Positions 1-64,000 of a stretch of 64,000 bases of DNA are shown here, one piece after another (position 1 is the first letter of the stretch; every line of letters starts with the position of its first letter). The stretch comes from an uncultured bacterium (GTDB taxonomy: Bacteria; Hydrogenedentota; Hydrogenedentia; Hydrogenedentales; CAILVY01): assembly GCA_937951485.1 (NCBI GenBank), contig CALEDJ010000005.1:1-64000 (forward strand), written 5' to 3'. The notes under the pieces are model-generated. The model worked only from the letters and a program-made list of their open reading frames with translations, was not told where the DNA came from and searched no databases. A program made the translations under genes and the position numbers.

Positions 1-2
1 TG

Positions 3-2534
3 ATGCAAAGCGGACGAAGTATTCTTATCGGTATTCTGGCGGGCCTTGTCATGGTCTGTGCCGGGATTTCCCGGGCGGGGGAGGTGTGTTATGCGCCGCC
101 GAACGCGGACGGTTCGGCGGACCTGCCACCCGCTTTCTGCAGGTATGACCCGGACCCGATGTGGGTCGTGCTGGGCTTCCAGGTGGCGGGCGCTATTGAC
201 AGTTTTTTTGACATCACCTACCAGGTGGGCGGCAACTTCGGCCCGGAAGGCCAGATACAGCAGTATCGTGCAGTGCTGCATCTGGAGTTGACGGGCACGG
301 GAACGCTGGGGGGCTATGCGCGCACGTTGGCCATCCCGATTGATGTCGAAACGCACAGCGCCCCGCGCGGGACGGGTGGTGTGCAGTCCTTCGACACGGA
401 AATGGTTTCGCTGTTCGGCCAGTTGCCCCCCGGCGACCCGGATTTCGACTTGCTGCGCGTGACCGCCGGGACGAACTGGGGCATGCCCAGCCCCGGCCAT
501 ACCACGTTGACCCAAGTGGGTGGCCCCGACAGCGAGTGGACCGTGGACAGTTTCTTCGACATCTTTTATCGCATTGAAATGGAGGCACATGCGGGCGGCC
601 CGCTGGACGGCGTGTCGGGAACCGCCGAAGGTAGCATCCGCTTCAGCGTTGGCGAAACTCCGCCGCCCCCGTCACCTCCGGTAGACTACTTCGGCCTGCC
701 GCATTCGGCGCTGGGTGGCGCGACATTGACGCCCGATGCGTTCGGCTTGACCTTGGGTGGTCTGGGTTCGATCTGTGAAGGTGGCGTGGAGATTGACCTG
801 GGCGCGGCGGACGGCTTTCAGTGTGACATCGAACCGATAGACTGGCAGCCGGGCGGGCATATCACCGTTCGTCGTGCTGGTGGTGCTGGTAGTGGTACTG
901 TTACCTTTTGTGCCGACGATGGCAGCGAGGGCTTCTTCTTCGAGGGCGGCGACGACAATACCGTCCACGCCGGCACTAGAACGCGGGACGTGGATACGCC
1001 GGTCTTCTTGTCACTGCTCCTGGGCAATACCATCGTCGCCACGGCGGAAACCGTTCTCGCGGCAACACATCCCCCCCAAGACGTCCATATTTACAGAGTC
1101 CATGCGGCCCCGCGCGACATCGTCGCCATGCGGATACTTATCGCAGACAATGGCGTGAAGCCGGGAAGCGTGAACAAGAGCGGAGGCGACAAGATGAACA
1201 AAGCGGAACTTATCGAGGCCATAGCAAAGTTGAGCCCGCGCGGCGGTGGTCCCGTCCCGGTTTCGCTTCTGGACGGCCCGCCCGTGCTGGCCGATACCCT
1301 CTCGATGACATTCTCGAAAGAAGAGGGCAGCGATGCCGGCATAGAAAAGGTGACCGTGCGCGGATGGGATCCCGGGCGCAGACTGGGACTACGCATCACC
1401 GACGAAGCAGGGATTTGGTTTGGCAATGCGCACCGATCGTTGACCGCGACCGGCGACCTGAGCGTGGCGGGCGGCGCGCGCCTGCACGGCGGGCAACGCA
1501 CCATCGGCGCGGGCCAGGTCACTGAGATCCTCAAGATCGCTCCCCCGACCGGCGGCAACACCGGCGGCGTCGCCATAGCGCCGGCCGATCCCGAGGCGGT
1601 GGGTTTTGAGATGCAATTGCACACCCGCCCCGCCGGCGAGTGGGGCATCGTCGAAGAGATAGAATTCGTTGTTGAACGCGTGGAACGCGGGAAAACCGGC
1701 CAGTGCACCGTTCGTGTCAGGTTTGCCCCAACCCTTACGGGCGGGGTGCAACTCTACCTGGAAACTGACGATGCGACCTGCCTGCCGGAAAGCATCGGGG
1801 TGGATGTCCTGCGCAACGGACGCCGTATCGCGACAGGGGTGATCAATGTGGGCGGGTTGGGAGCCGTTCTTTTGGCCGAGGGTGACTTCGGCGACGTTGG
1901 CGGGGAACCAATGACGCTGCGCGTCATCAACGAGGAAGGGGTCAAGCCTCCCCCTACAAATAAGCCCAAAAAAAAGGACGTCGGGAATTCCACTCCCTGG
2001 CTGTTTGAAGTGGGCCTTGCCGGGCCGGTCCCAATCGCAGTGCCTGGTCTCGCCCCCGTGATGGGCGACCTGTTGAAGGTGTGGCTGAGCCCGACGCCGC
2101 ACCGCACGCCTGTCAGCGGAGTGCAACTCTTCGTGACAACCCAGGATGAATCGCACTGGAGCAAGGTGGTCTGGGAATCGCCGTTTATACCCTACCCCGA
2201 TTTCCCGACGACACATCATGGTGGCACTTTCAAGACCGGCGCGGACGTATGCCTGGAATCGCCGACAGCGGGGCTGAACTATCAGTGGTTCAAGGACGGC
2301 GAACCCGTGACCACGTCATTCGGACCGCGGCTCTGCCTGGAGAATCTGCAACCCTCCGACTCCGGCGTCTATCGCGTTCTGGTGGAGGACGGCGCAAAGG
2401 GCCTGGTCGAGCATTTCTTCTACATCACCGTGGCGAACAGCGTCCCGGCGGCGGGCGCCTTTGGGCTGGCGATGCTCGCCGCCCTCGCCGGCGCGGGCGG
2501 CCTCGCCACCCTGCGCCGCAGACGGCGCACCTGA
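3..2534 (+). CDS. Large secreted protein with Ig-like domain and C-terminal sorting-type anchor
   Basis: The 843-residue product begins with a clear signal peptide (about residues 1-25, ending SRA before GE). The body is Gly/Pro-rich and beta-like, and I recognise no enzyme in it. A short motif, SFFDI, occurs twice, near residues 66 and 183. An Ig-like domain lies at about 745-812, shown by a YQWFKDG strand and the LQPSDSGVYRV ending typical of Ig folds, with cysteines that could form its disulfide. The last 30 residues form a tripartite tail: a VPAAG motif, a small-residue hydrophobic helix, and a run of arginines. This resembles PEP-CTERM/IPTL-CTERM-class surface-sorting signals. No sorting protease gene is present in this window. 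The start at base 3 fits the signal peptide, but upstream sequence is not visible. A strong terminator follows, so the gene ends its transcript. A cell-surface or secreted role is inferred; the function is unknown. Confidence 0.75.
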   Translation: MQSGRSILIGILAGLVMVCAGISRAGEVCYAPPNADGSADLPPAFCRYDPDPMWVVLGFQVAGAIDSFFDITYQVGGNFGPEGQIQQYRAVLHLELTGTGTLGGYARTLAIPIDVETHSAPRGTGGVQSFDTEMVSLFGQLPPGDPDFDLLRVTAGTNWGMPSPGHTTLTQVGGPDSEWTVDSFFDIFYRIEMEAHAGGPLDGVSGTAEGSIRFSVGETPPPPSPPVDYFGLPHSALGGATLTPDAFGLTLGGLGSICEGGVEIDLGAADGFQCDIEPIDWQPGGHITVRRAGGAGSGTVTFCADDGSEGFFFEGGDDNTVHAGTRTRDVDTPVFLSLLLGNTIVATAETVLAATHPPQDVHIYRVHAAPRDIVAMRILIADNGVKPGSVNKSGGDKMNKAELIEAIAKLSPRGGGPVPVSLLDGPPVLADTLSMTFSKEEGSDAGIEKVTVRGWDPGRRLGLRITDEAGIWFGNAHRSLTATGDLSVAGGARLHGGQRTIGAGQVTEILKIAPPTGGNTGGVAIAPADPEAVGFEMQLHTRPAGEWGIVEEIEFVVERVERGKTGQCTVRVRFAPTLTGGVQLYLETDDATCLPESIGVDVLRNGRRIATGVINVGGLGAVLLAEGDFGDVGGEPMTLRVINEEGVKPPPTNKPKKKDVGNSTPWLFEVGLAGPVPIAVPGLAPVMGDLLKVWLSPTPHRTPVSGVQLFVTTQDESHWSKVVWESPFIPYPDFPTTHHGGTFKTGADVCLESPTAGLNYQWFKDGEPVTTSFGPRLCLENLQPSDSGVYRVLVEDGAKGLVEHFFYITVANSVPAAGAFGLAMLAALAGAGGLATLRRRRRT

Positions 2535-2566
2535 TCCGCCCGCCATATTTTGAGCGTGTGTCCAAG

Positions 2567-2601
2567 ACCTGTGGGGTATTCAAGACCCCACAGGTTTTTT
2601 T
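2567..2601 (+). terminator. Rho-independent terminator after the Ig-domain protein gene
   Basis: An 11-bp perfect stem (arms at 2567-2577 and 2585-2595, ACCTGTGGGGT pairing with ACCCCACAGGT) with a 7-nt loop is followed directly by seven T residues. It lies 32 bp after the stop codon of the preceding gene. This is the clearest intrinsic terminator in the window. Confidence 0.9.
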
Positions 2602-2749
2602 ATGAATGCAGGGGAAATATCCGGCAGTCAGCCCGTGGCATGGCCGTTTGGGCGGTACGCGACCGCAATGTTCTTTGGAAATAAGGGTTTCCGAACAGTA
2701 CACTCGCGGAGTCGGAAACTGCTGTCGAACACGAACCCCGGAAACTGAA

Positions 2750-4354
2750 ATGTTACGCATATCGGAAACGGTCTTTATCCTGCTGTGTTGCGCCTATGCG
2801 GCGGTGGCAGGTTTCAATGCCGTGACGCGCACGGGGGATTTGTCCCCGGATTCGATGGTCTATATTGACGCCGCGCTGAATCTCGCGCAGGGCCGGGGCC
2901 TGTCGCATTCGCATCGGATGACGCACCGCGCCGATCACATGGAAGCGGCAGACCGGCTGCCGCCGGTGGTGATCTGGGCGCCGCTTTATCCAATGCTGAT
3001 CGCCGGCGTTCACACGATCGGCGTGCCGGGGGGCTATGCAGGGTTGGGGATCAGCGCCCTGTTTGCCGGCATTGTGTTGTTGTGCGCGTGGGGGCTGTCG
3101 CGAAAAATCGGCGGCGCAGGCGCGGGGATGCTCGGCGCGGCCCTGTTGATGCATCTGCTGGCGCTGCGGTATGTCGGCGGGCATGCCTGGAGTGAAACGA
3201 CAGCCTTGGCATGCTTCCTTGCCGGATGCCTCGTCCTGATCCGGGAAGAATCCGACCAGCCGTCAATGGCGGCTTTGGCGGGGTTGTGTTTCGGACTGGC
3301 CTTCGCTGCGCGCTATGCCTTTTTTCCCGCCGCGGCGCTTGGATTCGCCGCCTGCTGGAATCATCGTGATTACCGGACCATGGCGAAGCGATATGCCGCC
3401 TATGCCCTCGGATTCATGGCCGCCGCAGCACCGGTATTGGCGCGGAACTCGGCATATTCCGGCAACCCGTTGGGACCTGCGCGGCCGCCGTCCCACATGG
3501 GATGGATGGAGAATTGCAGGCATGCCGCGCATACCCTCTTCGGCCATTATCTGCCCCTCGAAACGGTCTCTTCGGAAACGCAGGGAATGCTGGCCGTCGT
3601 TGCGGCGGCGCTGATAGTTTCGGTAATCCTTTTCGGAAAACGCTGGGCGGCGTTGCGATGCGCTTTCCGCCAACGTGGATTCCGCCTGTTATCTCTCTGG
3701 TGTCTGCTGTATATGGTTTTTCTGATTGCGCACCGGAGCATGTATGAAGCCGACCCCCTGGGGGTGCGCCTGCTGGCCCCGGCCACCATCCCGCTGGCGC
3801 TGCTGGCGGCGGTGCTGCTTCGTTCCGTGTCGGGAGGCAAAGAGACGTTCTGGTGCGCCATTGGCCTCCTGCTTGCAGTGGCCGCCATTGGCCGGGAAGG
3901 GGTCGTCGCCGCGCGCAGCACCCCCCAAACCATGCCCGGGCGACTGGAATCGTCGGAACGACTCCAATGGATTTGCGCGAACACCACCGAAGAGGACCTG
4001 ATTATCGGCGATGCCACCATGGACATCCCGCTGGTGTGCGGATTCCGCCAAACCCTGTGCTTTATGCCTTGGGATATCGAGGCAAGGCATTTCCAATACG
4101 ACGATCTTCTTTGTTTCCTTCGAAAGAATCGCCATCGGTATCGCAATGTCTTCATCATCATCCGGGCCGGCCTGCCTCCCGAACCTGTGTTTGAAGCGCA
4201 ATGGCGCGCCTACTTCGGTGATTTTGTCACCGACCTGGTCTATGGACGCATCGGCGCCTGTCCGGAAATTTCACATTGCGAAACACTGGAAGACGCTTTT
4301 GTATTCGTAGTTCGCCATGGCGAACAATTCCGAACCGTGTTCCCGATCAACTGA
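2750..4354 (+). CDS. GT39/ArnT-like multi-pass membrane glycosyltransferase
   Basis: The product is a 534-residue polytopic membrane protein with about ten hydrophobic segments. Its first luminal/periplasmic loop reads LSPDSMVYIDAALNLAQGRG. This pattern (an acidic residue, then a Tyr and Ala-rich helix, then G-x-G) is typical of the GT39/ArnT/PMT superfamily, which moves sugars from polyprenyl phosphates to acceptors at the outer face of the inner membrane. The C-terminal ~130 residues are soluble. The open frame extends upstream to 2606, but that region overlaps the preceding terminator. The ATG at 2750 starts a natural hydrophobic N-terminus (MLRISETVFILLCC), so I chose it. Donor and acceptor cannot be told from sequence. 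A second GT39-like gene starts at 63689. Family assignment is moderate; alternatives are O-antigen ligase-like or other GT-C proteins. Confidence 0.6.
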   Translation: MLRISETVFILLCCAYAAVAGFNAVTRTGDLSPDSMVYIDAALNLAQGRGLSHSHRMTHRADHMEAADRLPPVVIWAPLYPMLIAGVHTIGVPGGYAGLGISALFAGIVLLCAWGLSRKIGGAGAGMLGAALLMHLLALRYVGGHAWSETTALACFLAGCLVLIREESDQPSMAALAGLCFGLAFAARYAFFPAAALGFAACWNHRDYRTMAKRYAAYALGFMAAAAPVLARNSAYSGNPLGPARPPSHMGWMENCRHAAHTLFGHYLPLETVSSETQGMLAVVAAALIVSVILFGKRWAALRCAFRQRGFRLLSLWCLLYMVFLIAHRSMYEADPLGVRLLAPATIPLALLAAVLLRSVSGGKETFWCAIGLLLAVAAIGREGVVAARSTPQTMPGRLESSERLQWICANTTEEDLIIGDATMDIPLVCGFRQTLCFMPWDIEARHFQYDDLLCFLRKNRHRYRNVFIIIRAGLPPEPVFEAQWRAYFGDFVTDLVYGRIGACPEISHCETLEDAFVFVVRHGEQFRTVFPIN

Positions 4355-4377
4355 CTATGCATACTGCTTTTTTGCGG

Positions 4378-4446
4378 CGTTTCAGCGAAATGACGTGGAA
4401 CAGCGAATGCAGTGTTTTTCCATATCCCCCGGCGCTGCGCGCCATT
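4378..4446 (+). repeat. Dispersed palindromic element, family A (single arm)
   Basis: The segment ends in the core CCCCCGGCGCTGCGCGCC, preceded by an arm containing CAGCGAATGCAGTGTTTTT. The same arm plus core recurs at 6551-6620 (diverged), 20821-20911 (reverse strand) and as an inverted pair at 30541-30813. It lies in the 220-bp gap between the GT39-like gene and ftsH. I see no gene in that gap. Confidence 0.6.
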
Positions 4447-4483
4447 CGGGCTGACGTGATTGCATGTTTTTCCGTGTGTGGGA

Positions 4484-4512
4484 TTGTTCCCACAGGCCGT
4501 GTGTGGTATGAT
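4484..4512 (+). promoter_or_regulatory. Predicted sigma-70 promoter of ftsH
   Basis: TTGTTC (4484-4489), a 17-bp spacer, then TATGAT (4507-4512). It lies 62 bp before the ftsH ATG. A GGAAAGG ribosome binding site candidate is at 4554-4560. Prediction from pattern only. Confidence 0.5.
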
Positions 4513-4574
4513 TTATCGAATATTGCAGCGGTCGCGGATATATCGCGGCGCGCGGAAAGGCGTATCAGAGCATC

Positions 4575-6533
<1,959 letters not shown>

Positions 6534-6550
6534 TAAAAATAAGGCCTGGC

Positions 6551-6620
6551 AATACTTTACCGGAATGGCATGGATTTTCGGGATATGCCAGATGGCCTTT
6601 TACATCCCCCGGCGCTTCGC
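6551..6620 (+). repeat. Dispersed palindromic element, family A (single arm)
   Basis: An arm with GGAATGGCATGGATTTTCGG and the inner hairpin GGCAT...ATGCC leads into the core ACATCCCCCGGCGCTTCGC. The left arm at 30541-30600 has the same layout (GGAATGGCAT...ATGCC...TACATCCCCC). Confidence 0.6.
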
Positions 6621-6628
6621 TAAAAATG

Positions 6629-6650
6629 TTACAGGACCTGTAAGGTTTTT
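6629..6650 (+). terminator. Weak terminator-like hairpin after ftsH
   Basis: TTACAG-GAC-CTGTAA is a 6-bp stem with a 3-nt loop, followed by GG and five T residues. The stem is AT-rich and short, so it is a weak candidate. It is the only terminator-like structure between ftsH and folP. Confidence 0.35.
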
Positions 6651-6703
6651 CAATGCCTCACAAGTCTGTTCTTATTAAGATTGTTGCCCGTTGTGGCCGA
6701 TTC

Positions 6704-6905
6704 GTTCTTGTTGTGGCCGGTCTCCTGACCGAGCCACAGGCGTCGGGCTTGTCGGACGAGTCGGGCCGGTGCAGTGCAAACCAGGGCGTGCGTAGTTCTG
6801 GAGTACAGGCTTCAGCCTGAAAAAATTTCAGAGACCTTCGGTCGGGTTTGTGGCTCTGTCTGGGAACCGGCCACAGCGGGAGAGAGCGCGGGCATTGAAA
6901 TTTCC
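6704..6905. repeat. Dispersed repeat block, family B modules
   Basis: This block contains the modules TTGTGGCCGGTCTCC (6706-6725), GAGTACAGGCTTCAGCCTG (6799-6818) and GAGACCTTCGGTC (6832-6844), and a further GGAACCGGCCACAGC piece. The same modules recur near 16690, 22680-22820, 33340, 40383-40460, 43369 and 51117-51235. No reading frame here resembles a protein. The block fills most of the ftsH-folP gap. Confidence 0.65.
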
Positions 6906-6959
6906 AAGGGAAATTTCAGGCATGCGCAGTCCAAAACAGTGGGCAAAAAGACAAGTGCC

Positions 6960-7769
6960 ATGCAGAAAACGATGATCATGGGTGTGATGAACCTCACGCC
7001 GGATTCTTTCTATGACGGGGGCAGGATTCAGACTCCGGCGCAGGCGCGCGCCCGCGCCGAGGAACTGGCCCGCGATGGCGCGGACTGGCTGGACGTGGGC
7101 GGGGAATCCTCGCGGCCCGGCGCGCAACCCGTGGGGCTGGACGAGGAATTGCGGCGGGTGATTCCGGCATTGGAGGCGATGCAGGGGGTGAACGCGCGCC
7201 TTTCGATTGACACGTGTCGCGCGGAAACGGCGCGCCGCGCCATCGCATTGGGGGTGCGCATGGTGAACGACATCACGGCGCTGCGGCATGATCCGGAGAT
7301 GGCCTCGGTGGTCGCGGAAAGCGGCTGTCAGTGTGTGTTGATGCATATGCGGGGCACGCCGGAAACCATGCAGCAGGCGCCGGTATATACCGATGTGGTG
7401 GATGAAATCTGCGCATTTTTCGAGGATCGCCTGCGCGCAGCGACGGCGGCCGGCATCCGGGAAAGCCGCATCTGGCTGGACCCGGGGTTTGGATTCGGAA
7501 AAACGGTCGAGCATAATCTTATCCTGTTGCGGGAATTGCGACAGTTCAAGCGGTTTGGCCTGCCGCTCTTGATCGGCACGTCCAACAAGTCTACGATCGG
7601 GGCGGTGCTGGACGCGCCGGTGACGGCGCGGCTGGAGGGGACGGCGGCGACGGTGGCCGTGGCGGTGTGGAACGGCGCGGACGCCGTGCGGGTGCATGAC
7701 GTCAAGGCCATGGCGCGCGTCGCGCGCATGTGCGACGCGATCCGGGCAGGGAGGATTCCGGACAGATGA
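6960..7769 (+). CDS. folP: Dihydropteroate synthase
   Basis: FolP condenses 6-hydroxymethyl-dihydropterin pyrophosphate with p-aminobenzoate in folate synthesis. The 269-residue product has all family signatures: GVMNLTPDSFYDGG near residue 9, DVGGESSRPGA near 45, SIDTCRAETA, NDITAL, and the late GTSNKS and VHDV motifs. I chose the ATG at 6960 because the frame upstream runs through repeat sequence, and MQKTMIMGVMNLTP is a normal N-terminus. The stop codon overlaps the glmM start by 4 bp (ATGA), so the two genes are translationally coupled. Confidence 0.95.
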   Translation: MQKTMIMGVMNLTPDSFYDGGRIQTPAQARARAEELARDGADWLDVGGESSRPGAQPVGLDEELRRVIPALEAMQGVNARLSIDTCRAETARRAIALGVRMVNDITALRHDPEMASVVAESGCQCVLMHMRGTPETMQQAPVYTDVVDEICAFFEDRLRAATAAGIRESRIWLDPGFGFGKTVEHNLILLRELRQFKRFGLPLLIGTSNKSTIGAVLDAPVTARLEGTAATVAVAVWNGADAVRVHDVKAMARVARMCDAIRAGRIPDR

Positions 7770-9109
7770 CGGAACGATTGTTTGGCACGGATGGGATTCG
7801 CGGGCGCGCGAACCTGTATCCCATGACGGCGGAGGTGGCGCTGCAGGTGGGGCGTGCGGCCGGCATCCTGTTTCAACAGGACGACCGCCCGCACGTCATC
7901 CTTATCGGCAAGGATACGCGCCGCTCGTGTTATATGCTTGAAAACGCGCTGACGGCGGGGTTCTGCTCCGTCGGCATCAAGGTGTTGCTGACGGGGCCGC
8001 TACCCACCCCCGGCGTCTCCTACATCATGCGCAGCCTGCGATGTGACGGGGCCGTCATGATCTCCGCCTCACACAACCCCTATGAGGACAACGGCATCAA
8101 AATCTTCGGGCGCGACGGCTATAAAATTCCCGATGAACTCGAAGACCGGATAGCGAAAATGATCCAGACCGGCGAGGCCGACGGCGTACGCCCCGTCGCC
8201 GATCGCATCGGCACCGCCCGCCGCATTGACGACGCCGTCGGACGTTACATCGAATATGTCAAGGCCTCATTTCCCAAGGGCATGCGCCTCGATGGCCTGC
8301 GCATCGTCGTGGACTGCGCCAACGGCGCGTCCTACAAGGTCGGGCCGAACACGCTCATGGAATTGGGCGCGGAGGTCATCCCCATCGCCAACGCGCCCAA
8401 CGGACGCAACATCAACGACCGCGTCGGTTCGGTGTACCCGGAGGAAATGCGCGCCACCGTCATCCGCGAAAAGGCCGATGTGGGCATTTCCTTTGACGGC
8501 GACGGCGACCGCGTGGTCATGGCCGACGAAAAAGGACGGCTCCTCGACGGCAACGCCATCCTGGCCATCCTCGGCGTGGACATGATCGAGCGCGGCGTTC
8601 TGCCGCAGCGCACGCTGGTCACCACTATCATGGCCAACGGTGGCCTGGAACAGGCGCTCGCGCCGTACGGCGGCCGGGTGCTCCGCACCAACGTGGGCGA
8701 CCGCTATGTCGTCGAGTGCCTGCGGGAAAACGGCCTGACGCTCGGCGGCGAAGCCTCCGGCCATATCGTCCTGCTGGAATACAACCCCACGGGCGACGCC
8801 ATGATCGCCGCGCTCCAGGCGCTCGCGGCGATGATCCGGCGCGACGTGCCGCTCTCCGTGATTGCAGGGGCCTATCAGGAAATGCCGGAAGTTCATTTGA
8901 AAGTGCCGTTGAACGGCAAACACAAGCCGTCCCAGGAGCAATTGGACGCCATCTGCAAAGAGGCCGAAGAAAAATTGAACGGCGCCGGCCGGGTGGTCAT
9001 CCGCCCCTCCGGCACCGAGCCTGTCGTCCGCGTCATGGTGCAACATGAGGAAATCCGAAAGGCCGAAGCCATCGGCAAAGACCTCGCGCAGAAAGTCGCC
9101 GCTCTCTGA
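7766..9109 (+). CDS. glmM: Phosphoglucosamine mutase
   Basis: GlmM interconverts glucosamine-6-phosphate and glucosamine-1-phosphate for UDP-GlcNAc, peptidoglycan and LPS synthesis. The 447-residue product starts LFGTDGIRGRAN. It has the phosphoserine loop ISASHNPYEDNGIK with catalytic Ser102, the metal-binding loop DGDGDR, the sugar-binding GEASGHI loop and the phosphate-binding RPSGTEPVVRV near the C-terminus. Length and motifs are standard. The ATG at 7766 overlaps the folP stop, which decides the start over an in-frame site 36 bp upstream. Confidence 0.97.
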   Translation: MTERLFGTDGIRGRANLYPMTAEVALQVGRAAGILFQQDDRPHVILIGKDTRRSCYMLENALTAGFCSVGIKVLLTGPLPTPGVSYIMRSLRCDGAVMISASHNPYEDNGIKIFGRDGYKIPDELEDRIAKMIQTGEADGVRPVADRIGTARRIDDAVGRYIEYVKASFPKGMRLDGLRIVVDCANGASYKVGPNTLMELGAEVIPIANAPNGRNINDRVGSVYPEEMRATVIREKADVGISFDGDGDRVVMADEKGRLLDGNAILAILGVDMIERGVLPQRTLVTTIMANGGLEQALAPYGGRVLRTNVGDRYVVECLRENGLTLGGEASGHIVLLEYNPTGDAMIAALQALAAMIRRDVPLSVIAGAYQEMPEVHLKVPLNGKHKPSQEQLDAICKEAEEKLNGAGRVVIRPSGTEPVVRVMVQHEEIRKAEAIGKDLAQKVAAL

Positions 9110-9660
9110 TTGGCTGCGGCAATCCGTCGCTATGATAAACACCGGAGAGACGGTGGAAGCGGTAGATAACAAAACCTTCCGCCGGGCCTGCGGCGCGGTC
9201 GGGAGAGCGGCCTGCAGCCCTGAATGATGACCCCTACGAAGCGGCATTTTTTTCCAAATCAGACGAGAACCGTAAGGATTGGCACATCACATTATGTTGG
9301 AGGTGTTATTGGCGCTTTTGCCGTTATGGCTTTGCGGGACGGTTTGCTCGACGAAAGTTGCCTGCTCACAACATTCGTGTTCGGTTAATACGTGATTGTT
9401 CATTGCTGGATTCCCGCTTGCGGGGGAATGACGCGCTGAAATGGGGCGTTTCAGGAGATTCGTCATTCCCGCGCAAGCGGGAATCCAGAACAATTCGTTT
9501 AGCCCCAGAACAATTCGTCCGGCCATCGAAATTGAAAGAGAGCAGGAAAAACACAAGGAGCGGGGATCGGACAAGAAGAACACTTTGGGGTTCTGTTCTC
9601 TTATTTCGGGTCACAGCACGTCCTTCAATAGAAGGCCCGTCAGCACACATCGTATCCGGG
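9110..9660. repeat. Intergenic region with inverted ATTCCCGC element, family D
   Basis: No gene is seen in these 551 bp. At about 9396-9497 two copies of a short element face each other. The first reads GGATTCCCGCTTGCGGGGGA, continuing to ATGACG; the second is its inverse, starting CGTCATTCCCGC and ending GGGAATCCAGAACAATTCG. Each copy is also a hairpin. A partial copy (GAATTGTTCTGGATTCCCGC) lies at 22616-22635 and a diverged copy near 10884-10914. The layout resembles the small ATTCCC...GGGAAT repeats known in other bacteria. Confidence 0.6.
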
Positions 9661-10602
9661 CTATTTTCCCGGGGCGTTTTCAATTTGAATGATGCGCAGC
9701 GTGTCGCCGTCGTCGGCCATGGGGAAGAAGGTGGGCCGGGAAGGATGGCGGTTGGGTGCGTGCAGCGACATCATCAACCTTCCATCGAAGGTGCGGAAGA
9801 GCATGGGATGCCCGCCGCAGCCCTCGAAGACCGGTTCTGCCTGTTGTTCCCAGGGGCCTTCGATCTTTCCGGACCGGCTTCGGGCCAGCCCCACCTTGTA
9901 CTTGCCGTCATCGCCGAAACTGGACCAGAGCATGAGCAGGCGTCCGGTCCTGGAACGATGCAGCCAGGGGCCGTCGGTCACCTTGTCCTTCTTCGCGGCG
10001 ACCCACGGCGCTTCAGAGGCATGGAAGAGCAGAATGGGTTCGCCTTGCGCGCGGGCCAAATCCCGGGACAGCCGCACCGCCTTCATCGCGCCATCGGTGA
10101 TCTGCAGCCACTCATGACAGAAGACCATCCACGGGTTGTCGTCGTCATCCACGAAGAGCGTGCCGTCCAGGCAGAGCCAGTCCGTGGGCGTCTGCGGCGC
10201 GTCGCCGATGGGAACGAACGGCCCGCGCGGCGAATCCGCGGCGCAGATGTGCGTGGCGCGCGCGGCGTTGTTCTCCCTGGCGAAGGTGGCGAACATGTAA
10301 TAGCGCCCTTCCCAGCGGTGCACCTCCGGCGCCCAGAAATCGCGTTGCGCCCAGAAGCCCTCCGGTGGCGCGAAAACGGGGAGCGGCCCCTCCCACGTTT
10401 CGAGGTCCTTGCTGCGGTAACACAAAAACGGCTTCGTACCCGGCGCCGGGTTCGTACCGTACATGTAATATACCCCTTCTTCTTTCACCGGAAGAATGAA
10501 CGGGTCCCGGATCGCAATTTCCTCGCGCGATATGGCTCCGCCCCCTGACCCCGCCGCATCGCCCGTCGCCAACAGCATCAATAACCCAATACTCAACGCC
10601 AT
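9661..10602 (-). CDS. Secreted glycoside hydrolase, family 43-like
   Basis: The 313-residue product is predicted to be an exported five-bladed beta-propeller glycosidase of the GH43/GH62/GH32-like clan; GH43 members mostly cleave arabinose- or xylose-containing glycans. It opens with a hydrophobic signal sequence (MALSIGLLMLLATGDAAG). The propeller then starts with IRDPFILP, carrying the likely general-base Asp. Further family-like elements are DFWAPEVHRWEGRYYMF, LDGTLFVDDDDNPWMVF and DGPWLHRSRTGRLLMLWSSF. The start at 10602 is set by an AAAGGAG ribosome binding site 10 bp upstream and by the signal peptide. The open frame continues upstream, but that stretch overlaps a degraded methyltransferase remnant in another frame. 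Substrate is unknown. Confidence 0.8.
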   Translation of the reverse strand: MALSIGLLMLLATGDAAGSGGGAISREEIAIRDPFILPVKEEGVYYMYGTNPAPGTKPFLCYRSKDLETWEGPLPVFAPPEGFWAQRDFWAPEVHRWEGRYYMFATFARENNAARATHICAADSPRGPFVPIGDAPQTPTDWLCLDGTLFVDDDDNPWMVFCHEWLQITDGAMKAVRLSRDLARAQGEPILLFHASEAPWVAAKKDKVTDGPWLHRSRTGRLLMLWSSFGDDGKYKVGLARSRSGKIEGPWEQQAEPVFEGCGGHPMLFRTFDGRLMMSLHAPNRHPSRPTFFPMADDGDTLRIIQIENAPGK

Positions 10603-10658
10603 CACCGCAACACTCCTTTCCGGCACGCTCGACGGCAACCGGCCCGCACTGTCAACCG

Positions 10659-10787
10659 TCATAATCCACCTTCGGACATCCGGTCGTCCATCAGTACGGC
10701 GTCGAAGGCGCTTTCGAGTCTGAACGTCCGCATGTCCCCTTGGATGAACGCGCATTCCGGGTTTAGTTCCTTCGCCTCTGAAACAAC
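10659..10787 (-). pseudogene. Remnant of a class I SAM-dependent methyltransferase gene
   Basis: Read on the minus strand, one frame gives ELNPECAFIQGDMRTFRL and then ESAFDAVLMDDRMS before a stop. This is the pattern of the central SAM-binding region of class I methyltransferases (acidic residue, GDMR, FDAVL). There is no start, no upstream motif I glycine loop and no downstream half, so only about 43 residues survive. The piece lies immediately upstream of the GH43-like gene, in a different frame. Confidence 0.45.
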
Positions 10788-11249
10788 CCTTCTTCGACAG
10801 GATAACGGGATGGACAGGATGGGTTCAAAACGCGGGTTTTGTGTTTACGTCCATATTGTCAGTCAAATTACAGGACACACGAAATGTTCTGGATTTGCGC
10901 ATGCGCGGAAAAGACGATGCCGGGGTTTTGAGAGATGCAGTGCGATATTTGTGGTTGTGGCCATGCGGGGCCGGGATGGAATTCCTTTGCTTAACGGCCC
11001 GTGAGGTTGCAGATGGCATAGGGGTGAAACGCTGTTTGTTGTGGGAATACGCCGCCAAACACACGCATTGGCATGTGATACATATGGTATTTCAGATGCA
11101 CGGAATTGGCGTTAACGGCTCGAAATAAGTTATATTATGCGGAATCCATAAGCAGAAGCGCACAAGGAATGGCTCCCTGTGTTTTTCTGCTTGTCCGGTT
11201 GACAAGCGCGGCGCAGGGAGGAACAAGTTCATCGAAAGGATGAGGAACA
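10788..11249. other. Intergenic region with degraded repeats
   Basis: No gene is recognised in these 462 bp. A CGGGATGGACAGGATGGG piece at 10806-10823 matches the inverse of CATCCTGTTCATCCTGTCAT near 14625. A diverged family D copy (GTTCTGGATTTGCGCATGCG) lies near 10884. Just before the next gene is a ribosome binding site, AAGGATGAGG (11236-11245), for a TTG start at 11250. Confidence 0.5.
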
Positions 11250-13517
11250 TTGGCGTCTCGCAAACTGGAAAAAATGGCTTTCGTCGCTGATTATCCGCCG
11301 CGCCAATGCGGCATTGCCACTTTTACAGCCGACCTGCTGGAGAATGTAAGCGTCGAATTGCCACGGGGACAAGTCTTTGCCGTCGCCATGAATGACACCC
11401 CCGCGGGATACAGATATCCGGATCGGGTGCATTTTGAGGTGTTTCAGAATGACCGGCCCGGTTACCGGCGCGCCGCGGATTTTCTTAACATCAGCCATGT
11501 GGATATCGCGTGTCTGCAGCATGAATACGGCATTTTCGGAGGGGAAGCGGGCAGCCACCTGCTCGTATTGCTGCGCGACCTGCACATGCCCATTGTCACC
11601 ACGTTGCACACAGTGCTGCAGCAGCCGACCGAAATGCAGCGGTCGGTGCTGATGGAGGTGGCCGAACTGTCGCACAAAATCGTGGTGATGAGTGAGAAGG
11701 CGGTGGGGTTCCTGCGGGAGATTTACGGTGTTCCCGATAGCAAGATCAGGGTCATTCCGCACGGCGTGCCCGACGTCCCTTTTGTTGATCCAAACTATTA
11801 CAAAGACCTTTTCGGGGTGGAAGGCCGGCGCGTGCTTCTCACCTTCGGCCTGCTTTCGCCTAACAAAGGTTTGGAGTACATGGTTCAGGCCATGCCGGAT
11901 ATTGTCCGGAGATTTCCGGATGTCGTATATATCATTCTTGGGGCCACGCACCCGCACATTCTCAGAACGTCCGGGGAGGAATACCGCCTGCGTCTCCAGC
12001 GGATGGTGCGCGATCTGGGGATTGAAGACAATGTCGTTTTTCATAACCGATTCGTCAGCATCACCGAGTTGACGGAGTTTCTTGGAGCGGCGGACATCTA
12101 CGTCACACCGTATCTCAATGTGGAGCAGATTACCTCGGGAACCCTTGCGTATGCGGTGGGTGCCGGGAAGGCGGTGGTGTCCACCCCTTATTGGTATGCC
12201 GAAGAACTTCTGGCCGAGGGGCGGGGGTCGCTTGTGCCGTTCCGCGATGAACGGGCGCTTGCGGAAACAGTGATTGGCCTGCTTGAAAACGAAGTGGACC
12301 GGCATGCCATGCGCAAGCGGGCCTATACCTATGGCCGGCAGATGATTTGGCGGCAGGTGGCGCGCGATTACATCGCCCTTTTTGACGACGTGCTGGATTC
12401 GCTGGCGAGCCAGCCGCGACCGCTGGCGATGAGCAAAGCCTGGGCGCCCGGCACTACCGAGTTGCCGACGATCAAACTTGATCATATGGTCAATCTCACC
12501 GATGACACGGGTATCATTCAGCACGCGGTGTTCACCATCCCGAAATACGAGGAAGGATACTGCACGGACGACAATGCCCGGGCGCTGGTCGCAACGGTGA
12601 TGGCCGCCGAAGAGATCGCGGACGATTCGCGCCTTTCTTTGTTGAGCATGCGCTATCTCGCGTTTCTCACGCATGCCTTCAACAAAGAAAATCGCCGATT
12701 CCGGAATTTCATGACGTATGACCGCCGCTGGCTGGAAGAGGCCGGGTCTGAAAACGCCCACGGCCACGCGCTTTGGGGGCTGGGCGCTGCGGTGGCATAC
12801 AGCCGCCTGGATGGCGTGCGGTATCAGGCAGCCAACCTTTTCGAAGAGGCATTGCCGGTCGCGGAACATTTCACCAGCCCGCGGGCGTGGGCCTTCACGC
12901 TCATCGGCATCCATGAATTTCTACGGCACTACGGAGGGGCCACGGAAGTGCGGCGGGTGCGCGCCGTGCTCGCGGAGCGTCTTCTGGATGCCTGGCGCAA
13001 CACCGCGTCGGAGGACTGGCCGTGGTTCGAATCGTCGCTGGCCTACGCCAATGCGTCATTGTCGCATGCCATGATACTGAGCGGGCAGTGGATGCAGCGG
13101 CCGGACATGTCGGAAGCCGGTTTCAAGAGTCTTGAGTGGCTTTATCGCATTCAAACCGCCCCGCAAGGCCACTTCGCGCCGATTGGCTCGAATGGTTTCT
13201 ATGATCGGGGCGGTACGCCGGCGCGTTTTGACCAGCAGCCGATCGAGGCGATGGCGATGATTCGCGCCTGTTTCGGGGCCTATCATGCTTCCGGTGACAA
13301 ACAATGGATCACGAAGGCCGGCCGCGCCTTCGAGTGGTTCCTCGGCGCCAACGACCTCAATATTCCGCTCTATGACCCGGCAACGGGCGGATGCCATGAC
13401 GGGCTGCATCCCGATCGCCTCAACAAGAATGAAGGCGCGGAATCCACCATCTCGTGGTTGATCGCCCTGATTGAGATGTTGACGTCCGACCGTGTGCGCA
13501 AGGAGAAAGTGGATTGA
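11250..13517 (+). CDS. GT4 glycosyltransferase fused to a helical glycosidase-like domain
   Basis: The 755-residue protein has two parts. Residues 1 to about 385 form a GT-B fold GT4 glycosyltransferase. It has the opening DYPPRQCGIATFTADLLENV, an HGVPD nucleotide-sugar loop, a TFGLLSPNKGLEYMV segment and a C-terminal loop SGTLAYAVGAGKAVVSTPYW. Residues about 420-755 look like an alpha/alpha-barrel domain (YCTDDNARALV, GHALWGLG, repeated helical pairs) found in a set of GT4 proteins next to GH130 genes. The start is a TTG at 11250 with AAGGATGAGG upstream. The stop overlaps the GH130 ATG by 4 bp, so the two are coupled. Making or remodelling a mannose-containing glycan is inferred from this partnership. 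No export signal is present, so the protein is probably cytoplasmic. Confidence 0.8.
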   Translation: MASRKLEKMAFVADYPPRQCGIATFTADLLENVSVELPRGQVFAVAMNDTPAGYRYPDRVHFEVFQNDRPGYRRAADFLNISHVDIACLQHEYGIFGGEAGSHLLVLLRDLHMPIVTTLHTVLQQPTEMQRSVLMEVAELSHKIVVMSEKAVGFLREIYGVPDSKIRVIPHGVPDVPFVDPNYYKDLFGVEGRRVLLTFGLLSPNKGLEYMVQAMPDIVRRFPDVVYIILGATHPHILRTSGEEYRLRLQRMVRDLGIEDNVVFHNRFVSITELTEFLGAADIYVTPYLNVEQITSGTLAYAVGAGKAVVSTPYWYAEELLAEGRGSLVPFRDERALAETVIGLLENEVDRHAMRKRAYTYGRQMIWRQVARDYIALFDDVLDSLASQPRPLAMSKAWAPGTTELPTIKLDHMVNLTDDTGIIQHAVFTIPKYEEGYCTDDNARALVATVMAAEEIADDSRLSLLSMRYLAFLTHAFNKENRRFRNFMTYDRRWLEEAGSENAHGHALWGLGAAVAYSRLDGVRYQAANLFEEALPVAEHFTSPRAWAFTLIGIHEFLRHYGGATEVRRVRAVLAERLLDAWRNTASEDWPWFESSLAYANASLSHAMILSGQWMQRPDMSEAGFKSLEWLYRIQTAPQGHFAPIGSNGFYDRGGTPARFDQQPIEAMAMIRACFGAYHASGDKQWITKAGRAFEWFLGANDLNIPLYDPATGGCHDGLHPDRLNKNEGAESTISWLIALIEMLTSDRVRKEKVD

Positions 13518-14500
13518 TGAAGCAGCGACGCCTTCACGATGGTATGGAGTTATTCAGGCGGTATGAGGGCAATCCCATCCTTACGGCGGCCGAATGGCCC
13601 TATCCGGCGCACACCGTGTTCAATCCCGGCGCCGTGGTGCTCGAAGACGGAACCACATTGTTGTTGTGCCGGGTGGAGGATCACCGGGGGATATCGCACC
13701 TGTGCGCTGCGCGGTCGGAGAACGGCATTGACAACTGGCGCATTGATCCCACACCCACATTCGCGCCGGAACCGCAGTGTTTTCCCGAGGAAATATGGGG
13801 CGTCGAAGACCCGCGCATCACATTCATCCCGGAGTTGCGCAAATACGCGATTGCCTACACGTCCTATTCCCGGGGCGGGCCGGGCGTTTCACTCGCGCTC
13901 ACCGAGGATTTCAAGTCATTTGAACGGATGGGCGTGGTGATGCCCCCGGAAGACAAAGACGCCGCCCTGCTCCCGCGCCGTTTCGGGGCATATGGCACGT
14001 GGGTGCTGCTGCACCGGCCCTCAACGCAGATCGGCGCGCATATCTGGATTTCCTATTCGCCGGATCTGCGTCATTGGGGGTCCCACCGCCTCATGCTGAT
14101 GGCGCGGCGCGGCGCCTGGTGGGACGCCAACAAGATCGGGCTGTCGCCCCCACTGATCGAAACGCCGGAGGGCTGGCTGATGGTCTACCACGGCGTGCGC
14201 CAGACCGCATCGGGCGCCATCTACCGGCAGGGCCTCGCGCTTTTCGACCTGGAAGAACCCTCCCGCTGTCTTCTGCGCGGCGATGAATGGATATTCGGAC
14301 CGGAAACGGAATATGAGATCCACGGCGATGTGCCGGGCGCGGTGTTCTGTTGCGGCGCCACCATTGCGCCCGACGGCGACACCCTGCGTCTCTATTACTC
14401 CGGCGCGGATTCCTGCATTGCGCTGGCCACCGCCAGCATCAAAAAATTGCTGGAGTGGCTCAAGTGCACGGGACGCCCTCCAGTGCTCCCGCAAGCCTGA
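13514..14500 (+). CDS. GH130 family beta-mannoside phosphorylase or hydrolase
   Basis: The 328-residue product is a GH130 five-bladed propeller. Known members mostly phosphorolyse beta-1,4- or beta-1,2-linked mannosides to mannose-1-phosphate. Visible family features are RYEGNPILTA at the start, FNPGAVVL, LLCRVEDHRG, WGVEDPRIT (likely proton-donor Asp), DANKIGLSPPLIETPEGWLMVYHGV and the final YYSGADSCIALATA. The Arg, Lys (DANKIG) and His (YHGV) positions normally used for phosphate binding are present, which favours a phosphorylase over a hydrolase. The gene is translationally coupled to the upstream GT4 fusion by an ATGA overlap. No signal peptide is seen, so it is cytoplasmic. The exact linkage acted on is not readable from sequence. 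Confidence 0.85.
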   Translation: MMKQRRLHDGMELFRRYEGNPILTAAEWPYPAHTVFNPGAVVLEDGTTLLLCRVEDHRGISHLCAARSENGIDNWRIDPTPTFAPEPQCFPEEIWGVEDPRITFIPELRKYAIAYTSYSRGGPGVSLALTEDFKSFERMGVVMPPEDKDAALLPRRFGAYGTWVLLHRPSTQIGAHIWISYSPDLRHWGSHRLMLMARRGAWWDANKIGLSPPLIETPEGWLMVYHGVRQTASGAIYRQGLALFDLEEPSRCLLRGDEWIFGPETEYEIHGDVPGAVFCCGATIAPDGDTLRLYYSGADSCIALATASIKKLLEWLKCTGRPPVLPQA

Positions 14501-14663
14501 CGCAGATCACCGGTGTCCTGTTGTGGATCGCACGCATGGGGGCGACAGGCCGACAAACCTGACGCCCGGGGGGGTACCCATGAAACGCGCAACCGAGGAT
14601 TCTCTTCGTCCGATGTTCAAATGCCATCCTGTTCATCCTGTCATCCCGTCGCTTCAATCCCGC

Positions 14664-16658
14664 TCACTGTTTCCAGACGCACCGGTAATTGAAGCGGCGG
14701 TTGGGGGCGGTGTCGCCGTGGAGGCAGAGGGAGATGGGGTCCTTGAGATCGGCGGGATTGTCGGTCCATTTGAAATCAAAGGTCAGCGCGTCGCCCGCCA
14801 GGCCGATTTTTTCGCGTTGTATGGCGAGTTCCAGGGACTTCCCGGTGTAACGATAGGACAGTTGCGCCGCCTCGACCCATGACCCGCCATCGGCATCCGG
14901 GGCATGCCTCATCAATGTCGTGGTATTTTCGTCAATCACCTTGTAGTTGATGAGATAATCGTAGCCGAACCATCCGGTGTCGTGGTTCTGGTCGGCGTCA
15001 ATGAGCAGGAGCATCCAGTGTTTGCCGGTGTGCGGGGAGAGCGGTTCGTGCGTCTCCGCGTAGAAATAGATGTGTTCCGCGCCGACGGCCACCTTGCACG
15101 TGATGATGTCGTTGCGCCCGGAGTCGTCCTTATAGTGCAGGCCGCCGTAGCCGGGATAGTCGCGGTGGAAGGTGTCGCCGATGGTGTCGCGATACTCCAC
15201 GGCGACGGCGTCCCAGTCCGCGAAATCGCCGTCTATCGTGATTTCGTTCATGCCGCGCAGTTCGGGAATGGGACGCGCGCCCTTGTATCTGCGGATGTTC
15301 TGCGCCATCTGCATGTAGTAATTGTCGGTATAGCCGCCCTTCATCGGGTGGATGCAGCGGTTGAATTCGGAATTGTACTGGTCCACAAAGAAGAAGGGGT
15401 TGTCGCGGCGCATGAACCTGAAGGTCTGTCCTTCGGGCGGGTGGTATTTCCCCGCCGTCCACTCGTTCCAGTCGTTGAGGTACAGAAACTGCGGATCGGA
15501 CTTCAGCGCCTCGTCCCATCGTTCCTGGAAATAGATGCCGTAGCCTTCGGGATTTTCGACCGTCTTGCCGAGCCAGGGGACATACGTGGGCACGGGCAGG
15601 TCGTATTCGTTCAATTCGGGCTGGCCGTGTTCGCGCGTCCAGCACTTGCCGACCATGCTTGCGGGATGCTGCGCGGGGGTAACGGCTGCCTGCTCCTTGA
15701 TGCCTTTGTGGCGCGAAACGAGATCATCGGGGTCCATCGCCTTGACGGGTTCGTGGGCAAGGTCGTACCCGAAACTCCAGTAGTCTTCCGTGCCGATGGC
15801 GCGCTTCCCGGCCCACTCGTAATAGCCCCACCACATGGTCCGCAGGGTGAAGAAATCCTTCACTTCCTGCGAGTAATCGGTGTAAAACTCCTCGGTATAT
15901 TTCGGGTCGCCGAAATGCGGATGGTCCGGGTCGGTTCTGGCGGCAGGATCATAGTGCAGGTTGGGGTGCTTGATGTCCCTTCCGTTGGCGTCCACCTCCG
16001 GCGTGCCGTTGTAGAGCAACAGCGGCTTGCCGTCCCAATGGAACCACAAGTCCTTGTATTTCTCCGGGACGTAAATGCGTTCATACAAATCCTGCACCAC
16101 GGTGATGCAGGGACCGTTGAACGCCCAGAAACAGAACTGCGGCACTTTGTTGCCCTCGGCCTTCATCTGCTGCATCGTGAGGAAAACGACATCCCACTCG
16201 TCCCAATAGCGCACCGCGTTGGTCACGTCCATCACGAGCACATCCACGCCCGCATCGGCCAGCATGGACATGTCTTTGCGGATGACGTATGCGTCTTTGC
16301 TCAGGAAATACCCCATTTCCGGTTCGCCCCAGTGGTAGGAGGGGTATTCCCACAGCGGGTGACTGGCGTCCAGGCGCGCGCTCGGATCGGCGGCGAGGAT
16401 TCTGGTCACATCGGCGGTGTAGGGGCTTTTCACACCCGCAAGGCTGTCGCCGTGCCACGTGATATAGAAGATGCCGACCACCCGCCGCTGGTCCGTCTTT
16501 GGCGGCCCCACCGTCGCAGCATCCGGCATGGTGCGGCCCAGCGCGTCAGTCGCTACCCAGGTGTCGGGATACAAGTCGCGGTAATACGGGTCCGCCGCTT
16601 GCGTCTCACCCACAACGCATACCGTAAGAATAAGACATGTGAAGACCTGCGTTTTCAT
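14664..16658 (-). CDS. Secreted GH99/GH71-like protein with C-terminal CBM9/DOMON-like domain
   Basis: The 664-residue product has a signal peptide (residues 1 to about 21, ending TQAA). Residues about 55-450 look like a TIM-barrel glycosidase-like domain in the style of GH99/GH71. Evidence is an opening VVGIFYITWHGD, then MSMLADAGVDVLVMDVTNA, FCFWAFNG, GKPLLLYNG, and LNDWNEWTAGKYHPP, which carries acidic residues typical of an active site. Residues about 465-664 resemble a CBM9/DOMON-like beta-sandwich (ITIDGDFADWDAVA, LLLIDADQNHDTGWFGYDY), usually a carbohydrate-binding module. I cannot assign the family firmly and the substrate is unknown. A GGGGAT ribosome binding site precedes the ATG. 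It is divergently placed from the lipoprotein gene at 17057. Confidence 0.6.
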   Translation of the reverse strand: MKTQVFTCLILTVCVVGETQAADPYYRDLYPDTWVATDALGRTMPDAATVGPPKTDQRRVVGIFYITWHGDSLAGVKSPYTADVTRILAADPSARLDASHPLWEYPSYHWGEPEMGYFLSKDAYVIRKDMSMLADAGVDVLVMDVTNAVRYWDEWDVVFLTMQQMKAEGNKVPQFCFWAFNGPCITVVQDLYERIYVPEKYKDLWFHWDGKPLLLYNGTPEVDANGRDIKHPNLHYDPAARTDPDHPHFGDPKYTEEFYTDYSQEVKDFFTLRTMWWGYYEWAGKRAIGTEDYWSFGYDLAHEPVKAMDPDDLVSRHKGIKEQAAVTPAQHPASMVGKCWTREHGQPELNEYDLPVPTYVPWLGKTVENPEGYGIYFQERWDEALKSDPQFLYLNDWNEWTAGKYHPPEGQTFRFMRRDNPFFFVDQYNSEFNRCIHPMKGGYTDNYYMQMAQNIRRYKGARPIPELRGMNEITIDGDFADWDAVAVEYRDTIGDTFHRDYPGYGGLHYKDDSGRNDIITCKVAVGAEHIYFYAETHEPLSPHTGKHWMLLLIDADQNHDTGWFGYDYLINYKVIDENTTTLMRHAPDADGGSWVEAAQLSYRYTGKSLELAIQREKIGLAGDALTFDFKWTDNPADLKDPISLCLHGDTAPNRRFNYRCVWKQ

Positions 16659-16689
16659 GACATGATCCCCGACATTGCTTGTTTGACCC

Positions 16690-16945
16690 AGTCCTGTTGT
16701 TGTGGCCGGTCTCCGGACCGCGCCACCCGCACGACCGAAGGTCTCCAGAAAATCCGCAGGCTAAAGCCTGTACTCCAGAACAGCGTCCTTTGTGGCTCGG
16801 ATGAGAGATCGGTCGCAACAGTCAGACGGTCCTTATCTGACGCGGGGCGAGTATAGCACAGGCATGCATTGCTGCACGGCGTCCGGGCAGGCCCGGACGC
16901 ATGAAAACGGTGGCAAGCCGCCGCAGTCCAATGAACTGCAAGCGT
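16690..16945. repeat. Dispersed repeat block, families B and C
   Basis: The 16659-17056 gap holds repeat modules and no gene. Family B: TTGTTGTGGCCGGTCTCCGG, GACCGAAGGTCTCC and GCAGGCTAAAGCCTGTACTC, the inverse orientation of the 6.7-kb block. Family C: GCATGC...GTCCGGGCAGGCCCGGAC followed by GGTGGCAAGCCGCCGCAGTC at about 16862-16938. Family C recurs at 51243-51360 in the same order. Each module is a small palindrome. Confidence 0.65.
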
Positions 16946-16998
16946 GGTGACAATGTTGGCAGACTGACGCAATCGTTTTCATAATCCCGTCGTTCCTG

Positions 16999-17027
16999 TT
17001 TACATCGTTCATCGTCTGTGCTACGCT
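16999..17027 (+). promoter_or_regulatory. Predicted sigma-70 promoter for the CsgG-domain lipoprotein operon
   Basis: TTTACA (16999-17004), a 17-bp spacer, then TACGCT (17022-17027). The ATG is 30 bp further on, with a purine-rich GGAGGCAGAGG ribosome binding site at 17040-17050. Confidence 0.45.
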
Positions 17028-17056
17028 AAGCATGGCGATGGAGGCAGAGGTGTGTG

Positions 17057-19120
17057 ATGGGTAGATGGTTCTTTGCAGCGTTGCTCGCAGGGGCGCTTGC
17101 CGGGGGGTGCGCCGGGAGCCGGGACTGGGCCTACGAGCGCGATGGCGTCCGCTATGGCGTGACGGACGGGGTCTTTCGCGGGCGCTGGTGGAGTTACAGC
17201 GAGCGGGGTTCGTCGTTCCTGGCGGGGCGCTTCTACGAGGAGGCGGTCCGGGATTTCCAGGTGGCGCTCAGGGGCCGCGCCACGGATTCATGGCGCGCAC
17301 GCACCTACGGTCTCCACTTTGTCGCGTATTTCCCCAACCGCGAACTGGGCGTCGCCTACTATCACCTGGACCAACTCGACGAGGCGGAGCGCTGTCTGCT
17401 GCGTTCGCTCAGCCAGATTGACACGGACCGCGCCCATTACTACCTGAAACAGGTCCGGAAACAACAGATCGCGCGGGGGCTGCTGGAAGACTTGGAAGCG
17501 CCGCAAATTGCGGTGTCTGTCCCTGAATCGGTTGCGGGGACGCAGTGGGTGCGGGTGGCGATCGAGGCGCGAGACGATGTCGGCGTGGCGGGAGTCGCGG
17601 TCAATGGGCGCACCCTGCCGCAGCGCGGCGCGCCGCATGCGCTGGCGCTGGAAACGGAAGTGGCGCTGGAAGAGGGCGGGAACGCCATCACCGTGTCGGT
17701 CCGCGATCTGGCGGGCAAGGAAACCACGGAAACCCGGCAGATTCTGGTGGACATGACCGGCCCCACGATTGGGCTGTTCACGCCGGTGGACGATATGGTC
17801 GCGGCGGCTCCCGTCATCCGGATTCGCGGCGCGGCGGTGGACCGCGGCGGCGTCGCCGCGTTGCGCATCGGTGACCGGACTTTGCACCGCGATGCGCCGC
17901 AGGCGCGCGTGGAATTCGACCAGGAGATGCCGTTGCGCCCCGGGGAAAACCTGTTCGTGGTGTCCGCGACGGACACGGCGGGCAATGAGACGCGGTCGGC
18001 GGTACGCGTGTTCCACGGCGCGCCGGATGCCGCCGAGGCGCGGCATTGGCTGCTGCGCCAAAAGCATCCCGACGGCGTGCGCGTGGCGCATGGGGGCGGC
18101 GCGGTGATGACGCTCTTCGCCGCCATCGAGGCCCCCGGTCCGCAAATCCGCCTGAAATCGCCGGACCCGTCCCGCCCCTACCGGCACAACCGCACGCTGT
18201 GCGTGGCGGGCGAAGTGATTACGCCGGACCGGGTGGCGGCGCTCACCATCAACGGCGCGCCGTTCGAGGATCTGGTCGGCGCGCCGCGCGAGAGTTTCAA
18301 CAAGCGCATCCCGATTGCGGACGCCGACGCCGACCGCCTCCCGATTGACATTCACGCCGAAGACGTGTCCGGCGCGCAGGCGACAGAGCATTTTGAGGTG
18401 GAAGTGCGGCCGGTCACGCTGGCGTCGCGTGAATCCCGGATGCCGGTGGCCGTGCTGGCCTTTGCCGGCCACGGCGTGGACCCCGCGCTCGGCGAATTGC
18501 TGCGCACCACGACCGAGGCGGAACTGGTGGCGCAGGACCGCTTCCGGCTTCTGGACCGCATGCGCCTGCAGGACGTGCTGACGGAACAGCAACTGGCCGA
18601 CGCGCTCGGCGACCCTGCAGAGGCGATTCGCCTCGGCAGAATTACGCCCGCCCATGTGTTTCTCGTCGCCGATGTCTTCCCGCGCGATCAGCAGGGCGTC
18701 GAGGTCAAGGCGCGGGTGATCAGCACGGAGACCTCGGAAATCGCCGCGACGCTGGACGCCTTCATTGACAATCGCGAGAGCCGCGAAGCAATGGCGCAGG
18801 GCTGCGCGTCGCTGGCGTCGCAACTGGGCGCGTTGTATCCCCGGCTGTCGGGCGAGATCCTCTCCGTGCGCGGCGAAGACATGCTGCTCAATTGGACCCG
18901 CGAAGACGGCGTCCGCGAAGGGTCCTATTGCATCGTCGTGCAGGAGGAGTTGCCCTGGGTGGATGAAACGACCGGCGAGGTGATCGAGCCAGGCGAGTTT
19001 GTCGAGATCGGGCGGGGCAGAATCACGGGTGTGCTCCAGAACGGGAGCCGGGCGCGCGCCGTGGACCGCAAGGAGGAGGGTATCCGTTTTGAGAGCGGCA
19101 TGCCGGCCGTCACCATGTAA
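17057..19120 (+). CDS. Lipoprotein with TPR-like, Ig-like repeat and CsgG-type domains
   Basis: The 687-residue product begins with a lipoprotein signal (hydrophobic stretch then lipobox LAGGC), so it should be lipid-anchored, probably at the outer membrane. Residues about 50-140 contain TPR-like helices (SSFLAGRFYEEAVRDFQVAL, YYHLDQLDEAERCLLRSL). Residues about 155-330 hold two Ig-like/bacterial cadherin-type repeats (GVAGVAVNGRTL, GGVAALRIGDRTL, each ending NxxxVxxxDxAGxET). Residues about 470-590 match the CsgG/curli-assembly-type ATP-independent fold (VAVLAFAGHGVDPALGELL, TTTEAELVAQDRFRLLDRMRLQDVLTE). CsgG proteins form or regulate outer-membrane secretion pores. A GTG three bases upstream could also start translation. 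The 3' end overlaps the next gene by 32 bp. A role in surface export or envelope assembly is inferred. Confidence 0.75.
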   Translation: MGRWFFAALLAGALAGGCAGSRDWAYERDGVRYGVTDGVFRGRWWSYSERGSSFLAGRFYEEAVRDFQVALRGRATDSWRARTYGLHFVAYFPNRELGVAYYHLDQLDEAERCLLRSLSQIDTDRAHYYLKQVRKQQIARGLLEDLEAPQIAVSVPESVAGTQWVRVAIEARDDVGVAGVAVNGRTLPQRGAPHALALETEVALEEGGNAITVSVRDLAGKETTETRQILVDMTGPTIGLFTPVDDMVAAAPVIRIRGAAVDRGGVAALRIGDRTLHRDAPQARVEFDQEMPLRPGENLFVVSATDTAGNETRSAVRVFHGAPDAAEARHWLLRQKHPDGVRVAHGGGAVMTLFAAIEAPGPQIRLKSPDPSRPYRHNRTLCVAGEVITPDRVAALTINGAPFEDLVGAPRESFNKRIPIADADADRLPIDIHAEDVSGAQATEHFEVEVRPVTLASRESRMPVAVLAFAGHGVDPALGELLRTTTEAELVAQDRFRLLDRMRLQDVLTEQQLADALGDPAEAIRLGRITPAHVFLVADVFPRDQQGVEVKARVISTETSEIAATLDAFIDNRESREAMAQGCASLASQLGALYPRLSGEILSVRGEDMLLNWTREDGVREGSYCIVVQEELPWVDETTGEVIEPGEFVEIGRGRITGVLQNGSRARAVDRKEEGIRFESGMPAVTM

Positions 19121-20522
19121 CGCCGCGCTGATCGCGCTGATTGCGCTGATCGCGCTGATCGCGCCATGCGCCCGTGGGCAGGAGGCCCTCACCATCACCT
19201 CCTCGCCCAACCCCGTGGGCAGCGGCGCGCGCGCCCTCGGCATGGGCGGCGCGTTCATCGCCGTGGCCGACGACGCCACCGCCGCCTCGTGGAACCCCGG
19301 CGGACTCACCCAACTCGAACGCCCGGAAATCTCCATCGTCTATGACTTCTCCTGCTTCCGCGAGAATTTCACCTCCTCGTCCCACCCGGAATTGAACAGC
19401 GACCACGACATTGACCTGCACGGCGTCAATTACCTCAGCGTCGCGTACCCCATCCCGCGCACCATCGCCGGGCGCAACCTCGTGCTGAGCCTGAACTACC
19501 AGCGGATGTACGATTTCGACCGCGACCTGGACCTGCAATACAAGAAAATCGGCGTGCTGGCCGGTACGGGCAGCATCATCCAGGCCATCAGCGGCGTGAA
19601 ATACCGTCAGCGCGGCGAACTCGCCGCGCTCTCGCCCGCCTTCGGCTTCGAAATCACCAACCGCATCGCCGTCGGCGCGGTGATGAACCTCTGGTACCAC
19701 GAAATCCTGCCGAACAACGAGTGGGAGGTGCGCCAGACCGAGACCACGCGCGCCTATCTCAACGGGCTGCTGTTTCCGGTGAGTTCGCGCCTGCGCGTCG
19801 AGCGGAACTACGACGATTTCGAGGGCATCAACTTCACCGTCGGCGTCCTGGTCAAGCCCACGCCGCGCCTGAGCCTCGGCGCGGTCTATCACACCGGCTT
19901 CACCGCGCGCGTCAAATACACCGAGGTCGTCCGTCTGACCCAGAGCAACGCCATGCCGGGCTTCGTCCGCACCGTGCGCAATCTCGAATACGAGTTCCCC
20001 GGCGCCTTCGGCATCGGCGTCGCCTACCGCTTCCCCAAGGACCGGCTCACCCTCTCCTTCGACGTCACCCGCCGCGAATGGGACGAGTTCGTCATCCGCG
20101 ACAAGCGCAACCGCGTCCCCTCCATGCGCCGCCGCTCCGCCGTCACCGGACTGCCCAAGGGGCAAAGCCCGCACGACCCCACCTGCACCGTGCGCCTCGG
20201 CGCGGAATACGTCTTCATCAACGAGAAAAAGCCCACGCAGCACCTGATGCCGAGCCTGCGCGCCGGCCTCTTCTACGACCCCGAACCGGCGGGCGGACGC
20301 CGCGAGAGTTGGCGGCGGATGGGGAAACTCTCCGGAAGGGTGGATGACTTCTTCGGCGTCTCCCTCGGCGCGGGACTGCTCATCATGAACCGCGTCAACC
20401 TCGACGCGGCCTACGTGTACCGCTGGGGCGACAAAGTCCGCGCCGACACCTTCGGCCTCACCAACACCCACGCCGGCGTGGACCAGCACTTTTTCTACCT
20501 CTCCACCGTCGTCTATTTCTGA
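19089..20522 (+). CDS. Outer-membrane beta-barrel protein, OmpP1/FadL or UPF0164-like
   Basis: The mature N-terminus is the key: SSPNPVGSGARALGMGGAFI, then AVADDATAASWNPGGLTQLERPE. This is the signature of PorV/UPF0164/FadL-type outer-membrane barrels. The rest is alternating beta strands ending in an aromatic residue (VVYF), as for BAM-inserted barrels. No ATG precedes the signal peptide. A TTG at 19089 is in frame and has an AGGAGGAGG ribosome binding site at 19071-19079. It gives MRAACRPSPCNAALIALIALIALIAPCARG, a good signal peptide. I therefore place the start inside the upstream lipoprotein gene (32-bp overlap). The hydrophobic core is encoded by a 9-bp tandem repeat. The product is about 477 residues. 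It probably works with the CsgG-type lipoprotein; the cargo is unknown. Confidence 0.7.
   Translation: MRAACRPSPCNAALIALIALIALIAPCARGQEALTITSSPNPVGSGARALGMGGAFIAVADDATAASWNPGGLTQLERPEISIVYDFSCFRENFTSSSHPELNSDHDIDLHGVNYLSVAYPIPRTIAGRNLVLSLNYQRMYDFDRDLDLQYKKIGVLAGTGSIIQAISGVKYRQRGELAALSPAFGFEITNRIAVGAVMNLWYHEILPNNEWEVRQTETTRAYLNGLLFPVSSRLRVERNYDDFEGINFTVGVLVKPTPRLSLGAVYHTGFTARVKYTEVVRLTQSNAMPGFVRTVRNLEYEFPGAFGIGVAYRFPKDRLTLSFDVTRREWDEFVIRDKRNRVPSMRRRSAVTGLPKGQSPHDPTCTVRLGAEYVFINEKKPTQHLMPSLRAGLFYDPEPAGGRRESWRRMGKLSGRVDDFFGVSLGAGLLIMNRVNLDAAYVYRWGDKVRADTFGLTNTHAGVDQHFFYLSTVVYF
19128..19163 (+). repeat. Four-unit 9-bp tandem repeat inside a signal-peptide coding region
   Basis: CTGATCGCG is repeated four times (second copy ATT instead of ATC), encoding Leu-Ile-Ala four times as the hydrophobic core of the outer-membrane protein's signal peptide. 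Unit loss or gain would stay in frame and change core length by three residues. Confidence 0.9.
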
Positions 20523-20561
20523 GGGGCCATTGCCGAGGGGCGGCTTCTGAACACGTAAGAC

Positions 20562-20596
20562 TCCCTCTCCCACCGGGAGAGGGGTGGGGTGAGGGC
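20562..20596. repeat. Dispersed CCCTCTCCC...GGGTGAGGG hairpin element
   Basis: CCTCTCCCACCGGGAGAGGG followed by GTGGGGTGAGGG, a small GC-rich palindrome 40 bp after the stop of the outer-membrane protein gene. The remainder of 20523-21089 contains the family A copy below and no recognised gene. A TTGACA lies at 21028-21033 but has no good -10 partner. Confidence 0.6.
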
Positions 20597-20820
20597 AAGA
20601 GCAACCGGGGGTTCGGCTTCCCTCCACCACGTTACAACTACCCTCCCTCGTGACACCGATCCCGCGGTGTCACGCACCACCGCGACGCTCCCGCGTCGCG
20701 CTTGCTGCGCATACTCCGGAAACGCCTTTGTCTTTCGGCGCAGATCACCGCTGAATGATGTATTTTTGAGCGAAACGCTTTCCAATGGGCCTGTACGTCA
20801 CCTCTGAAAATTGCAGTTAA

Positions 20821-20911
20821 GTCCCCCTTTGAAGGGGGTGGCGCGAAGCGCCGGGGGATGTTGAAAAAAATACAGCATTCTCCACCGCGCGCCATTCCGC
20901 TGAAGTATCAC
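20821..20911 (-). repeat. Dispersed palindromic element, family A (reverse orientation)
   Basis: CCCCCTTTGAAGGGGGTGGC then GCGAAGCGCCGGGGG, followed by ATGTTGAAAAAAATACAGCA and GCGCCATTCCGCTGAAGTAT. Read in reverse, this gives the same arm-then-core order as the right arm of the 30541-30813 element. Confidence 0.65.
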
Positions 20912-21089
20912 GAATCTCGAAAGATGGTTGGCTTTCTTGCTTAACGATCCTGTGCATCCGTTACCTGTCCAATTGATAAGTTCCCAAACAGGATGAGCCA
21001 ATACATTGTCGCCAAGGTCCGGCGATGCTTGACATCGCGGGGCGGTCGCGGCCTATGGTAATGCCCATGAACGCACGAGGGAGTCGGCC

Positions 21090-22526
21090 ATGAGCATTGA
21101 CCGAAGGGAATTCATCAGGCGTACGGGCGCGGGCGCGCTGGCGGCGGCGTGCGCATCCGTTGCGGGAGAAACGCCCGACGCGCGCGCCGCGCGGCCCAAT
21201 GTGGTCTTCGTGTTTGCGGACCAGTGGCGGGCGCAGGCCACGGGCTACGCGGGCGACCCGAACGTGCAGACGCCGCATCTGGACCGGTTGCGCGCGGAAT
21301 CCGCGGACCTTGTCAATGCGGTGTCCACGTGCCCGGTGTGTTCGCCCTATCGGGGCAGCCTGTTGACCGGACAATACGCGCTGACGCATGGCGTCTTCAT
21401 GAACGACGTGCCGCTGCGCAACGAGGCGGCCTCGATCGCCGAGGCGTACAAGGCGGCGGGCTACGACACGGCGTATATCGGCAAGTGGCATCTGGACGGG
21501 CGCGGCCGCTCGAATTTCATCCCGCGCGAACGGCGGCAGGGCTTCGATTACTGGAAAGTCCTGGAGTGCACGCACAACTACAACCAATCGCCGTATTATG
21601 CGGATGCTCCGGAGAAATTGTTCTGGGATGGCTACGACGCGATCGCGCAGACCCGCGACGCGCAACAGTACCTCCGCGACCGTACGGGCGAGCGGCCGTT
21701 TCTGCTGATGCTGTCCTGGGGGCCGCCGCACAACCCCTACGAAACCGCGCCGGAGGAATTCCGCCGGATGTATGATCCCGATGCGCTCGTCCTGCGCGAG
21801 AATGTGCCGGACGACGCGGCGGCGTGGGCGCGCCGGGATTTGGCGGGCTACTACGCGCATTGTTCCGCGCTGGACGCCTGCGTCGGCGACCTGCTGCGCA
21901 CGCTCGACGAAACGGGTCTGGCGGAGAACACCGTCTTTGTGTTCACCTCGGACCACGGCGACATGCTGGGTTCACAGGGCCAGATGCGCAAGCAGCGGCC
22001 CTATGACGAATCCATCCGCGTCCCGTTGCTTTTAAGGTATCCGGCGGCGCTGGGCCGCGCCGGGCGCGTGATTGCGAAGCCGTTCGGCACGCCCGACATC
22101 ATGCCGACCCTGTTGGGGCTGTGCGATGTGCCGATTACGGCAGGGGTCGAAGGCGCGGACCACGCGCCGCTGCTGCGCGGCGAAGAGAGGGATGGTGACG
22201 GCGCGGCGCTGATCGCCTGCTATGCGCCGTTCGGCGAATGGACCCGCAAAAGCGGCGGCAGGGAATATCGCGGCGTCCGCACCCGCCGCCATACTTACGT
22301 CCGCGACCTCGACGGCCCGTGGCTGCTCTATGACAACGAGGCCGATCCTTTCCAGATGCGGAATCTCGCCGACGCGCCGTCGGCCCGGTCCATCCAGGCC
22401 GAACTCGACGCCATGCTACGCCAAATCCTCCGCGAACGCGGTGACGCATTCCTGCCCGGCGACCGCTACATCCAGCAATGGGGCTACCCCACCGATGAAA
22501 CCGGCACCGTGCCCTATACGCCATGA
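21090..22526 (+). CDS. Tat-exported sulfatase
   Basis: The 478-residue product starts with a Tat signal (SIDRREFIRRTGAG, twin Arg and an Ala-rich core), so it is exported folded. The alkaline phosphatase-superfamily sulfatase domain follows at once: NVVFVFADQWRAQATGYAGD, then CPVCSPYRGSLLTG. Cys84 in C-S-P-Y-R is the residue converted to formylglycine, the catalytic aldehyde. Later motifs are GYDTAYIGKWHLDG and VFTSDHGDMLGSQGQMRKQRPYDES, supplying metal and substrate ligands. It should remove sulfate esters from glycans or small molecules. No formylglycine-generating enzyme or anSME gene is visible in this window. The ATG at 21090 follows GAGGGAGTC. Confidence 0.93.
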   Translation: MSIDRREFIRRTGAGALAAACASVAGETPDARAARPNVVFVFADQWRAQATGYAGDPNVQTPHLDRLRAESADLVNAVSTCPVCSPYRGSLLTGQYALTHGVFMNDVPLRNEAASIAEAYKAAGYDTAYIGKWHLDGRGRSNFIPRERRQGFDYWKVLECTHNYNQSPYYADAPEKLFWDGYDAIAQTRDAQQYLRDRTGERPFLLMLSWGPPHNPYETAPEEFRRMYDPDALVLRENVPDDAAAWARRDLAGYYAHCSALDACVGDLLRTLDETGLAENTVFVFTSDHGDMLGSQGQMRKQRPYDESIRVPLLLRYPAALGRAGRVIAKPFGTPDIMPTLLGLCDVPITAGVEGADHAPLLRGEERDGDGAALIACYAPFGEWTRKSGGREYRGVRTRRHTYVRDLDGPWLLYDNEADPFQMRNLADAPSARSIQAELDAMLRQILRERGDAFLPGDRYIQQWGYPTDETGTVPYTP

Positions 22527-22605
22527 ATAGAGCAAAGCCGTATTCATTCGTGTTCGGTTAAGCAAGATCTCAGTGCCTTCACACTGTACAGTTTCAACCA
22601 ATTCG

Positions 22606-22830
22606 ATGGCTGGACGAATTGTTCTGGATTCCCGCTTGCGCGGTGGCCGGCCGGCGGGACGGGGGCGTCCGGCTGAAGAATACAGCGTGGAGACCTTCGG
22701 TCGAACATGATGTAGATATGATGCTTGCCTTTGGACTGCGGTGACTTGGCACCGCTTTTGGCCGCCTGGACTCCGAACATTGCAGGCTGAAGCCTGTATT
22801 CCGAACGTTTTGGGGCGCTCATGGGCGTGA
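22606..22830. repeat. Dispersed repeat block, families B and D
   Basis: The 22527-22965 gap holds a partial family D copy (GAATTGTTCTGGATTCCCGC), a family B GAGACCTTCGGTC at about 22690, and GCAGGCTGAAGCCTGTATTC at about 22782-22801. No gene is seen. Confidence 0.6.
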
Positions 22831-22905
22831 GACGGGAAATATCCTTGCGGGAGGACATGTTCCTTAGTTCAGGTACTGCGAATCGCCGTGACGTGATTCA
22901 GCATC

Positions 22906-22934
22906 TTGACATGCTCCGGCGGATATGGTAACAT
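22906..22934 (+). promoter_or_regulatory. Consensus-like sigma-70 promoter for the cysteine-rich protein gene
   Basis: TTGACA (22906-22911), a 17-bp spacer, then TAACAT (22929-22934). It lies 31 bp before the ATG at 22966. It supports that the downstream small reading frame is a real gene. Confidence 0.65.
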
Positions 22935-22965
22935 GGGTATATGCAGTAAATAGGTCAAGATATTT

Positions 22966-23430
22966 ATGATTCGAGGCGCGTCATATAGAACGCTGACAAC
23001 GGCCCTGGTCGCGATGGCACTCTTGGGTCTTGCCGCCGATGCGGCGACCTGCCGCTGCGCGGCCCTTGCGGCGCGAAGCGTTTCTTCGGCCTTGCAGGCC
23101 GACAATTCGACCTGCTGCTGTTGTGCGCCGAAGGATGCGACGTCCTGCCATGTGGCCGGAAACAGTGACGGCGCGAATTCCCTGAAGAACTGCTCCGACG
23201 CGTGTAAGGGCGGTGTATGCGCGTGTTGTCTGGGCGCGCCATCGCTTCCGTCGGCGGTGCTTCCGGGCAGGTTGCCGAGTGTCAGTCCTGATCCCCCCTC
23301 GGGGATTGCAGCGGTTGTTTTCGCGGTCGAAGGCCTGGCGGTCAATGGACCGCAGCCATTCGATGCGCTTTCTTCCCCGCCCCATAATTCCCGCTCTCTA
23401 CGCCTCCTGCACTGCGCATTGCTGTGTTGA
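22966..23430 (+). CDS. Small exported cysteine-rich protein, unknown function
   Basis: The 154-residue product has a signal peptide (MIRGASYRTLTTALVAMALLGLAADAA). The processed part contains 14 cysteines, including CCCC near residue 50, a CHVAGN patch, CSDACKGGVCACC and the C-terminus LLHCALLC. I do not recognise a family. The pattern suggests exported metal binding or a disulfide-rich fold. A consensus promoter lies 31 bp upstream. The ribosome binding site is weak. The next gene on the same strand, 240 bp downstream, is a metallothionein-like exported protein, so both may serve metal sequestration outside the cytoplasm (inference). If the gene is not real, the Cys-rich signal-peptide structure and the promoter would be coincidence. 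Confidence 0.5.
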   Translation: MIRGASYRTLTTALVAMALLGLAADAATCRCAALAARSVSSALQADNSTCCCCAPKDATSCHVAGNSDGANSLKNCSDACKGGVCACCLGAPSLPSAVLPGRLPSVSPDPPSGIAAVVFAVEGLAVNGPQPFDALSSPPHNSRSLRLLHCALLC

Positions 23431-23670
23431 AACGCGTCTATTCCGGCGGAAAATCCGGGTGTTGGCGATAGCCTTCGCCGTGGAACAGCCCGGATGCGCG
23501 GGGACGCACCGGATACTGCCGCCGGCTCGGTCCGGATAGGGTCATCGTGGGAGTGCCTGAGCGTTTCCCCCAGGGCCTGGCCGGACAGGGAAAGACGTCC
23601 TCCCCCACCATAGATGACGAAGCAATAAGCGACAACTGAAGAAACGAACACTTTCCAAGGAGAAAGCATC

Positions 23671-24114
23671 ATGAATACCCGTAGAAACTTTCTGATCAAC
23701 GCGTTTTTTGCGTTTGCGCTGGCAATCCCCGGCGCATTGTTCGCGGTTCCGGCGTCCGCCGAGCGCGCGTGCTGCTGTGGCGATGAATGCAAGTGCGGCG
23801 ATGAATGCAAGTGCGCCTGTGTTGAAGGATGCACCTGCTGCAAGGACGGCAAGTGCGCCTGCGGCGAGGACTGCAAATGCCCGTGTTGCAAGGACGGCAA
23901 GTGCGGCGATGAATGCAAGTGCGCCTGCGTTGAAGGATGCACCTGCTGCAAGGACGGCAAGTGCGCCTGCGGCGAGGACTGCAAATGCCCGTGTTGCAAG
24001 GGCGGCAAGTGCGCCGCGAAGTCGTCGTGCGCTGACGCCAAGAGCGGATGCGCCGCCGAGAAGGCCGAGAAGAAGTCGGCCAAGTGCGGCGAAAAGAAGG
24101 CGGCTTGCCGCTGA
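23671..24114 (+). CDS. Exported metallothionein-like protein with tandem cysteine-rich repeats
   Basis: The 147-residue product has a signal peptide (residues 1 to about 31, ending VPASA before ERACCC). After it come 35 cysteines in about 115 residues. They lie mainly in Cys-x-Cys, Cys-Cys and Cys-x2-Cys patterns with Lys, Asp, Glu and Gly between, typical of metallothionein metal-thiolate clusters. A 36-residue unit (DECKCACVEGCTCCKDGKCA, then CGEDCKCPCCKDGKCG) occurs twice in tandem. The C-terminal 40 residues are Lys/Ala-rich with four spaced cysteines. A clear AAGGAG ribosome binding site precedes the ATG. Classical bacterial metallothioneins (SmtA/BmtA type) are cytoplasmic and short, so export and tandem repetition are unusual. 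Binding of soft metals such as Cu, Zn or Cd is inferred from composition only. Confidence 0.85.
   Translation: MNTRRNFLINAFFAFALAIPGALFAVPASAERACCCGDECKCGDECKCACVEGCTCCKDGKCACGEDCKCPCCKDGKCGDECKCACVEGCTCCKDGKCACGEDCKCPCCKGGKCAAKSSCADAKSGCAAEKAEKKSAKCGEKKAACR
23800..24015 (+). repeat. Two-copy 108-bp tandem repeat in the metallothionein-like gene
   Basis: The unit begins GATGAATGCAAGTGCGCCTG and has an exact 108-bp period (copies from 23800 and 23908), nearly identical in DNA. Differences include GTGTT versus GCGTT after the first CGCCT and GGACGG versus GGGCGG near the end of the second copy. The near-identity points to a recent duplication. A shorter 15-bp duplication (GATGAATGCAAGTGC twice) precedes it. 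Confidence 0.9.
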
Positions 24115-24163
24115 CGGATAGTTCCGTATTGCCGTGTTTGTCCGTGTTCCCGCGTTGCGGTGA

Positions 24164-25480
24164 TCAGAGTTCGCGAATCCACAGGTTTCGGAAATCAAGG
24201 CGCGAGCCGTGATTCTGCAATCCGAGGTAGCCTGAACTGCGCGCCAGGCCCGGGTGCTCCGGCAGTTTATCCAGGTGGTCGTTGAGGTCAGCGTCAACAA
24301 TGGGTTGACCATTGAGGCAAACGCTCACTTTGGACCCCAGCGCGCGGATATGCATGGTCTGCCAGACGCCCGCGCCAAGGCTGGCGCGGTGAGACGGCGC
24401 GACGACGGCGTAAATGCTGCCGCAGTATTGCCAGGGTTTCAGATTGCCGTATGCGGTGGCATCGTCGTCGAGCACCTGCACCTCGAAGCCTTCGAAGGCG
24501 GGATTGCCGTGGCGCGGGGCGCGGACAAACACGCCGCTGTTGCCGTCCGGCGGGACGCGGAACTCCAGAAGAAGTTCAAAATCGGCGTACTCACGCGTGG
24601 TGGAGAGCCATCCGCCCTTGCCGCCTTCGGTGTAGAGCACGCCATCCTCCACGCCCCAGGTTTTCTTCTCGCCGCCGACCTCTTCCCAGCCGTCGAGGTC
24701 CTTCCCGTTGAACAGGGCCGTGAAGCCCTTGGGCGCCTTGCCGGCGGCAAGTTCGCCGAGCATGACGGCCACATGCGGTTCGATGGACTCCGCCCAGATG
24801 CGGTAGCCGTTTTCGTTGGGATGCAGGAAATCCGGCATGATCTCGGGGGGAAGCGACCCATCCTGATCGAGAAAGCGCGCGCCGATGTCCAGGTAGTGCA
24901 CCATCGGGTTCTTTGCGACGGCCTCCGCGGCCAGGGCGCTGGCGCGGGCGAGCCGGTCGCGGACCGGCCCCGGTTCGGGCATCCTGGGAAAGATACCCAG
25001 CAACAGCACCTTGCATTCCGGCAGCCGCGCGCGCAGGATTTCCAGGATTCGCGTGATGCCCGCCGCGATCTCTTCCGCCGTGTTCGCTTCGTAGTTGTTC
25101 GTGCCGATCATCACGACGGCCAATTTCGGCGCGATGCCTTCGAGGTTCCCGTTTTGCAGCCGCCAGATCACATGCTGGGTGCGGTCCCCGGAAATGCCGA
25201 GGTTCACCGCCTTGCGGTCGGCATAATACCGGTCCCATATGGCGCTCCCCGCGCTTTCCCAGCCCTGGGTGATGGAATCGCCGATGAAAATCAGGTCGGC
25301 GTCGCCCTGCTGCACGCGGGCGTTCATCGCCGCATGGCGCCGCTGCCACCACTCATCCTGGCGAGGCTCCGCCTGCAAACTCGAAGGGACCGGCGTTTCC
25401 TGCGCGAACGCGACCCACGGTGCGGCCGCCGCCGCGATACACGCCGCCAACACAAACCGCAATACACTACGTTTCCACAT
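24164..25480 (-). CDS. Secreted SGNH esterase fused to a DUF1080 (3-keto-disaccharide hydrolase-like) domain
   Basis: The 438-residue product has a signal peptide (MWKRSVLRFVLAACIAAAA...AFA). Residues about 45-235 form a PAF-acetylhydrolase-like SGNH/GDSL esterase: block I IGDSIT (nucleophile Ser), block II GISGDRT, block III GTNNYE, block V DFLHPN (Asp and His). Residues about 250-438 form a DUF1080 domain, a concanavalin-like beta-sandwich (FTALFNGKDLDGWEEVGG, SGVFVRAPRHGNPAFEGFEVQ, final SRLDFRNLWIREL). Some DUF1080 members act on 3-keto-glycosides. The fusion suggests deacylation and binding or cleavage of a glycan outside the cell. The ATG at 25480 has a GGGAGG ribosome binding site, better than an in-frame site 21 bp upstream. 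Confidence 0.88.
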   Translation of the reverse strand: MWKRSVLRFVLAACIAAAAAPWVAFAQETPVPSSLQAEPRQDEWWQRRHAAMNARVQQGDADLIFIGDSITQGWESAGSAIWDRYYADRKAVNLGISGDRTQHVIWRLQNGNLEGIAPKLAVVMIGTNNYEANTAEEIAAGITRILEILRARLPECKVLLLGIFPRMPEPGPVRDRLARASALAAEAVAKNPMVHYLDIGARFLDQDGSLPPEIMPDFLHPNENGYRIWAESIEPHVAVMLGELAAGKAPKGFTALFNGKDLDGWEEVGGEKKTWGVEDGVLYTEGGKGGWLSTTREYADFELLLEFRVPPDGNSGVFVRAPRHGNPAFEGFEVQVLDDDATAYGNLKPWQYCGSIYAVVAPSHRASLGAGVWQTMHIRALGSKVSVCLNGQPIVDADLNDHLDKLPEHPGLARSSGYLGLQNHGSRLDFRNLWIREL

Positions 25481-25977
25481 GGTTTTTGAACCTCCCTGCA
25501 TATGCGCCCCAGGCGCGATGGATTGAAACCGAGGGCGTCGCGGACGCGACGGAACGCCGCCGGCGCGACATCGGGCGCCTATGATACCACAGCAGACACG
25601 CCGGACGCTGGACGCCGAAAATGCAGACGCGCTTTGTTCATGCTGAATAGGGTCCCCATGAGGATTGGTCCTGATTCAAATACGCGAAACAAAAACGGAC
25701 ATATCAGAAGTGATGCCTGGTGTGATCGCCAGGAAAGAACGTCCTCTTTCTTCTGCGAAATGCCTGCGAAGGCGATGGGGGGACTCGCGATGTCGGCGCT
25801 TCGGGTAGTAATTGCTCTCGCAGGCTGAAGTGTTACGCGTTGTGTGGTTTTTGGGCTTCCGGGGGCAAACAGGCATAGCCTCCGGGGAATTGACAATCGC
25901 CGACGGGTGTTTTTACCATGCAGCGCACCGGTGAAATCCTTGAAGCGGGGCTTGAAGCAAAGGCGGGAGGAAGAGGC
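25481..25977. other. Intergenic region between divergent genes
   Basis: No gene is recognised. It contains a hairpin CCTGGTGTGATCGCCAGG (25719-25736) and an inverted pair GCCTGCGA...TCGCAGGC (about 25764 and 25820). A promoter candidate for the PagL-like gene is TTGACA (25890-25895), 17 bp, TTACCA (25913-25918). Confidence 0.45.
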
Positions 25978-26700
25978 ATGAACTCATCATTGTATTTGAA
26001 GGGGTTTTTTTGCACCGTATCGGTCGTGACGCTTGTGGCAACCGGCGGCGGGGAATGGGCGGCGGCACAGGAGACGACTTCGGTATCGGGGGAAACACAG
26101 GGCCGGAACACCCCGCCATTGACGACATCCGAGGAAACCGGCCGGGCGCGGCGGATTTTCCGCACCCAGGACGCCGCGTGGCGCTTCGAGGTTACGGGAG
26201 GCGGCGGTCTGCCCGGCGGGTCGCGCAAGTCGGACCGCGACGGCGATATCATGTTCACCGGCACGGTGGACTATGAGATTCCGTTCATGGGCCACGGCGC
26301 ATTCGGCCCGCGCCTGATGCCGATTTTCATCTATGAGCAGCGTCGCGCCGATGTCGTGGTGGGCGGCGGCGGCGGTCTGGCGATTCGCGTGTACCACGTC
26401 AAGGACGAGCAGCGTGGGTTTTTCCTGGAAGGCGAGGCGTTGGCGCTGGGGCATTATCACCGGTTCCACGGGGACGGCTCACACCTTGATTTCATCACGG
26501 GCGGTGGCGTGGGCTACAAATGCCGCGCGGGCTGGCATGCGATTGTGAAGTTCAATCACATCTCCAACGCGGGGATCAGCCGCGACAATTCCGGCGTGAA
26601 TGTGCTCAGCGCGGGAATGGGCTGGTCGTTCCGCTGCGACGGGCGGCGGGACAGGTCAGGCGAGCGTCTTGCGGAAGCGCAGCGTGGCCAGGGCGAGTAG
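25978..26700 (+). CDS. Acyloxyacyl hydrolase, PagL-like outer-membrane lipid A deacylase
   Basis: The 240-residue product has a signal peptide (ending about AAAQ, residue 31) and a C-terminal half of amphipathic beta strands, as in small 8-strand barrels. FNHISNAGI carries the His-x-Ser pair (H194, S196) that is catalytic in PagL, the outer-membrane 3-O-deacylase of lipid A. In Pseudomonas PagL the third catalytic residue, Glu, lies 12 residues after the Ser; here that position is Asn208. Related acyloxyacyl hydrolases also vary at this site. The ATG at 25978 has a GGGAGGAAGAGG ribosome binding site. The 3' end overlaps the convergent ABC permease gene by 45 bp, and the last 20 residues are charged and probably outside the barrel. 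Confidence 0.65.
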   Translation: MNSSLYLKGFFCTVSVVTLVATGGGEWAAAQETTSVSGETQGRNTPPLTTSEETGRARRIFRTQDAAWRFEVTGGGGLPGGSRKSDRDGDIMFTGTVDYEIPFMGHGAFGPRLMPIFIYEQRRADVVVGGGGGLAIRVYHVKDEQRGFFLEGEALALGHYHRFHGDGSHLDFITGGGVGYKCRAGWHAIVKFNHISNAGISRDNSGVNVLSAGMGWSFRCDGRRDRSGERLAEAQRGQGE

Positions 26701-27771
26701 CGCCACGCCCATCCCGCCCAGCACCGCGCCCTCAAACCAAAGATCGGCAAAACCGGCGTCGCGCAGGATGATGCCGCGCAAAATGCGGATGTAGTAGGTG
26801 ACGGGCACGCATTGGCCGAAAAGGTAGATTGGCGTCGGCATGGTCTCCTGCGGGAAGATGAAGCCGGAAAGCAGCACGGAAGGGAGGATGACGAGGAAGG
26901 CGAATTGGAGCGCCTGAATCTGGTTGTCCGTGAAGGTGGAGATCAGCAGGCCCAGGCCCAGCGTGCATACCAGAAACAGCATGGTGAAGGCCGCGAGGAG
27001 CGCCAGGCTGCCCGCGATGGGCACCTGAAACAGCAGGCGCATCAGCAGGATTACCGAGACCGTCTCCGCGATGCCGATAACCGCAAAGGGAATCAGTTTT
27101 CCCAAGACCAGCCCCAGCCGCGACACCGGCGTCACCATCAATTGTTCCAATGTGCCCTGTTCCTTCTCGCGCACGATGGCGAAAGTGGTCAGCAGCATGA
27201 TCACCACCTGCAGAATGATGCCGACCAGGCCCGGCACCATGAAATTCGTGGTGCGCATGTCGGGATTGAAGAGCACGCGCGGCCGCACATCCACCGGCAG
27301 GCCGTTTTCTATGCCCAGCACCCGCCCCAGAATTTCCACCGAGGTGCGCAGCCCGATCGCATTGCTGACATTGAGCGCCTGCATGGCCGAGGAGGAGTCG
27401 CTGCCGTCAATCAACACCTGGATTTGAGCGGGTTCCGCCGTGAGCGTCTTGTCGCTGAAATCCGGCGGAATCTTGATGGCAATCCGGGCCGTGCCCCGCA
27501 CAATCGTGCGGTACATCTCCTCATCCGAATTCACATACCCCACAATGTCAAAATAATTGGAATTGACGAAGGCGTCGAGCAACCGGCGGCTTTCCTGGCG
27601 TCCGTCGAGGTTGTACACAATCGTCGGGATGTGCTGGATATCCATGTTTACGGCGAAGCCGAAAATGGTCAACTCAATCCCCGGAATGGCGAGCATGAGA
27701 AAGAGCGTCTTGGGATCGCGGATGATGTGCCGCGTCTCCTTGTACACAATGGCGCCCAGTCCCCTAAACAT
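26656..27771 (-). CDS. ABC-2 type exporter permease (YbhS/YbhR-like)
   Basis: The 371-residue membrane protein has an N-terminal TM (about 20-40), a large extracytoplasmic domain (about 45-175) and five C-terminal TM helices. The layout and the KEQGTLEQLMVTPVSRLGLVLGK coupling segment are those of ABC-2 permeases (DrrB/YhhJ/YbhR family), which export drugs, lipids or polysaccharides. It is the last gene of a four-gene reverse operon (tetR, adaptor, ATPase, permease) and overlaps the ATPase gene by 8 bp. The ATG at 27771 gives a normal MFRGLGAIVYKETRHI start. Only one permease gene is present, so a homodimer is likely. The 3' end overlaps the convergent PagL-like gene by 45 bp. Confidence 0.9.
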   Translation of the reverse strand: MFRGLGAIVYKETRHIIRDPKTLFLMLAIPGIELTIFGFAVNMDIQHIPTIVYNLDGRQESRRLLDAFVNSNYFDIVGYVNSDEEMYRTIVRGTARIAIKIPPDFSDKTLTAEPAQIQVLIDGSDSSSAMQALNVSNAIGLRTSVEILGRVLGIENGLPVDVRPRVLFNPDMRTTNFMVPGLVGIILQVVIMLLTTFAIVREKEQGTLEQLMVTPVSRLGLVLGKLIPFAVIGIAETVSVILLMRLLFQVPIAGSLALLAAFTMLFLVCTLGLGLLISTFTDNQIQALQFAFLVILPSVLLSGFIFPQETMPTPIYLFGQCVPVTYYIRILRGIILRDAGFADLWFEGAVLGGMGVALLALATLRFRKTLA

Positions 27772-28714
27772 TGGCGGCCTCCCGCTCACGCTGGCGCGTG
27801 AGCGTGACGAACACGTCTTCGAGCGTCGGCGGGATGGGCCGCGCCGTCGCGCTGGGGAAACCGCAGCACGCCAGGTCTTCTTCGAGGCGGCGCTCCGACC
27901 CTTCCTGCGCCAGCACATGCACGACGTCGCCGAAGATGGTGGCGTCGAGCACATAGTCGAAGGCGTTCAGGGCGCGCATGGCGGCGGGCACCCGCGCGCA
28001 GCGCAGTTCCAGACGCACCGCGCCTGCCGGCGTCACTTCCGGCAACGCCTTCAATTCGTTCGGTGTGCCGCAGACAATCAACCTGGAAAAATAGATGTAT
28101 CCGATATGGCTGCACCGCTCCGCTTCGTCCATATAGTGCGTCGAAACGAAGAACGTCACGCCTTGCGCGGCCAGATCGAAGAGGAGATTCCAAAGGTCAC
28201 GGCGCGCGACAGGGTCAATGCCCGCCGTCGGTTCGTCGAGGAACATCATGCGGGGGCGGTGAATCAGGGCGCAGGCCAGCGCGAGGCGCTGCTTCCAGCC
28301 GCCGGAGAGCCGCAGCGCCAATTGTTTGCGGTATGGCGAAATCCCCACAATGTCTATCACTTCCTCGATACGTTTGGCGCGTTCGCGCCAGGGAATGCCG
28401 TAAATCCCCGCGTAGAATTTCAGGTTCTCCATCACGGACAGGTCGTTGTAAAGGCTGAACTGTTGCGACATGTAGCCGATGCTGCGTTTGATCGCCTCGC
28501 TGTCGCGCACCACATCATTGCCCAGCACCGTCGCATGCCCTTCTGAGGGCCGCAGCAGCCCGCACAACATGCGGATCACCGTAGTCTTGCCCGACCCGTT
28601 CGGACCGAGGAACCCGAAGATGTCCCCCTCTTCGATGGACAGATTCACCTGGTCCACGGCGGTGAACGCGCCGAAACGCCGCGTGAGGTTCCTCGCCTCG
28701 ATCACATTCGTCAT
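27764..28714 (-). CDS. ABC exporter ATP-binding protein (YbhF-like, single domain)
   Basis: The 316-residue product has one full nucleotide-binding domain: Walker A GPNGSGKTT, Q-loop YMSQQF, signature LSGGWKQR, Walker B MMFLDEPT, and the switch His in STHYMDEAERC. A C-terminal ~90-residue extension of the CcmA/DrrA type follows (ending PTLEDVFVTLTR). It powers the ABC-2 permease encoded just downstream. E. coli YbhF has two such domains in one chain, while this one has a single domain. It is 6 bp from the adaptor gene upstream in the operon. Confidence 0.95.
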   Translation of the reverse strand: MTNVIEARNLTRRFGAFTAVDQVNLSIEEGDIFGFLGPNGSGKTTVIRMLCGLLRPSEGHATVLGNDVVRDSEAIKRSIGYMSQQFSLYNDLSVMENLKFYAGIYGIPWRERAKRIEEVIDIVGISPYRKQLALRLSGGWKQRLALACALIHRPRMMFLDEPTAGIDPVARRDLWNLLFDLAAQGVTFFVSTHYMDEAERCSHIGYIYFSRLIVCGTPNELKALPEVTPAGAVRLELRCARVPAAMRALNAFDYVLDATIFGDVVHVLAQEGSERRLEEDLACCGFPSATARPIPPTLEDVFVTLTRQREREAANV

Positions 28715-28720
28715 GCGCCG

Positions 28721-29845
28721 CTACGCTCCGCCGTTTTTGGGCAGATGCGCGGTGGCGCTCATGCCCGCGCGCAATCTCCCGCCCGCCGAATCGAGTTTGA
28801 TCTTCACGGCGAAGACCTGCTGGACGCGCTCCTCCTGGGTCTGCAGGTTGCGGGGCGTGTATTCGCCCTGGCTGGCGATGTGGATGATTTCGCCGGCGAA
28901 GGATTCCGCGCCGTGCGAATCGGTGGTGATCCGCACCTGCTGTCCCACGCGCACCTTGCCCAGCATCGCAGCGCTCACATATACGATCAGGCGGAGATCA
29001 TCGGGGTCCACCAGCCGCACCACGGGGCCGGGACGAACCAAGTCGCCCACGCGCACATGTACCGACTCCACCACGCTGTCCAGCGGCGCCTTCACTATCA
29101 TCTCCTGCAGCGCCGTCGCCGCGCGGTCGCGGTCCGCTGCGGCTGCGTCGCGCGCTGCCCGTGCCGCTGCCAGGTCTTCCGCGCGCGCCCCCGCTTTCAA
29201 CTCATCCACCATCGCCGCCGCCTGGTCATACAACGCCTTTGCGGCGGCGATTTCCTCCTCGCGCGCGCCGCGCGCCACCATGTCCCGCGTTTCGCGCGCG
29301 GACCGATACTGTCCCTCCGCCATGTCCAGCGCCGCCTTCGCCTGTTCCAATTGCCGCTGCGTCGCGATCTCTTCGCCATGCAGCCGCAGCACCCGGTCAT
29401 AATCCGCCCGCGCGGCCTCCCACTGGGCGCGCGCCGCATCCAGTGCCGCTTCGGCGGCGCGGATTTCCTCGCTGCGCGCGCCCTTCAGCGCCATGCGGTA
29501 TTGGGCTTCCGCCGCCGCGGCCGCCGCTTCCGCCTGGCGCAACTGCTCCGGCGTCGCCCCCGCCTCCAATTTCGCCAGGACCGCCTGCGCCTGCGCCAGC
29601 ACCGCTTCCGCCGCCGCCAGCACCGCCCGGGCCTCCGCGTCATCCAGACGCACGAGCACATCTCCCCGCCGCACCCGCTCCCCCTCCTCCACCAGCACCG
29701 CCGCCACGCGCCCGCCAATCCGTGACCCCGCCGTCACCGCCTCGCCTTCGATCTGACCCGTCACCCGCACCACGCCATTCGGCCCCCCATCGCATCCGGC
29801 AAGAACACAGATTGGCGGTAACATTATGAAAATAAAGCGTTTCAT
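28721..29845 (-). CDS. HlyD-family membrane-fusion lipoprotein (YbhG-like)
   Basis: The 374-residue product has a lipoprotein signal (MKRFIFIMLPPICVLAGC). Then come the barrel-sandwich half GRVAAVLVEEGERVRRGDVLVRLD, a long Ala/Glu-rich alpha-helical hairpin (about residues 70-245), the return lipoyl half IVKAPLDSVVESVHVRVGDLVRPG, and a beta-barrel domain. This is the periplasmic adaptor of tripartite efflux, joining the ABC pair to an outer-membrane channel. It overlaps the upstream tetR gene by 4 bp (ATGA). No channel gene is in this operon; a TolC-family gene exists at 55666, but a link is only possible, not shown. Confidence 0.92.
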   Translation of the reverse strand: MKRFIFIMLPPICVLAGCDGGPNGVVRVTGQIEGEAVTAGSRIGGRVAAVLVEEGERVRRGDVLVRLDDAEARAVLAAAEAVLAQAQAVLAKLEAGATPEQLRQAEAAAAAAEAQYRMALKGARSEEIRAAEAALDAARAQWEAARADYDRVLRLHGEEIATQRQLEQAKAALDMAEGQYRSARETRDMVARGAREEEIAAAKALYDQAAAMVDELKAGARAEDLAAARAARDAAAADRDRAATALQEMIVKAPLDSVVESVHVRVGDLVRPGPVVRLVDPDDLRLIVYVSAAMLGKVRVGQQVRITTDSHGAESFAGEIIHIASQGEYTPRNLQTQEERVQQVFAVKIKLDSAGGRLRAGMSATAHLPKNGGA

Positions 29846-30462
29846 CGGGTGTTGCGCACTCCTTCCAGAAAAATCGTCGTGATTGTTTCCGCAATGTCTT
29901 CCAACCGCATCGGCGTCACCGTCTTTGCCTCGAACACCTCCTGCGTCAACACGAAAATCGTGAACATCCCCATCAGTGTTCGCGCTGTGATCACCGGGTC
30001 AAGCCGCCGAATCACCCCCGCCGCCATCGCCGATTCCAGCGCCGCCGCCAACTTCATGCTGAACTGCGGCATCCACTCCTCGAGATAGGCCCGCCGCAAC
30101 GCGGGCATGTGGTTGATTTCCCCGATGAACAACGGGGCCGCCTTCGCGATGGACGGCGTCATCAACAATTCCAGAAACCGCGCCGCCATCGTCCGCGCAT
30201 AGTCCCCCAGATCCGCCTCCGCCTCTATCCGCAGACCCGGCAGCAACTCCGCCAGCGCTGTCACCTGCGCCCGAAGCGTCGCAATGAACAGCGCCTCCTT
30301 CCCTGCAAAGTACAAATAAATGGTCCCTTTCGTCACACCCGCCGCCCGCGCAATCCCCTCCATCGTCGCCCCGCGATACCCCCGCCGTGAAAATTCCTCC
30401 AGCGCCGCCGCCAGAATCTGCCCCGGCCGCGCCTCCGGCTGCCGCACCCACTTCGGACTCAT
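29842..30462 (-). CDS. TetR-family regulator (CecR-like position)
   Basis: The 206-residue product has an N-terminal TetR helix-turn-helix (ILAAALEEFSRRGYRGATME, then GIARAAGVTKGTIYLYFAGKEAL). The C-terminal domain is all-helical and binds an unknown ligand. It is the first gene of the efflux operon. A perfect 20-bp palindrome sits between its consensus promoter and start codon, so self-repression is strongly suggested. The order tetR-adaptor-ATPase-permease matches the cecR-ybhGFSR arrangement of enterobacteria, except that only one permease is present here. Confidence 0.93.
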   Translation of the reverse strand: MSPKWVRQPEARPGQILAAALEEFSRRGYRGATMEGIARAAGVTKGTIYLYFAGKEALFIATLRAQVTALAELLPGLRIEAEADLGDYARTMAARFLELLMTPSIAKAAPLFIGEINHMPALRRAYLEEWMPQFSMKLAAALESAMAAGVIRRLDPVITARTLMGMFTIFVLTQEVFEAKTVTPMRLEDIAETITTIFLEGVRNTR

Positions 30463-30482
30463 GGCACAAGCCTTTCCAACAA

Positions 30483-30502
30483 CTAACTAACCGGTTAGTT
30501 AG
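30483..30502. promoter_or_regulatory. Perfect 20-bp palindromic TetR operator
   Basis: CTAACTAACCGGTTAGTTAG is a perfect inverted repeat. It starts one base past the -10 box of the operon promoter, over the expected transcription start. A bound TetR dimer would block initiation. Confidence 0.85.
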
Positions 30503-30503
30503 A

Positions 30504-30532
30504 AATATACCAAAAAAATGCCCGCGTGTCAA
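30504..30532 (-). promoter_or_regulatory. Consensus sigma-70 promoter of the TetR efflux operon
   Basis: On the minus strand TTGACA (30532-30527), a 17-bp spacer, then TATATT (30509-30504). The operator palindrome begins one base downstream of the -10 box. Confidence 0.85.
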
Positions 30533-30540
30533 TTGAAAAT

Positions 30541-30813
30541 TCTGTAACATTTTGGCGGAATGGCATAATTATCGAATCATGCCGTATGGCGGTATACATC
30601 CCCCGGCGCTTCGCGCCACCGCCTGCAAAAGGGGACATCCCCCGGCGCTTCGCGGCACCGCCTGCAAAAGGGGACATCCCCCGGCGCTTCGCGCCACCCC
30701 CTTCCAAGGGGGATTTTCGGGACATCCCCCGGCGCTTCGCGCCACCGCCTTCCAAGGGGGATGTAGAAAAAACAGCATGCCCCTGTTACGCGCCATTCCA
30801 TTGAAATGTTGCA
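30541..30813. repeat. MITE-like composite element with inverted arms and four tandem cores, family A
   Basis: Left arm 30541-30596 (TAACATTTTGGCGGAATGGC...ATGCC...TACATC) and right arm about 30762-30813 read in reverse (AACATTTCAATGGAATGGCG...GCATGC...TACATC) are diverged inverted copies. Between them, the core CATCCCCCGGCGCTTCGC starts at 30597, 30636, 30675 and 30723 (periods 39, 39 and 48 bp), joined by CACCGCCTGCAAAAGGGGA or a CCTTCCAAGGGGGA variant. There is no transposase gene. The rest of 30463-31241 has no recognised gene. Confidence 0.7.
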
Positions 30814-31241
30814 AAAAACCAAACGGAATGAATGGCGCTATGGGTCCGGAGCAAGCGGAAAGGGTGGGCCAACCGGACGGAGTAAAAAATGACCGAAGCG
30901 CGGCCGGACAGATGATAACGCAATAATGTTTTGGGGAGATGCGTCCGACCAGTCGCAGGCACGGGGCAAAATGAGAGCGTTATGGAGAACCGGGAAGCGG
31001 GACCATTGGCGCGATGCCGCCCAGTGCGGGAATTGCCCATGGCGTGGGGCATTTGCTAGAATCTGGTTCTCTTTGAAATGGATGCCTTTTGGGAGGGAGA
31101 TAAAATCCGTTCTGCCGGTGGGTGCGTGGTCGGTGTGCGCCGATGCCGCCGGGGTTCGGAGCGCATAGATGCGATGTGGAGGCAAATCGCGCCTGGAAGC
31201 GGGGTGCGCACTGCGCCGAAAATCGGCGGGGAGATACACGT

Positions 31242-33251
31242 TTGGCCCGACAGGGTGAAGAGAAACGCGCGCGGACGGCGGCGCCGACGCCACAATCTTC
31301 GCCCCCCGACACCTCTGTCGCCCGCATTGAAGAAATGGAAAAGGCCGAGGGCATTGTCACTTGGCGGGCGATTGGGATTGCCTGTGCATTGATGCCGATT
31401 CTGGCGTTGTGGGTGGTGCAGGCGGAATTGATCTGGTATTCAGGGCATTCGACGGCGATTTCGCTTTTTTTTCACGTCACCTTCGTCGTTTTTCTGATTG
31501 CATTGGTGAACCTCGCGGTGGAGAACCGCTGGCCGGAGGCGGCGCTGACGCCCGGCGAATTGATGACCATCTACATGATGCTGGCGATTGCCGGCACTTT
31601 CTGCAGTCATGATCTGATCCAGGTCATGATTCCGATGCTTGGTTTTCCCAACTATTTCGCCAACCCCCAGAACAACTGGGAAGTGGTGGTGCTGCAATAT
31701 ATCCCGTCCTGGGCGATCCTGGGGGGTGATCAGGAGGCGTTGAACGGGCTGGCGGTGGGCAATGCGTCGCTGTATCGGTGGAATGTGCTGCTGGCGTGGG
31801 CGGCGCCGCTGGCGTTCTGGTTTGTGTTTCTGATGGCGCTGATGGGGGCGCTGCTGACCATCAACATTTTCTTCCGGCAGCACTGGACGGAACGGGAAAA
31901 ACTGAGTTTCCCCGTGATCCAGATTCCGATGATGCTGGCGACCGGCCTGCGGGAACTGCTGCGGAGTCGCCTGTTCTGGATTGCGTTCTGTCTGGTGGGG
32001 TTGATTGATATCAACAACGGGTTTCAGTACTTCTACCCCAATCTTCCGGAAATCCCGATTGTCCGCGCCTTCACCTTCCGGGAGTATTTCGTGGAGCGTC
32101 CCTGGAACGCGATTTCGACGACGGAGATCAACCTGTACCCGTTCGTGATCGGGCTGACCTATTTCATGCCGACCGATCTCGCCTTCAGTTGCTGGTTTTT
32201 CTACATCTTTTTCCGGTTGCAATTGGTGCTGGCGGCGTCGCTGGGGATCCACGATCTGCCGGGGTTTCCGTTCATTCACGAGCAGGCCGCGGGCGGCTAC
32301 ATGGCCTTGGGACTGCTGGCCATCTGGCTGTCACGGCGGCACTTCCTGGGGGTGGTGCGGCGGATTCTGGGCCTGCCGGACGGCGCGGATGACAGCCGGG
32401 AGCCGATGGGCTACCGGATGACGTTGGCGGTGTTCGTGTGTTGTTCCGCAGTGCTGGTTATTCAGGGGTGTCTGCTGGGGGCCGCGTGGCACCTGATGGT
32501 CATTTTCTTTTTGATCTTCTTTTTGTATTCGATAGCGATTGCGCGGATGCGCGCGGAACTGGGGCCGCCCGCGCACGATCTGCACGCGCTGGGGCCTGAT
32601 GTGCTGATCCACAACGCCGCCGGCACGCACAACCTCGGCCACCACAACATCGCGGCGTTCACCATGTTTTTCTGGTTCAACCGGGCCTACCGTTCCCATT
32701 TCTCCGCCCACAGCATGGAGGGTTTCAAATTGGCCCAAGTCAACAGAATTCTGGCGCGCTCGATCATGAAGGCCATGATGATCGCGGTGGTGGCGGGATC
32801 ATTGGCGGCGATCTGGGCGGTGCTGCATGCGTTGTATGTGCACGGGTACAGCGGGCGTATGGCAGGTGACGCCTTTGCTTCGGAAACCTGGAACAAGATG
32901 GCGGCGTGGATTACGTTTCCGCAGAAGCCGCGCTTCGCGGCGACAAGCGCCACGGGGATCGGGCTGGCATTCGCGCTGTTTTTGGGCGCATTGCGGATGC
33001 GCTTCACCTGGTGGCTCTGGCATCCCGTGGGCTATGCCACGGCCACGAGTTGGTCCATGGACAAGTTGTGGTTCTGCATTTTCGCGGGCTGGCTGTTGAA
33101 GGCGCTGATCACGCGCTACGGCGGCGCACGCCTCTACCGCGAGGCCATGCCGTTCTTCGTCGGGCTGGTGCTCGGTGAGTTCACCGTCGGGAGTTTGTGG
33201 ATGATCTACGGGTCAATCGCCAACACGCAGGTCTATCATTTTTGGGGGTGA
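31242..33251 (+). CDS. DUF6785/DUF6784-like multi-pass membrane protein
   Basis: The ~669-residue product is a polytopic membrane protein with about 13 hydrophobic segments from about residue 45. It resembles the uncharacterised DUF6785-DUF6784 family of PVC-type bacteria: an early ENRWPEAALTPGELMTIYMM motif, a conserved HDLPGFPFIHEQAAGGYMALG loop, RAELGPPAHDLHALGPD, and a late RFTWWLWHPVGYATATSWSMDKLWF segment. The family resembles OPT-type transporters in organisation. The start is not obvious. I chose the TTG at 31242, which has GGGGAGAT at 31229-31236, over in-frame sites upstream in repeat-rich sequence; an ATG at 31335 is another option. It is first in a same-strand block with a pseudo-peptidase/FtsX protein, an OPT-like transporter and an ABC pair. 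Substrate unknown. Confidence 0.6.
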   Translation: MARQGEEKRARTAAPTPQSSPPDTSVARIEEMEKAEGIVTWRAIGIACALMPILALWVVQAELIWYSGHSTAISLFFHVTFVVFLIALVNLAVENRWPEAALTPGELMTIYMMLAIAGTFCSHDLIQVMIPMLGFPNYFANPQNNWEVVVLQYIPSWAILGGDQEALNGLAVGNASLYRWNVLLAWAAPLAFWFVFLMALMGALLTINIFFRQHWTEREKLSFPVIQIPMMLATGLRELLRSRLFWIAFCLVGLIDINNGFQYFYPNLPEIPIVRAFTFREYFVERPWNAISTTEINLYPFVIGLTYFMPTDLAFSCWFFYIFFRLQLVLAASLGIHDLPGFPFIHEQAAGGYMALGLLAIWLSRRHFLGVVRRILGLPDGADDSREPMGYRMTLAVFVCCSAVLVIQGCLLGAAWHLMVIFFLIFFLYSIAIARMRAELGPPAHDLHALGPDVLIHNAAGTHNLGHHNIAAFTMFFWFNRAYRSHFSAHSMEGFKLAQVNRILARSIMKAMMIAVVAGSLAAIWAVLHALYVHGYSGRMAGDAFASETWNKMAAWITFPQKPRFAATSATGIGLAFALFLGALRMRFTWWLWHPVGYATATSWSMDKLWFCIFAGWLLKALITRYGGARLYREAMPFFVGLVLGEFTVGSLWMIYGSIANTQVYHFWG

Positions 33252-33299
33252 TGCGGATGAGCGCGGGGCGGTGGAATGGCAGCGGTTATTTGGTGAATA

Positions 33300-33396
33300 G
33301 GGTCGGACGGGTCGGACCAGTCGGATGGTTGTCTGCTGGAGACCTTCGGTCTGGATTGGGGCGCGGTCCGATCCGTCCGACGGGTCCGACTGCACA
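33300..33396. repeat. Dispersed repeats, families F and B
   Basis: GGTCGGACGGGTCGGACCAG (33300-33319) and GGTCCGATCCGTCCGACGGG (33366-33385) form an inverted pair around a family B GGAGACCTTCGGTC piece. They fill the gap before the 1552-residue gene. Family F sequence also appears inside gspI (50935-51000). Confidence 0.55.
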
Positions 33397-33429
33397 TAGG
33401 CGTGTTGATCACGCCCTGAAGGATTCGAC

Positions 33430-36400
33430 ATGCGCTGGGTTCTGGGTTCGATAGCGGCGATCGCGATCACCATCGCGGGGGCCGCGTGGGTGGGGCGGCC
33501 AAGCCCGCTCACCATCGAAATTCCGGATTTCGGCGTGGCCGATGACCTGAATATGGAGCGCATTGCGCGGCACATCGAAACGCTGAGCGCCGCGCCGTCG
33601 CGCATGAGCGGCTATCCCGGCGCGGAGGCGGCATTTGCATATATCCGTCAGGAACTCGAAGGGATTGGCCTGACGGATTTTCTCGTGCAGGAGTTTCCGG
33701 TGGCCGCGCCTGTGGTGGAGCGCGCTTACCTGGAAGCGGAGACGCCTGACGGCCGGGTGCGCATCCCCTTGCATCCGCTCTGGCCGAACCTGGTGCGCAC
33801 CAGCCACACCCCGCCGGAAGGCATCCGCGGCCCGCTGGTGGACGCAGGGCGCGGCACGGAACCTGAGATTCACGGCAAGACCATCCGGGACGCTATCGCG
33901 GTCATGAACTGGGACAGCGACGCGGAGTGGCTGAGCGTATTGGAGTTCGGCGGCAAGGCGGTGATCTTCCGTGAAGATGATCGGGGCACGGGCTACCAGG
34001 CGCGCAAGAAATTCCTGACGGTGCCCGCGAACCTGCCGCGTTTTTTCGTGGCCGTGCGCGACCTGCCGGCGCTCGACGCGCTGATCGCCGCGCCGGACGT
34101 CGAGGCGGTCATCCACTGCGTGATGGACTGGCAACAGGTCGCGGCGCGCAACCTGCTGGCGCGGCTGAGTCCCGGCGCGCCGCCGGGGCGCGTCCCGGCG
34201 CTTGACCGCATGCCGATTATTTTCCATGCCTACTACGACAGCATCAGCACGGTGCCGGATTTGGCGCCTGGCGCGGAGCAGGCCTGCGGACCGGCGGTGC
34301 TGTTGGAACTGGCGAGATATATCCGCGACCTGCCGGAAATCCCGCCCCGGCCCATCTACCTGCTTTTCACGGGCGGGCATGGTCAGGCCATGGCCGGCAT
34401 GACGCACTTCACGCGCACGCTGATGGACGGACTGGAACACGGCTGGCCGCCGGCGGAACGCGGTTCGCTGATCGCGCAGATGGGGCGTCCGGGATTGTTC
34501 ATCGGGCTGGACCTGTCCAGCCGGTCGGACCGGATGGGCATTTTCTGTGTCGGGCGGTTCCGATCGCAATTCGAGCACATCCTCCGCCCCAAATTCAGCA
34601 CGCTCGCGCTGAAACTGGACGATTTCGCCAAAAGTTTCATGACCAGATACGAAGAAGTGACCGTGCACACGGTCACGCCCTTTGTGGATTGCATCAACAT
34701 GACGCTGGGGCGCGGATGGTGGACGTATTTCCCGTACCAGGCGCCGTTCGCCAGCGAATTGCCGACGCTTGCGGGCATGCCCGGCGTGACGCTCAGCACC
34801 ATCAACGACGACCGGCGCTTTGTGGATACGCCCGGCGACACCACAGACCGTATGCGGCTTGATCTCTTTGCGCAACAACTGCTCCATGTGCCGGGGGAGC
34901 GGGTGGGACTCGCCAAGATCGCGCTGGGCCTGGCTTATTGGAAAGGCCCCTTTGTCAGTTCCCCGCTGGAGAACAAGGTCGCCCGGGTCCAGGGGCGGGT
35001 GGTCTGGCTGGACCAGCAGCGCGACTACACGCCGAATCGCCCGCTCCAAGGTGCGGCGGTCACCTACAAAACCTATCGCGCCGACAAGCATCTGATGGGT
35101 TTGCGCGGGGTGCCGGTTGTGCTCACGGACGCGGAAGGACGCTATGCCTTTGACGGATTGATGCAGTCCACCATCCATCTTCCGTCGAACGTGCTTTACC
35201 TCGAGGCCTATGGCCTCGCTTCGCAGCGCTTCATCGCCCAGAATCCGGAGGCCGAGCGGGAATACCTGGCGGTGCTGGCACGCGGCGGCGCGCCGAGCGC
35301 CGCAATCACCGTGGATGGGTCCACAATTTTCGGCATTGACCGCGCGCGGCCGGACGACTATCCCTCGACTGTTCTGCCGGTGCAGCGCGTGGAGCATTGC
35401 AACCTCGTCACCTTTCCCTGCAAGGCGGTAACGCTGTCGGGCCTGACCGAGCCGCGCGGGTTCATGAGCCTGACGGAGGTCACCATTCTCGATGTGTCCA
35501 CGGAAAGTCCACCGTTCCAGTGGGGGGCGAGTTACAGCGACAGTTGGCGCGGCGATCCCGAGGAAAACTGCATCAGCATCTGGGCGGACCCGACGCTGCG
35601 CGTGCGCCTGACGCTCGGTTTCGGCTTTCTGGAGAAACGGCTGATCCTCATCAACAACAGCGCCGAGGACCCTGTCGGCACGGGCTACGTGCTGGGCGAG
35701 TTGGAAACGATCCCCTCGTGGGTGCTGCACGGGGCGCGCGGCATGTGGTTCCTGAATGAGGACCGGATACGCAATTTCGAGCGCCACGGCATCAACAACC
35801 CGCGCGTGCGCACCATCCATGAGGAGGCGCAGCAGTATCTGGACCTGGCGGCGGCGGCCCTGGACGCCGAGGATTACCAGACCTACCGGGTTGCGGCGGA
35901 ACGGGGCTGGGCGTTGGAGAGCCGCGCCTACAGCGAATTGCTGAACACCGCCAACAACATGATCCGGGGCGTGCTGTTTTACCTGCTGCTGCTGATCCCT
36001 TTTGCGTATTGCCTGGAACGGCTGGTGCTGAACTCCGGCACCATTCGCGGGCGGATCATCGGCATGCTGTTGATTTTTGCGGGGAGTTTCGTTGTGCTGG
36101 CGCTGATGCACCCCGCGTTCCGCTTCACCCTCACGCCGGTGCTGGTCCTGATCGCGTTCATCATCCTTGCGCTCGCCGTTGCCGTGGTCGCGCTGGTGCT
36201 CGGCCATTTCGACACCATGCTTCGCGAGCGCAAGCAGGCCGTGGTGGGCGTGCACGAGGACACGGTGGCGCTGGGCAACGTGGCCATGCGCGCCGTGGAC
36301 CTCGGCATCGCCAACATCCGGCGGCGGCCGCAGCGCGGCTTCCTCACCGGCCTGACCATCGTGCTGGTGACGTTTACGCTGCTCTCCTTCACGTCCGTCG

Positions 36401-38088
36401 TGCCGGAGGTCGGCATCTCGCGCCTGCGCCATCCCGAAGGCGAGCCGGTCTATCGCGGCCTGCTCACCCGCGACCGGGCCTGGCAGCCGCTGCCCGTGCC
36501 GCTCTACACCTCCATGCAGCGCACCTTCGGCGACGAAGCGTCCGGGGCGGTGCGGCCCGGCGAGACGATACTGGCGGGGCGCGCCTGGTATTTCTCCGAC
36601 TACAGCGGCCACCTCTCGCGCATTGATCTGACGGCCGTGGGATCGGACGCGGCCGCACAGGAATCGGGCGGCGCGGCGACGGGCCGTTTCACCGTGGTGG
36701 CCCTGGTGGGCATGGAACCCAACGAGGCGCGCATCACGGCGGCGGCGGATACGTTGGTGGCGGGCCGCTGGTTCGAGGACCCGAACGAGGTTGGCCTGCT
36801 CCTGCCCCTGCACGCCGCAGATAACTTGGGAATCGGCCTGGAGGACATCGGGCGGCGCGTGATGATCTTCGGCCAGGAACTGCCGGTCATCGGCATTTAT
36901 GACCAGACGAAATTCGACGCGCTGCGGGATCTCGACGGCGAGCCGCTCAGCCCCGTCAACTTTGTGCAGCAAATGCTCATGGATGCCCAGAAGACCTCGG
37001 AAGAGGTCATAGACACGCTCAAGGAATACATCCACTGGTCATCGGATCAGATGGCGATTGTGCCGTATCACTGGGCGCGCGGCATCGGGGCCACGGTACG
37101 CAGCATTGCCGTGCGCGTCGGCGATGATGTCAGCCCCGGCGAGGAGGCGGAGGCGTGGGCGCGGCGATCCAACCTCACGATCCTGGCCAGCGACGGCGAC
37201 CTGGTCACATTGTATGCGTCGCTGGACCGGAGCCGCATCAGCGGGGCGGGCCAGATTCTGATCCCGATTCTCTTGGGCTTCATCATGGTGCTGGGCACCA
37301 TGCTGGGGTCGGTCTATGAACGCCGCCGCGAAATCTTCGTGTACAACTCCGTCGGGCTGTCGCCCACCAACGTGGCCACGCTGTTTCTGGCCGAGTCGGC
37401 GGTCTATGCCGTCATCGGCGCCTGCGCCGGGTACCTGCTCGGACAGAGCATCTCCAAGGCGCTGTTGACCGGCGGCATGCTCTCCGGGCTGACCCTGAAT
37501 TATTCAGCGGGGGTGACGGTTTTCGTTACGGTGCTGACCATGGGCATCGTCATCGCCTCGACCATCTATCCGGCGCGGCAGGCCTTTTATGCGGCCATCC
37601 CGGAACGGCGCAGGCATTTCGCCGATATCGAGGAGGACGGCGCGGGGGGGGCCGACGTCATCAGCATTTTCCTGCCCTTCGTGGCGACGCCGGGCCATGT
37701 CTTCGCGATGCAGGCGTATATGTGGGAGTTTCTGGACAATGTGCGCGGGGTGGCGGTGGGGAAACTGTCGGTGGATGATCTGCGGGCGGCGGTCGGCGAA
37801 GCGGACGGGCAGCCCGCGCCGGAATTGTATTTCCGGGCGTGGCTCGCGCCCTTCGACCTGGGCATCAGCCATGACGCCGTGCTCCGCGTGGCGTTTCGCG
37901 AGGACCGGGGCGTGTTTCAGTACCACCTGCGCATGACATGGCGCAGCGGCGATGTGCAGAACTGGCGGCGCCTTACCCCATGGTTCATTCTGGATATCCG
38001 CAAGCAACTCTTGATGTGGCGGATTCTGGCACCGGAAGAACACGAACGCTATGCCCAAAGGGCGGAAGGACTTTTTTTCCCGGCGTGA
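33430..38088 (+). CDS. Giant protein: degenerate M28 peptidase-like domain fused to an FtsX-type permease
   Basis: The 1552-residue product starts with a signal anchor (about 5-22). Residues about 40-500 follow the M28 metallopeptidase fold order, but the key sites differ. The usual AHYDS is AYYDS (Tyr268 for the zinc His), GADDNASG is GAEQACGP (Gln284 for the bridging Asp), and FTGEEQG is FTGGHGQ (Gly316-His317 for the catalytic Glu pair). It should therefore be an inactive, ligand-binding domain. Residues about 500-840 are beta-rich. Two or three TM helices lie at about 845-935. A further TM (FLTGLTIVLVTFTLLSF, about 980) opens an FtsX/MacB-type permease half with an extracytoplasmic domain and three TM helices from about 1275 (ILLGFIMVLGTMLGSVYERR; ESAVYAVIGACAGYLLG). 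The ABC permease and ATPase at 40609-42043 probably complete the transporter. Confidence 0.75.
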   Translation: MRWVLGSIAAIAITIAGAAWVGRPSPLTIEIPDFGVADDLNMERIARHIETLSAAPSRMSGYPGAEAAFAYIRQELEGIGLTDFLVQEFPVAAPVVERAYLEAETPDGRVRIPLHPLWPNLVRTSHTPPEGIRGPLVDAGRGTEPEIHGKTIRDAIAVMNWDSDAEWLSVLEFGGKAVIFREDDRGTGYQARKKFLTVPANLPRFFVAVRDLPALDALIAAPDVEAVIHCVMDWQQVAARNLLARLSPGAPPGRVPALDRMPIIFHAYYDSISTVPDLAPGAEQACGPAVLLELARYIRDLPEIPPRPIYLLFTGGHGQAMAGMTHFTRTLMDGLEHGWPPAERGSLIAQMGRPGLFIGLDLSSRSDRMGIFCVGRFRSQFEHILRPKFSTLALKLDDFAKSFMTRYEEVTVHTVTPFVDCINMTLGRGWWTYFPYQAPFASELPTLAGMPGVTLSTINDDRRFVDTPGDTTDRMRLDLFAQQLLHVPGERVGLAKIALGLAYWKGPFVSSPLENKVARVQGRVVWLDQQRDYTPNRPLQGAAVTYKTYRADKHLMGLRGVPVVLTDAEGRYAFDGLMQSTIHLPSNVLYLEAYGLASQRFIAQNPEAEREYLAVLARGGAPSAAITVDGSTIFGIDRARPDDYPSTVLPVQRVEHCNLVTFPCKAVTLSGLTEPRGFMSLTEVTILDVSTESPPFQWGASYSDSWRGDPEENCISIWADPTLRVRLTLGFGFLEKRLILINNSAEDPVGTGYVLGELETIPSWVLHGARGMWFLNEDRIRNFERHGINNPRVRTIHEEAQQYLDLAAAALDAEDYQTYRVAAERGWALESRAYSELLNTANNMIRGVLFYLLLLIPFAYCLERLVLNSGTIRGRIIGMLLIFAGSFVVLALMHPAFRFTLTPVLVLIAFIILALAVAVVALVLGHFDTMLRERKQAVVGVHEDTVALGNVAMRAVDLGIANIRRRPQRGFLTGLTIVLVTFTLLSFTSVVPEVGISRLRHPEGEPVYRGLLTRDRAWQPLPVPLYTSMQRTFGDEASGAVRPGETILAGRAWYFSDYSGHLSRIDLTAVGSDAAAQESGGAATGRFTVVALVGMEPNEARITAAADTLVAGRWFEDPNEVGLLLPLHAADNLGIGLEDIGRRVMIFGQELPVIGIYDQTKFDALRDLDGEPLSPVNFVQQMLMDAQKTSEEVIDTLKEYIHWSSDQMAIVPYHWARGIGATVRSIAVRVGDDVSPGEEAEAWARRSNLTILASDGDLVTLYASLDRSRISGAGQILIPILLGFIMVLGTMLGSVYERRREIFVYNSVGLSPTNVATLFLAESAVYAVIGACAGYLLGQSISKALLTGGMLSGLTLNYSAGVTVFVTVLTMGIVIASTIYPARQAFYAAIPERRRHFADIEEDGAGGADVISIFLPFVATPGHVFAMQAYMWEFLDNVRGVAVGKLSVDDLRAAVGEADGQPAPELYFRAWLAPFDLGISHDAVLRVAFREDRGVFQYHLRMTWRSGDVQNWRRLTPWFILDIRKQLLMWRILAPEEHERYAQRAEGLFFPA

Positions 38089-38146
38089 CCACGTTTCCGG
38101 CCGCGCCACTGAAACAACAGAATATCTTCATTAAAAGGAATGGCGA

Positions 38147-40258
38147 TTGAGCGAGGAACGGGAAAAAGACACCGGCGCGGAGCAGCGGCAGTTCGCTTCG
38201 GAGTATCCCATCGCGGCGGCGGACAGAACGCTCGAGCGCGGCCCGTATGTGGACGGATTCTCCTCGCGGACCATGCTGGGCGCGCTTTTTGTCGCGGTGA
38301 TCATGATGCCGGGCGCGGTGTATATGGGGCTGGTGGCGGGACAGTCGCTGGGGCAGGCCGCCGAATGGGTGACGATCATTCTCTTTGCCGAACTGGCGCG
38401 CCGCAGTTTCACCCAACTCAAACGCCAGGAGATTTTTGTGCTGTTCTACGTGGCGTCGTCCATCGCAGCGGTGCAGTTGTTGCACCTGGCGCTGTCCGGC
38501 GGCCCGTTGGCGGGGGTCATTTGGAACCAATACCTGCTGCAATCGCCGCAAACCTCGGGCATCGCCGACCAGATTCCGGACTGGGTGGTGCCGCCCGCGT
38601 ACAGCCCGGCCATCCTGGAGCGCAATCTCGCGCATGCGGCGTGGTGGTATTCCGCGAGCAAGGGGTTCTTATCGCCGATCACGTTGGTCCTCATGGCCTA
38701 TGTTCTGGGACGGATGGGCTGGTTCGGGCTGGGTTATCTGCTTTTTCGGGCCACCTCCGATGCGGAGCGGCTGCCATTTCCGTTGGCGCCGGTGGCGGCG
38801 CAAGGCGCGACCGCGCTTGCCGAAGCCACGGACCGCGAGGAGGGCGGTCGTCCCGGCAAGCGGTCGTGGCGCTGGACCGTGTTCAGTGTCGGCGCGACCT
38901 TCGGCATTGTGTTCGGCGCCCTGTATGTGCTTATCCCGGTAACGACGGGTCTGTTCATGAGCAAGCCCATCATGATTTTCCCTATTCCGTTCATTGATTT
39001 CACGCGGAGCGTGGAAAACTACCTGCCGGCGAGCCTCGTCTCCATCAGTTTCGACGCGATGCTCCTGCTGGCGGGCATGATACTGCCGTTTCGGCTGGTG
39101 CTCGGCGTGGTCACGGCCATCCTGTGCACGAGCGTCTTCGGCAATCCCGTGCTGCAGAAACTGGGGTTCTTTCCGCATTGGACGCCCGGCAACGGCCTGC
39201 TGGTCAACCAGATGATCCTCGCCTACGACTTCTGGATGAGCGTGGCCATCGGCCTGGCGCTCGCCGTGGCGCTGGTCGGCCTGCGCTTCGTCATCGTCAA
39301 CGCCTGGAAACAACTGCGCATGACGCGCGCCGAGCGCGAAGCGGCGCGGCGCGCCGAGGACGCGGCGCACACGACGGACGCCGGCGAGCCGCCGTATCGC
39401 CGCGCCTCCAGGGAACGGGGCGACCTGCCGGTGTGGGTGGCGGTCGCGCTCTACGCGGCCTGCGCCGCGGGATTCACCGGCATCTCGCATGTGCTGGTGC
39501 CGGATTTCCCGGTGTGGATATTCATCATTTTCGCGTTCATCTGGTCGCCGCTCAATTCCTACATTTCGGCGCGGCTTATCGGCCTGACCGGGCAGGGGCT
39601 TGCCGTGCCGTTTCTCCGCGAAACGGTCTTCATTACCAGCGGCCACAAGGGGGTGGACATCTGGTTCGCTCCGATTCCGCTGTTTGATTTCGGCGGCGCG
39701 GCGCAGAAATTCCGGGAACTGGAACTCACCCGCACCAGGTTCACCTCGCTGATCAAGGCGGAACTGGTCATGTTTCCCATTGTGTTTGTCGCCAGTTTCC
39801 TGTTCTGGTGGTTTTTCTGGCGGTTGAACCAGATTCCATCGGACCGGTTTCCGTTTGCGGCGCGGATATGGCCGGTCGCAGCGCGCCAGGCCTATCTCAT
39901 CTTCACCGCGAACAGTTCCGAGCAGTCGCTGCTGGTGGAGGCGCTGAAGCCGCCGCTGATTGCCGGAGCGACAGGCGTGGGGCTGGGGCTCTACGCCGTG
40001 CTGGGCGTTTTCAACATGCCGGTGACCTTCTTCTACGGAATCATCGGCGGCGTGGGGCAGCCCTTCCATGTCGCTTTGCCGATGCTGGTGGGCGCGCTGG
40101 CCAGCCGCTACTATTTCAGCCGGAAATTCAGCCCGGAGAACTGGTACCGCTATGTGCCGGTCCTGGCGGCGGGATTCTCCTGCGGGATGGGCTTGTCGGG
40201 GATGACGGCGGTGGCGTTGGCGCTGATTGCGCAATGTACGCGGGCGTTGCCGTTTTAG
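38147..40258 (+). CDS. OPT-like multi-pass membrane transporter
   Basis: The 703-residue product has about 13-14 hydrophobic segments and features like the oligopeptide transporter (OPT) superfamily: an early RTMLGALFVAVIMMPGAVYMGLVAGQSLG, repeated long helices, and a C-terminal IIGGVGQPFHVALPMLVGALASRYYF region. Between are soluble loops, including an acidic/basic segment at about 400-420. OPT proteins import peptides or metal-siderophore complexes by proton coupling. The assignment is tentative; it could instead be a divergent relative of the DUF6785 protein upstream. The start is a TTG at 38147 with AAAAGGAATGG before it. It lies 58 bp after the giant FtsX gene. Confidence 0.6.
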   Translation: MSEEREKDTGAEQRQFASEYPIAAADRTLERGPYVDGFSSRTMLGALFVAVIMMPGAVYMGLVAGQSLGQAAEWVTIILFAELARRSFTQLKRQEIFVLFYVASSIAAVQLLHLALSGGPLAGVIWNQYLLQSPQTSGIADQIPDWVVPPAYSPAILERNLAHAAWWYSASKGFLSPITLVLMAYVLGRMGWFGLGYLLFRATSDAERLPFPLAPVAAQGATALAEATDREEGGRPGKRSWRWTVFSVGATFGIVFGALYVLIPVTTGLFMSKPIMIFPIPFIDFTRSVENYLPASLVSISFDAMLLLAGMILPFRLVLGVVTAILCTSVFGNPVLQKLGFFPHWTPGNGLLVNQMILAYDFWMSVAIGLALAVALVGLRFVIVNAWKQLRMTRAEREAARRAEDAAHTTDAGEPPYRRASRERGDLPVWVAVALYAACAAGFTGISHVLVPDFPVWIFIIFAFIWSPLNSYISARLIGLTGQGLAVPFLRETVFITSGHKGVDIWFAPIPLFDFGGAAQKFRELELTRTRFTSLIKAELVMFPIVFVASFLFWWFFWRLNQIPSDRFPFAARIWPVAARQAYLIFTANSSEQSLLVEALKPPLIAGATGVGLGLYAVLGVFNMPVTFFYGIIGGVGQPFHVALPMLVGALASRYYFSRKFSPENWYRYVPVLAAGFSCGMGLSGMTAVALALIAQCTRALPF

Positions 40259-40263
40259 GGGGA

Positions 40264-40475
40264 AAGGACACAAAGGACGAAAGAGACACAAAGGACGAAC
40301 AGGACAAAAAGAAATGCTGAATGGGCGAGAAAGCGCTGGGAATTGGCAGGAACCTATTATTACTGGTGGGCCGCCTGCGCGAGAGTTCTGGTGTACAGGC
40401 TTTGGTCATTGTGTGGGCGGCGCACCCGCGCAGGAGTTCTGGTGTACAGGCTTTGGCCTGTGTGCGGGCGGCGCA
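40264..40475. repeat. Direct repeats before the mini-permease gene
   Basis: GACACAAAGGACGAA occurs twice with a 19-bp period near 40267-40301. A 51-bp unit starting GAGTTCTGGTGTACAGGCTT repeats at 40383 and 40434 (family B core, with GGGCGGCGCACCCGCG after each). The remainder of 40259-40608 holds no recognised gene. CGGAAAGGCG at 40593-40602 is the ribosome binding site for the next gene. Confidence 0.65.
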
Positions 40476-40608
40476 CCCGCGCTCCCGAGGATGCCGGCGT
40501 CGTTCTGCTCTGTGCGCCGCCAGCGCCCGCTCGCTTTTCCAGGGTCCTTGCTGTCCTTGCCGTTTTTGCCGTCCCTTTCAGTCACCCCCCCCCGGAAAGG
40601 CGCTTCTC

Positions 40609-41298
40609 ATGTCATCTGAACACCGTCTTTTCTCCGAAGACCCCTCCCAACGGAAGTTATCGCTGCCATGGGGACGCACTGTGGAGATGTGCTGGCGCAA
40701 CCTGAAGAACCGGCGCGGCCGTTTTCTGCTGGTGTTCCTGAGCATTGCGGTGGTAGTGGCGTTTTTCGTGTCCACGTTGAGTTACCACCGGCTGCTGGAG
40801 GAACTGCGCGGCCGCGACGATGTGCACACGCGGGCGGTCCTGGAGCGTGGCGGGGTGCTTTCCCACAACCCGGAAGCCGACCGCAAGCACCGGGACCAGA
40901 TGGTCTGGCTGCTGGTCTTGTCGGGCATGCTGTGTTTCGTCGGGGTGATGAATACGATGTACATGAGCGTTACGGAGCGCTATCGCGAGATTGGCACGCT
41001 GAAATGCCTGGGTGCGCTGGACAGTTTTGTGGTGCGGCTGTTTCTGCTGGAGAGCGTTTTCATCGGCGCGGTGGGCAGCGCGCTGGGCGCGCTGGGCGGG
41101 TTCCTGCTGACGCTGTTTCAGATAGGCGTGACTTTGGAATTCGGCCTGATTGGCGTGGGGCATGTGATGCGGACGCTGGCGCAAACCGCGCCGCCGGCCT
41201 TTGCGGGCGGCACGGCGCTGACGGTGCTGGCGGCGATTTATCCGACCATCGCGGCGGCCCGGATGAAGCCGGTGGACGCGATGCGGGTGGAGGTCTGA
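40609..41298 (+). CDS. Miniature FtsX/MacB-type ABC permease
   Basis: The 229-residue product has four TM helices. The N-terminal amphipathic MCWRNLKNRRGRFLLVFLSI, the coupling segment MYMSVTERYREIGTLKCLGA, and the final TALTVLAAIYPTIAAARMKPVDAMR are all classic FtsX/MacB/LolCE features. The usual 200-residue extracytoplasmic domain between TM1 and TM2 is cut to about 50 residues. The large FtsX-type protein at 33430 may supply the other, domain-rich half of the transporter (inference). The ATG at 40609 has GGAAAGG before it; the frame upstream runs through repeats. It is 4 bp from the ATPase gene. Confidence 0.85.
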   Translation: MSSEHRLFSEDPSQRKLSLPWGRTVEMCWRNLKNRRGRFLLVFLSIAVVVAFFVSTLSYHRLLEELRGRDDVHTRAVLERGGVLSHNPEADRKHRDQMVWLLVLSGMLCFVGVMNTMYMSVTERYREIGTLKCLGALDSFVVRLFLLESVFIGAVGSALGALGGFLLTLFQIGVTLEFGLIGVGHVMRTLAQTAPPAFAGGTALTVLAAIYPTIAAARMKPVDAMRVEV

Positions 41299-41302
41299 CG
41301 CG

Positions 41303-42043
41303 ATGTCGAAACGGGAAATTGTGCGCACACAGGGCGTGTGGAAGACCTATTACATGGGCAGCGAGGAGGTGCACGCGCTGCGCGGCATCAGTATCAGCGT
41401 CGAGGCCGGCGAATACATCAGCATCATGGGGCCGTCCGGGTCGGGCAAGAGCACCTTTTTCAATATGGTGGGGGGCTTGGACAAGCCGACTTCGGGCGAG
41501 GTGTACATTGATGAGGTGGACATCTCGCAACTGGGCATCTATGAACTGGCCTGGTTGCGGTGCCGCAAAATCGGGTACATCTTCCAGACTTTTAACCTGA
41601 TCCCGGTGATGAACGCCCTGGAAAACGTGTCGTTGCCGATGGTTTTCGCCGGGCTTGGCGCGGACGAGTCGCGGGACAAGGCGGCGGCGTTGCTGGCGCG
41701 GGTTGGTCTCGGCGACCGGCTTACCCACCGTCCCATCGAGATGTCCGGCGGCCAGCAGCAGCGCGTGGCCATCGCGCGGGCGCTCGCCAATGATCCCGCG
41801 ATCATCCTCGCTGACGAGCCGACCGGCAACCTGGACCTGAAGACGGGCCGCGAGATCATAGATCTGCTCACCGAGATGAAGGAAGAGCGCAATGTCACGA
41901 TCATTACGGCCACACACGACCATAAGATGCTTGCGGCCAGCGACCGGGTGATCTGGTTCACGGATGGGCAGGTGACGCGCATCCAGAACCGGGAGGACCT
42001 GGATATTCGCGTCGGCACCATCGGCGGGGCGGAAGAGGCATAG
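41303..42043 (+). CDS. MacB/LolD-type ABC transporter ATP-binding protein
   Basis: The 246-residue product has Walker A GPSGSGKST, Q-loop FQTFNLIP, signature MSGGQQQRVAIARAL, Walker B IILADEPTGNLD and switch His in ITATHD. This is the MacB/LolD/FtsE subclass, which drives mechanotransmission across the envelope or lipoprotein release rather than simple channel transport. It is encoded directly after the mini-permease and is the last gene of the 31-42 kb membrane block. Confidence 0.95.
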   Translation: MSKREIVRTQGVWKTYYMGSEEVHALRGISISVEAGEYISIMGPSGSGKSTFFNMVGGLDKPTSGEVYIDEVDISQLGIYELAWLRCRKIGYIFQTFNLIPVMNALENVSLPMVFAGLGADESRDKAAALLARVGLGDRLTHRPIEMSGGQQQRVAIARALANDPAIILADEPTGNLDLKTGREIIDLLTEMKEERNVTIITATHDHKMLAASDRVIWFTDGQVTRIQNREDLDIRVGTIGGAEEA

Positions 42044-42418
42044 CGGCCATGCCTGCGGTTTGAAAAAGCGTGAGAATGCTCCCTCGTTTTTGCGTTATCG
42101 CCGTGTGATGGGCTACACTAGGGGAAACATGAGAACACTGCGGCAATGCCGGGCAAAACGGGATGCGAAGGGTTGTGGTGCGTGCGGTCGCAAGGGTAAT
42201 GCCGGACATCTGGCGCCGGGCAGGGCGGCTGTCAACCCGGTGATGAACCGTTTCGTTTTCCCCAAGGGTCCGAAACCCTTGCAAATGTTAGGTTTGGATT
42301 GCAGGAAGACCCCGGAGCAAAGGCTCCCCGGCCCTCCCACACGGTGTTCCGTGTCTTTCCACGGCGTGCGACGGGTGCATGCCGGGGGTGAATTATCGTT
42401 GATACCACTGAGGCATAC
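42044..42418 (+). promoter_or_regulatory. Upstream region of the type II secretion genes with promoter candidate and stacked hairpins
   Basis: A promoter candidate is TTGCGT (42090-42095), 18 bp, TACACT (42114-42119). The following leader of about 290 nt has consecutive hairpins: AAGGGTCCGAAACCCTT (42262-42278), CCCCGGAGCAAAGGCTCCCC (42309-42328) and ACACGGTGTTCCGTGT (42339-42354). They look like the dispersed palindromes elsewhere. I recognise no riboswitch class and no gene. A weak GAGG precedes the gspC ATG. Confidence 0.4.
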
Positions 42419-43339
42419 ATGGTTCGCAGTCTGGCAATAAGGCAGTTTTTCGTTATAGTGGATTTTGCGCTCACCGTGCTGATCGTTTTGACGGCGGGAA
42501 TGGTCGTAATGCAGGTGTTGGAGCCGCCGCCGCTGATCAGCGACCTGATCGAGAACGCCGAGAACCCCGCCGCCCGCAATGTGCAACTCGCGGCCCGCAC
42601 CGGAGACCGAAGCCAATATGATCGTATCCTTGCGAGCGCGCTTTTCGGCGACGCCGGGCGCTGGGACCCGGGCGCCGAACCGCCGCCGCCCCCCCCTCCG
42701 CCGCCGCCCAGTACCGACTTGGAGGACACACAGTTGAATCTCCGTCTGCTGGGGACGGTTGCGCTCAGCCCCGAAGACCCGTTTGCCTCGGCCGTCATTG
42801 AAAATGCCGATTTGCGCACGAAGGGCGGGTATGGGCTGGGGCAGGAGGTGGTGGAGAAGGTGAAATTGCTGGAAGTCTATCCCCGCGAGGTTATTCTTCT
42901 GAATGAGCGCAACACGCCGCCGACACGCGAGCGGCTGCGCATGGATGAAGACGACATGTCATCGCCGCCGCCGCAAGTGGCGCAGTCCGCCATGCCTGTC
43001 CGCAGCGGTTCGATCGAGCAAATCACGCTGGACCGCATGGACATGGTCAACGAGATTATGCGGAGTTATTCGGACCTTGTCACCAAGGTCAAGCCGGAGC
43101 CTTACCGCGACGCCAACGGCCGCATCATCGGTTTGACCGCCGGCAATATCAGCCAGATTCCCCTGGCGGGAAAACTGGGCCTCACGGATAACGACGTTTT
43201 GCAGACGGTCAACAATGAGCCGATAGACAGCATGGAAAAAATCTACGAGATTTTCAATAGATATGGGAACGCCAATTCAATCCGGATTGGCATTCTGCGC
43301 GACGGCAAGCCCAAAATTATCACGTATAACCTGCGTTAG
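42419..43339 (+). CDS. gspC: Type II secretion protein GspC
   Basis: GspC links the inner-membrane platform to the outer-membrane secretin. The 306-residue product has a short cytoplasmic start, a TM helix at about 12-31, a Pro stretch of ten residues (88-97), the homology-region (HR) domain at about 103-155 (LNLRLLGTVALSPEDPFASAVI), and a C-terminal PDZ-like domain at about 225-300 (GKLGLTDNDVLQTVNNEPIDSMEKI). It opens the gsp run and is followed by gspD. The polyproline linker is an unusually rigid spacer for this position. Confidence 0.9.
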   Translation: MVRSLAIRQFFVIVDFALTVLIVLTAGMVVMQVLEPPPLISDLIENAENPAARNVQLAARTGDRSQYDRILASALFGDAGRWDPGAEPPPPPPPPPPSTDLEDTQLNLRLLGTVALSPEDPFASAVIENADLRTKGGYGLGQEVVEKVKLLEVYPREVILLNERNTPPTRERLRMDEDDMSSPPPQVAQSAMPVRSGSIEQITLDRMDMVNEIMRSYSDLVTKVKPEPYRDANGRIIGLTAGNISQIPLAGKLGLTDNDVLQTVNNEPIDSMEKIYEIFNRYGNANSIRIGILRDGKPKIITYNLR

Positions 43340-43368
43340 TGTGCAGTGCGCGTATCAGCCCGAAAGGG

Positions 43369-43402
43369 TTCCGGAGTACAGGCTTTAGCCTGTTGGATAC
43401 GG
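43369..43402. repeat. Dispersed repeat, family B core
   Basis: TTCCGGAGTACAGGCTTTAG followed by CCTGTTGG in the gspC-gspD gap. The palindromic core is CAGGCTTTAGCCTG. Confidence 0.65.
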
Positions 43403-43454
43403 GCGAACGTCTGCGCGACAGTTGCGGCGGCTGACAATCGGGAAGGTAAGAAAC

Positions 43455-46130
43455 GTGCCCAAAAAAAACCGTGTAAAGATGATGGTGATCATAGCGCTGT
43501 TTGCGATCACGGCAGGCCAGGCGCAGGTGCAGGAGGATGATGATCCCGAATTTTTCGGCGATCCGGGACTTTACATGGAGCCGGACCCGGATATTGCGCC
43601 GCCGCCACCGCCGGCGCCCCAGCAAGCGCCACCGCCGCCGCAAGCCCCCCAGCCGCCGTTCGCTCCCCCTCCACAGCAAGAAATGATGCCGCAGGAAATG
43701 CCGCATCAGCAGGAATATGTGGAAGAATATTACGAGGAACCGCCGATGCCGCCGCAGCCGGCGGTGCGCCCGGCCACGCGCCCGCCCACGCGCGTGACCC
43801 CCGCAGCGAGGCCGCCTGTAAGGCCGCCCGCGCCAAGGGGCAGCACCGCCTCCCCGACGGTTCCCTCGACGGAACCCGTGATTCCGAACGAAATGAAGAC
43901 CGGCGAAACCCCCAAGGAGTTGATATCTTTTGACTTCAAGGATGTGCCGCTGGATGTGGTGATTGAGCGCATCTCCAAACTGACCGGCCGCAACTTCGAC
44001 GTGGACCCCAATATCGGCGCCACCACGGTCACTATCATCACGCATGACCGCATCCCGCCGGAAATGGCCTATGAAGTGCTGGAGTCCATCCTCGCCACGC
44101 GGGGCTTTTCCATGGTCGAAACCCTTGATGGCCACCTCATCAAGATCATCAACACTCCCGATGCGACCCTCTCCGAAAAAGTGCCGTTGGTCAAAGGCCC
44201 CGCGCCGTTGCCGGAAAGTTTTGACGGCTATTCCACGCATATCGTGCCGGTCAAATACGCGGATGCCGCCGAACTCTCCAATGTGCTCAAGATATTGGGG
44301 TCGAAGACGGCGCGCATTGACGTCTATGCCCCCACCAACACGCTGATCATCACGGACACCGCGGACGGGCTGCGGCGCATGTTTGCGTTTCTGGAAGACA
44401 CGGACATCCCCGGCTTCGACACGGTCATGGAAATCTTCACGCTGGAATATACGCGCGCCGAGGCGCTGGCGCGACAGATCGAGCAGGTGCTGCTCGATAC
44501 GGGGGGGCGCGCCCCCACGATCACGATGCGGCAGGCACAGCAGCCGGTGGTCCAGGCGCCCACGCGCCCGCCGGTGCGTCCGCCGCTGCGGCCCGTGCCC
44601 GGGGCCACGGCCTCTCAGGTCATCGGCACGCGCGAGGAAGTGTTGCGCATGGTGCCGGAAGAGCGTCTCAATGCGCTTATCGTCATGGCCTCGGAAGGCA
44701 TGATGGAGCGGGTGCGCGACCTGGTGAAGCGACTCGATATCCCGACGCCGTATGAAGCGAACAATCTGCACATCTATGAATTGCTCAATGCGGACGCGGA
44801 ACAGGTGGAAGCGGCGTTGCAGCCGCTCATCGGCACGGCGCCCCGGCGCACCGCGGCCGCTGGTGCCGGCGGCGCGGCCCCGGCGCAGGCGACGGAAGTG
44901 CAGCCGTTCGAACAGAAGGTGCATGTTTCCCGCTATGACCAGACCAACGCCCTGTTGATCGTGGCATCGCCTCAGGACTACAAACTGCTGGAATCCTTCA
45001 TCGCGCGGCTTGATGTGCCGCCGCGCCAGGTGTTGGTCGAGGCGGTGATCATGCAGGTCAGCATGACCAACGACTTCGTGCTGGCCGTGGATGCGGCGGC
45101 GGTGAAGGGCCGGGACGGCTTCGGCATGACCAGCACCTCCACCATCACCGGCCTGGTCCCTTCGCCCGCCACTGTCAGCGGTGCCACGGGCAAATCCGGC
45201 CTGGATGATCTGGCGACGGTTGCGAAGGCGGCCAGTACGCTGGTGGCCGGACCTGGGCTGAGCCAGATCATGGGCCTGGGCGCGGGCGGTGGCGTGACGG
45301 CGGGTGTTTTCGACGATATTGAGTGGGACTTGGGCGGCGGCACCAAAGTGAAACTCCCCTTTGTGCCGCTGCTGTTCCAGGCGATCGAGGCCATCAGCGA
45401 CGCCGAGGTGCTTTCCCAGCCCAGCCTCGTGACAGTGGACAACGAAGAGGCCTCGATTGTCGTGGGCAACGAGGTGCCGTTCATCACCAGCCAGCAGCGC
45501 GGCCTCACCGGCGGGGCTCAGCAGGCGGCGGTGAACCCCTACTACGGCTACACCCGCGTGCAGCGGCAGGACGTCGGCATCAAACTCACCGTGACCCCGC
45601 AAATCAGCGAGGGCGACAATGTCCTGCTGCAACTGGAAATCGAAGATTCCTCGATCGTCAACATTCCCGTGGCGCAGGGCGGCGTGGACCCCAACATCGC
45701 CGGTCCCACGACGGCCAAATCGCAGATCAAGAACAAAATCCTCGTGAAGGATGGCTCGACGGCGGTCATCGGCGGTCTGATCAAGGACGAGAAGAACCGT
45801 ACACGTACGCAGCCGCCGGTGCTCGGCGACATTCCCGTGATCGGATGGATCTTCGGGAGGCGTGACAATAAAATGACCAAGAAGAATCTGGTGGTGCTCG
45901 TGACGCCGCACATTGTAAAGGAAGGCGTGGACCTCGATCGGGTGACCCAGTACAAAGTCGGCGAATACCACGACACAAACATAGACCAGTTGTTCGAACG
46001 CGGCTTCTTCAGGAAAGTCAAGAAAAAGCGCGAACTCCGCAAGCAACACCATCCCACCTTCGACCGATCGGAGGAACTGCTGGGACAGCGCGAGACCGTG
46101 CTTTACGGCCGCGGCGACATCAAGAGGTAA
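43455..46130 (+). CDS. gspD: Type II secretion outer-membrane secretin GspD
   Basis: GspD forms the outer-membrane gate. The 891-residue product has a signal peptide (MMVIIALFAITAGQAQ) and then an unusual Pro/Gln/Glu/Arg-rich stretch of about 100 residues. N0 follows (ISFDFKDVPLDVVIERISKLTGRNF), then N1-N3 ring domains with two low-complexity insertions, one again Pro/Arg-rich (APTRPPVRPPLRPV). The secretin core has VLSQPSLVTVDNEEASIVVG and the C-terminal signature PPVLGDIPVIGWIFG, then NLVVLVTPHIV. I chose the GTG at 43455 because GGAAGGTAAG lies 5 bp upstream and it gives the best signal peptide. No lipobox is present. Confidence 0.95.
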   Translation: MPKKNRVKMMVIIALFAITAGQAQVQEDDDPEFFGDPGLYMEPDPDIAPPPPPAPQQAPPPPQAPQPPFAPPPQQEMMPQEMPHQQEYVEEYYEEPPMPPQPAVRPATRPPTRVTPAARPPVRPPAPRGSTASPTVPSTEPVIPNEMKTGETPKELISFDFKDVPLDVVIERISKLTGRNFDVDPNIGATTVTIITHDRIPPEMAYEVLESILATRGFSMVETLDGHLIKIINTPDATLSEKVPLVKGPAPLPESFDGYSTHIVPVKYADAAELSNVLKILGSKTARIDVYAPTNTLIITDTADGLRRMFAFLEDTDIPGFDTVMEIFTLEYTRAEALARQIEQVLLDTGGRAPTITMRQAQQPVVQAPTRPPVRPPLRPVPGATASQVIGTREEVLRMVPEERLNALIVMASEGMMERVRDLVKRLDIPTPYEANNLHIYELLNADAEQVEAALQPLIGTAPRRTAAAGAGGAAPAQATEVQPFEQKVHVSRYDQTNALLIVASPQDYKLLESFIARLDVPPRQVLVEAVIMQVSMTNDFVLAVDAAAVKGRDGFGMTSTSTITGLVPSPATVSGATGKSGLDDLATVAKAASTLVAGPGLSQIMGLGAGGGVTAGVFDDIEWDLGGGTKVKLPFVPLLFQAIEAISDAEVLSQPSLVTVDNEEASIVVGNEVPFITSQQRGLTGGAQQAAVNPYYGYTRVQRQDVGIKLTVTPQISEGDNVLLQLEIEDSSIVNIPVAQGGVDPNIAGPTTAKSQIKNKILVKDGSTAVIGGLIKDEKNRTRTQPPVLGDIPVIGWIFGRRDNKMTKKNLVVLVTPHIVKEGVDLDRVTQYKVGEYHDTNIDQLFERGFFRKVKKKRELRKQHHPTFDRSEELLGQRETVLYGRGDIKR

Positions 46131-46133
46131 GCC

Positions 46134-47876
46134 ATGCGGGGCGAACAGGACAAGCAACTCTGCGACATTCTCCTGCGGCGCGGGTCGGTGCATCCGGAGC
46201 AGGTGAAGGAAGCGATGGAATTGCAGAAAATCCGTCCCAAGCATGTGGGCGAGATTCTCCTTGACCTCGGCTACGTCGAGGAGGACCTGCTCCTGGAGGC
46301 GCTGAGCGAACAATACGACATCCCCTTCGAGCCTGATTTGCTCAGCCAGGTGGATTCCTCGCTCACCACGAAAGCCCCTATCAGTTTCATCCGCGAGTAT
46401 TACATGGTCCCCTTCAAGCAGAACGGGGCTGCCTATTATGTCGCCGTGAACGACCCGGTCAATCTGTTACCGCTGGACGATCTCCGGATTCTGCTGGGTG
46501 GCCCGGTGCTGCCGGTGCTCTGTCGCAAGCAGGACATCCAGCACATCATTGACACCTATTTCGACCAGCAGGGCGAAAACGCCGCCGAAATGATCGACAG
46601 CATCACCATGGCGGAAGAGGATGATGCGGAGGCGGTGATCCACAGCCTGGACCACGCCGAGTCGGCGCGCGATCTGATGGACCTCGCCAACGAAGCGCCC
46701 ATCATCAAACTCATCAACCTCATCATCACCGGCGCGGTGCGCGAGCGCGCCTCCGACATCCACATCGAGCCGTTCGAGCGCGAGGTGCGCGTGCGCTACC
46801 GCATTGACGGCGTGCTCTATGAGAAATTCCAGGTGCCGAGGTCCCAGCAGGCGGCGGTGGTCTCCCGCGTGAAGATCATGGCCAACCTGAATATCGCCGA
46901 ACACCGCCTGCCCCAGGACGGCCGCATCAAGATTCGCCTGAGCGGCAAGGAAATTGACATCCGCGTCTCTATCATCCCCATCGCGCACGGCGAGCGCGTG
47001 GTCATGCGCATCCTCGAAAAGGGCAACTTCCTGTTCAGCCTGGAACAACTCGGCATGGACGAGCGGGACCACAAGGCGATGGACCGGCTGATCACGGCGT
47101 CGCACGGCATCATCCTGGTCACGGGGCCGACGGGTTCAGGCAAATCCACCACGCTCTATGCGGCGCTGCAGAAAGTCAATTCTCCCGACAAGAACATCAT
47201 TACGGTGGAAGACCCCATCGAGTACCTGATTCCGGGCATCGGTCAGATTCAGGTGCGCCCGAAAATCGGCCTCACTTTCGCCGCCGGTTTGCGCAGTATT
47301 CTGCGCCAGGACCCCGACGTGATCCTCGTCGGCGAAATCCGCGACCACGAAACAGCCGAAATGGCGGTGCAGGCCTCGCTGACGGGCCACCTGGTTTTTG
47401 CCACGCTCCACACCAACGACAGTGCAGGCGCCATCACCCGTCTCATCAACATGGGCATCGAGCCGTTCCTGGTCACCTCGTCCACCATCGCCATCCAGGC
47501 GCAGCGCCTGGTGCGGCGGATTTGCGAAAACTGCAAGGAAGCCTACACTCCCGAACACGAAAGTCTCGTGGAATTGGGTGTCAAGCCGGACAATCCCCGC
47601 GCCCAGGTGCTCTGGCGCGGCGTGGGTTGCGCCAAGTGCGCCCAGCGCGGCTATTTTGGCCGCACCGGCATTTTCGAAGTGCTCGTGATGAATCCCCATA
47701 TCCAGGATCTGGTGCTGCGCGGCGTGGATTCCAACATCATCAAACGCGAAGCGCGCAAATTCGGCATGCGCACGCTGCGCGAAGACGGCGCGGAAAAAAT
47801 GTTTCGCGGCATCACCACCGTCGAGGAGATTCTCCGCGTCACCCGTGAAGACCTCGAAGAGCAAATCATTGACTGA
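46134..47876 (+). CDS. gspE: Type II secretion ATPase GspE
   Basis: GspE is the cytoplasmic hexameric ATPase that drives pseudopilus assembly. The 580-residue product has an N-terminal GspE/PilB domain (MELQKIRPKHVGEILLDLGYV, VNDPVNLLPLDDLRILLG). The RecA-like core has Walker A GPTGSGKSTT (about 331-340), Asp box VEDPIEY, Walker B ILVGEIRDHETAEMA and His box TGHLVFATLHTND. The zinc-binding C-x2-C pairs (CENC near 464 and CAKC near 499) are present. Gene spacing of 3 bp after gspD indicates one transcript. Confidence 0.96.
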   Translation: MRGEQDKQLCDILLRRGSVHPEQVKEAMELQKIRPKHVGEILLDLGYVEEDLLLEALSEQYDIPFEPDLLSQVDSSLTTKAPISFIREYYMVPFKQNGAAYYVAVNDPVNLLPLDDLRILLGGPVLPVLCRKQDIQHIIDTYFDQQGENAAEMIDSITMAEEDDAEAVIHSLDHAESARDLMDLANEAPIIKLINLIITGAVRERASDIHIEPFEREVRVRYRIDGVLYEKFQVPRSQQAAVVSRVKIMANLNIAEHRLPQDGRIKIRLSGKEIDIRVSIIPIAHGERVVMRILEKGNFLFSLEQLGMDERDHKAMDRLITASHGIILVTGPTGSGKSTTLYAALQKVNSPDKNIITVEDPIEYLIPGIGQIQVRPKIGLTFAAGLRSILRQDPDVILVGEIRDHETAEMAVQASLTGHLVFATLHTNDSAGAITRLINMGIEPFLVTSSTIAIQAQRLVRRICENCKEAYTPEHESLVELGVKPDNPRAQVLWRGVGCAKCAQRGYFGRTGIFEVLVMNPHIQDLVLRGVDSNIIKREARKFGMRTLREDGAEKMFRGITTVEEILRVTREDLEEQIID

Positions 47877-47902
47877 CGCCGCGCGGGCGGCGGGAAACAC
47901 AT

Positions 47903-49174
47903 ATGCCCGTTTACCAGTACAAAGCCATCGCCAAGGCGACGGGGAAAACCACGAAAGGCGTTATTGACGCCGATACCCCGGCGCAGGCGCGCCGCAAACT
48001 GCGCGAACTCGACCTCTACCCCACAAAGGTGATGGAGAGCGCCGAGATGAGCCTGGCCCTGCCTGGTCGGGAGCGCGATGACGGCCGGGGGCGGGGGCGC
48101 GCGCGGCGTACGCGGACGGTCAGCCGTCGCGGGCGTGTGCCGGTGCGCGATCTTGCGCTGATGACCCGGCAGTTGGGCGTGCTGCTTCATGCCGGCATGC
48201 CGCTGGTCGAGGCGCTCGGCGCGCTGATCGATCAGACGAGCCGTCCGCGCTTGCAGGCAGTCATTTATGAAATCCGCGACAAGGTGAACAGCGGCAGCAG
48301 CCTGGGCGACGCCATGACCGAACACCCGCGCGTTTTCCCCGCGATCTACGTCAGCATGGTGCGCGCGGGCGAGGTGAGCGGCGCGCTGGAGAGCGTGCTG
48401 CTCCGGCTTGCGGACATTCTGGACCATCAGGCGAAACTGAAATCGCAGTTGCTTTCCAGCATGGCCTATCCGGCCTTCATGGGAGTCTTCGCCTTCGGCG
48501 TCATCGTGTTTCTCATGATGGTGATCGTGCCGCGCATCACGCAGATATTTGAAAAGCAGGGTGCGGCCCTGCCCAAGATCACCGAAGTCCTCATCGGAAC
48601 AAGCAATTTTGTCGGCAATTACTGGTTTGTCATCGTGGGTGCGGTCGCAGGCATGGCCTTGCTCTGGCGTCTGTGGGTCTCGCGCGACGAGGGCCGGAAA
48701 ACCTGGGACCGCATCAAACTGCGTTTCCCGGTCTATGGGCCGCTCCACCTTAAATTGGTGTGCGCCCGTTTCGCGCGCACGCTGGGCACCATGCTGCAAA
48801 GCGGCCTCACCATGCTGCCCGCCTTGGAAGTGGTGAATTCGGTGCTTGACAACCGGTACATTCAGGAACACATGGACGAGGTGAAGGCGGGGGTGCGCCG
48901 GGGGCGCGATCTCGCCGTCCCCCTCAAGGAAACGGGCCTCTTCCCCCCCATGATGATTCACATGGTGGAACTGGGCCAGCGCAGCGGCGAAATCGAAGAC
49001 ATGCTCATCCGGGTGGCGGACACCTACGACGATGACGTGCGGCTCACGGTGGATGCCATTGTGGGCCTCATTGAACCGGTGATCATCATCGTCATGGGCG
49101 TCTTCGTCGGATTTCTGGTGCTGGCGATCCTGTTGCCTATTCTGACGATGAGCACCAACATAAGAGGGTATTAG
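47903..49174 (+). CDS. gspF: Type II secretion inner-membrane platform protein GspF
   Basis: The 423-residue product starts VYQYKAIAKATGKTTKGVID, typical of GspF/PilC. It then has two homologous helical-bundle domains (LALMTRQLGVLLHAGMPLVEAL and VCARFARTLGTMLQSGLTMLPALE) and three TM helices (about 190-215, 232-255, 385-410). GspF sits at the centre of the assembly platform above GspE. A basic linker (RGRGRARRTRTVSRRGR) at about 60-80 separates the N-terminal segment. It is followed within 2 bp by gspG. Confidence 0.96.
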   Translation: MPVYQYKAIAKATGKTTKGVIDADTPAQARRKLRELDLYPTKVMESAEMSLALPGRERDDGRGRGRARRTRTVSRRGRVPVRDLALMTRQLGVLLHAGMPLVEALGALIDQTSRPRLQAVIYEIRDKVNSGSSLGDAMTEHPRVFPAIYVSMVRAGEVSGALESVLLRLADILDHQAKLKSQLLSSMAYPAFMGVFAFGVIVFLMMVIVPRITQIFEKQGAALPKITEVLIGTSNFVGNYWFVIVGAVAGMALLWRLWVSRDEGRKTWDRIKLRFPVYGPLHLKLVCARFARTLGTMLQSGLTMLPALEVVNSVLDNRYIQEHMDEVKAGVRRGRDLAVPLKETGLFPPMMIHMVELGQRSGEIEDMLIRVADTYDDDVRLTVDAIVGLIEPVIIIVMGVFVGFLVLAILLPILTMSTNIRGY

Positions 49175-49176
49175 CC

Positions 49177-49605
49177 ATGGAGAACGAAGCGCAACGCAGA
49201 ACCAGAGGCGGCACGGCGGGTTTCACCCTGGTCGAATTGATGGTGGTCGTGTCCATCATCGCCATCCTGGCCACCGTCGTCGGGGTCTATGTGCTGGGCG
49301 CGATGGATGAAGGCGACCAGGCCAAGGCGAAGGCGGAAATCCGCACGCTGATGACGGCCGTCGAAATGTATCGGATGCAGTTCAAGTCGTACCCGGACAG
49401 CCTTGACGCCCTGATCAACAACCCCAAGGGCCGTCGCTTTCTTGACAGCACCCGCATCCCCAACGACCCATGGGGCAATCCCTATATCTACACCCTGCAC
49501 GGTCCGCGAGAATACACCATCGTGTCCTACGGCGCGGATGGACGCCCCGGCGGCACGGGCTATGATGCCGATATCAGCAGCGCAAACCTCGCCGGCGAAG
49601 ATTGA
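49177..49605 (+). CDS. gspG: Type II secretion major pseudopilin GspG
   Basis: The 142-residue prepilin has a short leader, a prepilin peptidase site G/FTLVELMVV with the conserved Glu at +5, a hydrophobic helix, and the compact GspG tail (SYPDSLDALINNP, IPNDPWGNPYIYT). The Trp-Gly-Asn-Pro-Tyr motif and the C-terminal Asp residues are the calcium-site region of GspG. It is the main subunit of the pseudopilus. No prepilin peptidase gene is in the window, so that enzyme must be encoded elsewhere. Confidence 0.96.
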   Translation: MENEAQRRTRGGTAGFTLVELMVVVSIIAILATVVGVYVLGAMDEGDQAKAKAEIRTLMTAVEMYRMQFKSYPDSLDALINNPKGRRFLDSTRIPNDPWGNPYIYTLHGPREYTIVSYGADGRPGGTGYDADISSANLAGED

Positions 49606-49639
49606 TGCGGCGCAACGGCGAAGGCGGTGACTCACGCAT

Positions 49640-50488
49640 ATGACGGCCTTCCTGCCAAAAATAGGGGCCCCGCGCGCCCGCGCGGGCGGATTCACGCTCA
49701 TCGAACTGATCGTGGTGATCTTCCTCATCGGCATCATCACCGCGGTGGTGATGCCCCGTCTGTTGCCCGCACTCGCGTTCAGCCGCCTCGAAGGCGAGGC
49801 GCGTCATCTCGCCAATTACGGGCGCAGCGCCATGGCCCAGGCCACGCTCTTCCGCGAGGAGGTCAAAGTCTTTTTTGATTTGGACAAACAGGAGTACTAC
49901 GCGACGCGCCTTGTCTGGCCGGAACCCGAATTCGAGGGGGAGGCGCCTCTGGACCAACTGGGTCTGCTTTCGCAGATGCGGGCGGGGGGCATGTTTTCCG
50001 GCGGCGACTTCGGCGCGCTGCTCGCCCAAAGCCGCCTTGATCCGCGCGCCATGCGTGACCTGCCGGAAGGCTTTGATGATGAGGCCGCCAACGCCCAGTT
50101 TGATGACAAGTTTGCGCGCTTCGCGCGCCGCGCCCTGGAGGAACGCGCGAAAAATGTCATCCATGACACCGGCATCCTCAGCGAAATCGGCCCGCTCTTC
50201 GACCCCGATGATGAATTCAGTTTGGACGAAGAGCGGCCGGAGGAGGTGGAATTCGCCGACCCCATGCTCCAGCGCACGCGCCTCGCGCGGGGGGTCTGGA
50301 TTGACACCGTTTTCATTGATGGCCTGCCCCAGGGACGCGGCGAGGTGGAGGTGGTTCTGTCGCCGCTCGGCCTCGCCCAGCGGATAGCATTTCATCTGGT
50401 GAACGAAGACGGCGATTATTACACTGTGTTGTGGGACCCGTTGACCGGCGGCGCCAATGTCTTCCAGGGCAGGGAAGATGTGAAATGA
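49640..50488 (+). CDS. gspH: Type II secretion minor pseudopilin GspH-like
   Basis: The 282-residue prepilin has the cleavage site G/FTLIELIVVIFLIGI with Glu+5. The body is longer than typical GspH (about 170 residues) because of an acidic region at about 110-195 (RGGGMFSGGDFG-like loop, then a long charged helix rich in Asp, Glu and Arg). The order G-H-I-J-K supports the assignment. The 3' end overlaps gspI by 4 bp. Confidence 0.8.
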   Translation: MTAFLPKIGAPRARAGGFTLIELIVVIFLIGIITAVVMPRLLPALAFSRLEGEARHLANYGRSAMAQATLFREEVKVFFDLDKQEYYATRLVWPEPEFEGEAPLDQLGLLSQMRAGGMFSGGDFGALLAQSRLDPRAMRDLPEGFDDEAANAQFDDKFARFARRALEERAKNVIHDTGILSEIGPLFDPDDEFSLDEERPEEVEFADPMLQRTRLARGVWIDTVFIDGLPQGRGEVEVVLSPLGLAQRIAFHLVNEDGDYYTVLWDPLTGGANVFQGREDVK

Positions 50489-51075
50489 ACATCAGGGCAA
50501 GACGGCGGACCATTCCCGCGATTCGCGGCTTCACGCTTCTGGAGGTGCTGATGGCGTTGGCGATTCTCGGCCTGGCGCTGATTGTGCTGCTCGAGGGGCA
50601 CCACACGGCGCTTCGACTCAATCAGGAAATGACGGAAGAAGTCGTGATGCGGCAATTGTCTGAAAGCGTCGTGGCCCGCGCGGAAGTGGGGGTGCTTTCG
50701 GGGACTTTCTCCGACAGCGGCGATTTCGGCAACCGCTATCCGGGGTATTCGTGGTCCTTCGAGGCGTTCCAGGCGAGCGAGGATGAACTCGTGTTGCTTT
50801 ACTCGGTGAATGTCTCCGTGCGCGGCCCTGCGGATGAACGGACATTGACCTTCTATGTGTATGATTTGGGCGCGGCCGATGCCGAGGCCGATTCGACCAG
50901 ACCCGGCGGCCTGTTCTCCGGCGGCAGCCGGGCCGGCCAAAGCGGCCAATCCGGGCGCTCCGGCCAATCCGGACGGACCGGTCCGACCAATCCGCCCAGA
51001 CGCAGCGGCGGATCAAACCGACCCTCGATGTTCGACCAGTCGGGCGGAAGCAACAGCATGTTTGATGACTTCTGA
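50485..51075 (+). CDS. gspI: Type II secretion minor pseudopilin GspI with repeat-derived tail
   Basis: The 196-residue prepilin has the site G/FTLLEVLMALAILGLALIV (Glu+5) and a GspI-like body ending near residue 145. The last ~50 residues are Gly/Ser/Gln/Arg/Pro-rich (GQSGQSGRSGQSGRTGP). They are encoded by sequence similar to the dispersed family F GGACGG...GGTCCGACC repeats at 33300. The tail is probably disordered. The ATG at 50485 overlaps the gspH stop. Confidence 0.88.
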   Translation: MNIRARRRTIPAIRGFTLLEVLMALAILGLALIVLLEGHHTALRLNQEMTEEVVMRQLSESVVARAEVGVLSGTFSDSGDFGNRYPGYSWSFEAFQASEDELVLLYSVNVSVRGPADERTLTFYVYDLGAADAEADSTRPGGLFSGGSRAGQSGQSGRSGQSGRTGPTNPPRRSGGSNRPSMFDQSGGSNSMFDDF

Positions 51076-51116
51076 CATGATGCATACAAGAACCAGAATA
51101 CAATCTCACACTGTGG

Positions 51117-51360
51117 CGCGGTCGGGAGACCGGCCACAACAGGAGGAGGCCGCCAGAACCGCGCCAGACGGCCACGCTGCGCCCAGGGCGCGGTCGGGAG
51201 ACGGGCCACAACGGGAGGAGACGGGCCACAACGGAGGTCAATTTGGAGTGCGCAAGCCATGCCTGCGCTTTTTCCCGGACGGCGTGCCGTCCGGAGCAGC
51301 GTCCAGGCAAGCCTGGACGCAGAAAAGCGGCGGCAAGCCGCCGCAGTCCAAAGAACCGCA
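51117..51360. repeat. Dispersed repeats, families B and C, within the gspI-gspJ junction
   Basis: Family B: CGCGGTCGGGAGACCGGCCA (from 51118), GCGCGGTCGGGAGACGGGCC (from 51189) and GGAGACGGGCCACAACGGAG (from 51216). Family C: CCGGACGGCGTGCCGTCCGG (51277-51296), GTCCAGGCAAGCCTGGACGC (51301-51320) and GGCGGCAAGCCGCCGCAGTC (51329-51348). Family C is in the same order as at 16862-16938. It lies inside the open frame of gspJ. Confidence 0.75.
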
Positions 51361-52279
51361 GCCTTTTTCTTCTTGGAATCGCAGGCAAAAGCGGTATGTC
51401 GCCACAAACAAAAGCACTGCCGGGTTCACGGTGATGGAACTGCTCGTGACCATCCTGGTGCTGGCGATCCTGGTCGCGATTGTGCATCAGGGCTTTACGA
51501 TGGTCGCGTTTTCCACGGATATCGCCCGGGAAAACGCGGAGGCGTTGCGGTTTCGCCAATTTCTGTGGCGCAACCTGACGGAAAACCTGAGCGCGGTCTA
51601 TGCCGACCCGGCATGTCTCCAGCCGGAGTACCAGTTTATCGGCGAAAGCAAAGACGGCCCCTTCGGCCCGGCGGACAGCCTGCGTTTCTGCACCTCGCTG
51701 CCCATGAGCGGGGCGCACGCGCTGCCCGGCATCCTGCGGGTGGTGAGTTATGAAGTCGCCGAACCGGGCGCGGTGGAGGCCGATGCGATGGGCCGCCTGG
51801 CCATTGATGCCCCTGTGGACCAGGACGCGCCCCTCATGCACCTGGTGATCCGCGAGGAACCGCTGGTCCTGGAAAGCACGGATTCCGAGGCCAAGGTGGA
51901 TGACCTGCTGGATGCCGGCATCGAGCGGCGCATTCCCATATCCAGCATGAATGTGCTGTATTATGACGGACGCAACGATGAGTGGGTGGAGGACTGGGAC
52001 TCGACCGCCGAGGGCGTGATGCCGTGGGCGGTGCGCGTCCAGATCAATTTTGCGCGCAGCGAGGCGGAGCGCCTGGAGGAACTGCGGGCCGGCATCAGCG
52101 CCGATGACGAGGCCGATCTCGATATCAGCATCGCCATTCCCATCGGGGCGGGCGTGAGCGGCCCCTTCATGGACCTCAATCGTCGCCGGGCCACCACCCT
52201 CGTCGAGGACCGCACCGGCGAACTCTTCGGGCGCGGAACCCAATCCAACCAAGAACACAGCGGCGGCAGGCGAAAATGA
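51248..52279 (+). CDS. gspJ: Type II secretion minor pseudopilin GspJ with an extended leader
   Basis: The conserved part starts at the prepilin site G/FTVMELLVTILVLAILVAI (Glu+5). It continues with a GspJ-like body (FRQFLWRNLTENLSAVYADP, LRFCTSLPMSG, MNVLYYDGRNDEWVEDWDS, WAVRVQINF). The frame is open upstream to beyond 51077, so the start is uncertain. I chose the GTG at 51248, which has GGAGG at 51233-51237 about 10 bp upstream. It gives a leader of about 58 residues, far longer than usual, encoded mostly by a family C palindrome. An ATG pair at 51077/51080 would give a leader of about 115 residues. The last 4 bp overlap gspK. Confidence 0.75.
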   Translation: MRKPCLRFFPDGVPSGAASRQAWTQKSGGKPPQSKEPQPFSSWNRRQKRYVATNKSTAGFTVMELLVTILVLAILVAIVHQGFTMVAFSTDIARENAEALRFRQFLWRNLTENLSAVYADPACLQPEYQFIGESKDGPFGPADSLRFCTSLPMSGAHALPGILRVVSYEVAEPGAVEADAMGRLAIDAPVDQDAPLMHLVIREEPLVLESTDSEAKVDDLLDAGIERRIPISSMNVLYYDGRNDEWVEDWDSTAEGVMPWAVRVQINFARSEAERLEELRAGISADDEADLDISIAIPIGAGVSGPFMDLNRRRATTLVEDRTGELFGRGTQSNQEHSGGRRK

Positions 52280-53484
52280 AACGCAATGGGAACATATGCG
52301 CGAACAGGCGCGGACGACGACGCGACGATTCGGGCGTGGCCCTGATCCTCGCCCTGCTCTTCATCGCCCTGCTCACCGTGATTGTGGTCGAATTCAGTTA
52401 CGAAACCCAGGTCGAGGCGTCCTTCGCCGCCAACCAGGGCAGCGACCTGGAGGCGTATCTCGCGGCGAAATCGGGTGTGGCGCGCGGCATCGCCCTGCTC
52501 GCCGCCGACCTGATCGAATCGGAAATCAGCGGGGAACCGGAATTCGACAGCATGCTCGACCCGGCGCCCTGGTCGTTGGGCGTGCCGTTCGAACCGCTCA
52601 ACGGCGCCCTCAGTCGCACCACCATCGCCGACGAATACGGCAAGATCAACCTGAACGCCCTTTTCGACACCAGCAGCGGCCAACCGGAGGAACGGGAATT
52701 CCTGGTGAACGCCCTGCGAGAGTTTTTCATTCTGCGCGAACCGGAGGACAAAGAATCGCCCGACGCCATCGTGGACGCCATCCTGGACTGGCTGGATTAT
52801 GACGACGATGACACCGTGCGCCCGGAAGGCGCGGAAAACGACTACTACAACGGGCTGGAAAACCCCTACCCCTGTAAGAACGGCCCCATGGATTCCATCG
52901 AGGAACTGCTGCTCATTAAAGGCATCACGCCCAAGGTCTTCTTTGGCGATCCCAAGAAAGATCAGTTGCCGCTGACAGAATACCTGACGGTCCACGGCGA
53001 TTGGCAAGGCCGCGTCAACATCAATACGGCGCGCGAGGAGGTCATCGCCGCCGTAATGGCCGCCGGCGGCGGCGCGCCGGACCTGTCTCTCGCGCAACAG
53101 ATATATGATGAAGTGCGCATGGAGCCGATTGTCCACGTCTCGCAACTTGACCGATATGGACTGGGAGGTTCCTCGCGGCAGCAGCAACAGCAGCAACTGC
53201 CTCCCCAACTCCGGCAAAGTAATGTGGATCCCGAACTCCTGGACCCGGCGGCAGGGCAGTCCCAGCAGGGGTTCATCGTGAGCAGCAATGTGTTCCGCAT
53301 CTACGGCGACGGCATGCTTGAGGATGTGCTCGTGCGCATCGAGGCGTATGTGTGGCGGACGCCGCTCAACCCGATGGAGGCCGGATTGGTTCCGAACCAG
53401 CAGCAGGGCGACCCCGGCGCCTTCACGGAGGAATCCATTCCCCTGGAGCGTTTCCGAATTCTCGACTGGAAGGTCATCCGATGA
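52276..53484 (+). CDS. gspK: Type II secretion minor pseudopilin GspK
   Basis: GspK caps the pseudopilus tip with I and J. The 402-residue product has a basic leader, then G/VALILALLFIALLTVIVVEF, lacking Glu+5 as is normal for GspK. A large globular domain follows (TTIADEYGKINLNALFD, DAIVDAILDWLDYDDDD, NGPMDSIEELLLIKGI, GRVNINTAREEVIAAVM). A Gln-rich loop (QQQQQQLPPQ) lies near residue 310. The start overlaps gspJ by 4 bp and the stop overlaps a small reading frame by 4 bp. Confidence 0.93.
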   Translation: MKRNGNICANRRGRRRDDSGVALILALLFIALLTVIVVEFSYETQVEASFAANQGSDLEAYLAAKSGVARGIALLAADLIESEISGEPEFDSMLDPAPWSLGVPFEPLNGALSRTTIADEYGKINLNALFDTSSGQPEEREFLVNALREFFILREPEDKESPDAIVDAILDWLDYDDDDTVRPEGAENDYYNGLENPYPCKNGPMDSIEELLLIKGITPKVFFGDPKKDQLPLTEYLTVHGDWQGRVNINTAREEVIAAVMAAGGGAPDLSLAQQIYDEVRMEPIVHVSQLDRYGLGGSSRQQQQQQLPPQLRQSNVDPELLDPAAGQSQQGFIVSSNVFRIYGDGMLEDVLVRIEAYVWRTPLNPMEAGLVPNQQQGDPGAFTEESIPLERFRILDWKVIR

Positions 53485-53570
53485 AACGCGGCAATCGTAA
53501 CAATCGCAGGGCGGGCGCAGCGAAGCGGAACCTGTCTGTTTTGCTGGAATACCCGGAACGAAACAAATGA
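53481..53570 (+). CDS. Possible 29-residue basic peptide between gspK and gspL
   Basis: The ATG at 53481 overlaps the gspK stop as ATGA, the same coupling used by other gene pairs in this run. The frame encodes MKRGNRNNRRAGAAKRNLSV and nine more residues, strongly basic at first, then stops 22 bp before gspL. I recognise no homologue. It may only be a way to carry ribosomes across the gap to gspL, or it may be a chance frame. Confidence 0.35.
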   Translation: MKRGNRNNRRAGAAKRNLSVLLEYPERNK

Positions 53571-53592
53571 CGGCGAACCAGGAGCGATGTGA

Positions 53593-55050
53593 ATGTTTTT
53601 GAAAGCGAAAGTGGCCGCCATCGAATTTTCGGGCGACGATGTGCGTGTGGCGGTCTTCAAGACCGGCGGCGGCATGCCGAAACTGCTGGAACAGGCGGAA
53701 CGCCGCGCAGTCTATGAAACGCCGGAAGATCGGTTCGACGCTCTCGTGCGTGCGTTGGATGAGGCGCTTTCGGACTTGGAGAGCCGGCCTGCCGCCTACG
53801 TCCTGTGCATCGGCACGGAATACTGCCTCATGCGCGCCATCACCATCCCTTTCCGGGGGCGGCGGCGCGTGGCTGCGGCGGTGTGCTATGAATTGGAACC
53901 GCATCTGGCCTTTCCCATCGAGGAACTGCTGCTGGACTTCAACATCGTCGCCGAGTTCGACGGCGAAACCGACGTGTTCGCGGTGGGTATGCGCCGGGAG
54001 CATCTCGAAGAGCAGCGGGCCATTCTCGAAGCGGCGGGCGTGGATGCGGAGGCCGTCACGGTGGACGCCGCCGCGCTTACGGGCCTGTGGCTCGTATCGG
54101 GGAGACGGACGAAAGGATTGAACGCCATCCTGCATGTGCGCGAAAACGCCTCCAGTATTGTGGTGGTTTACAACAAGCGCATCGCCTACTGCCGACATCT
54201 GCCCTGCGGCGCCGCGCAGTTGCGCGCCAATCCGTCCGTGGCGGCCCGCGAAGTGCAGAATAGCCTGCGCGGATTCATGGCCAAATGGCGCGGCGACGGG
54301 GATTTCGACCGGCTTCATGTCACCGGCTTCGACTTTGCGCCGGAGGAACGCGACGCCTTCGCGGAGACGATAGGGCTGCCGGTGGAGAACACGGCGCTTA
54401 TGGCCAAAACGAATCGCGGCGCATTGTCGCCCGGGAACCGCGCAGATGGATCGGAATGCAATAAGTGGGAAGCGCTCGCCGGCGCGGCGGTCGGCGCGGC
54501 GGGCGGCCCCTGCGCCGTGGATTTCCGACGCGCCGAGCAGGACCTCCAAGGCGTCCTGCGCGGCGTCGTGGCGCACCTGATGTTCTCCTCCTGCCTCGCG
54601 CTGATCGTCCTGCTGGGCTGGGCGTTTCATTACTACCAGGGGGCGCTGCGCAACCAGGCTGAGGCGGCGGTTATTCGGGAGCGCATCGCAGAATTGCGCG
54701 ATGAAATCGAGGCCATGGCCGACCAGGGGCTGGGTGCGGAGGTGGATATAGACCTGTTCAATGACCCCAGCCTGCTGGACATTCTCCTGGAAATCAGCGA
54801 GAAGATGCCCGGAGACAAGGTGACCATTCTGGACATCCGTGTCTCGACGCCTGAAAGCCAGAGTTGGTGGATTCGCATCCAGGGGCAGGCCAATGACGCC
54901 GCCGCATTCAACGAAGTGTTCGAGAATCTGAAGACATCCAGACTCTTCCGGGTGGAGGAAGAACCCGATCGAAGTCTGCAGGACCAGAAGACCACCTTCA
55001 CCATCAGGGCGTATCGCCCTTCGGAGGGTTTCCATGAAACTGAATCTTGA
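53593..55050 (+). CDS. gspL: Type II secretion protein GspL (PilM-PilN-like)
   Basis: The 485-residue product has a cytoplasmic actin-like (PilM/GspL) domain at about 1-310 (VAAIEFSGDDVRVAVFKTGG, AVCYELEPHLAFPIEELLLDF, VDAAALTGLWLV). A TM helix lies at about 330-350 (LMFSSCLALIVLLGWAFHYY). A periplasmic PilN/GspL-type domain follows (about 385-480, LDILLEISEKMPGDKVTILD). GspL couples the GspE ATPase to the platform. The domain set is closer to a PilM-PilN fusion than to the classical Enterobacteria GspL. It overlaps the next gene by 17 bp. Confidence 0.88.
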   Translation: MFLKAKVAAIEFSGDDVRVAVFKTGGGMPKLLEQAERRAVYETPEDRFDALVRALDEALSDLESRPAAYVLCIGTEYCLMRAITIPFRGRRRVAAAVCYELEPHLAFPIEELLLDFNIVAEFDGETDVFAVGMRREHLEEQRAILEAAGVDAEAVTVDAAALTGLWLVSGRRTKGLNAILHVRENASSIVVVYNKRIAYCRHLPCGAAQLRANPSVAAREVQNSLRGFMAKWRGDGDFDRLHVTGFDFAPEERDAFAETIGLPVENTALMAKTNRGALSPGNRADGSECNKWEALAGAAVGAAGGPCAVDFRRAEQDLQGVLRGVVAHLMFSSCLALIVLLGWAFHYYQGALRNQAEAAVIRERIAELRDEIEAMADQGLGAEVDIDLFNDPSLLDILLEISEKMPGDKVTILDIRVSTPESQSWWIRIQGQANDAAAFNEVFENLKTSRLFRVEEEPDRSLQDQKTTFTIRAYRPSEGFHETES

Positions 55051-55555
55051 TCCCCGTGAACGCACCGGCCTGGCGCTGGGCGCGCTTGCGATCACGCTGG
55101 TGATTGCGCTGCTCGCCTATATCCCCGCCGGGCCATACCGGCAATTCGAGGAGTCGCGCCGGGAACTCGAACAATGCAAGCGCGACCTCGCCATGATGCA
55201 CCTCATGAAGGAGGACGAAGAGGACCGGCTGCGCCGTCAGGAACGCATCATGGAGCGCCTCGCGACCAGGCCGTCCAATTTCGACATCTTCTCCTACATC
55301 AACAACAAACTTCGCGAAGCGGACCTGACCGGCCGCGCCCAACTCGAAAACTACCGCACCCGCCGCGCCACCGCCCGGCAGCCGATGGTTCAACTGCGCC
55401 TTCAGGGCGTCACCCTCAAGGAATTGATTGACTTTCTCCACAAGGTCTACAGCGGCGATGACCTCGTGGTCATGTACAAACTCGACCGCCTGCAACCCGC
55501 CCACAACAACCGGGGATTGGACTGTGAATTGACCCTTGTCACCGTCAAGGCCTGA
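55034..55555 (+). CDS. gspM: Type II secretion protein GspM (PilO-like)
   Basis: The 173-residue product has a short cytoplasmic start, one TM helix (GLALGALAITLVIALLAYI, about 12-30), a coiled coil (EESRRELEQCKRDLAMMHLMKED) and a PilO/GspM-like ferredoxin-fold domain (FDIFSYINNKLREADLTGRA, LKELIDFLHKVYSGDDLVVM). It closes the gsp run. The assignment rests on position, topology and the pairing with a PilM-PilN-like GspL. A new promoter for the TolC-like gene lies just downstream. Confidence 0.8.
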   Translation: MKLNLDPRERTGLALGALAITLVIALLAYIPAGPYRQFEESRRELEQCKRDLAMMHLMKEDEEDRLRRQERIMERLATRPSNFDIFSYINNKLREADLTGRAQLENYRTRRATARQPMVQLRLQGVTLKELIDFLHKVYSGDDLVVMYKLDRLQPAHNNRGLDCELTLVTVKA

Positions 55556-55593
55556 GGCGCGCGCCGCGCAAGACGCAGCGCCTGCAGAAAGCA

Positions 55594-55622
55594 TTGACAG
55601 TCCCCGCGGTCCCGCGTATGAT
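55594..55622 (+). promoter_or_regulatory. Consensus sigma-70 promoter of the TolC-family gene
   Basis: TTGACA (55594-55599), a 17-bp spacer, then TATGAT (55617-55622), 43 bp before the ATG. It suggests the TolC-like gene is transcribed independently of the gsp run. Confidence 0.75.
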
Positions 55623-55665
55623 CAGCAACGATTCCCCGAAACAACAGGCGACACGAGGACAATGC

Positions 55666-57156
55666 ATGAAAAGCGCATGGCTGGCATGGATTGTGTTGGC
55701 GGGATGGGCGACTGCGCCGGGCGCGGCGGCATTGGAAGCGTCCCCGGAAAACACCGCGCCGGTAAATGTCTTGCTCGAAGGCGTGCAGGCGGTACTGGAC
55801 GGGGTGGATGATTACGCGCCGCCCGCACAACCGGAGGTCCCGCCCGATGCCATATTCCTGGACGTGCAACGATGCGTGGCGGTTGCCGTGGAGCGGAACG
55901 CGCAGGTCCTGGCCGCAGCCGAGGCGGTGAAAGCCGCCGAGGCGCGGACCGGTCAGGCGGCATCCCAACGACTGCCGCAACTGAAAACGCAGGCGGCCTA
56001 CAGTTACATCAGCGGTTTGGACCGGGAAGTGGAAATCAAAGGCCCCCTTTCCTGGTTGATTGACGCCAACGACATCGGCCCCAGCGCGCATTCCATCACG
56101 GCGGAGGTCCGCGCGGAGCAGGTGCTCTACGCCGGCGGGCGGATTCAGGCCGCCATCCGCGCATCGCGCCATCTGGCGCAATCCGAGGCATGGAAGCGGG
56201 AGGCGCGTCTGGACCAGATTGAATTCGAGGCGAAGCAGGGGTTCTATGATGCGCTGCTGGCGAAGGCGCTGGTGGAGGTCGCGCGCGACAGTGTGGCAAC
56301 GTTTGAACAGCACAAGGCGGACGTGGCGCAGATGCTGGAGGTCGGGCTGGTCAGCCGCTTTGAACTGCTGCGCGCGGAAACGGAACTGGGCGCGCGGCAG
56401 TCGGACCTCGTATCGGCGCAGAGCGCCGCACAGATCGCACTCCTCAACCTGCTCCGGATTCTGGCCATGCCGCAGAACACCCCGGTGGAACTGGGCGGCA
56501 CGCTCGATTGGACCCCGCCGGAAGACACGCTTGAGGCGCTGATTGACGAGGCGCTCGCCTGCCGCGCGGAATTGCATGCGTTGGACATGGGCATCGCCGC
56601 CGCGCGCAATAATCTTGATGCCCGCAAGGGCGGCTACAAACCCAGCGCCGCCGCCACGGCCGGATACAAATACATCGAGGGCGGCGGGTCCATCGCCGCC
56701 GACGGGTTCATCGTGGGCGTCGGCGTGGAATGGGACATCTATGCCGGCGGACGCCGGCGTCATGAGCGCCTCGAAGCGCGCGCGCAACTGACCCAACTGG
56801 AACGCGAACGCGAAGACGTCGCCCGGCTGGTCGAGATGGATGTGCGCCAGGCCCACCTGCGCGTGCAGGAAGCCATCGCAAAAATCCGCCGCGAGAAGGG
56901 TACCGTTGCGCTCGCTGAAGAAGGGCTGCGCCTCGCCCAACTCCGCTTCCAGGAAGGCGTCGGCACCCAGACCGAAACCCTCGACGCCGACCTCGCGCTC
57001 CGCCTCGCCCGCACCACCCTCGCCCAGGCCCTGCGCGACTACGCCGTGGCCGTCGCCGCACTCGATAAGGCCGCCGGACGCCGGTGGACCCCGCGCGAAA
57101 CGTCCGACACGGCGCGCCGCAATTGCCCGTCATGCAGAATATGGGGCCGTCCCTGA
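55666..57156 (+). CDS. TolC-family outer-membrane efflux channel
   Basis: The 496-residue product has a signal peptide (MKSAWLAWIVLAGWATAPGAAA) and the two-fold repeated TolC layout. Each half carries long helices (RCVAVAVERNAQVLAAAEAVKAAEA; EALACRAELHALDMGIAAARNN) and strand pairs (PQLKTQAAYSYISGLD; KPSAAATAGYKYIEGG). GVGVEWDIYAGGRRRHERLEA is the typical second-half strand-to-helix junction. TolC-type trimers form the outer-membrane exit duct of tripartite pumps. The nearest adaptor gene is at 28721 on the other strand; the MacB-like block at 33-42 kb could also use it. Both links are inference. A conspicuous CPSC lies at the C-terminus. Confidence 0.92.
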   Translation: MKSAWLAWIVLAGWATAPGAAALEASPENTAPVNVLLEGVQAVLDGVDDYAPPAQPEVPPDAIFLDVQRCVAVAVERNAQVLAAAEAVKAAEARTGQAASQRLPQLKTQAAYSYISGLDREVEIKGPLSWLIDANDIGPSAHSITAEVRAEQVLYAGGRIQAAIRASRHLAQSEAWKREARLDQIEFEAKQGFYDALLAKALVEVARDSVATFEQHKADVAQMLEVGLVSRFELLRAETELGARQSDLVSAQSAAQIALLNLLRILAMPQNTPVELGGTLDWTPPEDTLEALIDEALACRAELHALDMGIAAARNNLDARKGGYKPSAAATAGYKYIEGGGSIAADGFIVGVGVEWDIYAGGRRRHERLEARAQLTQLEREREDVARLVEMDVRQAHLRVQEAIAKIRREKGTVALAEEGLRLAQLRFQEGVGTQTETLDADLALRLARTTLAQALRDYAVAVAALDKAAGRRWTPRETSDTARRNCPSCRIWGRP

Positions 57157-57225
57157 GTGGTGTGCCGTTATCTATGAGCAGGGCGCGGCAAATGGCGACG
57201 TCGGGGGTGCGGCAGAAGATAAAGT

Positions 57226-57426
57226 ATGAAATTGCACGCGGGCAAAGAAGCGGATGCGCTCTGTTTGCGCCTGGATGATTCCCGCATCATCGAGTCAGAA
57301 GAAGTTGCGGCGGGCGCAGTATTGGATTTCAATGAATGCAATGAAGTGGCCGGCATTGAAATGATGAATCTTTCAAAACGTTTGTCCGCTGTGGATTTGC
57401 GCGAATTCCAATATCAAAACGCCTGA
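57226..57426 (+). CDS. DUF2283 family small protein
   Basis: The 66-residue product matches the DUF2283 pattern: start MKLHAGKEADALCLRLDDS, middle IIESEEVAAGAVLDFNECNE, then VAGIEMMNLSKR. DUF2283 proteins are small beta-rich proteins often found next to DUF4258 partners in toxin-antitoxin-like pairs. No such partner is visible here. The ribosome binding site is weak (AGAAG). It is convergent with the metallophosphoesterase gene. Function unknown. Confidence 0.75.
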   Translation: MKLHAGKEADALCLRLDDSRIIESEEVAAGAVLDFNECNEVAGIEMMNLSKRLSAVDLREFQYQNA

Positions 57427-57471
57427 GACGCCTGCTGCGCGTTGATACGTCGTGCTTCTACCGGTCTTGCG

Positions 57472-58365
57472 TCACGGCGCATCATAATTCCAGACGCTGC
57501 CATCGGCAAAGACGGTTTTGGTGGTTGCTTCGTCGCTCTCGAGGCTGAGTTCAACCAGGGTGGCGCCTTTGCGCAGGTCTTCGACGCCGTAGCCGCCGTG
57601 GCCGGTCGCCCGGCCGGACACAAAACGGATGCCGTCTTCGACAAAATAGTAGTCGTTGCGGTGACTGTGGGCGGAGACACACAGCCGCAGATTGCCGGGA
57701 CGCTTCAGGATGGGGGCGGCGCGGCCTTCATCGTCCCCCCAGCCGAGTACGGATTCAACCCCGATACCCGTCACGCGACCCGCATCCATGGCGTCCTGAT
57801 AGTTTTTCAGCGGGATATGAAAAAACGCGGCAGCGGGGGTGATGCGTCCGCGTTCCGCCGCGATGCGCGCGGATTCCGATTCAAACCACAGCAGGTCTTC
57901 CGGAATGTTCCAGGAAGGCCCGGAGTTCAGGAAGAACAAGTCCCAGCAGACCGCGCCGGGCGCGCCGCGCCGGTGCACTTCAATGCGGAAAGCGCCCTTG
58001 CCGTCTCCCTGCGGCGCGATGGCGTTCGGCGCAGCGGCGATCATGGCGCGCGCGCGGTCAAAATCGGCGCAACAGTCGTGGTTGCCCCGGACGAAGACCC
58101 ACGGCGTGTCGAGGCTTCCGAGAAACGCGATATCGCGTTGCATCCACATGGGCGCGGCGTCGGGGTGTTCATCGCCGCACCAGATGTCGCCATTGGCGAC
58201 GATCAGATGCGGCCGGCAATGCGTGACCAGGGCGCGGATATCCGCGCGGGTGCGCTCATTGAGCGCCTCCTCCACGTCGGAATGGAGGTCGGCAACCTGG
58301 AGGATGCGGCACGGGCTGTCGGTGGCCAGCGCGGCAAAATCTGTTTCAAGGGGGCCGGTTTTCAT
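57472..58365 (-). CDS. Metallophosphoesterase (calcineurin-like)
   Basis: The 297-residue product carries the five metallophosphoesterase motifs: DLHSD (D-x-H), GDIW, GNHDCC, the His in AAFFHIPL, and SAHSHRND. These bind two metal ions for phosphoester hydrolysis. The overall order resembles the Dcr2/purple acid phosphatase-like group. No signal peptide is seen, so it is probably cytoplasmic. The ATG at 58365 has GGAAAGGAAAG upstream; an in-frame site 60 bp upstream has none. Substrate unknown. Confidence 0.92.
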   Translation of the reverse strand: MKTGPLETDFAALATDSPCRILQVADLHSDVEEALNERTRADIRALVTHCRPHLIVANGDIWCGDEHPDAAPMWMQRDIAFLGSLDTPWVFVRGNHDCCADFDRARAMIAAAPNAIAPQGDGKGAFRIEVHRRGAPGAVCWDLFFLNSGPSWNIPEDLLWFESESARIAAERGRITPAAAFFHIPLKNYQDAMDAGRVTGIGVESVLGWGDDEGRAAPILKRPGNLRLCVSAHSHRNDYYFVEDGIRFVSGRATGHGGYGVEDLRKGATLVELSLESDEATTKTVFADGSVWNYDAP

Positions 58366-58695
58366 GCTGTGTCTTTCCTTTCCATTTCGCGGTTCAGATC
58401 GTCGCGCATAATGGACGGTGGACATCCGGTTTATCGGTCATGCAGGGAAATGCCCTTGCCCGCCATATTGTAACGCAAGCGCCAAGGCCGCCTTGGCGTT
58501 TGGCCGCCTTGGGCGCAAGAATACCGTTTTCGCGGCGTCTCACGTTGATGGCGCGGCCGTTGAACGTGACTCAAATCATTTTGATTTTGTGAATAGCACG
58601 CCGCCAGTGCGGTCAGAAGATCGGTCGTTTTGCGGGAGACATCCCGCAAAGATGATAAGAGCGTTTTCATTGGGAACACAGGCAGGGCGCAAGCA
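58366..58695. other. Intergenic region with perfect hairpins
   Basis: No gene is seen. It contains GCCAAGGCCGCCTTGGC (58481-58497) and the perfect hairpin TTTGCGGGA-GACA-TCCCGCAAA (58629-58650). The latter lies 46 bp downstream of the RluD-type gene stop (minus strand). It has no T-run, so it is not a standard terminator. Confidence 0.5.
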
Positions 58696-59658
58696 TCATT
58701 TTTCAAACCGAAGGGCTTCCAGGGCGCGCAGGAAATCGGGCGGGGGCGGCGCGGTGAAGGTCATGCGTTCACCGCTTTCGGGGTGGATCAGGCCGAGGCG
58801 CTCGGCGTGCAGGGCCTGGCCGTGCAGGGCGCGAAGCGCCGCCAGGGTTTCCGGGGACACTTTCCAGCCGCGGAAATCGGTTACGCCATAGACCGGATCG
58901 CCGAGGACGGGCCGGCCAATGAATCGCATGTGCACGCGGACCTGGTGGGTGCGCCCGGTTTCCAGTTGCAGCGCGACAAGGGAGGCGGGGCCCAGCCGCT
59001 CCAGCACCTCGAAATGCGTCACCGCTTCGCGCGCGCGCACGCCGGTCACCGCCATGCGGCTCGGATCGGCGAGGCTGCGGCCGATGACCGCGCTGATCCG
59101 CCCGCGGTCTTCCTCGAATTGGCCCTGCACCAGCGCGAGGTAGCGCCGGTCGAAGCGGTGGTCCGCGGCCTGTCGGGCGAGATGCGCGAAGGCGCGCGCG
59201 GTTTTCGCGACAACCATTACGCCTGAGGTGTCGGCGTCGAGCCTGTGGACGATGCCGGGGCGCGACATGTCCTGTCCGGGCCGCTGGAAATCCGGGCAAT
59301 GATACAACACCGCGTTCACGAGTGTGCCGGTGTAATGCCCGGGCGCGGGATGCACCACCATCCCCGCCGCCTTGTTCACGACCACGATGGCGGCGTCCTG
59401 GTAAAGAATCTCCAGCGGGAGATTCTCCGGCTCGGGCATCGCGGGGGGGGGCGGCGGCACCGTCGCCGCGATACGGTCACCCCTGGCGACGATTCGCGAC
59501 GGTTTTACGGCGGCCCGCCCGTTCACCGTGACCCGTCCGTCCTTGATCAGTTTCTTTACGAAGGAGCGGGAGGCGTCCTCCATCAATTCCGCCAGGCAAA
59601 CATCCAGCCGCAGTCCCGCGTATTCCTCCTCGACCGTCGCCTCGAACCGGGTGTCCAT
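58696..59658 (-). CDS. RluD-family 23S rRNA pseudouridine synthase
   Basis: The 320-residue product has an N-terminal S4 RNA-binding domain (about 15-66, LDVCLAELMEDASRSFVKKL). The RluA/RluD catalytic domain follows with HRLDADTSG, where Asp141 is the catalytic residue. LVALQLETGRTHQVRVHMRF and HALHA/RLGLIHP-type late motifs are also present. It converts specific uridines in RNA to pseudouridine. RluD (23S helix 69) is the likeliest member, but RluC-type targets cannot be excluded. It starts 1 bp after the xylulokinase stop, so the two are co-transcribed. Confidence 0.92.
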   Translation of the reverse strand: MDTRFEATVEEEYAGLRLDVCLAELMEDASRSFVKKLIKDGRVTVNGRAAVKPSRIVARGDRIAATVPPPPPAMPEPENLPLEILYQDAAIVVVNKAAGMVVHPAPGHYTGTLVNAVLYHCPDFQRPGQDMSRPGIVHRLDADTSGVMVVAKTARAFAHLARQAADHRFDRRYLALVQGQFEEDRGRISAVIGRSLADPSRMAVTGVRAREAVTHFEVLERLGPASLVALQLETGRTHQVRVHMRFIGRPVLGDPVYGVTDFRGWKVSPETLAALRALHGQALHAERLGLIHPESGERMTFTAPPPPDFLRALEALRFEK

Positions 59659-59659
59659 G

Positions 59660-61183
59660 TCATCCGATCAGTTCTGCCGCGCGGCGGAATCCCGGCGCGA
59701 GCGCGCGGTAGGCGGCCTGATATTCCGCGAACCACCTGTCATAGACCGCCGACGCCGTTTCGTCCGGCGCGAGGCGCGCCGTTTCGCGGATGATTGCGTC
59801 GCAGGCGTTCTCGACGGTTTTGTGCAGTCCCGCCGCCACACTTGCAAGGATTGCCGCGCCGTAGGACGGCCCTTCATCCACGTTGATCGTGACCATGGGC
59901 GCGCGGCCTGTGTCCGCGAGAATCTGCCGCCACAGCGCGCTGCGCGCGCCCCCGCCCGACGCGCGCACTTCGCTGATCGCAACGCCCATCTCGCGGATAA
60001 TCTCCAGACTGTCGCGCATGCCGAAGGCGACGCCTTCGAGCACGGCGCGCGCCATGTGCGCCTTCGTGTGCCGGAGCGACAGGCCGATGAACGCGCCCTT
60101 GGCGTAGGGGTCCTTGTGTGGGGTGCGTTCGCCGCTGAGATAGGGCAGGAACAGCAGCCCTTCGCAGCCCGCCGGGATGCGCGCCGCCGACGCCGTGATG
60201 TACTCGTAGGTGTCCGCGCCGGTCTGTTCGCTCACCGCGCGTTCGCTCTGACATAGCATGTTGCGGAACCACTGCAGCGACCCGCCCGCGCTCAGCATGA
60301 CGCCCATTACGTGCCACTTGCCCGGCACTGCGTGGCAGAAGGTGTGCACGCGGCCTTGGGGGTCGGTGCTCACTGTATCGGCAAAGGCGAACACGACGCC
60401 GCTCGTCCCCAGCGACGCAGAAATCACGCCGGTGCGCACGATGCCGCAGCCGACGCCGCCCGCGGCCTGATCACCGCCCCCGGCCACCACCGGAATCCCC
60501 GCCGGCAATCCGGTCTTTTGCGCCGCGTCGCGGCTGAGTTGCCCGGTGACTTCCGGTCCCTCGAAGGCGGGCGGCATCCATTCGGGGTTGATGTCCAGCA
60601 GGCCCATAAGTTCCGTGTGCCAGCGCCGGTTCTTTACATCAAAGAGCAGCGTGCCCGATGCGTCCGCGACGTCCGTCGCGAATTCCCCCGTCAGGACCCA
60701 CCGGATATAGTCCTTCGGCAGCAGCACCTTTTGTACGCGCGTGCAGGCATCCGGTTCGTTGTCCCTCAGCCACAGGATTTTCGGCGCGGTGAATCCCGTC
60801 AACGCGGGATTCGAGACCATCGCGATCAGCCGGTCTGCGCCCACGGTCTCGGTGATCGCCTCGCACTGTTTCGCCGTGCGCTGGTCGCACCACAACAGCG
60901 CGGGACGGATCACGTTCTGTTTGTCGTCCAGAAACACGGACCCGTGCATCTGGCCGGTCAGGCCCAGCGCCCGCACTGCCTTCGCGTCAATCTTCGCCGC
61001 GAGCGCCGCGAGCGCCGCGAAGGCCGCCCGTCGCCAGTCCGCCGGGTCCTGCTCCGCCCAGCCCGGCTTCGGGCTGTGCAAGGGATACTCCACCAGCGCC
61101 GAGGCCAGCAGTTTTCCCGCCGCATCCATCGCAATGGCCTTCGTTCCGCTTGTCCCCACGTCCAATCCCAGTACAATTCCCAT
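59660..61183 (-). CDS. xylB: Xylulokinase
   Basis: The 507-residue FGGY kinase phosphorylates D-xylulose to xylulose-5-phosphate. Visible features: N-terminal phosphate loop LGLDVGTSGTKAIAMD, the substrate loop LTGQMHGSVFLD, LLWCDQRT, the catalytic-Asp loop VVAGGGDQAAGGVGCG, ATP-site SLGTSGVVFA, and the C-terminal SGGGARSALWRQILAD. These match XylB rather than glycerol kinase. A GGAGG ribosome binding site precedes the ATG. No xylose isomerase or transporter is adjacent, and it shares a transcript with the pseudouridine synthase gene, an unusual pairing. Confidence 0.93.
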   Translation of the reverse strand: MGIVLGLDVGTSGTKAIAMDAAGKLLASALVEYPLHSPKPGWAEQDPADWRRAAFAALAALAAKIDAKAVRALGLTGQMHGSVFLDDKQNVIRPALLWCDQRTAKQCEAITETVGADRLIAMVSNPALTGFTAPKILWLRDNEPDACTRVQKVLLPKDYIRWVLTGEFATDVADASGTLLFDVKNRRWHTELMGLLDINPEWMPPAFEGPEVTGQLSRDAAQKTGLPAGIPVVAGGGDQAAGGVGCGIVRTGVISASLGTSGVVFAFADTVSTDPQGRVHTFCHAVPGKWHVMGVMLSAGGSLQWFRNMLCQSERAVSEQTGADTYEYITASAARIPAGCEGLLFLPYLSGERTPHKDPYAKGAFIGLSLRHTKAHMARAVLEGVAFGMRDSLEIIREMGVAISEVRASGGGARSALWRQILADTGRAPMVTINVDEGPSYGAAILASVAAGLHKTVENACDAIIRETARLAPDETASAVYDRWFAEYQAAYRALAPGFRRAAELIG

Positions 61184-61454
61184 GAAATGAAGCCTCCAGT
61201 GTTTTCAAGAACATGCCATGCTGTTGCCATACAAGACAGATGCTAGATGATTGTTCTCGTGATTGCGAACCTCCCGATGCTGTTTACGGCGATTCCGCTC
61301 TGCCAAGTGGATGCAAAGGCGCAACGCGCCATGGAACCCACCTTGAGTTGAGCAAAATCAGTGGTGGGTTTCGCGCCGCTTCACTCATTCCCCATTCCGC
61401 ACTCCGCATTCCGCATTCCGCACTGGCAACAACCCCGGCCATTGGGGGCGGCGC
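61184..61454. other. Intergenic region with a CATTCCGCA short tandem repeat
   Basis: No gene is seen. At about 61385-61424 a run of CATTCC(C/G)CA/CTCCG-type units of 7 to 10 bp occurs (CATTCCGCACTCCGCATTCC, then GCATTCCGCACT). Confidence 0.5.
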
Positions 61455-61484
61455 AAAGAAAAAAGGGCCGGAGACCCGACCCTT
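61455..61484 (-). terminator. Rho-independent terminator of rpsU
   Basis: On the minus strand AAGGGTCGG-GTCT-CCGGCCCTT (stem of nine pairs with one G-T pair) is followed by TTTTCTTT. It lies 33 bp after the rpsU stop. Confidence 0.8.
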
Positions 61485-61516
61485 CATCTCTGCTGCTGGG
61501 AAAAACCGCCCTGCCG

Positions 61517-61696
61517 CTACTCCTGTACGGCACGCGACATTGCCTTCGCCAGTTTCCGCCGCCGCCGCTCGCAAGGCTTCTCGAAATATTTCATTTCCTT
61601 CAGCCGCTGCATCAGCCCTTCTTTGTTGCACTTCTTCTTGAAACGTCGCAGGGCTTTCTCAAACGGCTCGTCCGTCTTCACACGAACCTTTGTCAA
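61517..61696 (-). CDS. rpsU: Small ribosomal subunit protein bS21
   Basis: The 59-residue product begins (M)TKVRVKTDEPFEKALRRFKK and ends KLAKAMSRAVQE, with KYFEKPCERRRRKLAKA in between, a full bS21 sequence. bS21 helps mRNA initiation on the 30S subunit. The only start that gives the normal N-terminus is a TTG at 61696, with GGGAGG about 10 bp upstream. It is a single-gene unit, with promoter at 61795-61824 and terminator at 61455-61484. Confidence 0.93.
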   Translation of the reverse strand: MTKVRVKTDEPFEKALRRFKKKCNKEGLMQRLKEMKYFEKPCERRRRKLAKAMSRAVQE

Positions 61697-61794
61697 CGTT
61701 GCTCAACCTCCCCTCATCCCAGAATGCGTACGGCGCAATCTTTTCCGCCGCCGGTTGTCAGAATGCTCATGATTATGTCCTGCTTCAGCCAAGA

Positions 61795-61824
61795 ATACTA
61801 GCAAATTCCCGGCGCAGCCGTCAA
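61795..61824 (-). promoter_or_regulatory. Predicted sigma-70 promoter of rpsU
   Basis: On the minus strand TTGACG (61824-61819), an 18-bp spacer, then TAGTAT (61800-61795), about 98 bp upstream of the TTG start. Confidence 0.6.
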
Positions 61825-61922
61825 CCCACGAGCGGCGCCGCACTGTCCGTAGTATAAAATGCGTTCAACGCCGGCTTGTAAGGTGACAAAGAATATGCGG
61901 GGCGGGGCATTTCCCCACGTGG

Positions 61923-63365
61923 TCAGGCGCCGGGGATGGGCTGTGCGCCGGGGCGGCGGGGCTTGAGGTGGAAGAGGACGCGGGGGAGGTATAGCGGGAG
62001 ACAATGGCGTTTGGGGTAGTCGCGGGCGATACGGAGAAGCCGGAGAGGATTGCCGTAGAAACGCGTGACGCCCCGGCGTATTTCGGCGGCGAGGGTTTCT
62101 TCGGGGATGTCGGAACAGTTGATGGTGGGGCGGTAGGTATAGTCGGTGTCGGCGAATTGGATGGCGGCGATTTTCTCCGGATGATTTTTTTCCATGAGCC
62201 GCCACAGGTCCGTGTGCGGATAGGGCACGACGCGGTAGAACAGGGCTGCGTGGAGGTGTGAGCGGCAGGCGGTATCGAGCGTCTGTCGCACTTCTTCGAT
62301 TGTCTCCGTGGGAAAGCCGAGCATCATGAATCCGTAGGTGAAGATGCGGCGGCGAGCCGTCCATTCGACCGCCTGGAGGTAGCGGTCAATATTCAGGCGC
62401 TTTCCGATGTACTGCTGGACCCGGGGGGATCCGGTTTCGAGCGCGAAGGCCGAAATATACATGCCGGCGCGATGAAGCGCATCAATAACATCTTCCGTCA
62501 GCAAATCAGACCTGAGGCTGTTGGGGAAGGCAATCTTGATGCGAATGTCCTTTTGGCGCACCATCTCGCAGAATTCGAGGACGCGGTGCTTGTTGAAGTT
62601 GAAGATGTCATCGAAGATTTCGACTTCGTCAATGCCGAACGCGCGCTGGTAGTGTTCGATTTCTGCGACGATGCGTTGTGCGGAATGACCGCGAAAGCGC
62701 TTGCCGAAGACCTTGTGGCAGTAGATGCACTTGTAGGGGCAGCCCCGGCTGGTGAACATGGCGAGGAATTTGCGGGGGGGCGGCAGGGGCGTCTGCGACC
62801 AGAGTTTCCAATAGCGGCGCGCGTCAATCAGATCATAGGCGGGGAAGGGCAGGTCATCCAGGTTTGCGATGGTCGGGGTTTCTCCGGGGTTGACCATGAT
62901 GGCGCCGGCGCGGTCGCGCCGGATGAGGCCGGGGACGCCTTCCAGTCCTTCGCCGTCGCGCCGCGCCTGCAGGACGGCCTCCAGGGGCAGTTCGCCTTCG
63001 CCGGCGACGGCGATATCGGCGGGGCATTCCTCCAGCACCATGCGCCCGACGGCGGAGACATGCGGCCCGCCCAGCACAATCGTCGCGTCCGGCGCGGCGG
63101 CGCGGAACGCGCGCGTCAACGGGTCAAGGAGATGCGCATGCGAGGTGAAGCAGGTAATGCCGATGACGTCCGGGGCAAAGGCTTTTGCGCGCGCGATGAG
63201 CGATTCGTGGGAACAATCCTCGGCGCGCTGGTCCACGATGAGAATGTCTACATCCATCCTCGAACGTACATAGGCGGCGATGTACAGCAGCCCCAGCGGC
63301 GGCGAGACGAGCCGATAGGACCCACGATGGCCGATATTGGCCAGAAAAAGGCGAAGACGCTTCAA
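61923..63365 (-). CDS. B12-binding-type radical SAM protein
   Basis: The 480-residue product has an N-terminal Rossmann-like cobalamin-binding-type domain (about 1-135: SPPLGLLYIAAYVRS, VIGITCFTSHAHLLDPL, VLGGPHVSA, GEGELPLEAVL). A radical SAM domain follows with the cluster motif CPYKCIYC (C-x3-C-x2-C, about residue 215) and later ALETGSPRVQQYIGK and FMMLGFPTETIEEVRQTL. The cobalamin-ligand DxHxxG motif is not evident, as in many members. Such enzymes methylate or rearrange lipids, peptides or cofactors. The start is a TTG at 63365 with CCAGGAG about 10 bp upstream. No partner gene shows the substrate. Confidence 0.88.
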   Translation of the reverse strand: MKRLRLFLANIGHRGSYRLVSPPLGLLYIAAYVRSRMDVDILIVDQRAEDCSHESLIARAKAFAPDVIGITCFTSHAHLLDPLTRAFRAAAPDATIVLGGPHVSAVGRMVLEECPADIAVAGEGELPLEAVLQARRDGEGLEGVPGLIRRDRAGAIMVNPGETPTIANLDDLPFPAYDLIDARRYWKLWSQTPLPPPRKFLAMFTSRGCPYKCIYCHKVFGKRFRGHSAQRIVAEIEHYQRAFGIDEVEIFDDIFNFNKHRVLEFCEMVRQKDIRIKIAFPNSLRSDLLTEDVIDALHRAGMYISAFALETGSPRVQQYIGKRLNIDRYLQAVEWTARRRIFTYGFMMLGFPTETIEEVRQTLDTACRSHLHAALFYRVVPYPHTDLWRLMEKNHPEKIAAIQFADTDYTYRPTINCSDIPEETLAAEIRRGVTRFYGNPLRLLRIARDYPKRHCLPLYLPRVLFHLKPRRPGAQPIPGA

Positions 63366-63688
63366 TGAAATTCACTCCTGGAGGCATTTGCGAAACAGGC
63401 TTTTTCACGGAACATCAGATAAATTGCTGTCGGAAATATCAAGAATTTTCGATCGCAGGGTCGCCAGAAATGCTCATTGCGCAAATGCCTCTCCTGTTGC
63501 ATGGCTTGCATTGTACCATCGCCCGCGGCATTCTTGAAGCACGCCTTCCATTCCTCGGAGGGGAACAATTAAAATAGGCCTTCCGATTATTGCAGAAGAG
63601 TCGTGGGTTTTCGAGGGATACGCCTGAGAATGAAACGCGGTGGACGGAATCCAAGGCGGCGCGGTCCCGGGCGTGCTGCAGGGCAGCC
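63366..63688. other. Intergenic region between divergent genes
   Basis: These 323 bp lie between the radical SAM gene (minus) and the GT39-like gene (plus). The sequence is less GC-rich than its neighbours. No repeat family or convincing promoter was recognised. Confidence 0.4.
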
Positions 63689-64000
63689 ATGATCACGGAT
63701 AGGACACGGCGGACGATGGTCTATGCGGCTTTGGCCGTCATTGTGATCATCGGGCTGGCGCTGCGGCTGTATCGGATTGGCGAGGAATCCGTTGACCACG
63801 AAGAGTATGTCAGCGTGGTGCATCTGGACGCGCCGGGCCTGATCGCCTTTCTTAAGGACACCAGCGCGCATTACCCCTATTCGGTGCCGATGCACACCGT
63901 CTTTCAGTACCTGTGGACGCGGGTATTGGGCACGGACATTGTCCGCGTGCGTCTCCTGTATGTGGTCACTGGGATGCTCTGCATACCCCTGTTGTTTGCT
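63689..64000 (+). CDS. GT39-like membrane glycosyltransferase, 5' part only
   Basis: The frame is open to the window edge and gives 104 residues. It has a basic N-terminus and a first TM helix (MVYAALAVIVIIGLALRLYRIG), then an extracytoplasmic loop ESVDHEEYVSVVHLDAPGLI with the acidic residues typical of GT39/PMT-type glycosyltransferases, and further hydrophobic sequence. The ATG at 63689 has only a weak purine tract upstream. It is a relative in type, not a copy, of the gene at 2750. The 3' part is outside the window. Confidence 0.6.
   Translation, partial: MITDRTRRTMVYAALAVIVIIGLALRLYRIGEESVDHEEYVSVVHLDAPGLIAFLKDTSAHYPYSVPMHTVFQYLWTRVLGTDIVRVRLLYVVTGMLCIPLLFA

Follow-up and report, generated by a model that had tools for sequence, protein, structure and literature searches.

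Five co-directional genes, here termed P1 to P5, form a conserved unit on the plus strand of the analysed window, a stretch of 64,000 nucleotides (64 kb) from an uncultured bacterium of the Hydrogenedentota, and the block recurs across several bacterial phyla. The favoured interpretation, by a slight inclination, is that it encodes a single heteromeric ABC machine of type VII that has a fixed and an exchangeable OPT-fold subunit, most likely used for the uptake of glycan-derived compounds. The original prediction had listed the same five consecutive genes as DUF6785-like, M28-like/FtsX fusion, OPT-like, mini-FtsX and MacB/LolD-type ATPase; all five are present, their identities were upheld by profile matches, and the starts of P1 and P4 were corrected (Table 1). 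As it had also stated, no described system with this set could be found: a literature search outside subscription journals and preprints returned no paper on DUF6785, DUF6784 or the gene combination.

Table 1. Coordinates of the five genes and of the domains of P2 in the window.
Feature	Position	Strand	Evidence
P1, DUF6785/DUF6784 protein, 638 aa, predicted OPT/YSL fold	31335..33251	+	Pfam PF20581 (4e-138), PF20580 (5e-33); AF2; Foldseek; VIA-align
P2, giant FtsX permease, 1552 aa	33430..38088	+	M28 and FtsX profiles; relatives in six named phyla/groups
P2 residues 40-345, PA-containing M28 aminopeptidase-like domain, zinc ligands lost	33547..34464	+	hmmsearch 2ek8; ligand columns
P2 residues 844-922, three TM segments ahead of FtsX core	35959..36195	+	Hydropathy; AF2 helices
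P2 residues 950-1392, type VII FtsX core: TM1, MacB-like periplasmic domain, TM2-TM4, coupling helix	36277..37605	+	Pfam; Foldseek; VIA-align
P2 residues 1407-1537, extra C-terminal alpha/beta domain, helix-grip/KA1-like outline	37648..38040	+	Alignment; AF2
P3, putative OPT-superfamily membrane protein, 703 aa, invariant P2 partner	38147..40258	+	Pfam OPT in homologues; genomes nested in P2 set
P4, mini-FtsX permease, 229 aa, almost no extracytoplasmic domain	40609..41298	+	Pfam FtsX (8.6e-15); homologue alignments; TM profile
P5, LolD/MacB-type ABC ATPase, 246 aa	41303..42043	+	TIGR02211 (231.8 bits); motifs; identity to other P5

The order P1-P2-P3-P4-P5, identified in the window by ORF calls and profile matches, was also found in other Hydrogenedentota and in Kiritimatiellota, and a Victivallales copy keeps it with a 3.5-kb insertion. 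In 63 of the 66 other P2 loci, the gene immediately after P2 on its strand is P3, and 57 of the 66 have a co-directional P4 no more than 9 kb away. Because the order is kept in other phyla and P3 follows P2 so regularly, the five-gene set is a real conserved unit, far beyond chance. The original prediction had made itself dependent on conservation in related genomes, and the order was recovered from related as well as distant ones. The search for RNA elements gave zero Rfam matches, and promoter and terminator scans revealed nothing above chance.

Co-occurrence was counted in 60 genomes of the window's own order and in 288 genomes of the phylum holding the Victivallales and Kiritimatiellota, which together represent a limited number of lineages. 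In the own order, P2 and P3 are found in the identical 12 genomes, a count that ignores kinship; P4 is present in all 12 and in two incomplete MAGs, and DUF6785 in the 12 and in one of these two MAGs. In the other phylum, P2 was detected in 50, P3 in 49 and P4 in 48 genomes (kinship again ignored), with all P3 and P4 genomes inside the P2 set, so that P4 occurs in 48 of the 50 genomes with P2 and in none of the 238 without it. The two permeases, giant and mini, are thus nearly always found together. P3 is absent from every P2-less genome among the 348 searched, and P1 without P2 was seen in just two, G115 and G046, the latter containing P4. For the named P2 loci tested, P4 was present in 8 of 8 genomes. 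Furthermore, in the seven Hydrogenedentota genomes that have a P2 block without P4-P5, orthologous P4 and P5 genes sit side by side at an unlinked site, the ATPase being 62-70% identical.

The M28 signal of P2 is weak in Pfam; the family profile matches aminopeptidase 2ek8 (hmmsearch, 1.6e-19, profile positions 40-337), which indicates M28 homology with a PA insert. In the ligand columns, 3 of the 27 sequences have kept the HxD histidine and none has the NDD aspartate or the Glu-Glu pair, and P2 as an active M28 peptidase was rejected due to the missing zinc ligands. The domain might sense a peptide-like ligand, as had been proposed originally. Nicastrin and nicalin, both among the P2 profile matches, share the M28 scaffold without zinc site, but in P2 this scaffold is fused to a bacterial ABC permease. 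The Pfam FtsX match of P2 is above the cut-off (6.5e-10). Its core fold matches LolC/E and MacB, with a Foldseek value of 1.1e-11 against MacB (5gko) and a VIA-align Z of 18.5 (rmsd 2.1, 150 residues) against HrtB (7w7c); the match to the MacB periplasmic domain (3ftj, Z 12.5) places an extracytoplasmic domain between TM1 and TM2. The C-terminal domain, predicted with pLDDT mostly 78-92, is kept in all aligned relatives and absent from MacB and LolC, and its structure matches are middling (Z 8.3-9.3).

The listed ORF of P4 starts at 40321 and is over-extended; the homologue alignment begins at the ATG at 40609. P4 has four TM segments, the first and second being only about 38 residues apart, so that the usual extracytoplasmic domain is not present, and P2 carries about 800 extra extracytoplasmic residues, in line with the minimal and oversized outer parts noticed earlier. 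Four TM segments and a coupling helix between TM2 and TM3, which define type VII FtsX permeases, were recognized in P2 and, from sequence only, in P4. The motif alignment revealed that the coupling-helix motif is kept in both, which is what an asymmetric heterodimer would need. The catalytic motifs of P5 (Walker A, signature, Walker B, H-loop) are intact, and it shares 79-86% identity with P5 of other complete blocks. The earlier proposal of an asymmetric ABC transporter with a single ATPase therefore stands in part: permease co-occurrence, both coupling-helix motifs and the one ATPase here speak for it, but most other-phylum relatives have two ATPase genes. Compared with the type VII systems MacB, LolCDE, FtsEX, HrtBA and YbbAP, the block has the same FtsX permeases with coupling-helix motif, the MacB-like periplasmic domain in P2 and the LolD/MacB-type ATPase, whereas the enlarged outer part, three extra TMs and C-terminal domain of P2, the near-absent outer part of P4, the pseudo-M28 domain and the constant OPT-fold partners set it apart.

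For P1, the ATG at 31335 is the best start; the listed ORF start (31122) and the originally predicted one (31242) are both located upstream. The P1 of the window has Pfam matches to DUF6785/6784 only and none to OPT (PF03169). Its AF2 model (pTM 0.81) matches barley Yellow stripe 1 (YS1, 7wsr) in Foldseek (E 1.6e-7), and in VIA-align with a Z of 23.8 over 537 residues, the next unrelated chain reaching 6.0. According to this model, DUF6785 has an OPT fold, an assignment that is new here. The P3 of the window has no Pfam match; judged by its family, it appears rightly described as OPT-like because 10 of the 31 aligned homologues match PF03169 (best 6.2e-12). P1 and P3 were rejected as close sequence relatives (weak profile comparison, probability 11%), and their link is drawn from the predicted fold of P1 and the OPT matches among P3 homologues instead. 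Sequence searches of solved structures with P1 and P3 resulted in nothing useful. Although P1 resembles OPT/YSL proteins in fold and the P3 homologues match their Pfam family, P1 lies outside the OPT models by sequence and both proteins go together with an ABC core, which to our knowledge is described for no other OPT carrier or OPT-fold protein. The two secondary transporters of the original prediction are both reinterpreted as OPT-fold proteins, and since P3 never occurs without P2 in the genomes searched, P1 and P3 seem to be dedicated partners and not carriers that work on their own.

P1 can be present in up to six copies beside one core while P3 stays single-copy: six, four and three DUF6785 copies were counted in G024, G014 and G009, with one P3 in each, and the window's own genome contains one DUF6785 copy. 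In some relatives, orphan P1 paralogues stand alone on the chromosome and often adjoin glycan-degradation genes, with GH2, GH31, GH42, GH95, GH123, sulfatases and Gfo/Idh/MocA among the neighbors. As a control, 15 stretches were drawn at random from these genomes, which covered the 25 families listed. The genomes are rich in glycan genes anyway, and the link is only suggestive.

In the favoured interpretation, the block would encode one ATP-driven envelope machine with a heteromeric type VII (MacB/LolCDE-like) core, P2 and P4 being its two transmembrane halves and a P5 dimer, or two different ATPases in many relatives, powering it. P2 would bring the entire periplasmic apparatus: a MacB-like domain, and an M28-like domain that is catalytically inactive and probably serves to bind or present a ligand. 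P4 would contribute the other coupling helix and four-helix bundle, with hardly any residues outside. The machine would also include two OPT-fold proteins, P3 as the fixed, single-copy subunit beside P2 and P1 as the exchangeable one, and ATP-driven movements of P2/P4 would drive or gate them. Several orphan P1 copies may share one core in some relatives, with P1 setting the substrate specificity. Uptake of glycan-derived compounds would be the most likely use; known type VII systems perform envelope or export tasks, which weakens the import reading. Group II ECF transporters, in which one ATP-driven core serves several interchangeable membrane subunits (PMC7755397), are like the block as a working analogy only, with P1 in the place of the S-components on a shared module. 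Unlike them, the block has no EcfT, its permeases are of the FtsX type, P5 is far under the ECF ATPase cut-offs, and in place of a small S-component the exchangeable subunit would have an OPT fold of 640 aa.

DUF6785 hereby gains a fold and constant partners, and an OPT-fold protein tied to an ABC core raises the question whether a mechanotransmission ABC unit drives or gates a carrier-type fold. Sharing of one core by orphan DUF6785 proteins would amount to ECF-like modular uptake on an unrelated scaffold. Verrucomicrobiota are degraders of complex polysaccharides, and no SusCD is present in those examined (PMC11980603), so that the inner-membrane passage of fragments is worth asking about. 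Tentatively, ATP hydrolysis by the MacB-type core might be coupled to OPT-fold carriers, a fixed P3 and an exchangeable DUF6785 set giving one core many substrates and perhaps providing Verrucomicrobiota-like bacteria with the missing path of glycan fragments across the inner membrane.

It is rather doubtful that P2/P4/P5 act as a LolCDE- or YbbAP-like extractor, taking a lipoprotein or a lipid-linked substrate out of the inner membrane with the OPT-fold proteins as its flippase or shield. The core fold of P2 and the top-scoring model for P5, LolD, are consistent with this, but every LolCDE equivalog cut-off was missed and these identities were rejected (P5 231.8 bits vs. 307.75 for TIGR02211; P4 40.1 and P2 12.4 vs. 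362.45 for TIGR02212). Furthermore, we know of no OPT-fold partner of LolCDE. Type B relatives have a conserved multi-pass protein of about 440 aa after P5 that looks GT-C glycosyltransferase-like by eye, which counts in favour of this reading, but it has no Pfam match. For type VII systems, extraction out of the membrane has a recent precedent in YbbAP-TesA (PMC12646458).

Most other-phylum relatives have, besides the second ATPase gene, a PqqD-like protein, both being absent from the window's block. PqqD-like genes were found at 25 of the loci examined (Pfam PqqD, 2.6e-7) and, together with the M28 ancestry of the P2 domain and the peptides or metal chelates that OPT members classically move, they suggest export or import of a peptide, possibly a RiPP-like one, with the PqqD-like protein as its escort, the M28-like domain as its binding site and the OPT-fold proteins as its carriers. 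This is unlikely: no PqqD-like frame was detected within the 64-kb window or at the other type A loci examined, an unsystematic look recognized neither a precursor peptide nor a maturation enzyme, and PqqD folds are also used outside peptide maturation. Least probable are two independent systems in one operon, P1 and P3 as OPT secondary carriers and P2/P4/P5 as a MacB-type export or stress ABC system, for although OPT members are ordinarily self-sufficient secondary carriers and orphan P1 genes stand alone, the restriction of P3, and nearly of P1, to genomes with P2 among the 348 searched and the adjacency of P2 and P3 in 63 of 66 loci argue against it.

Flanking genes were rejected as members of the system, as none beyond the five is common to type A loci. 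Many relatives add a further protein of about 300 aa that the window's block does not have. T2SS genes downstream of the block are confined to this window.

Five consecutive plus-strand genes had been predicted in the window, which belongs to a Hydrogenedentota-like genome (4.55 Mb, 77 contigs). Gene reading and Pfam searches found all of them as claimed: a DUF6785/DUF6784 protein (P1), a giant FtsX permease with an M28-like ectodomain (P2), an OPT-superfamily membrane protein (P3), a mini-FtsX permease (P4) and a LolD/MacB-type ATPase (P5). The start sites of P1 and P4 were corrected, the ORF start at 40321 being over-extended for P4. Coordinates are listed in the table, together with further features of the window and two loci of relatives.

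Positions of block features, P2 domains (in residues), other window features and two relatives
Feature	Position	Strand	Description
P1	31335	+	preferred start, ATG
P4	40609	+	ATG, 229 aa; homologues align from here
P3-P4 gap	40383-40482		51-base repeat, two head-to-tail copies; absent elsewhere within the window
P2 transmembrane segment (TM)	4-22
P2 ectodomain	up to 843		includes M28-like part
P2 after ectodomain			three TMs, FtsX unit with MacB-like periplasmic domain, C-terminal domain
Type II secretion genes	42419-49174	+	directly downstream of P5; Pfam identifies GspC and GspD, followed by GspE/GspF-like genes
Operon-like group	26656-30462	-	reads like ABC-2 permease, ATPase, HlyD-type adaptor, TetR regulator
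Fusion gene	24164-25501	-	GDSL lipase domain and 3-keto-disaccharide hydrolase domain
Coding-like tandem array	23789-24013		Cys/Lys/Gly-rich; 108-base unit, 2.1 copies, 98%
DUF6785 protein, genome G115	L105:9264-11255		strong match; P2, P3, P4 none above threshold
P4-P5 pair, genome G063	L085:9867-11360		isolated, no P2 adjoining

A scan of named genomes revealed 11 P2 relatives, labeled as Hydrogenedentota, Victivallales/Lentisphaerae, Kiritimatiellota, Omnitrophota, Sumerlaeota and Hinthialibacteria. The full order P1-P5 is kept in four of these loci (L032, L034, L037, L039) and also in L035, where a 3.5-kb insertion separates P3 from P4. In L042, P4-P5 do not adjoin P3, and the remaining named loci end inside the block. 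P4 is present in all eight searched genomes of these loci, and flank comparison found no genes beyond the five common to them. The window P2 shares 53-58% identity with P2 of other phyla vs. only 31-33% with the type B paralogue from the same order as the window, which points to an origin of the window-like block (type A) by old paralogy or transfer.

Among 60 genomes of the window's own order, P2 and P3 occur in the same 12, P4 in these 12 plus G018 and G046, and DUF6785 in the 12 plus G046 (P4 with P2, Fisher 6.5e-11, ignoring relatedness). In 288 genomes of the Victivallales-locus phylum, P2 was detected in 50, P3 in 49 and P4 in 48, the latter two confined to genomes that also have P2 (Fisher 7e-55 and 9e-53, both ignoring relatedness). 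P1 was found in 40 genomes, 39 of them with P2; its copy numbers in this phylum are lower bounds, as the best four candidates per genome were scored. Of 66 loci, 63 have P3 as the next gene after P2 in the same orientation, separated by a median of 85 bases, and 57 have P4 in that orientation at a distance of no more than 9 kb.

A separate ATPase partner of the giant P2, named in the original prediction as evidence against a joint transporter, was not found. Seven family f5 genomes have a block P1'-P2'-P3' that lacks P4-P5; in all seven, P4' is located elsewhere, adjoining an ATPase 62-70% identical to P5, and thus the same pair has moved. At L053-L058 and L126, the unlinked ATPase is followed by a conserved multi-pass protein of ~440 aa without a Pfam match, GT-C-like by eye.

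The M28-like part of P2 matches 2ek8 (profile search, 1.6e-19). Of 27 P2 relatives, three retain the HxD histidine and none has the NDD Asp or the Glu-Glu pair; by sequence, the M28 zinc ligands are lost. In the model of residues 838-1552 (pTM 0.47) the domains are reliable, their mutual arrangement is not. P4 is a bare FtsX protein with four TMs, and P5 retains Walker A, signature, Walker B and H-loop, the motifs of a competent ATPase.

P1 carries DUF6785 and DUF6784 (Pfam). Its predicted structure (pTM 0.81) has barley Yellow stripe 1 as sole structural match (Foldseek 1.6e-7; Z 23.8 over 537 residues vs. 6.0 for the next unrelated chain). The window P3 has no Pfam match of its own; 10 of 31 homologues match OPT (best 6.2e-12).

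Every single fold of the block is already known, and the closest known kind is the type VII ABC transporter; no published description of the gene combination or of DUF6785 was found in the literature searched, subscription journals being outside its scope. The data establish which genes the set comprises, their order and co-occurrence, the P1 and P2-core folds, the missing zinc site and a competent ATPase. Following type VII systems (MacB review, PMC5985334; YbbAP, PMC12646458), P2 and P4 would form the two transmembrane halves, P5 would dimerize on ATP, and coupling helices would relay the movement to the periplasmic part. More tentatively, this movement might drive or gate the OPT-fold proteins, P1 might set specificity, and the system might serve uptake.

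DUF6785 copies number six in G024, four in G014 and three each in G009 and G036, with one P3 each. Genes often found beside orphan P1 copies encode glycoside hydrolases, sulfatases and Gfo/Idh/MocA oxidoreductases. This glycan-gene neighborhood, set against a non-quantitative control, offers a lead on the substrate and nothing more.

Twenty loci of the Victivallales-locus phylum (L069-L088) encode the same proteins, usually with a second ATPase and a PqqD-like protein and frequently with a ~300-aa protein, so that the window block represents a compact form. In this phylum, P4 occurs either in the mini form or with an extracytoplasmic domain.
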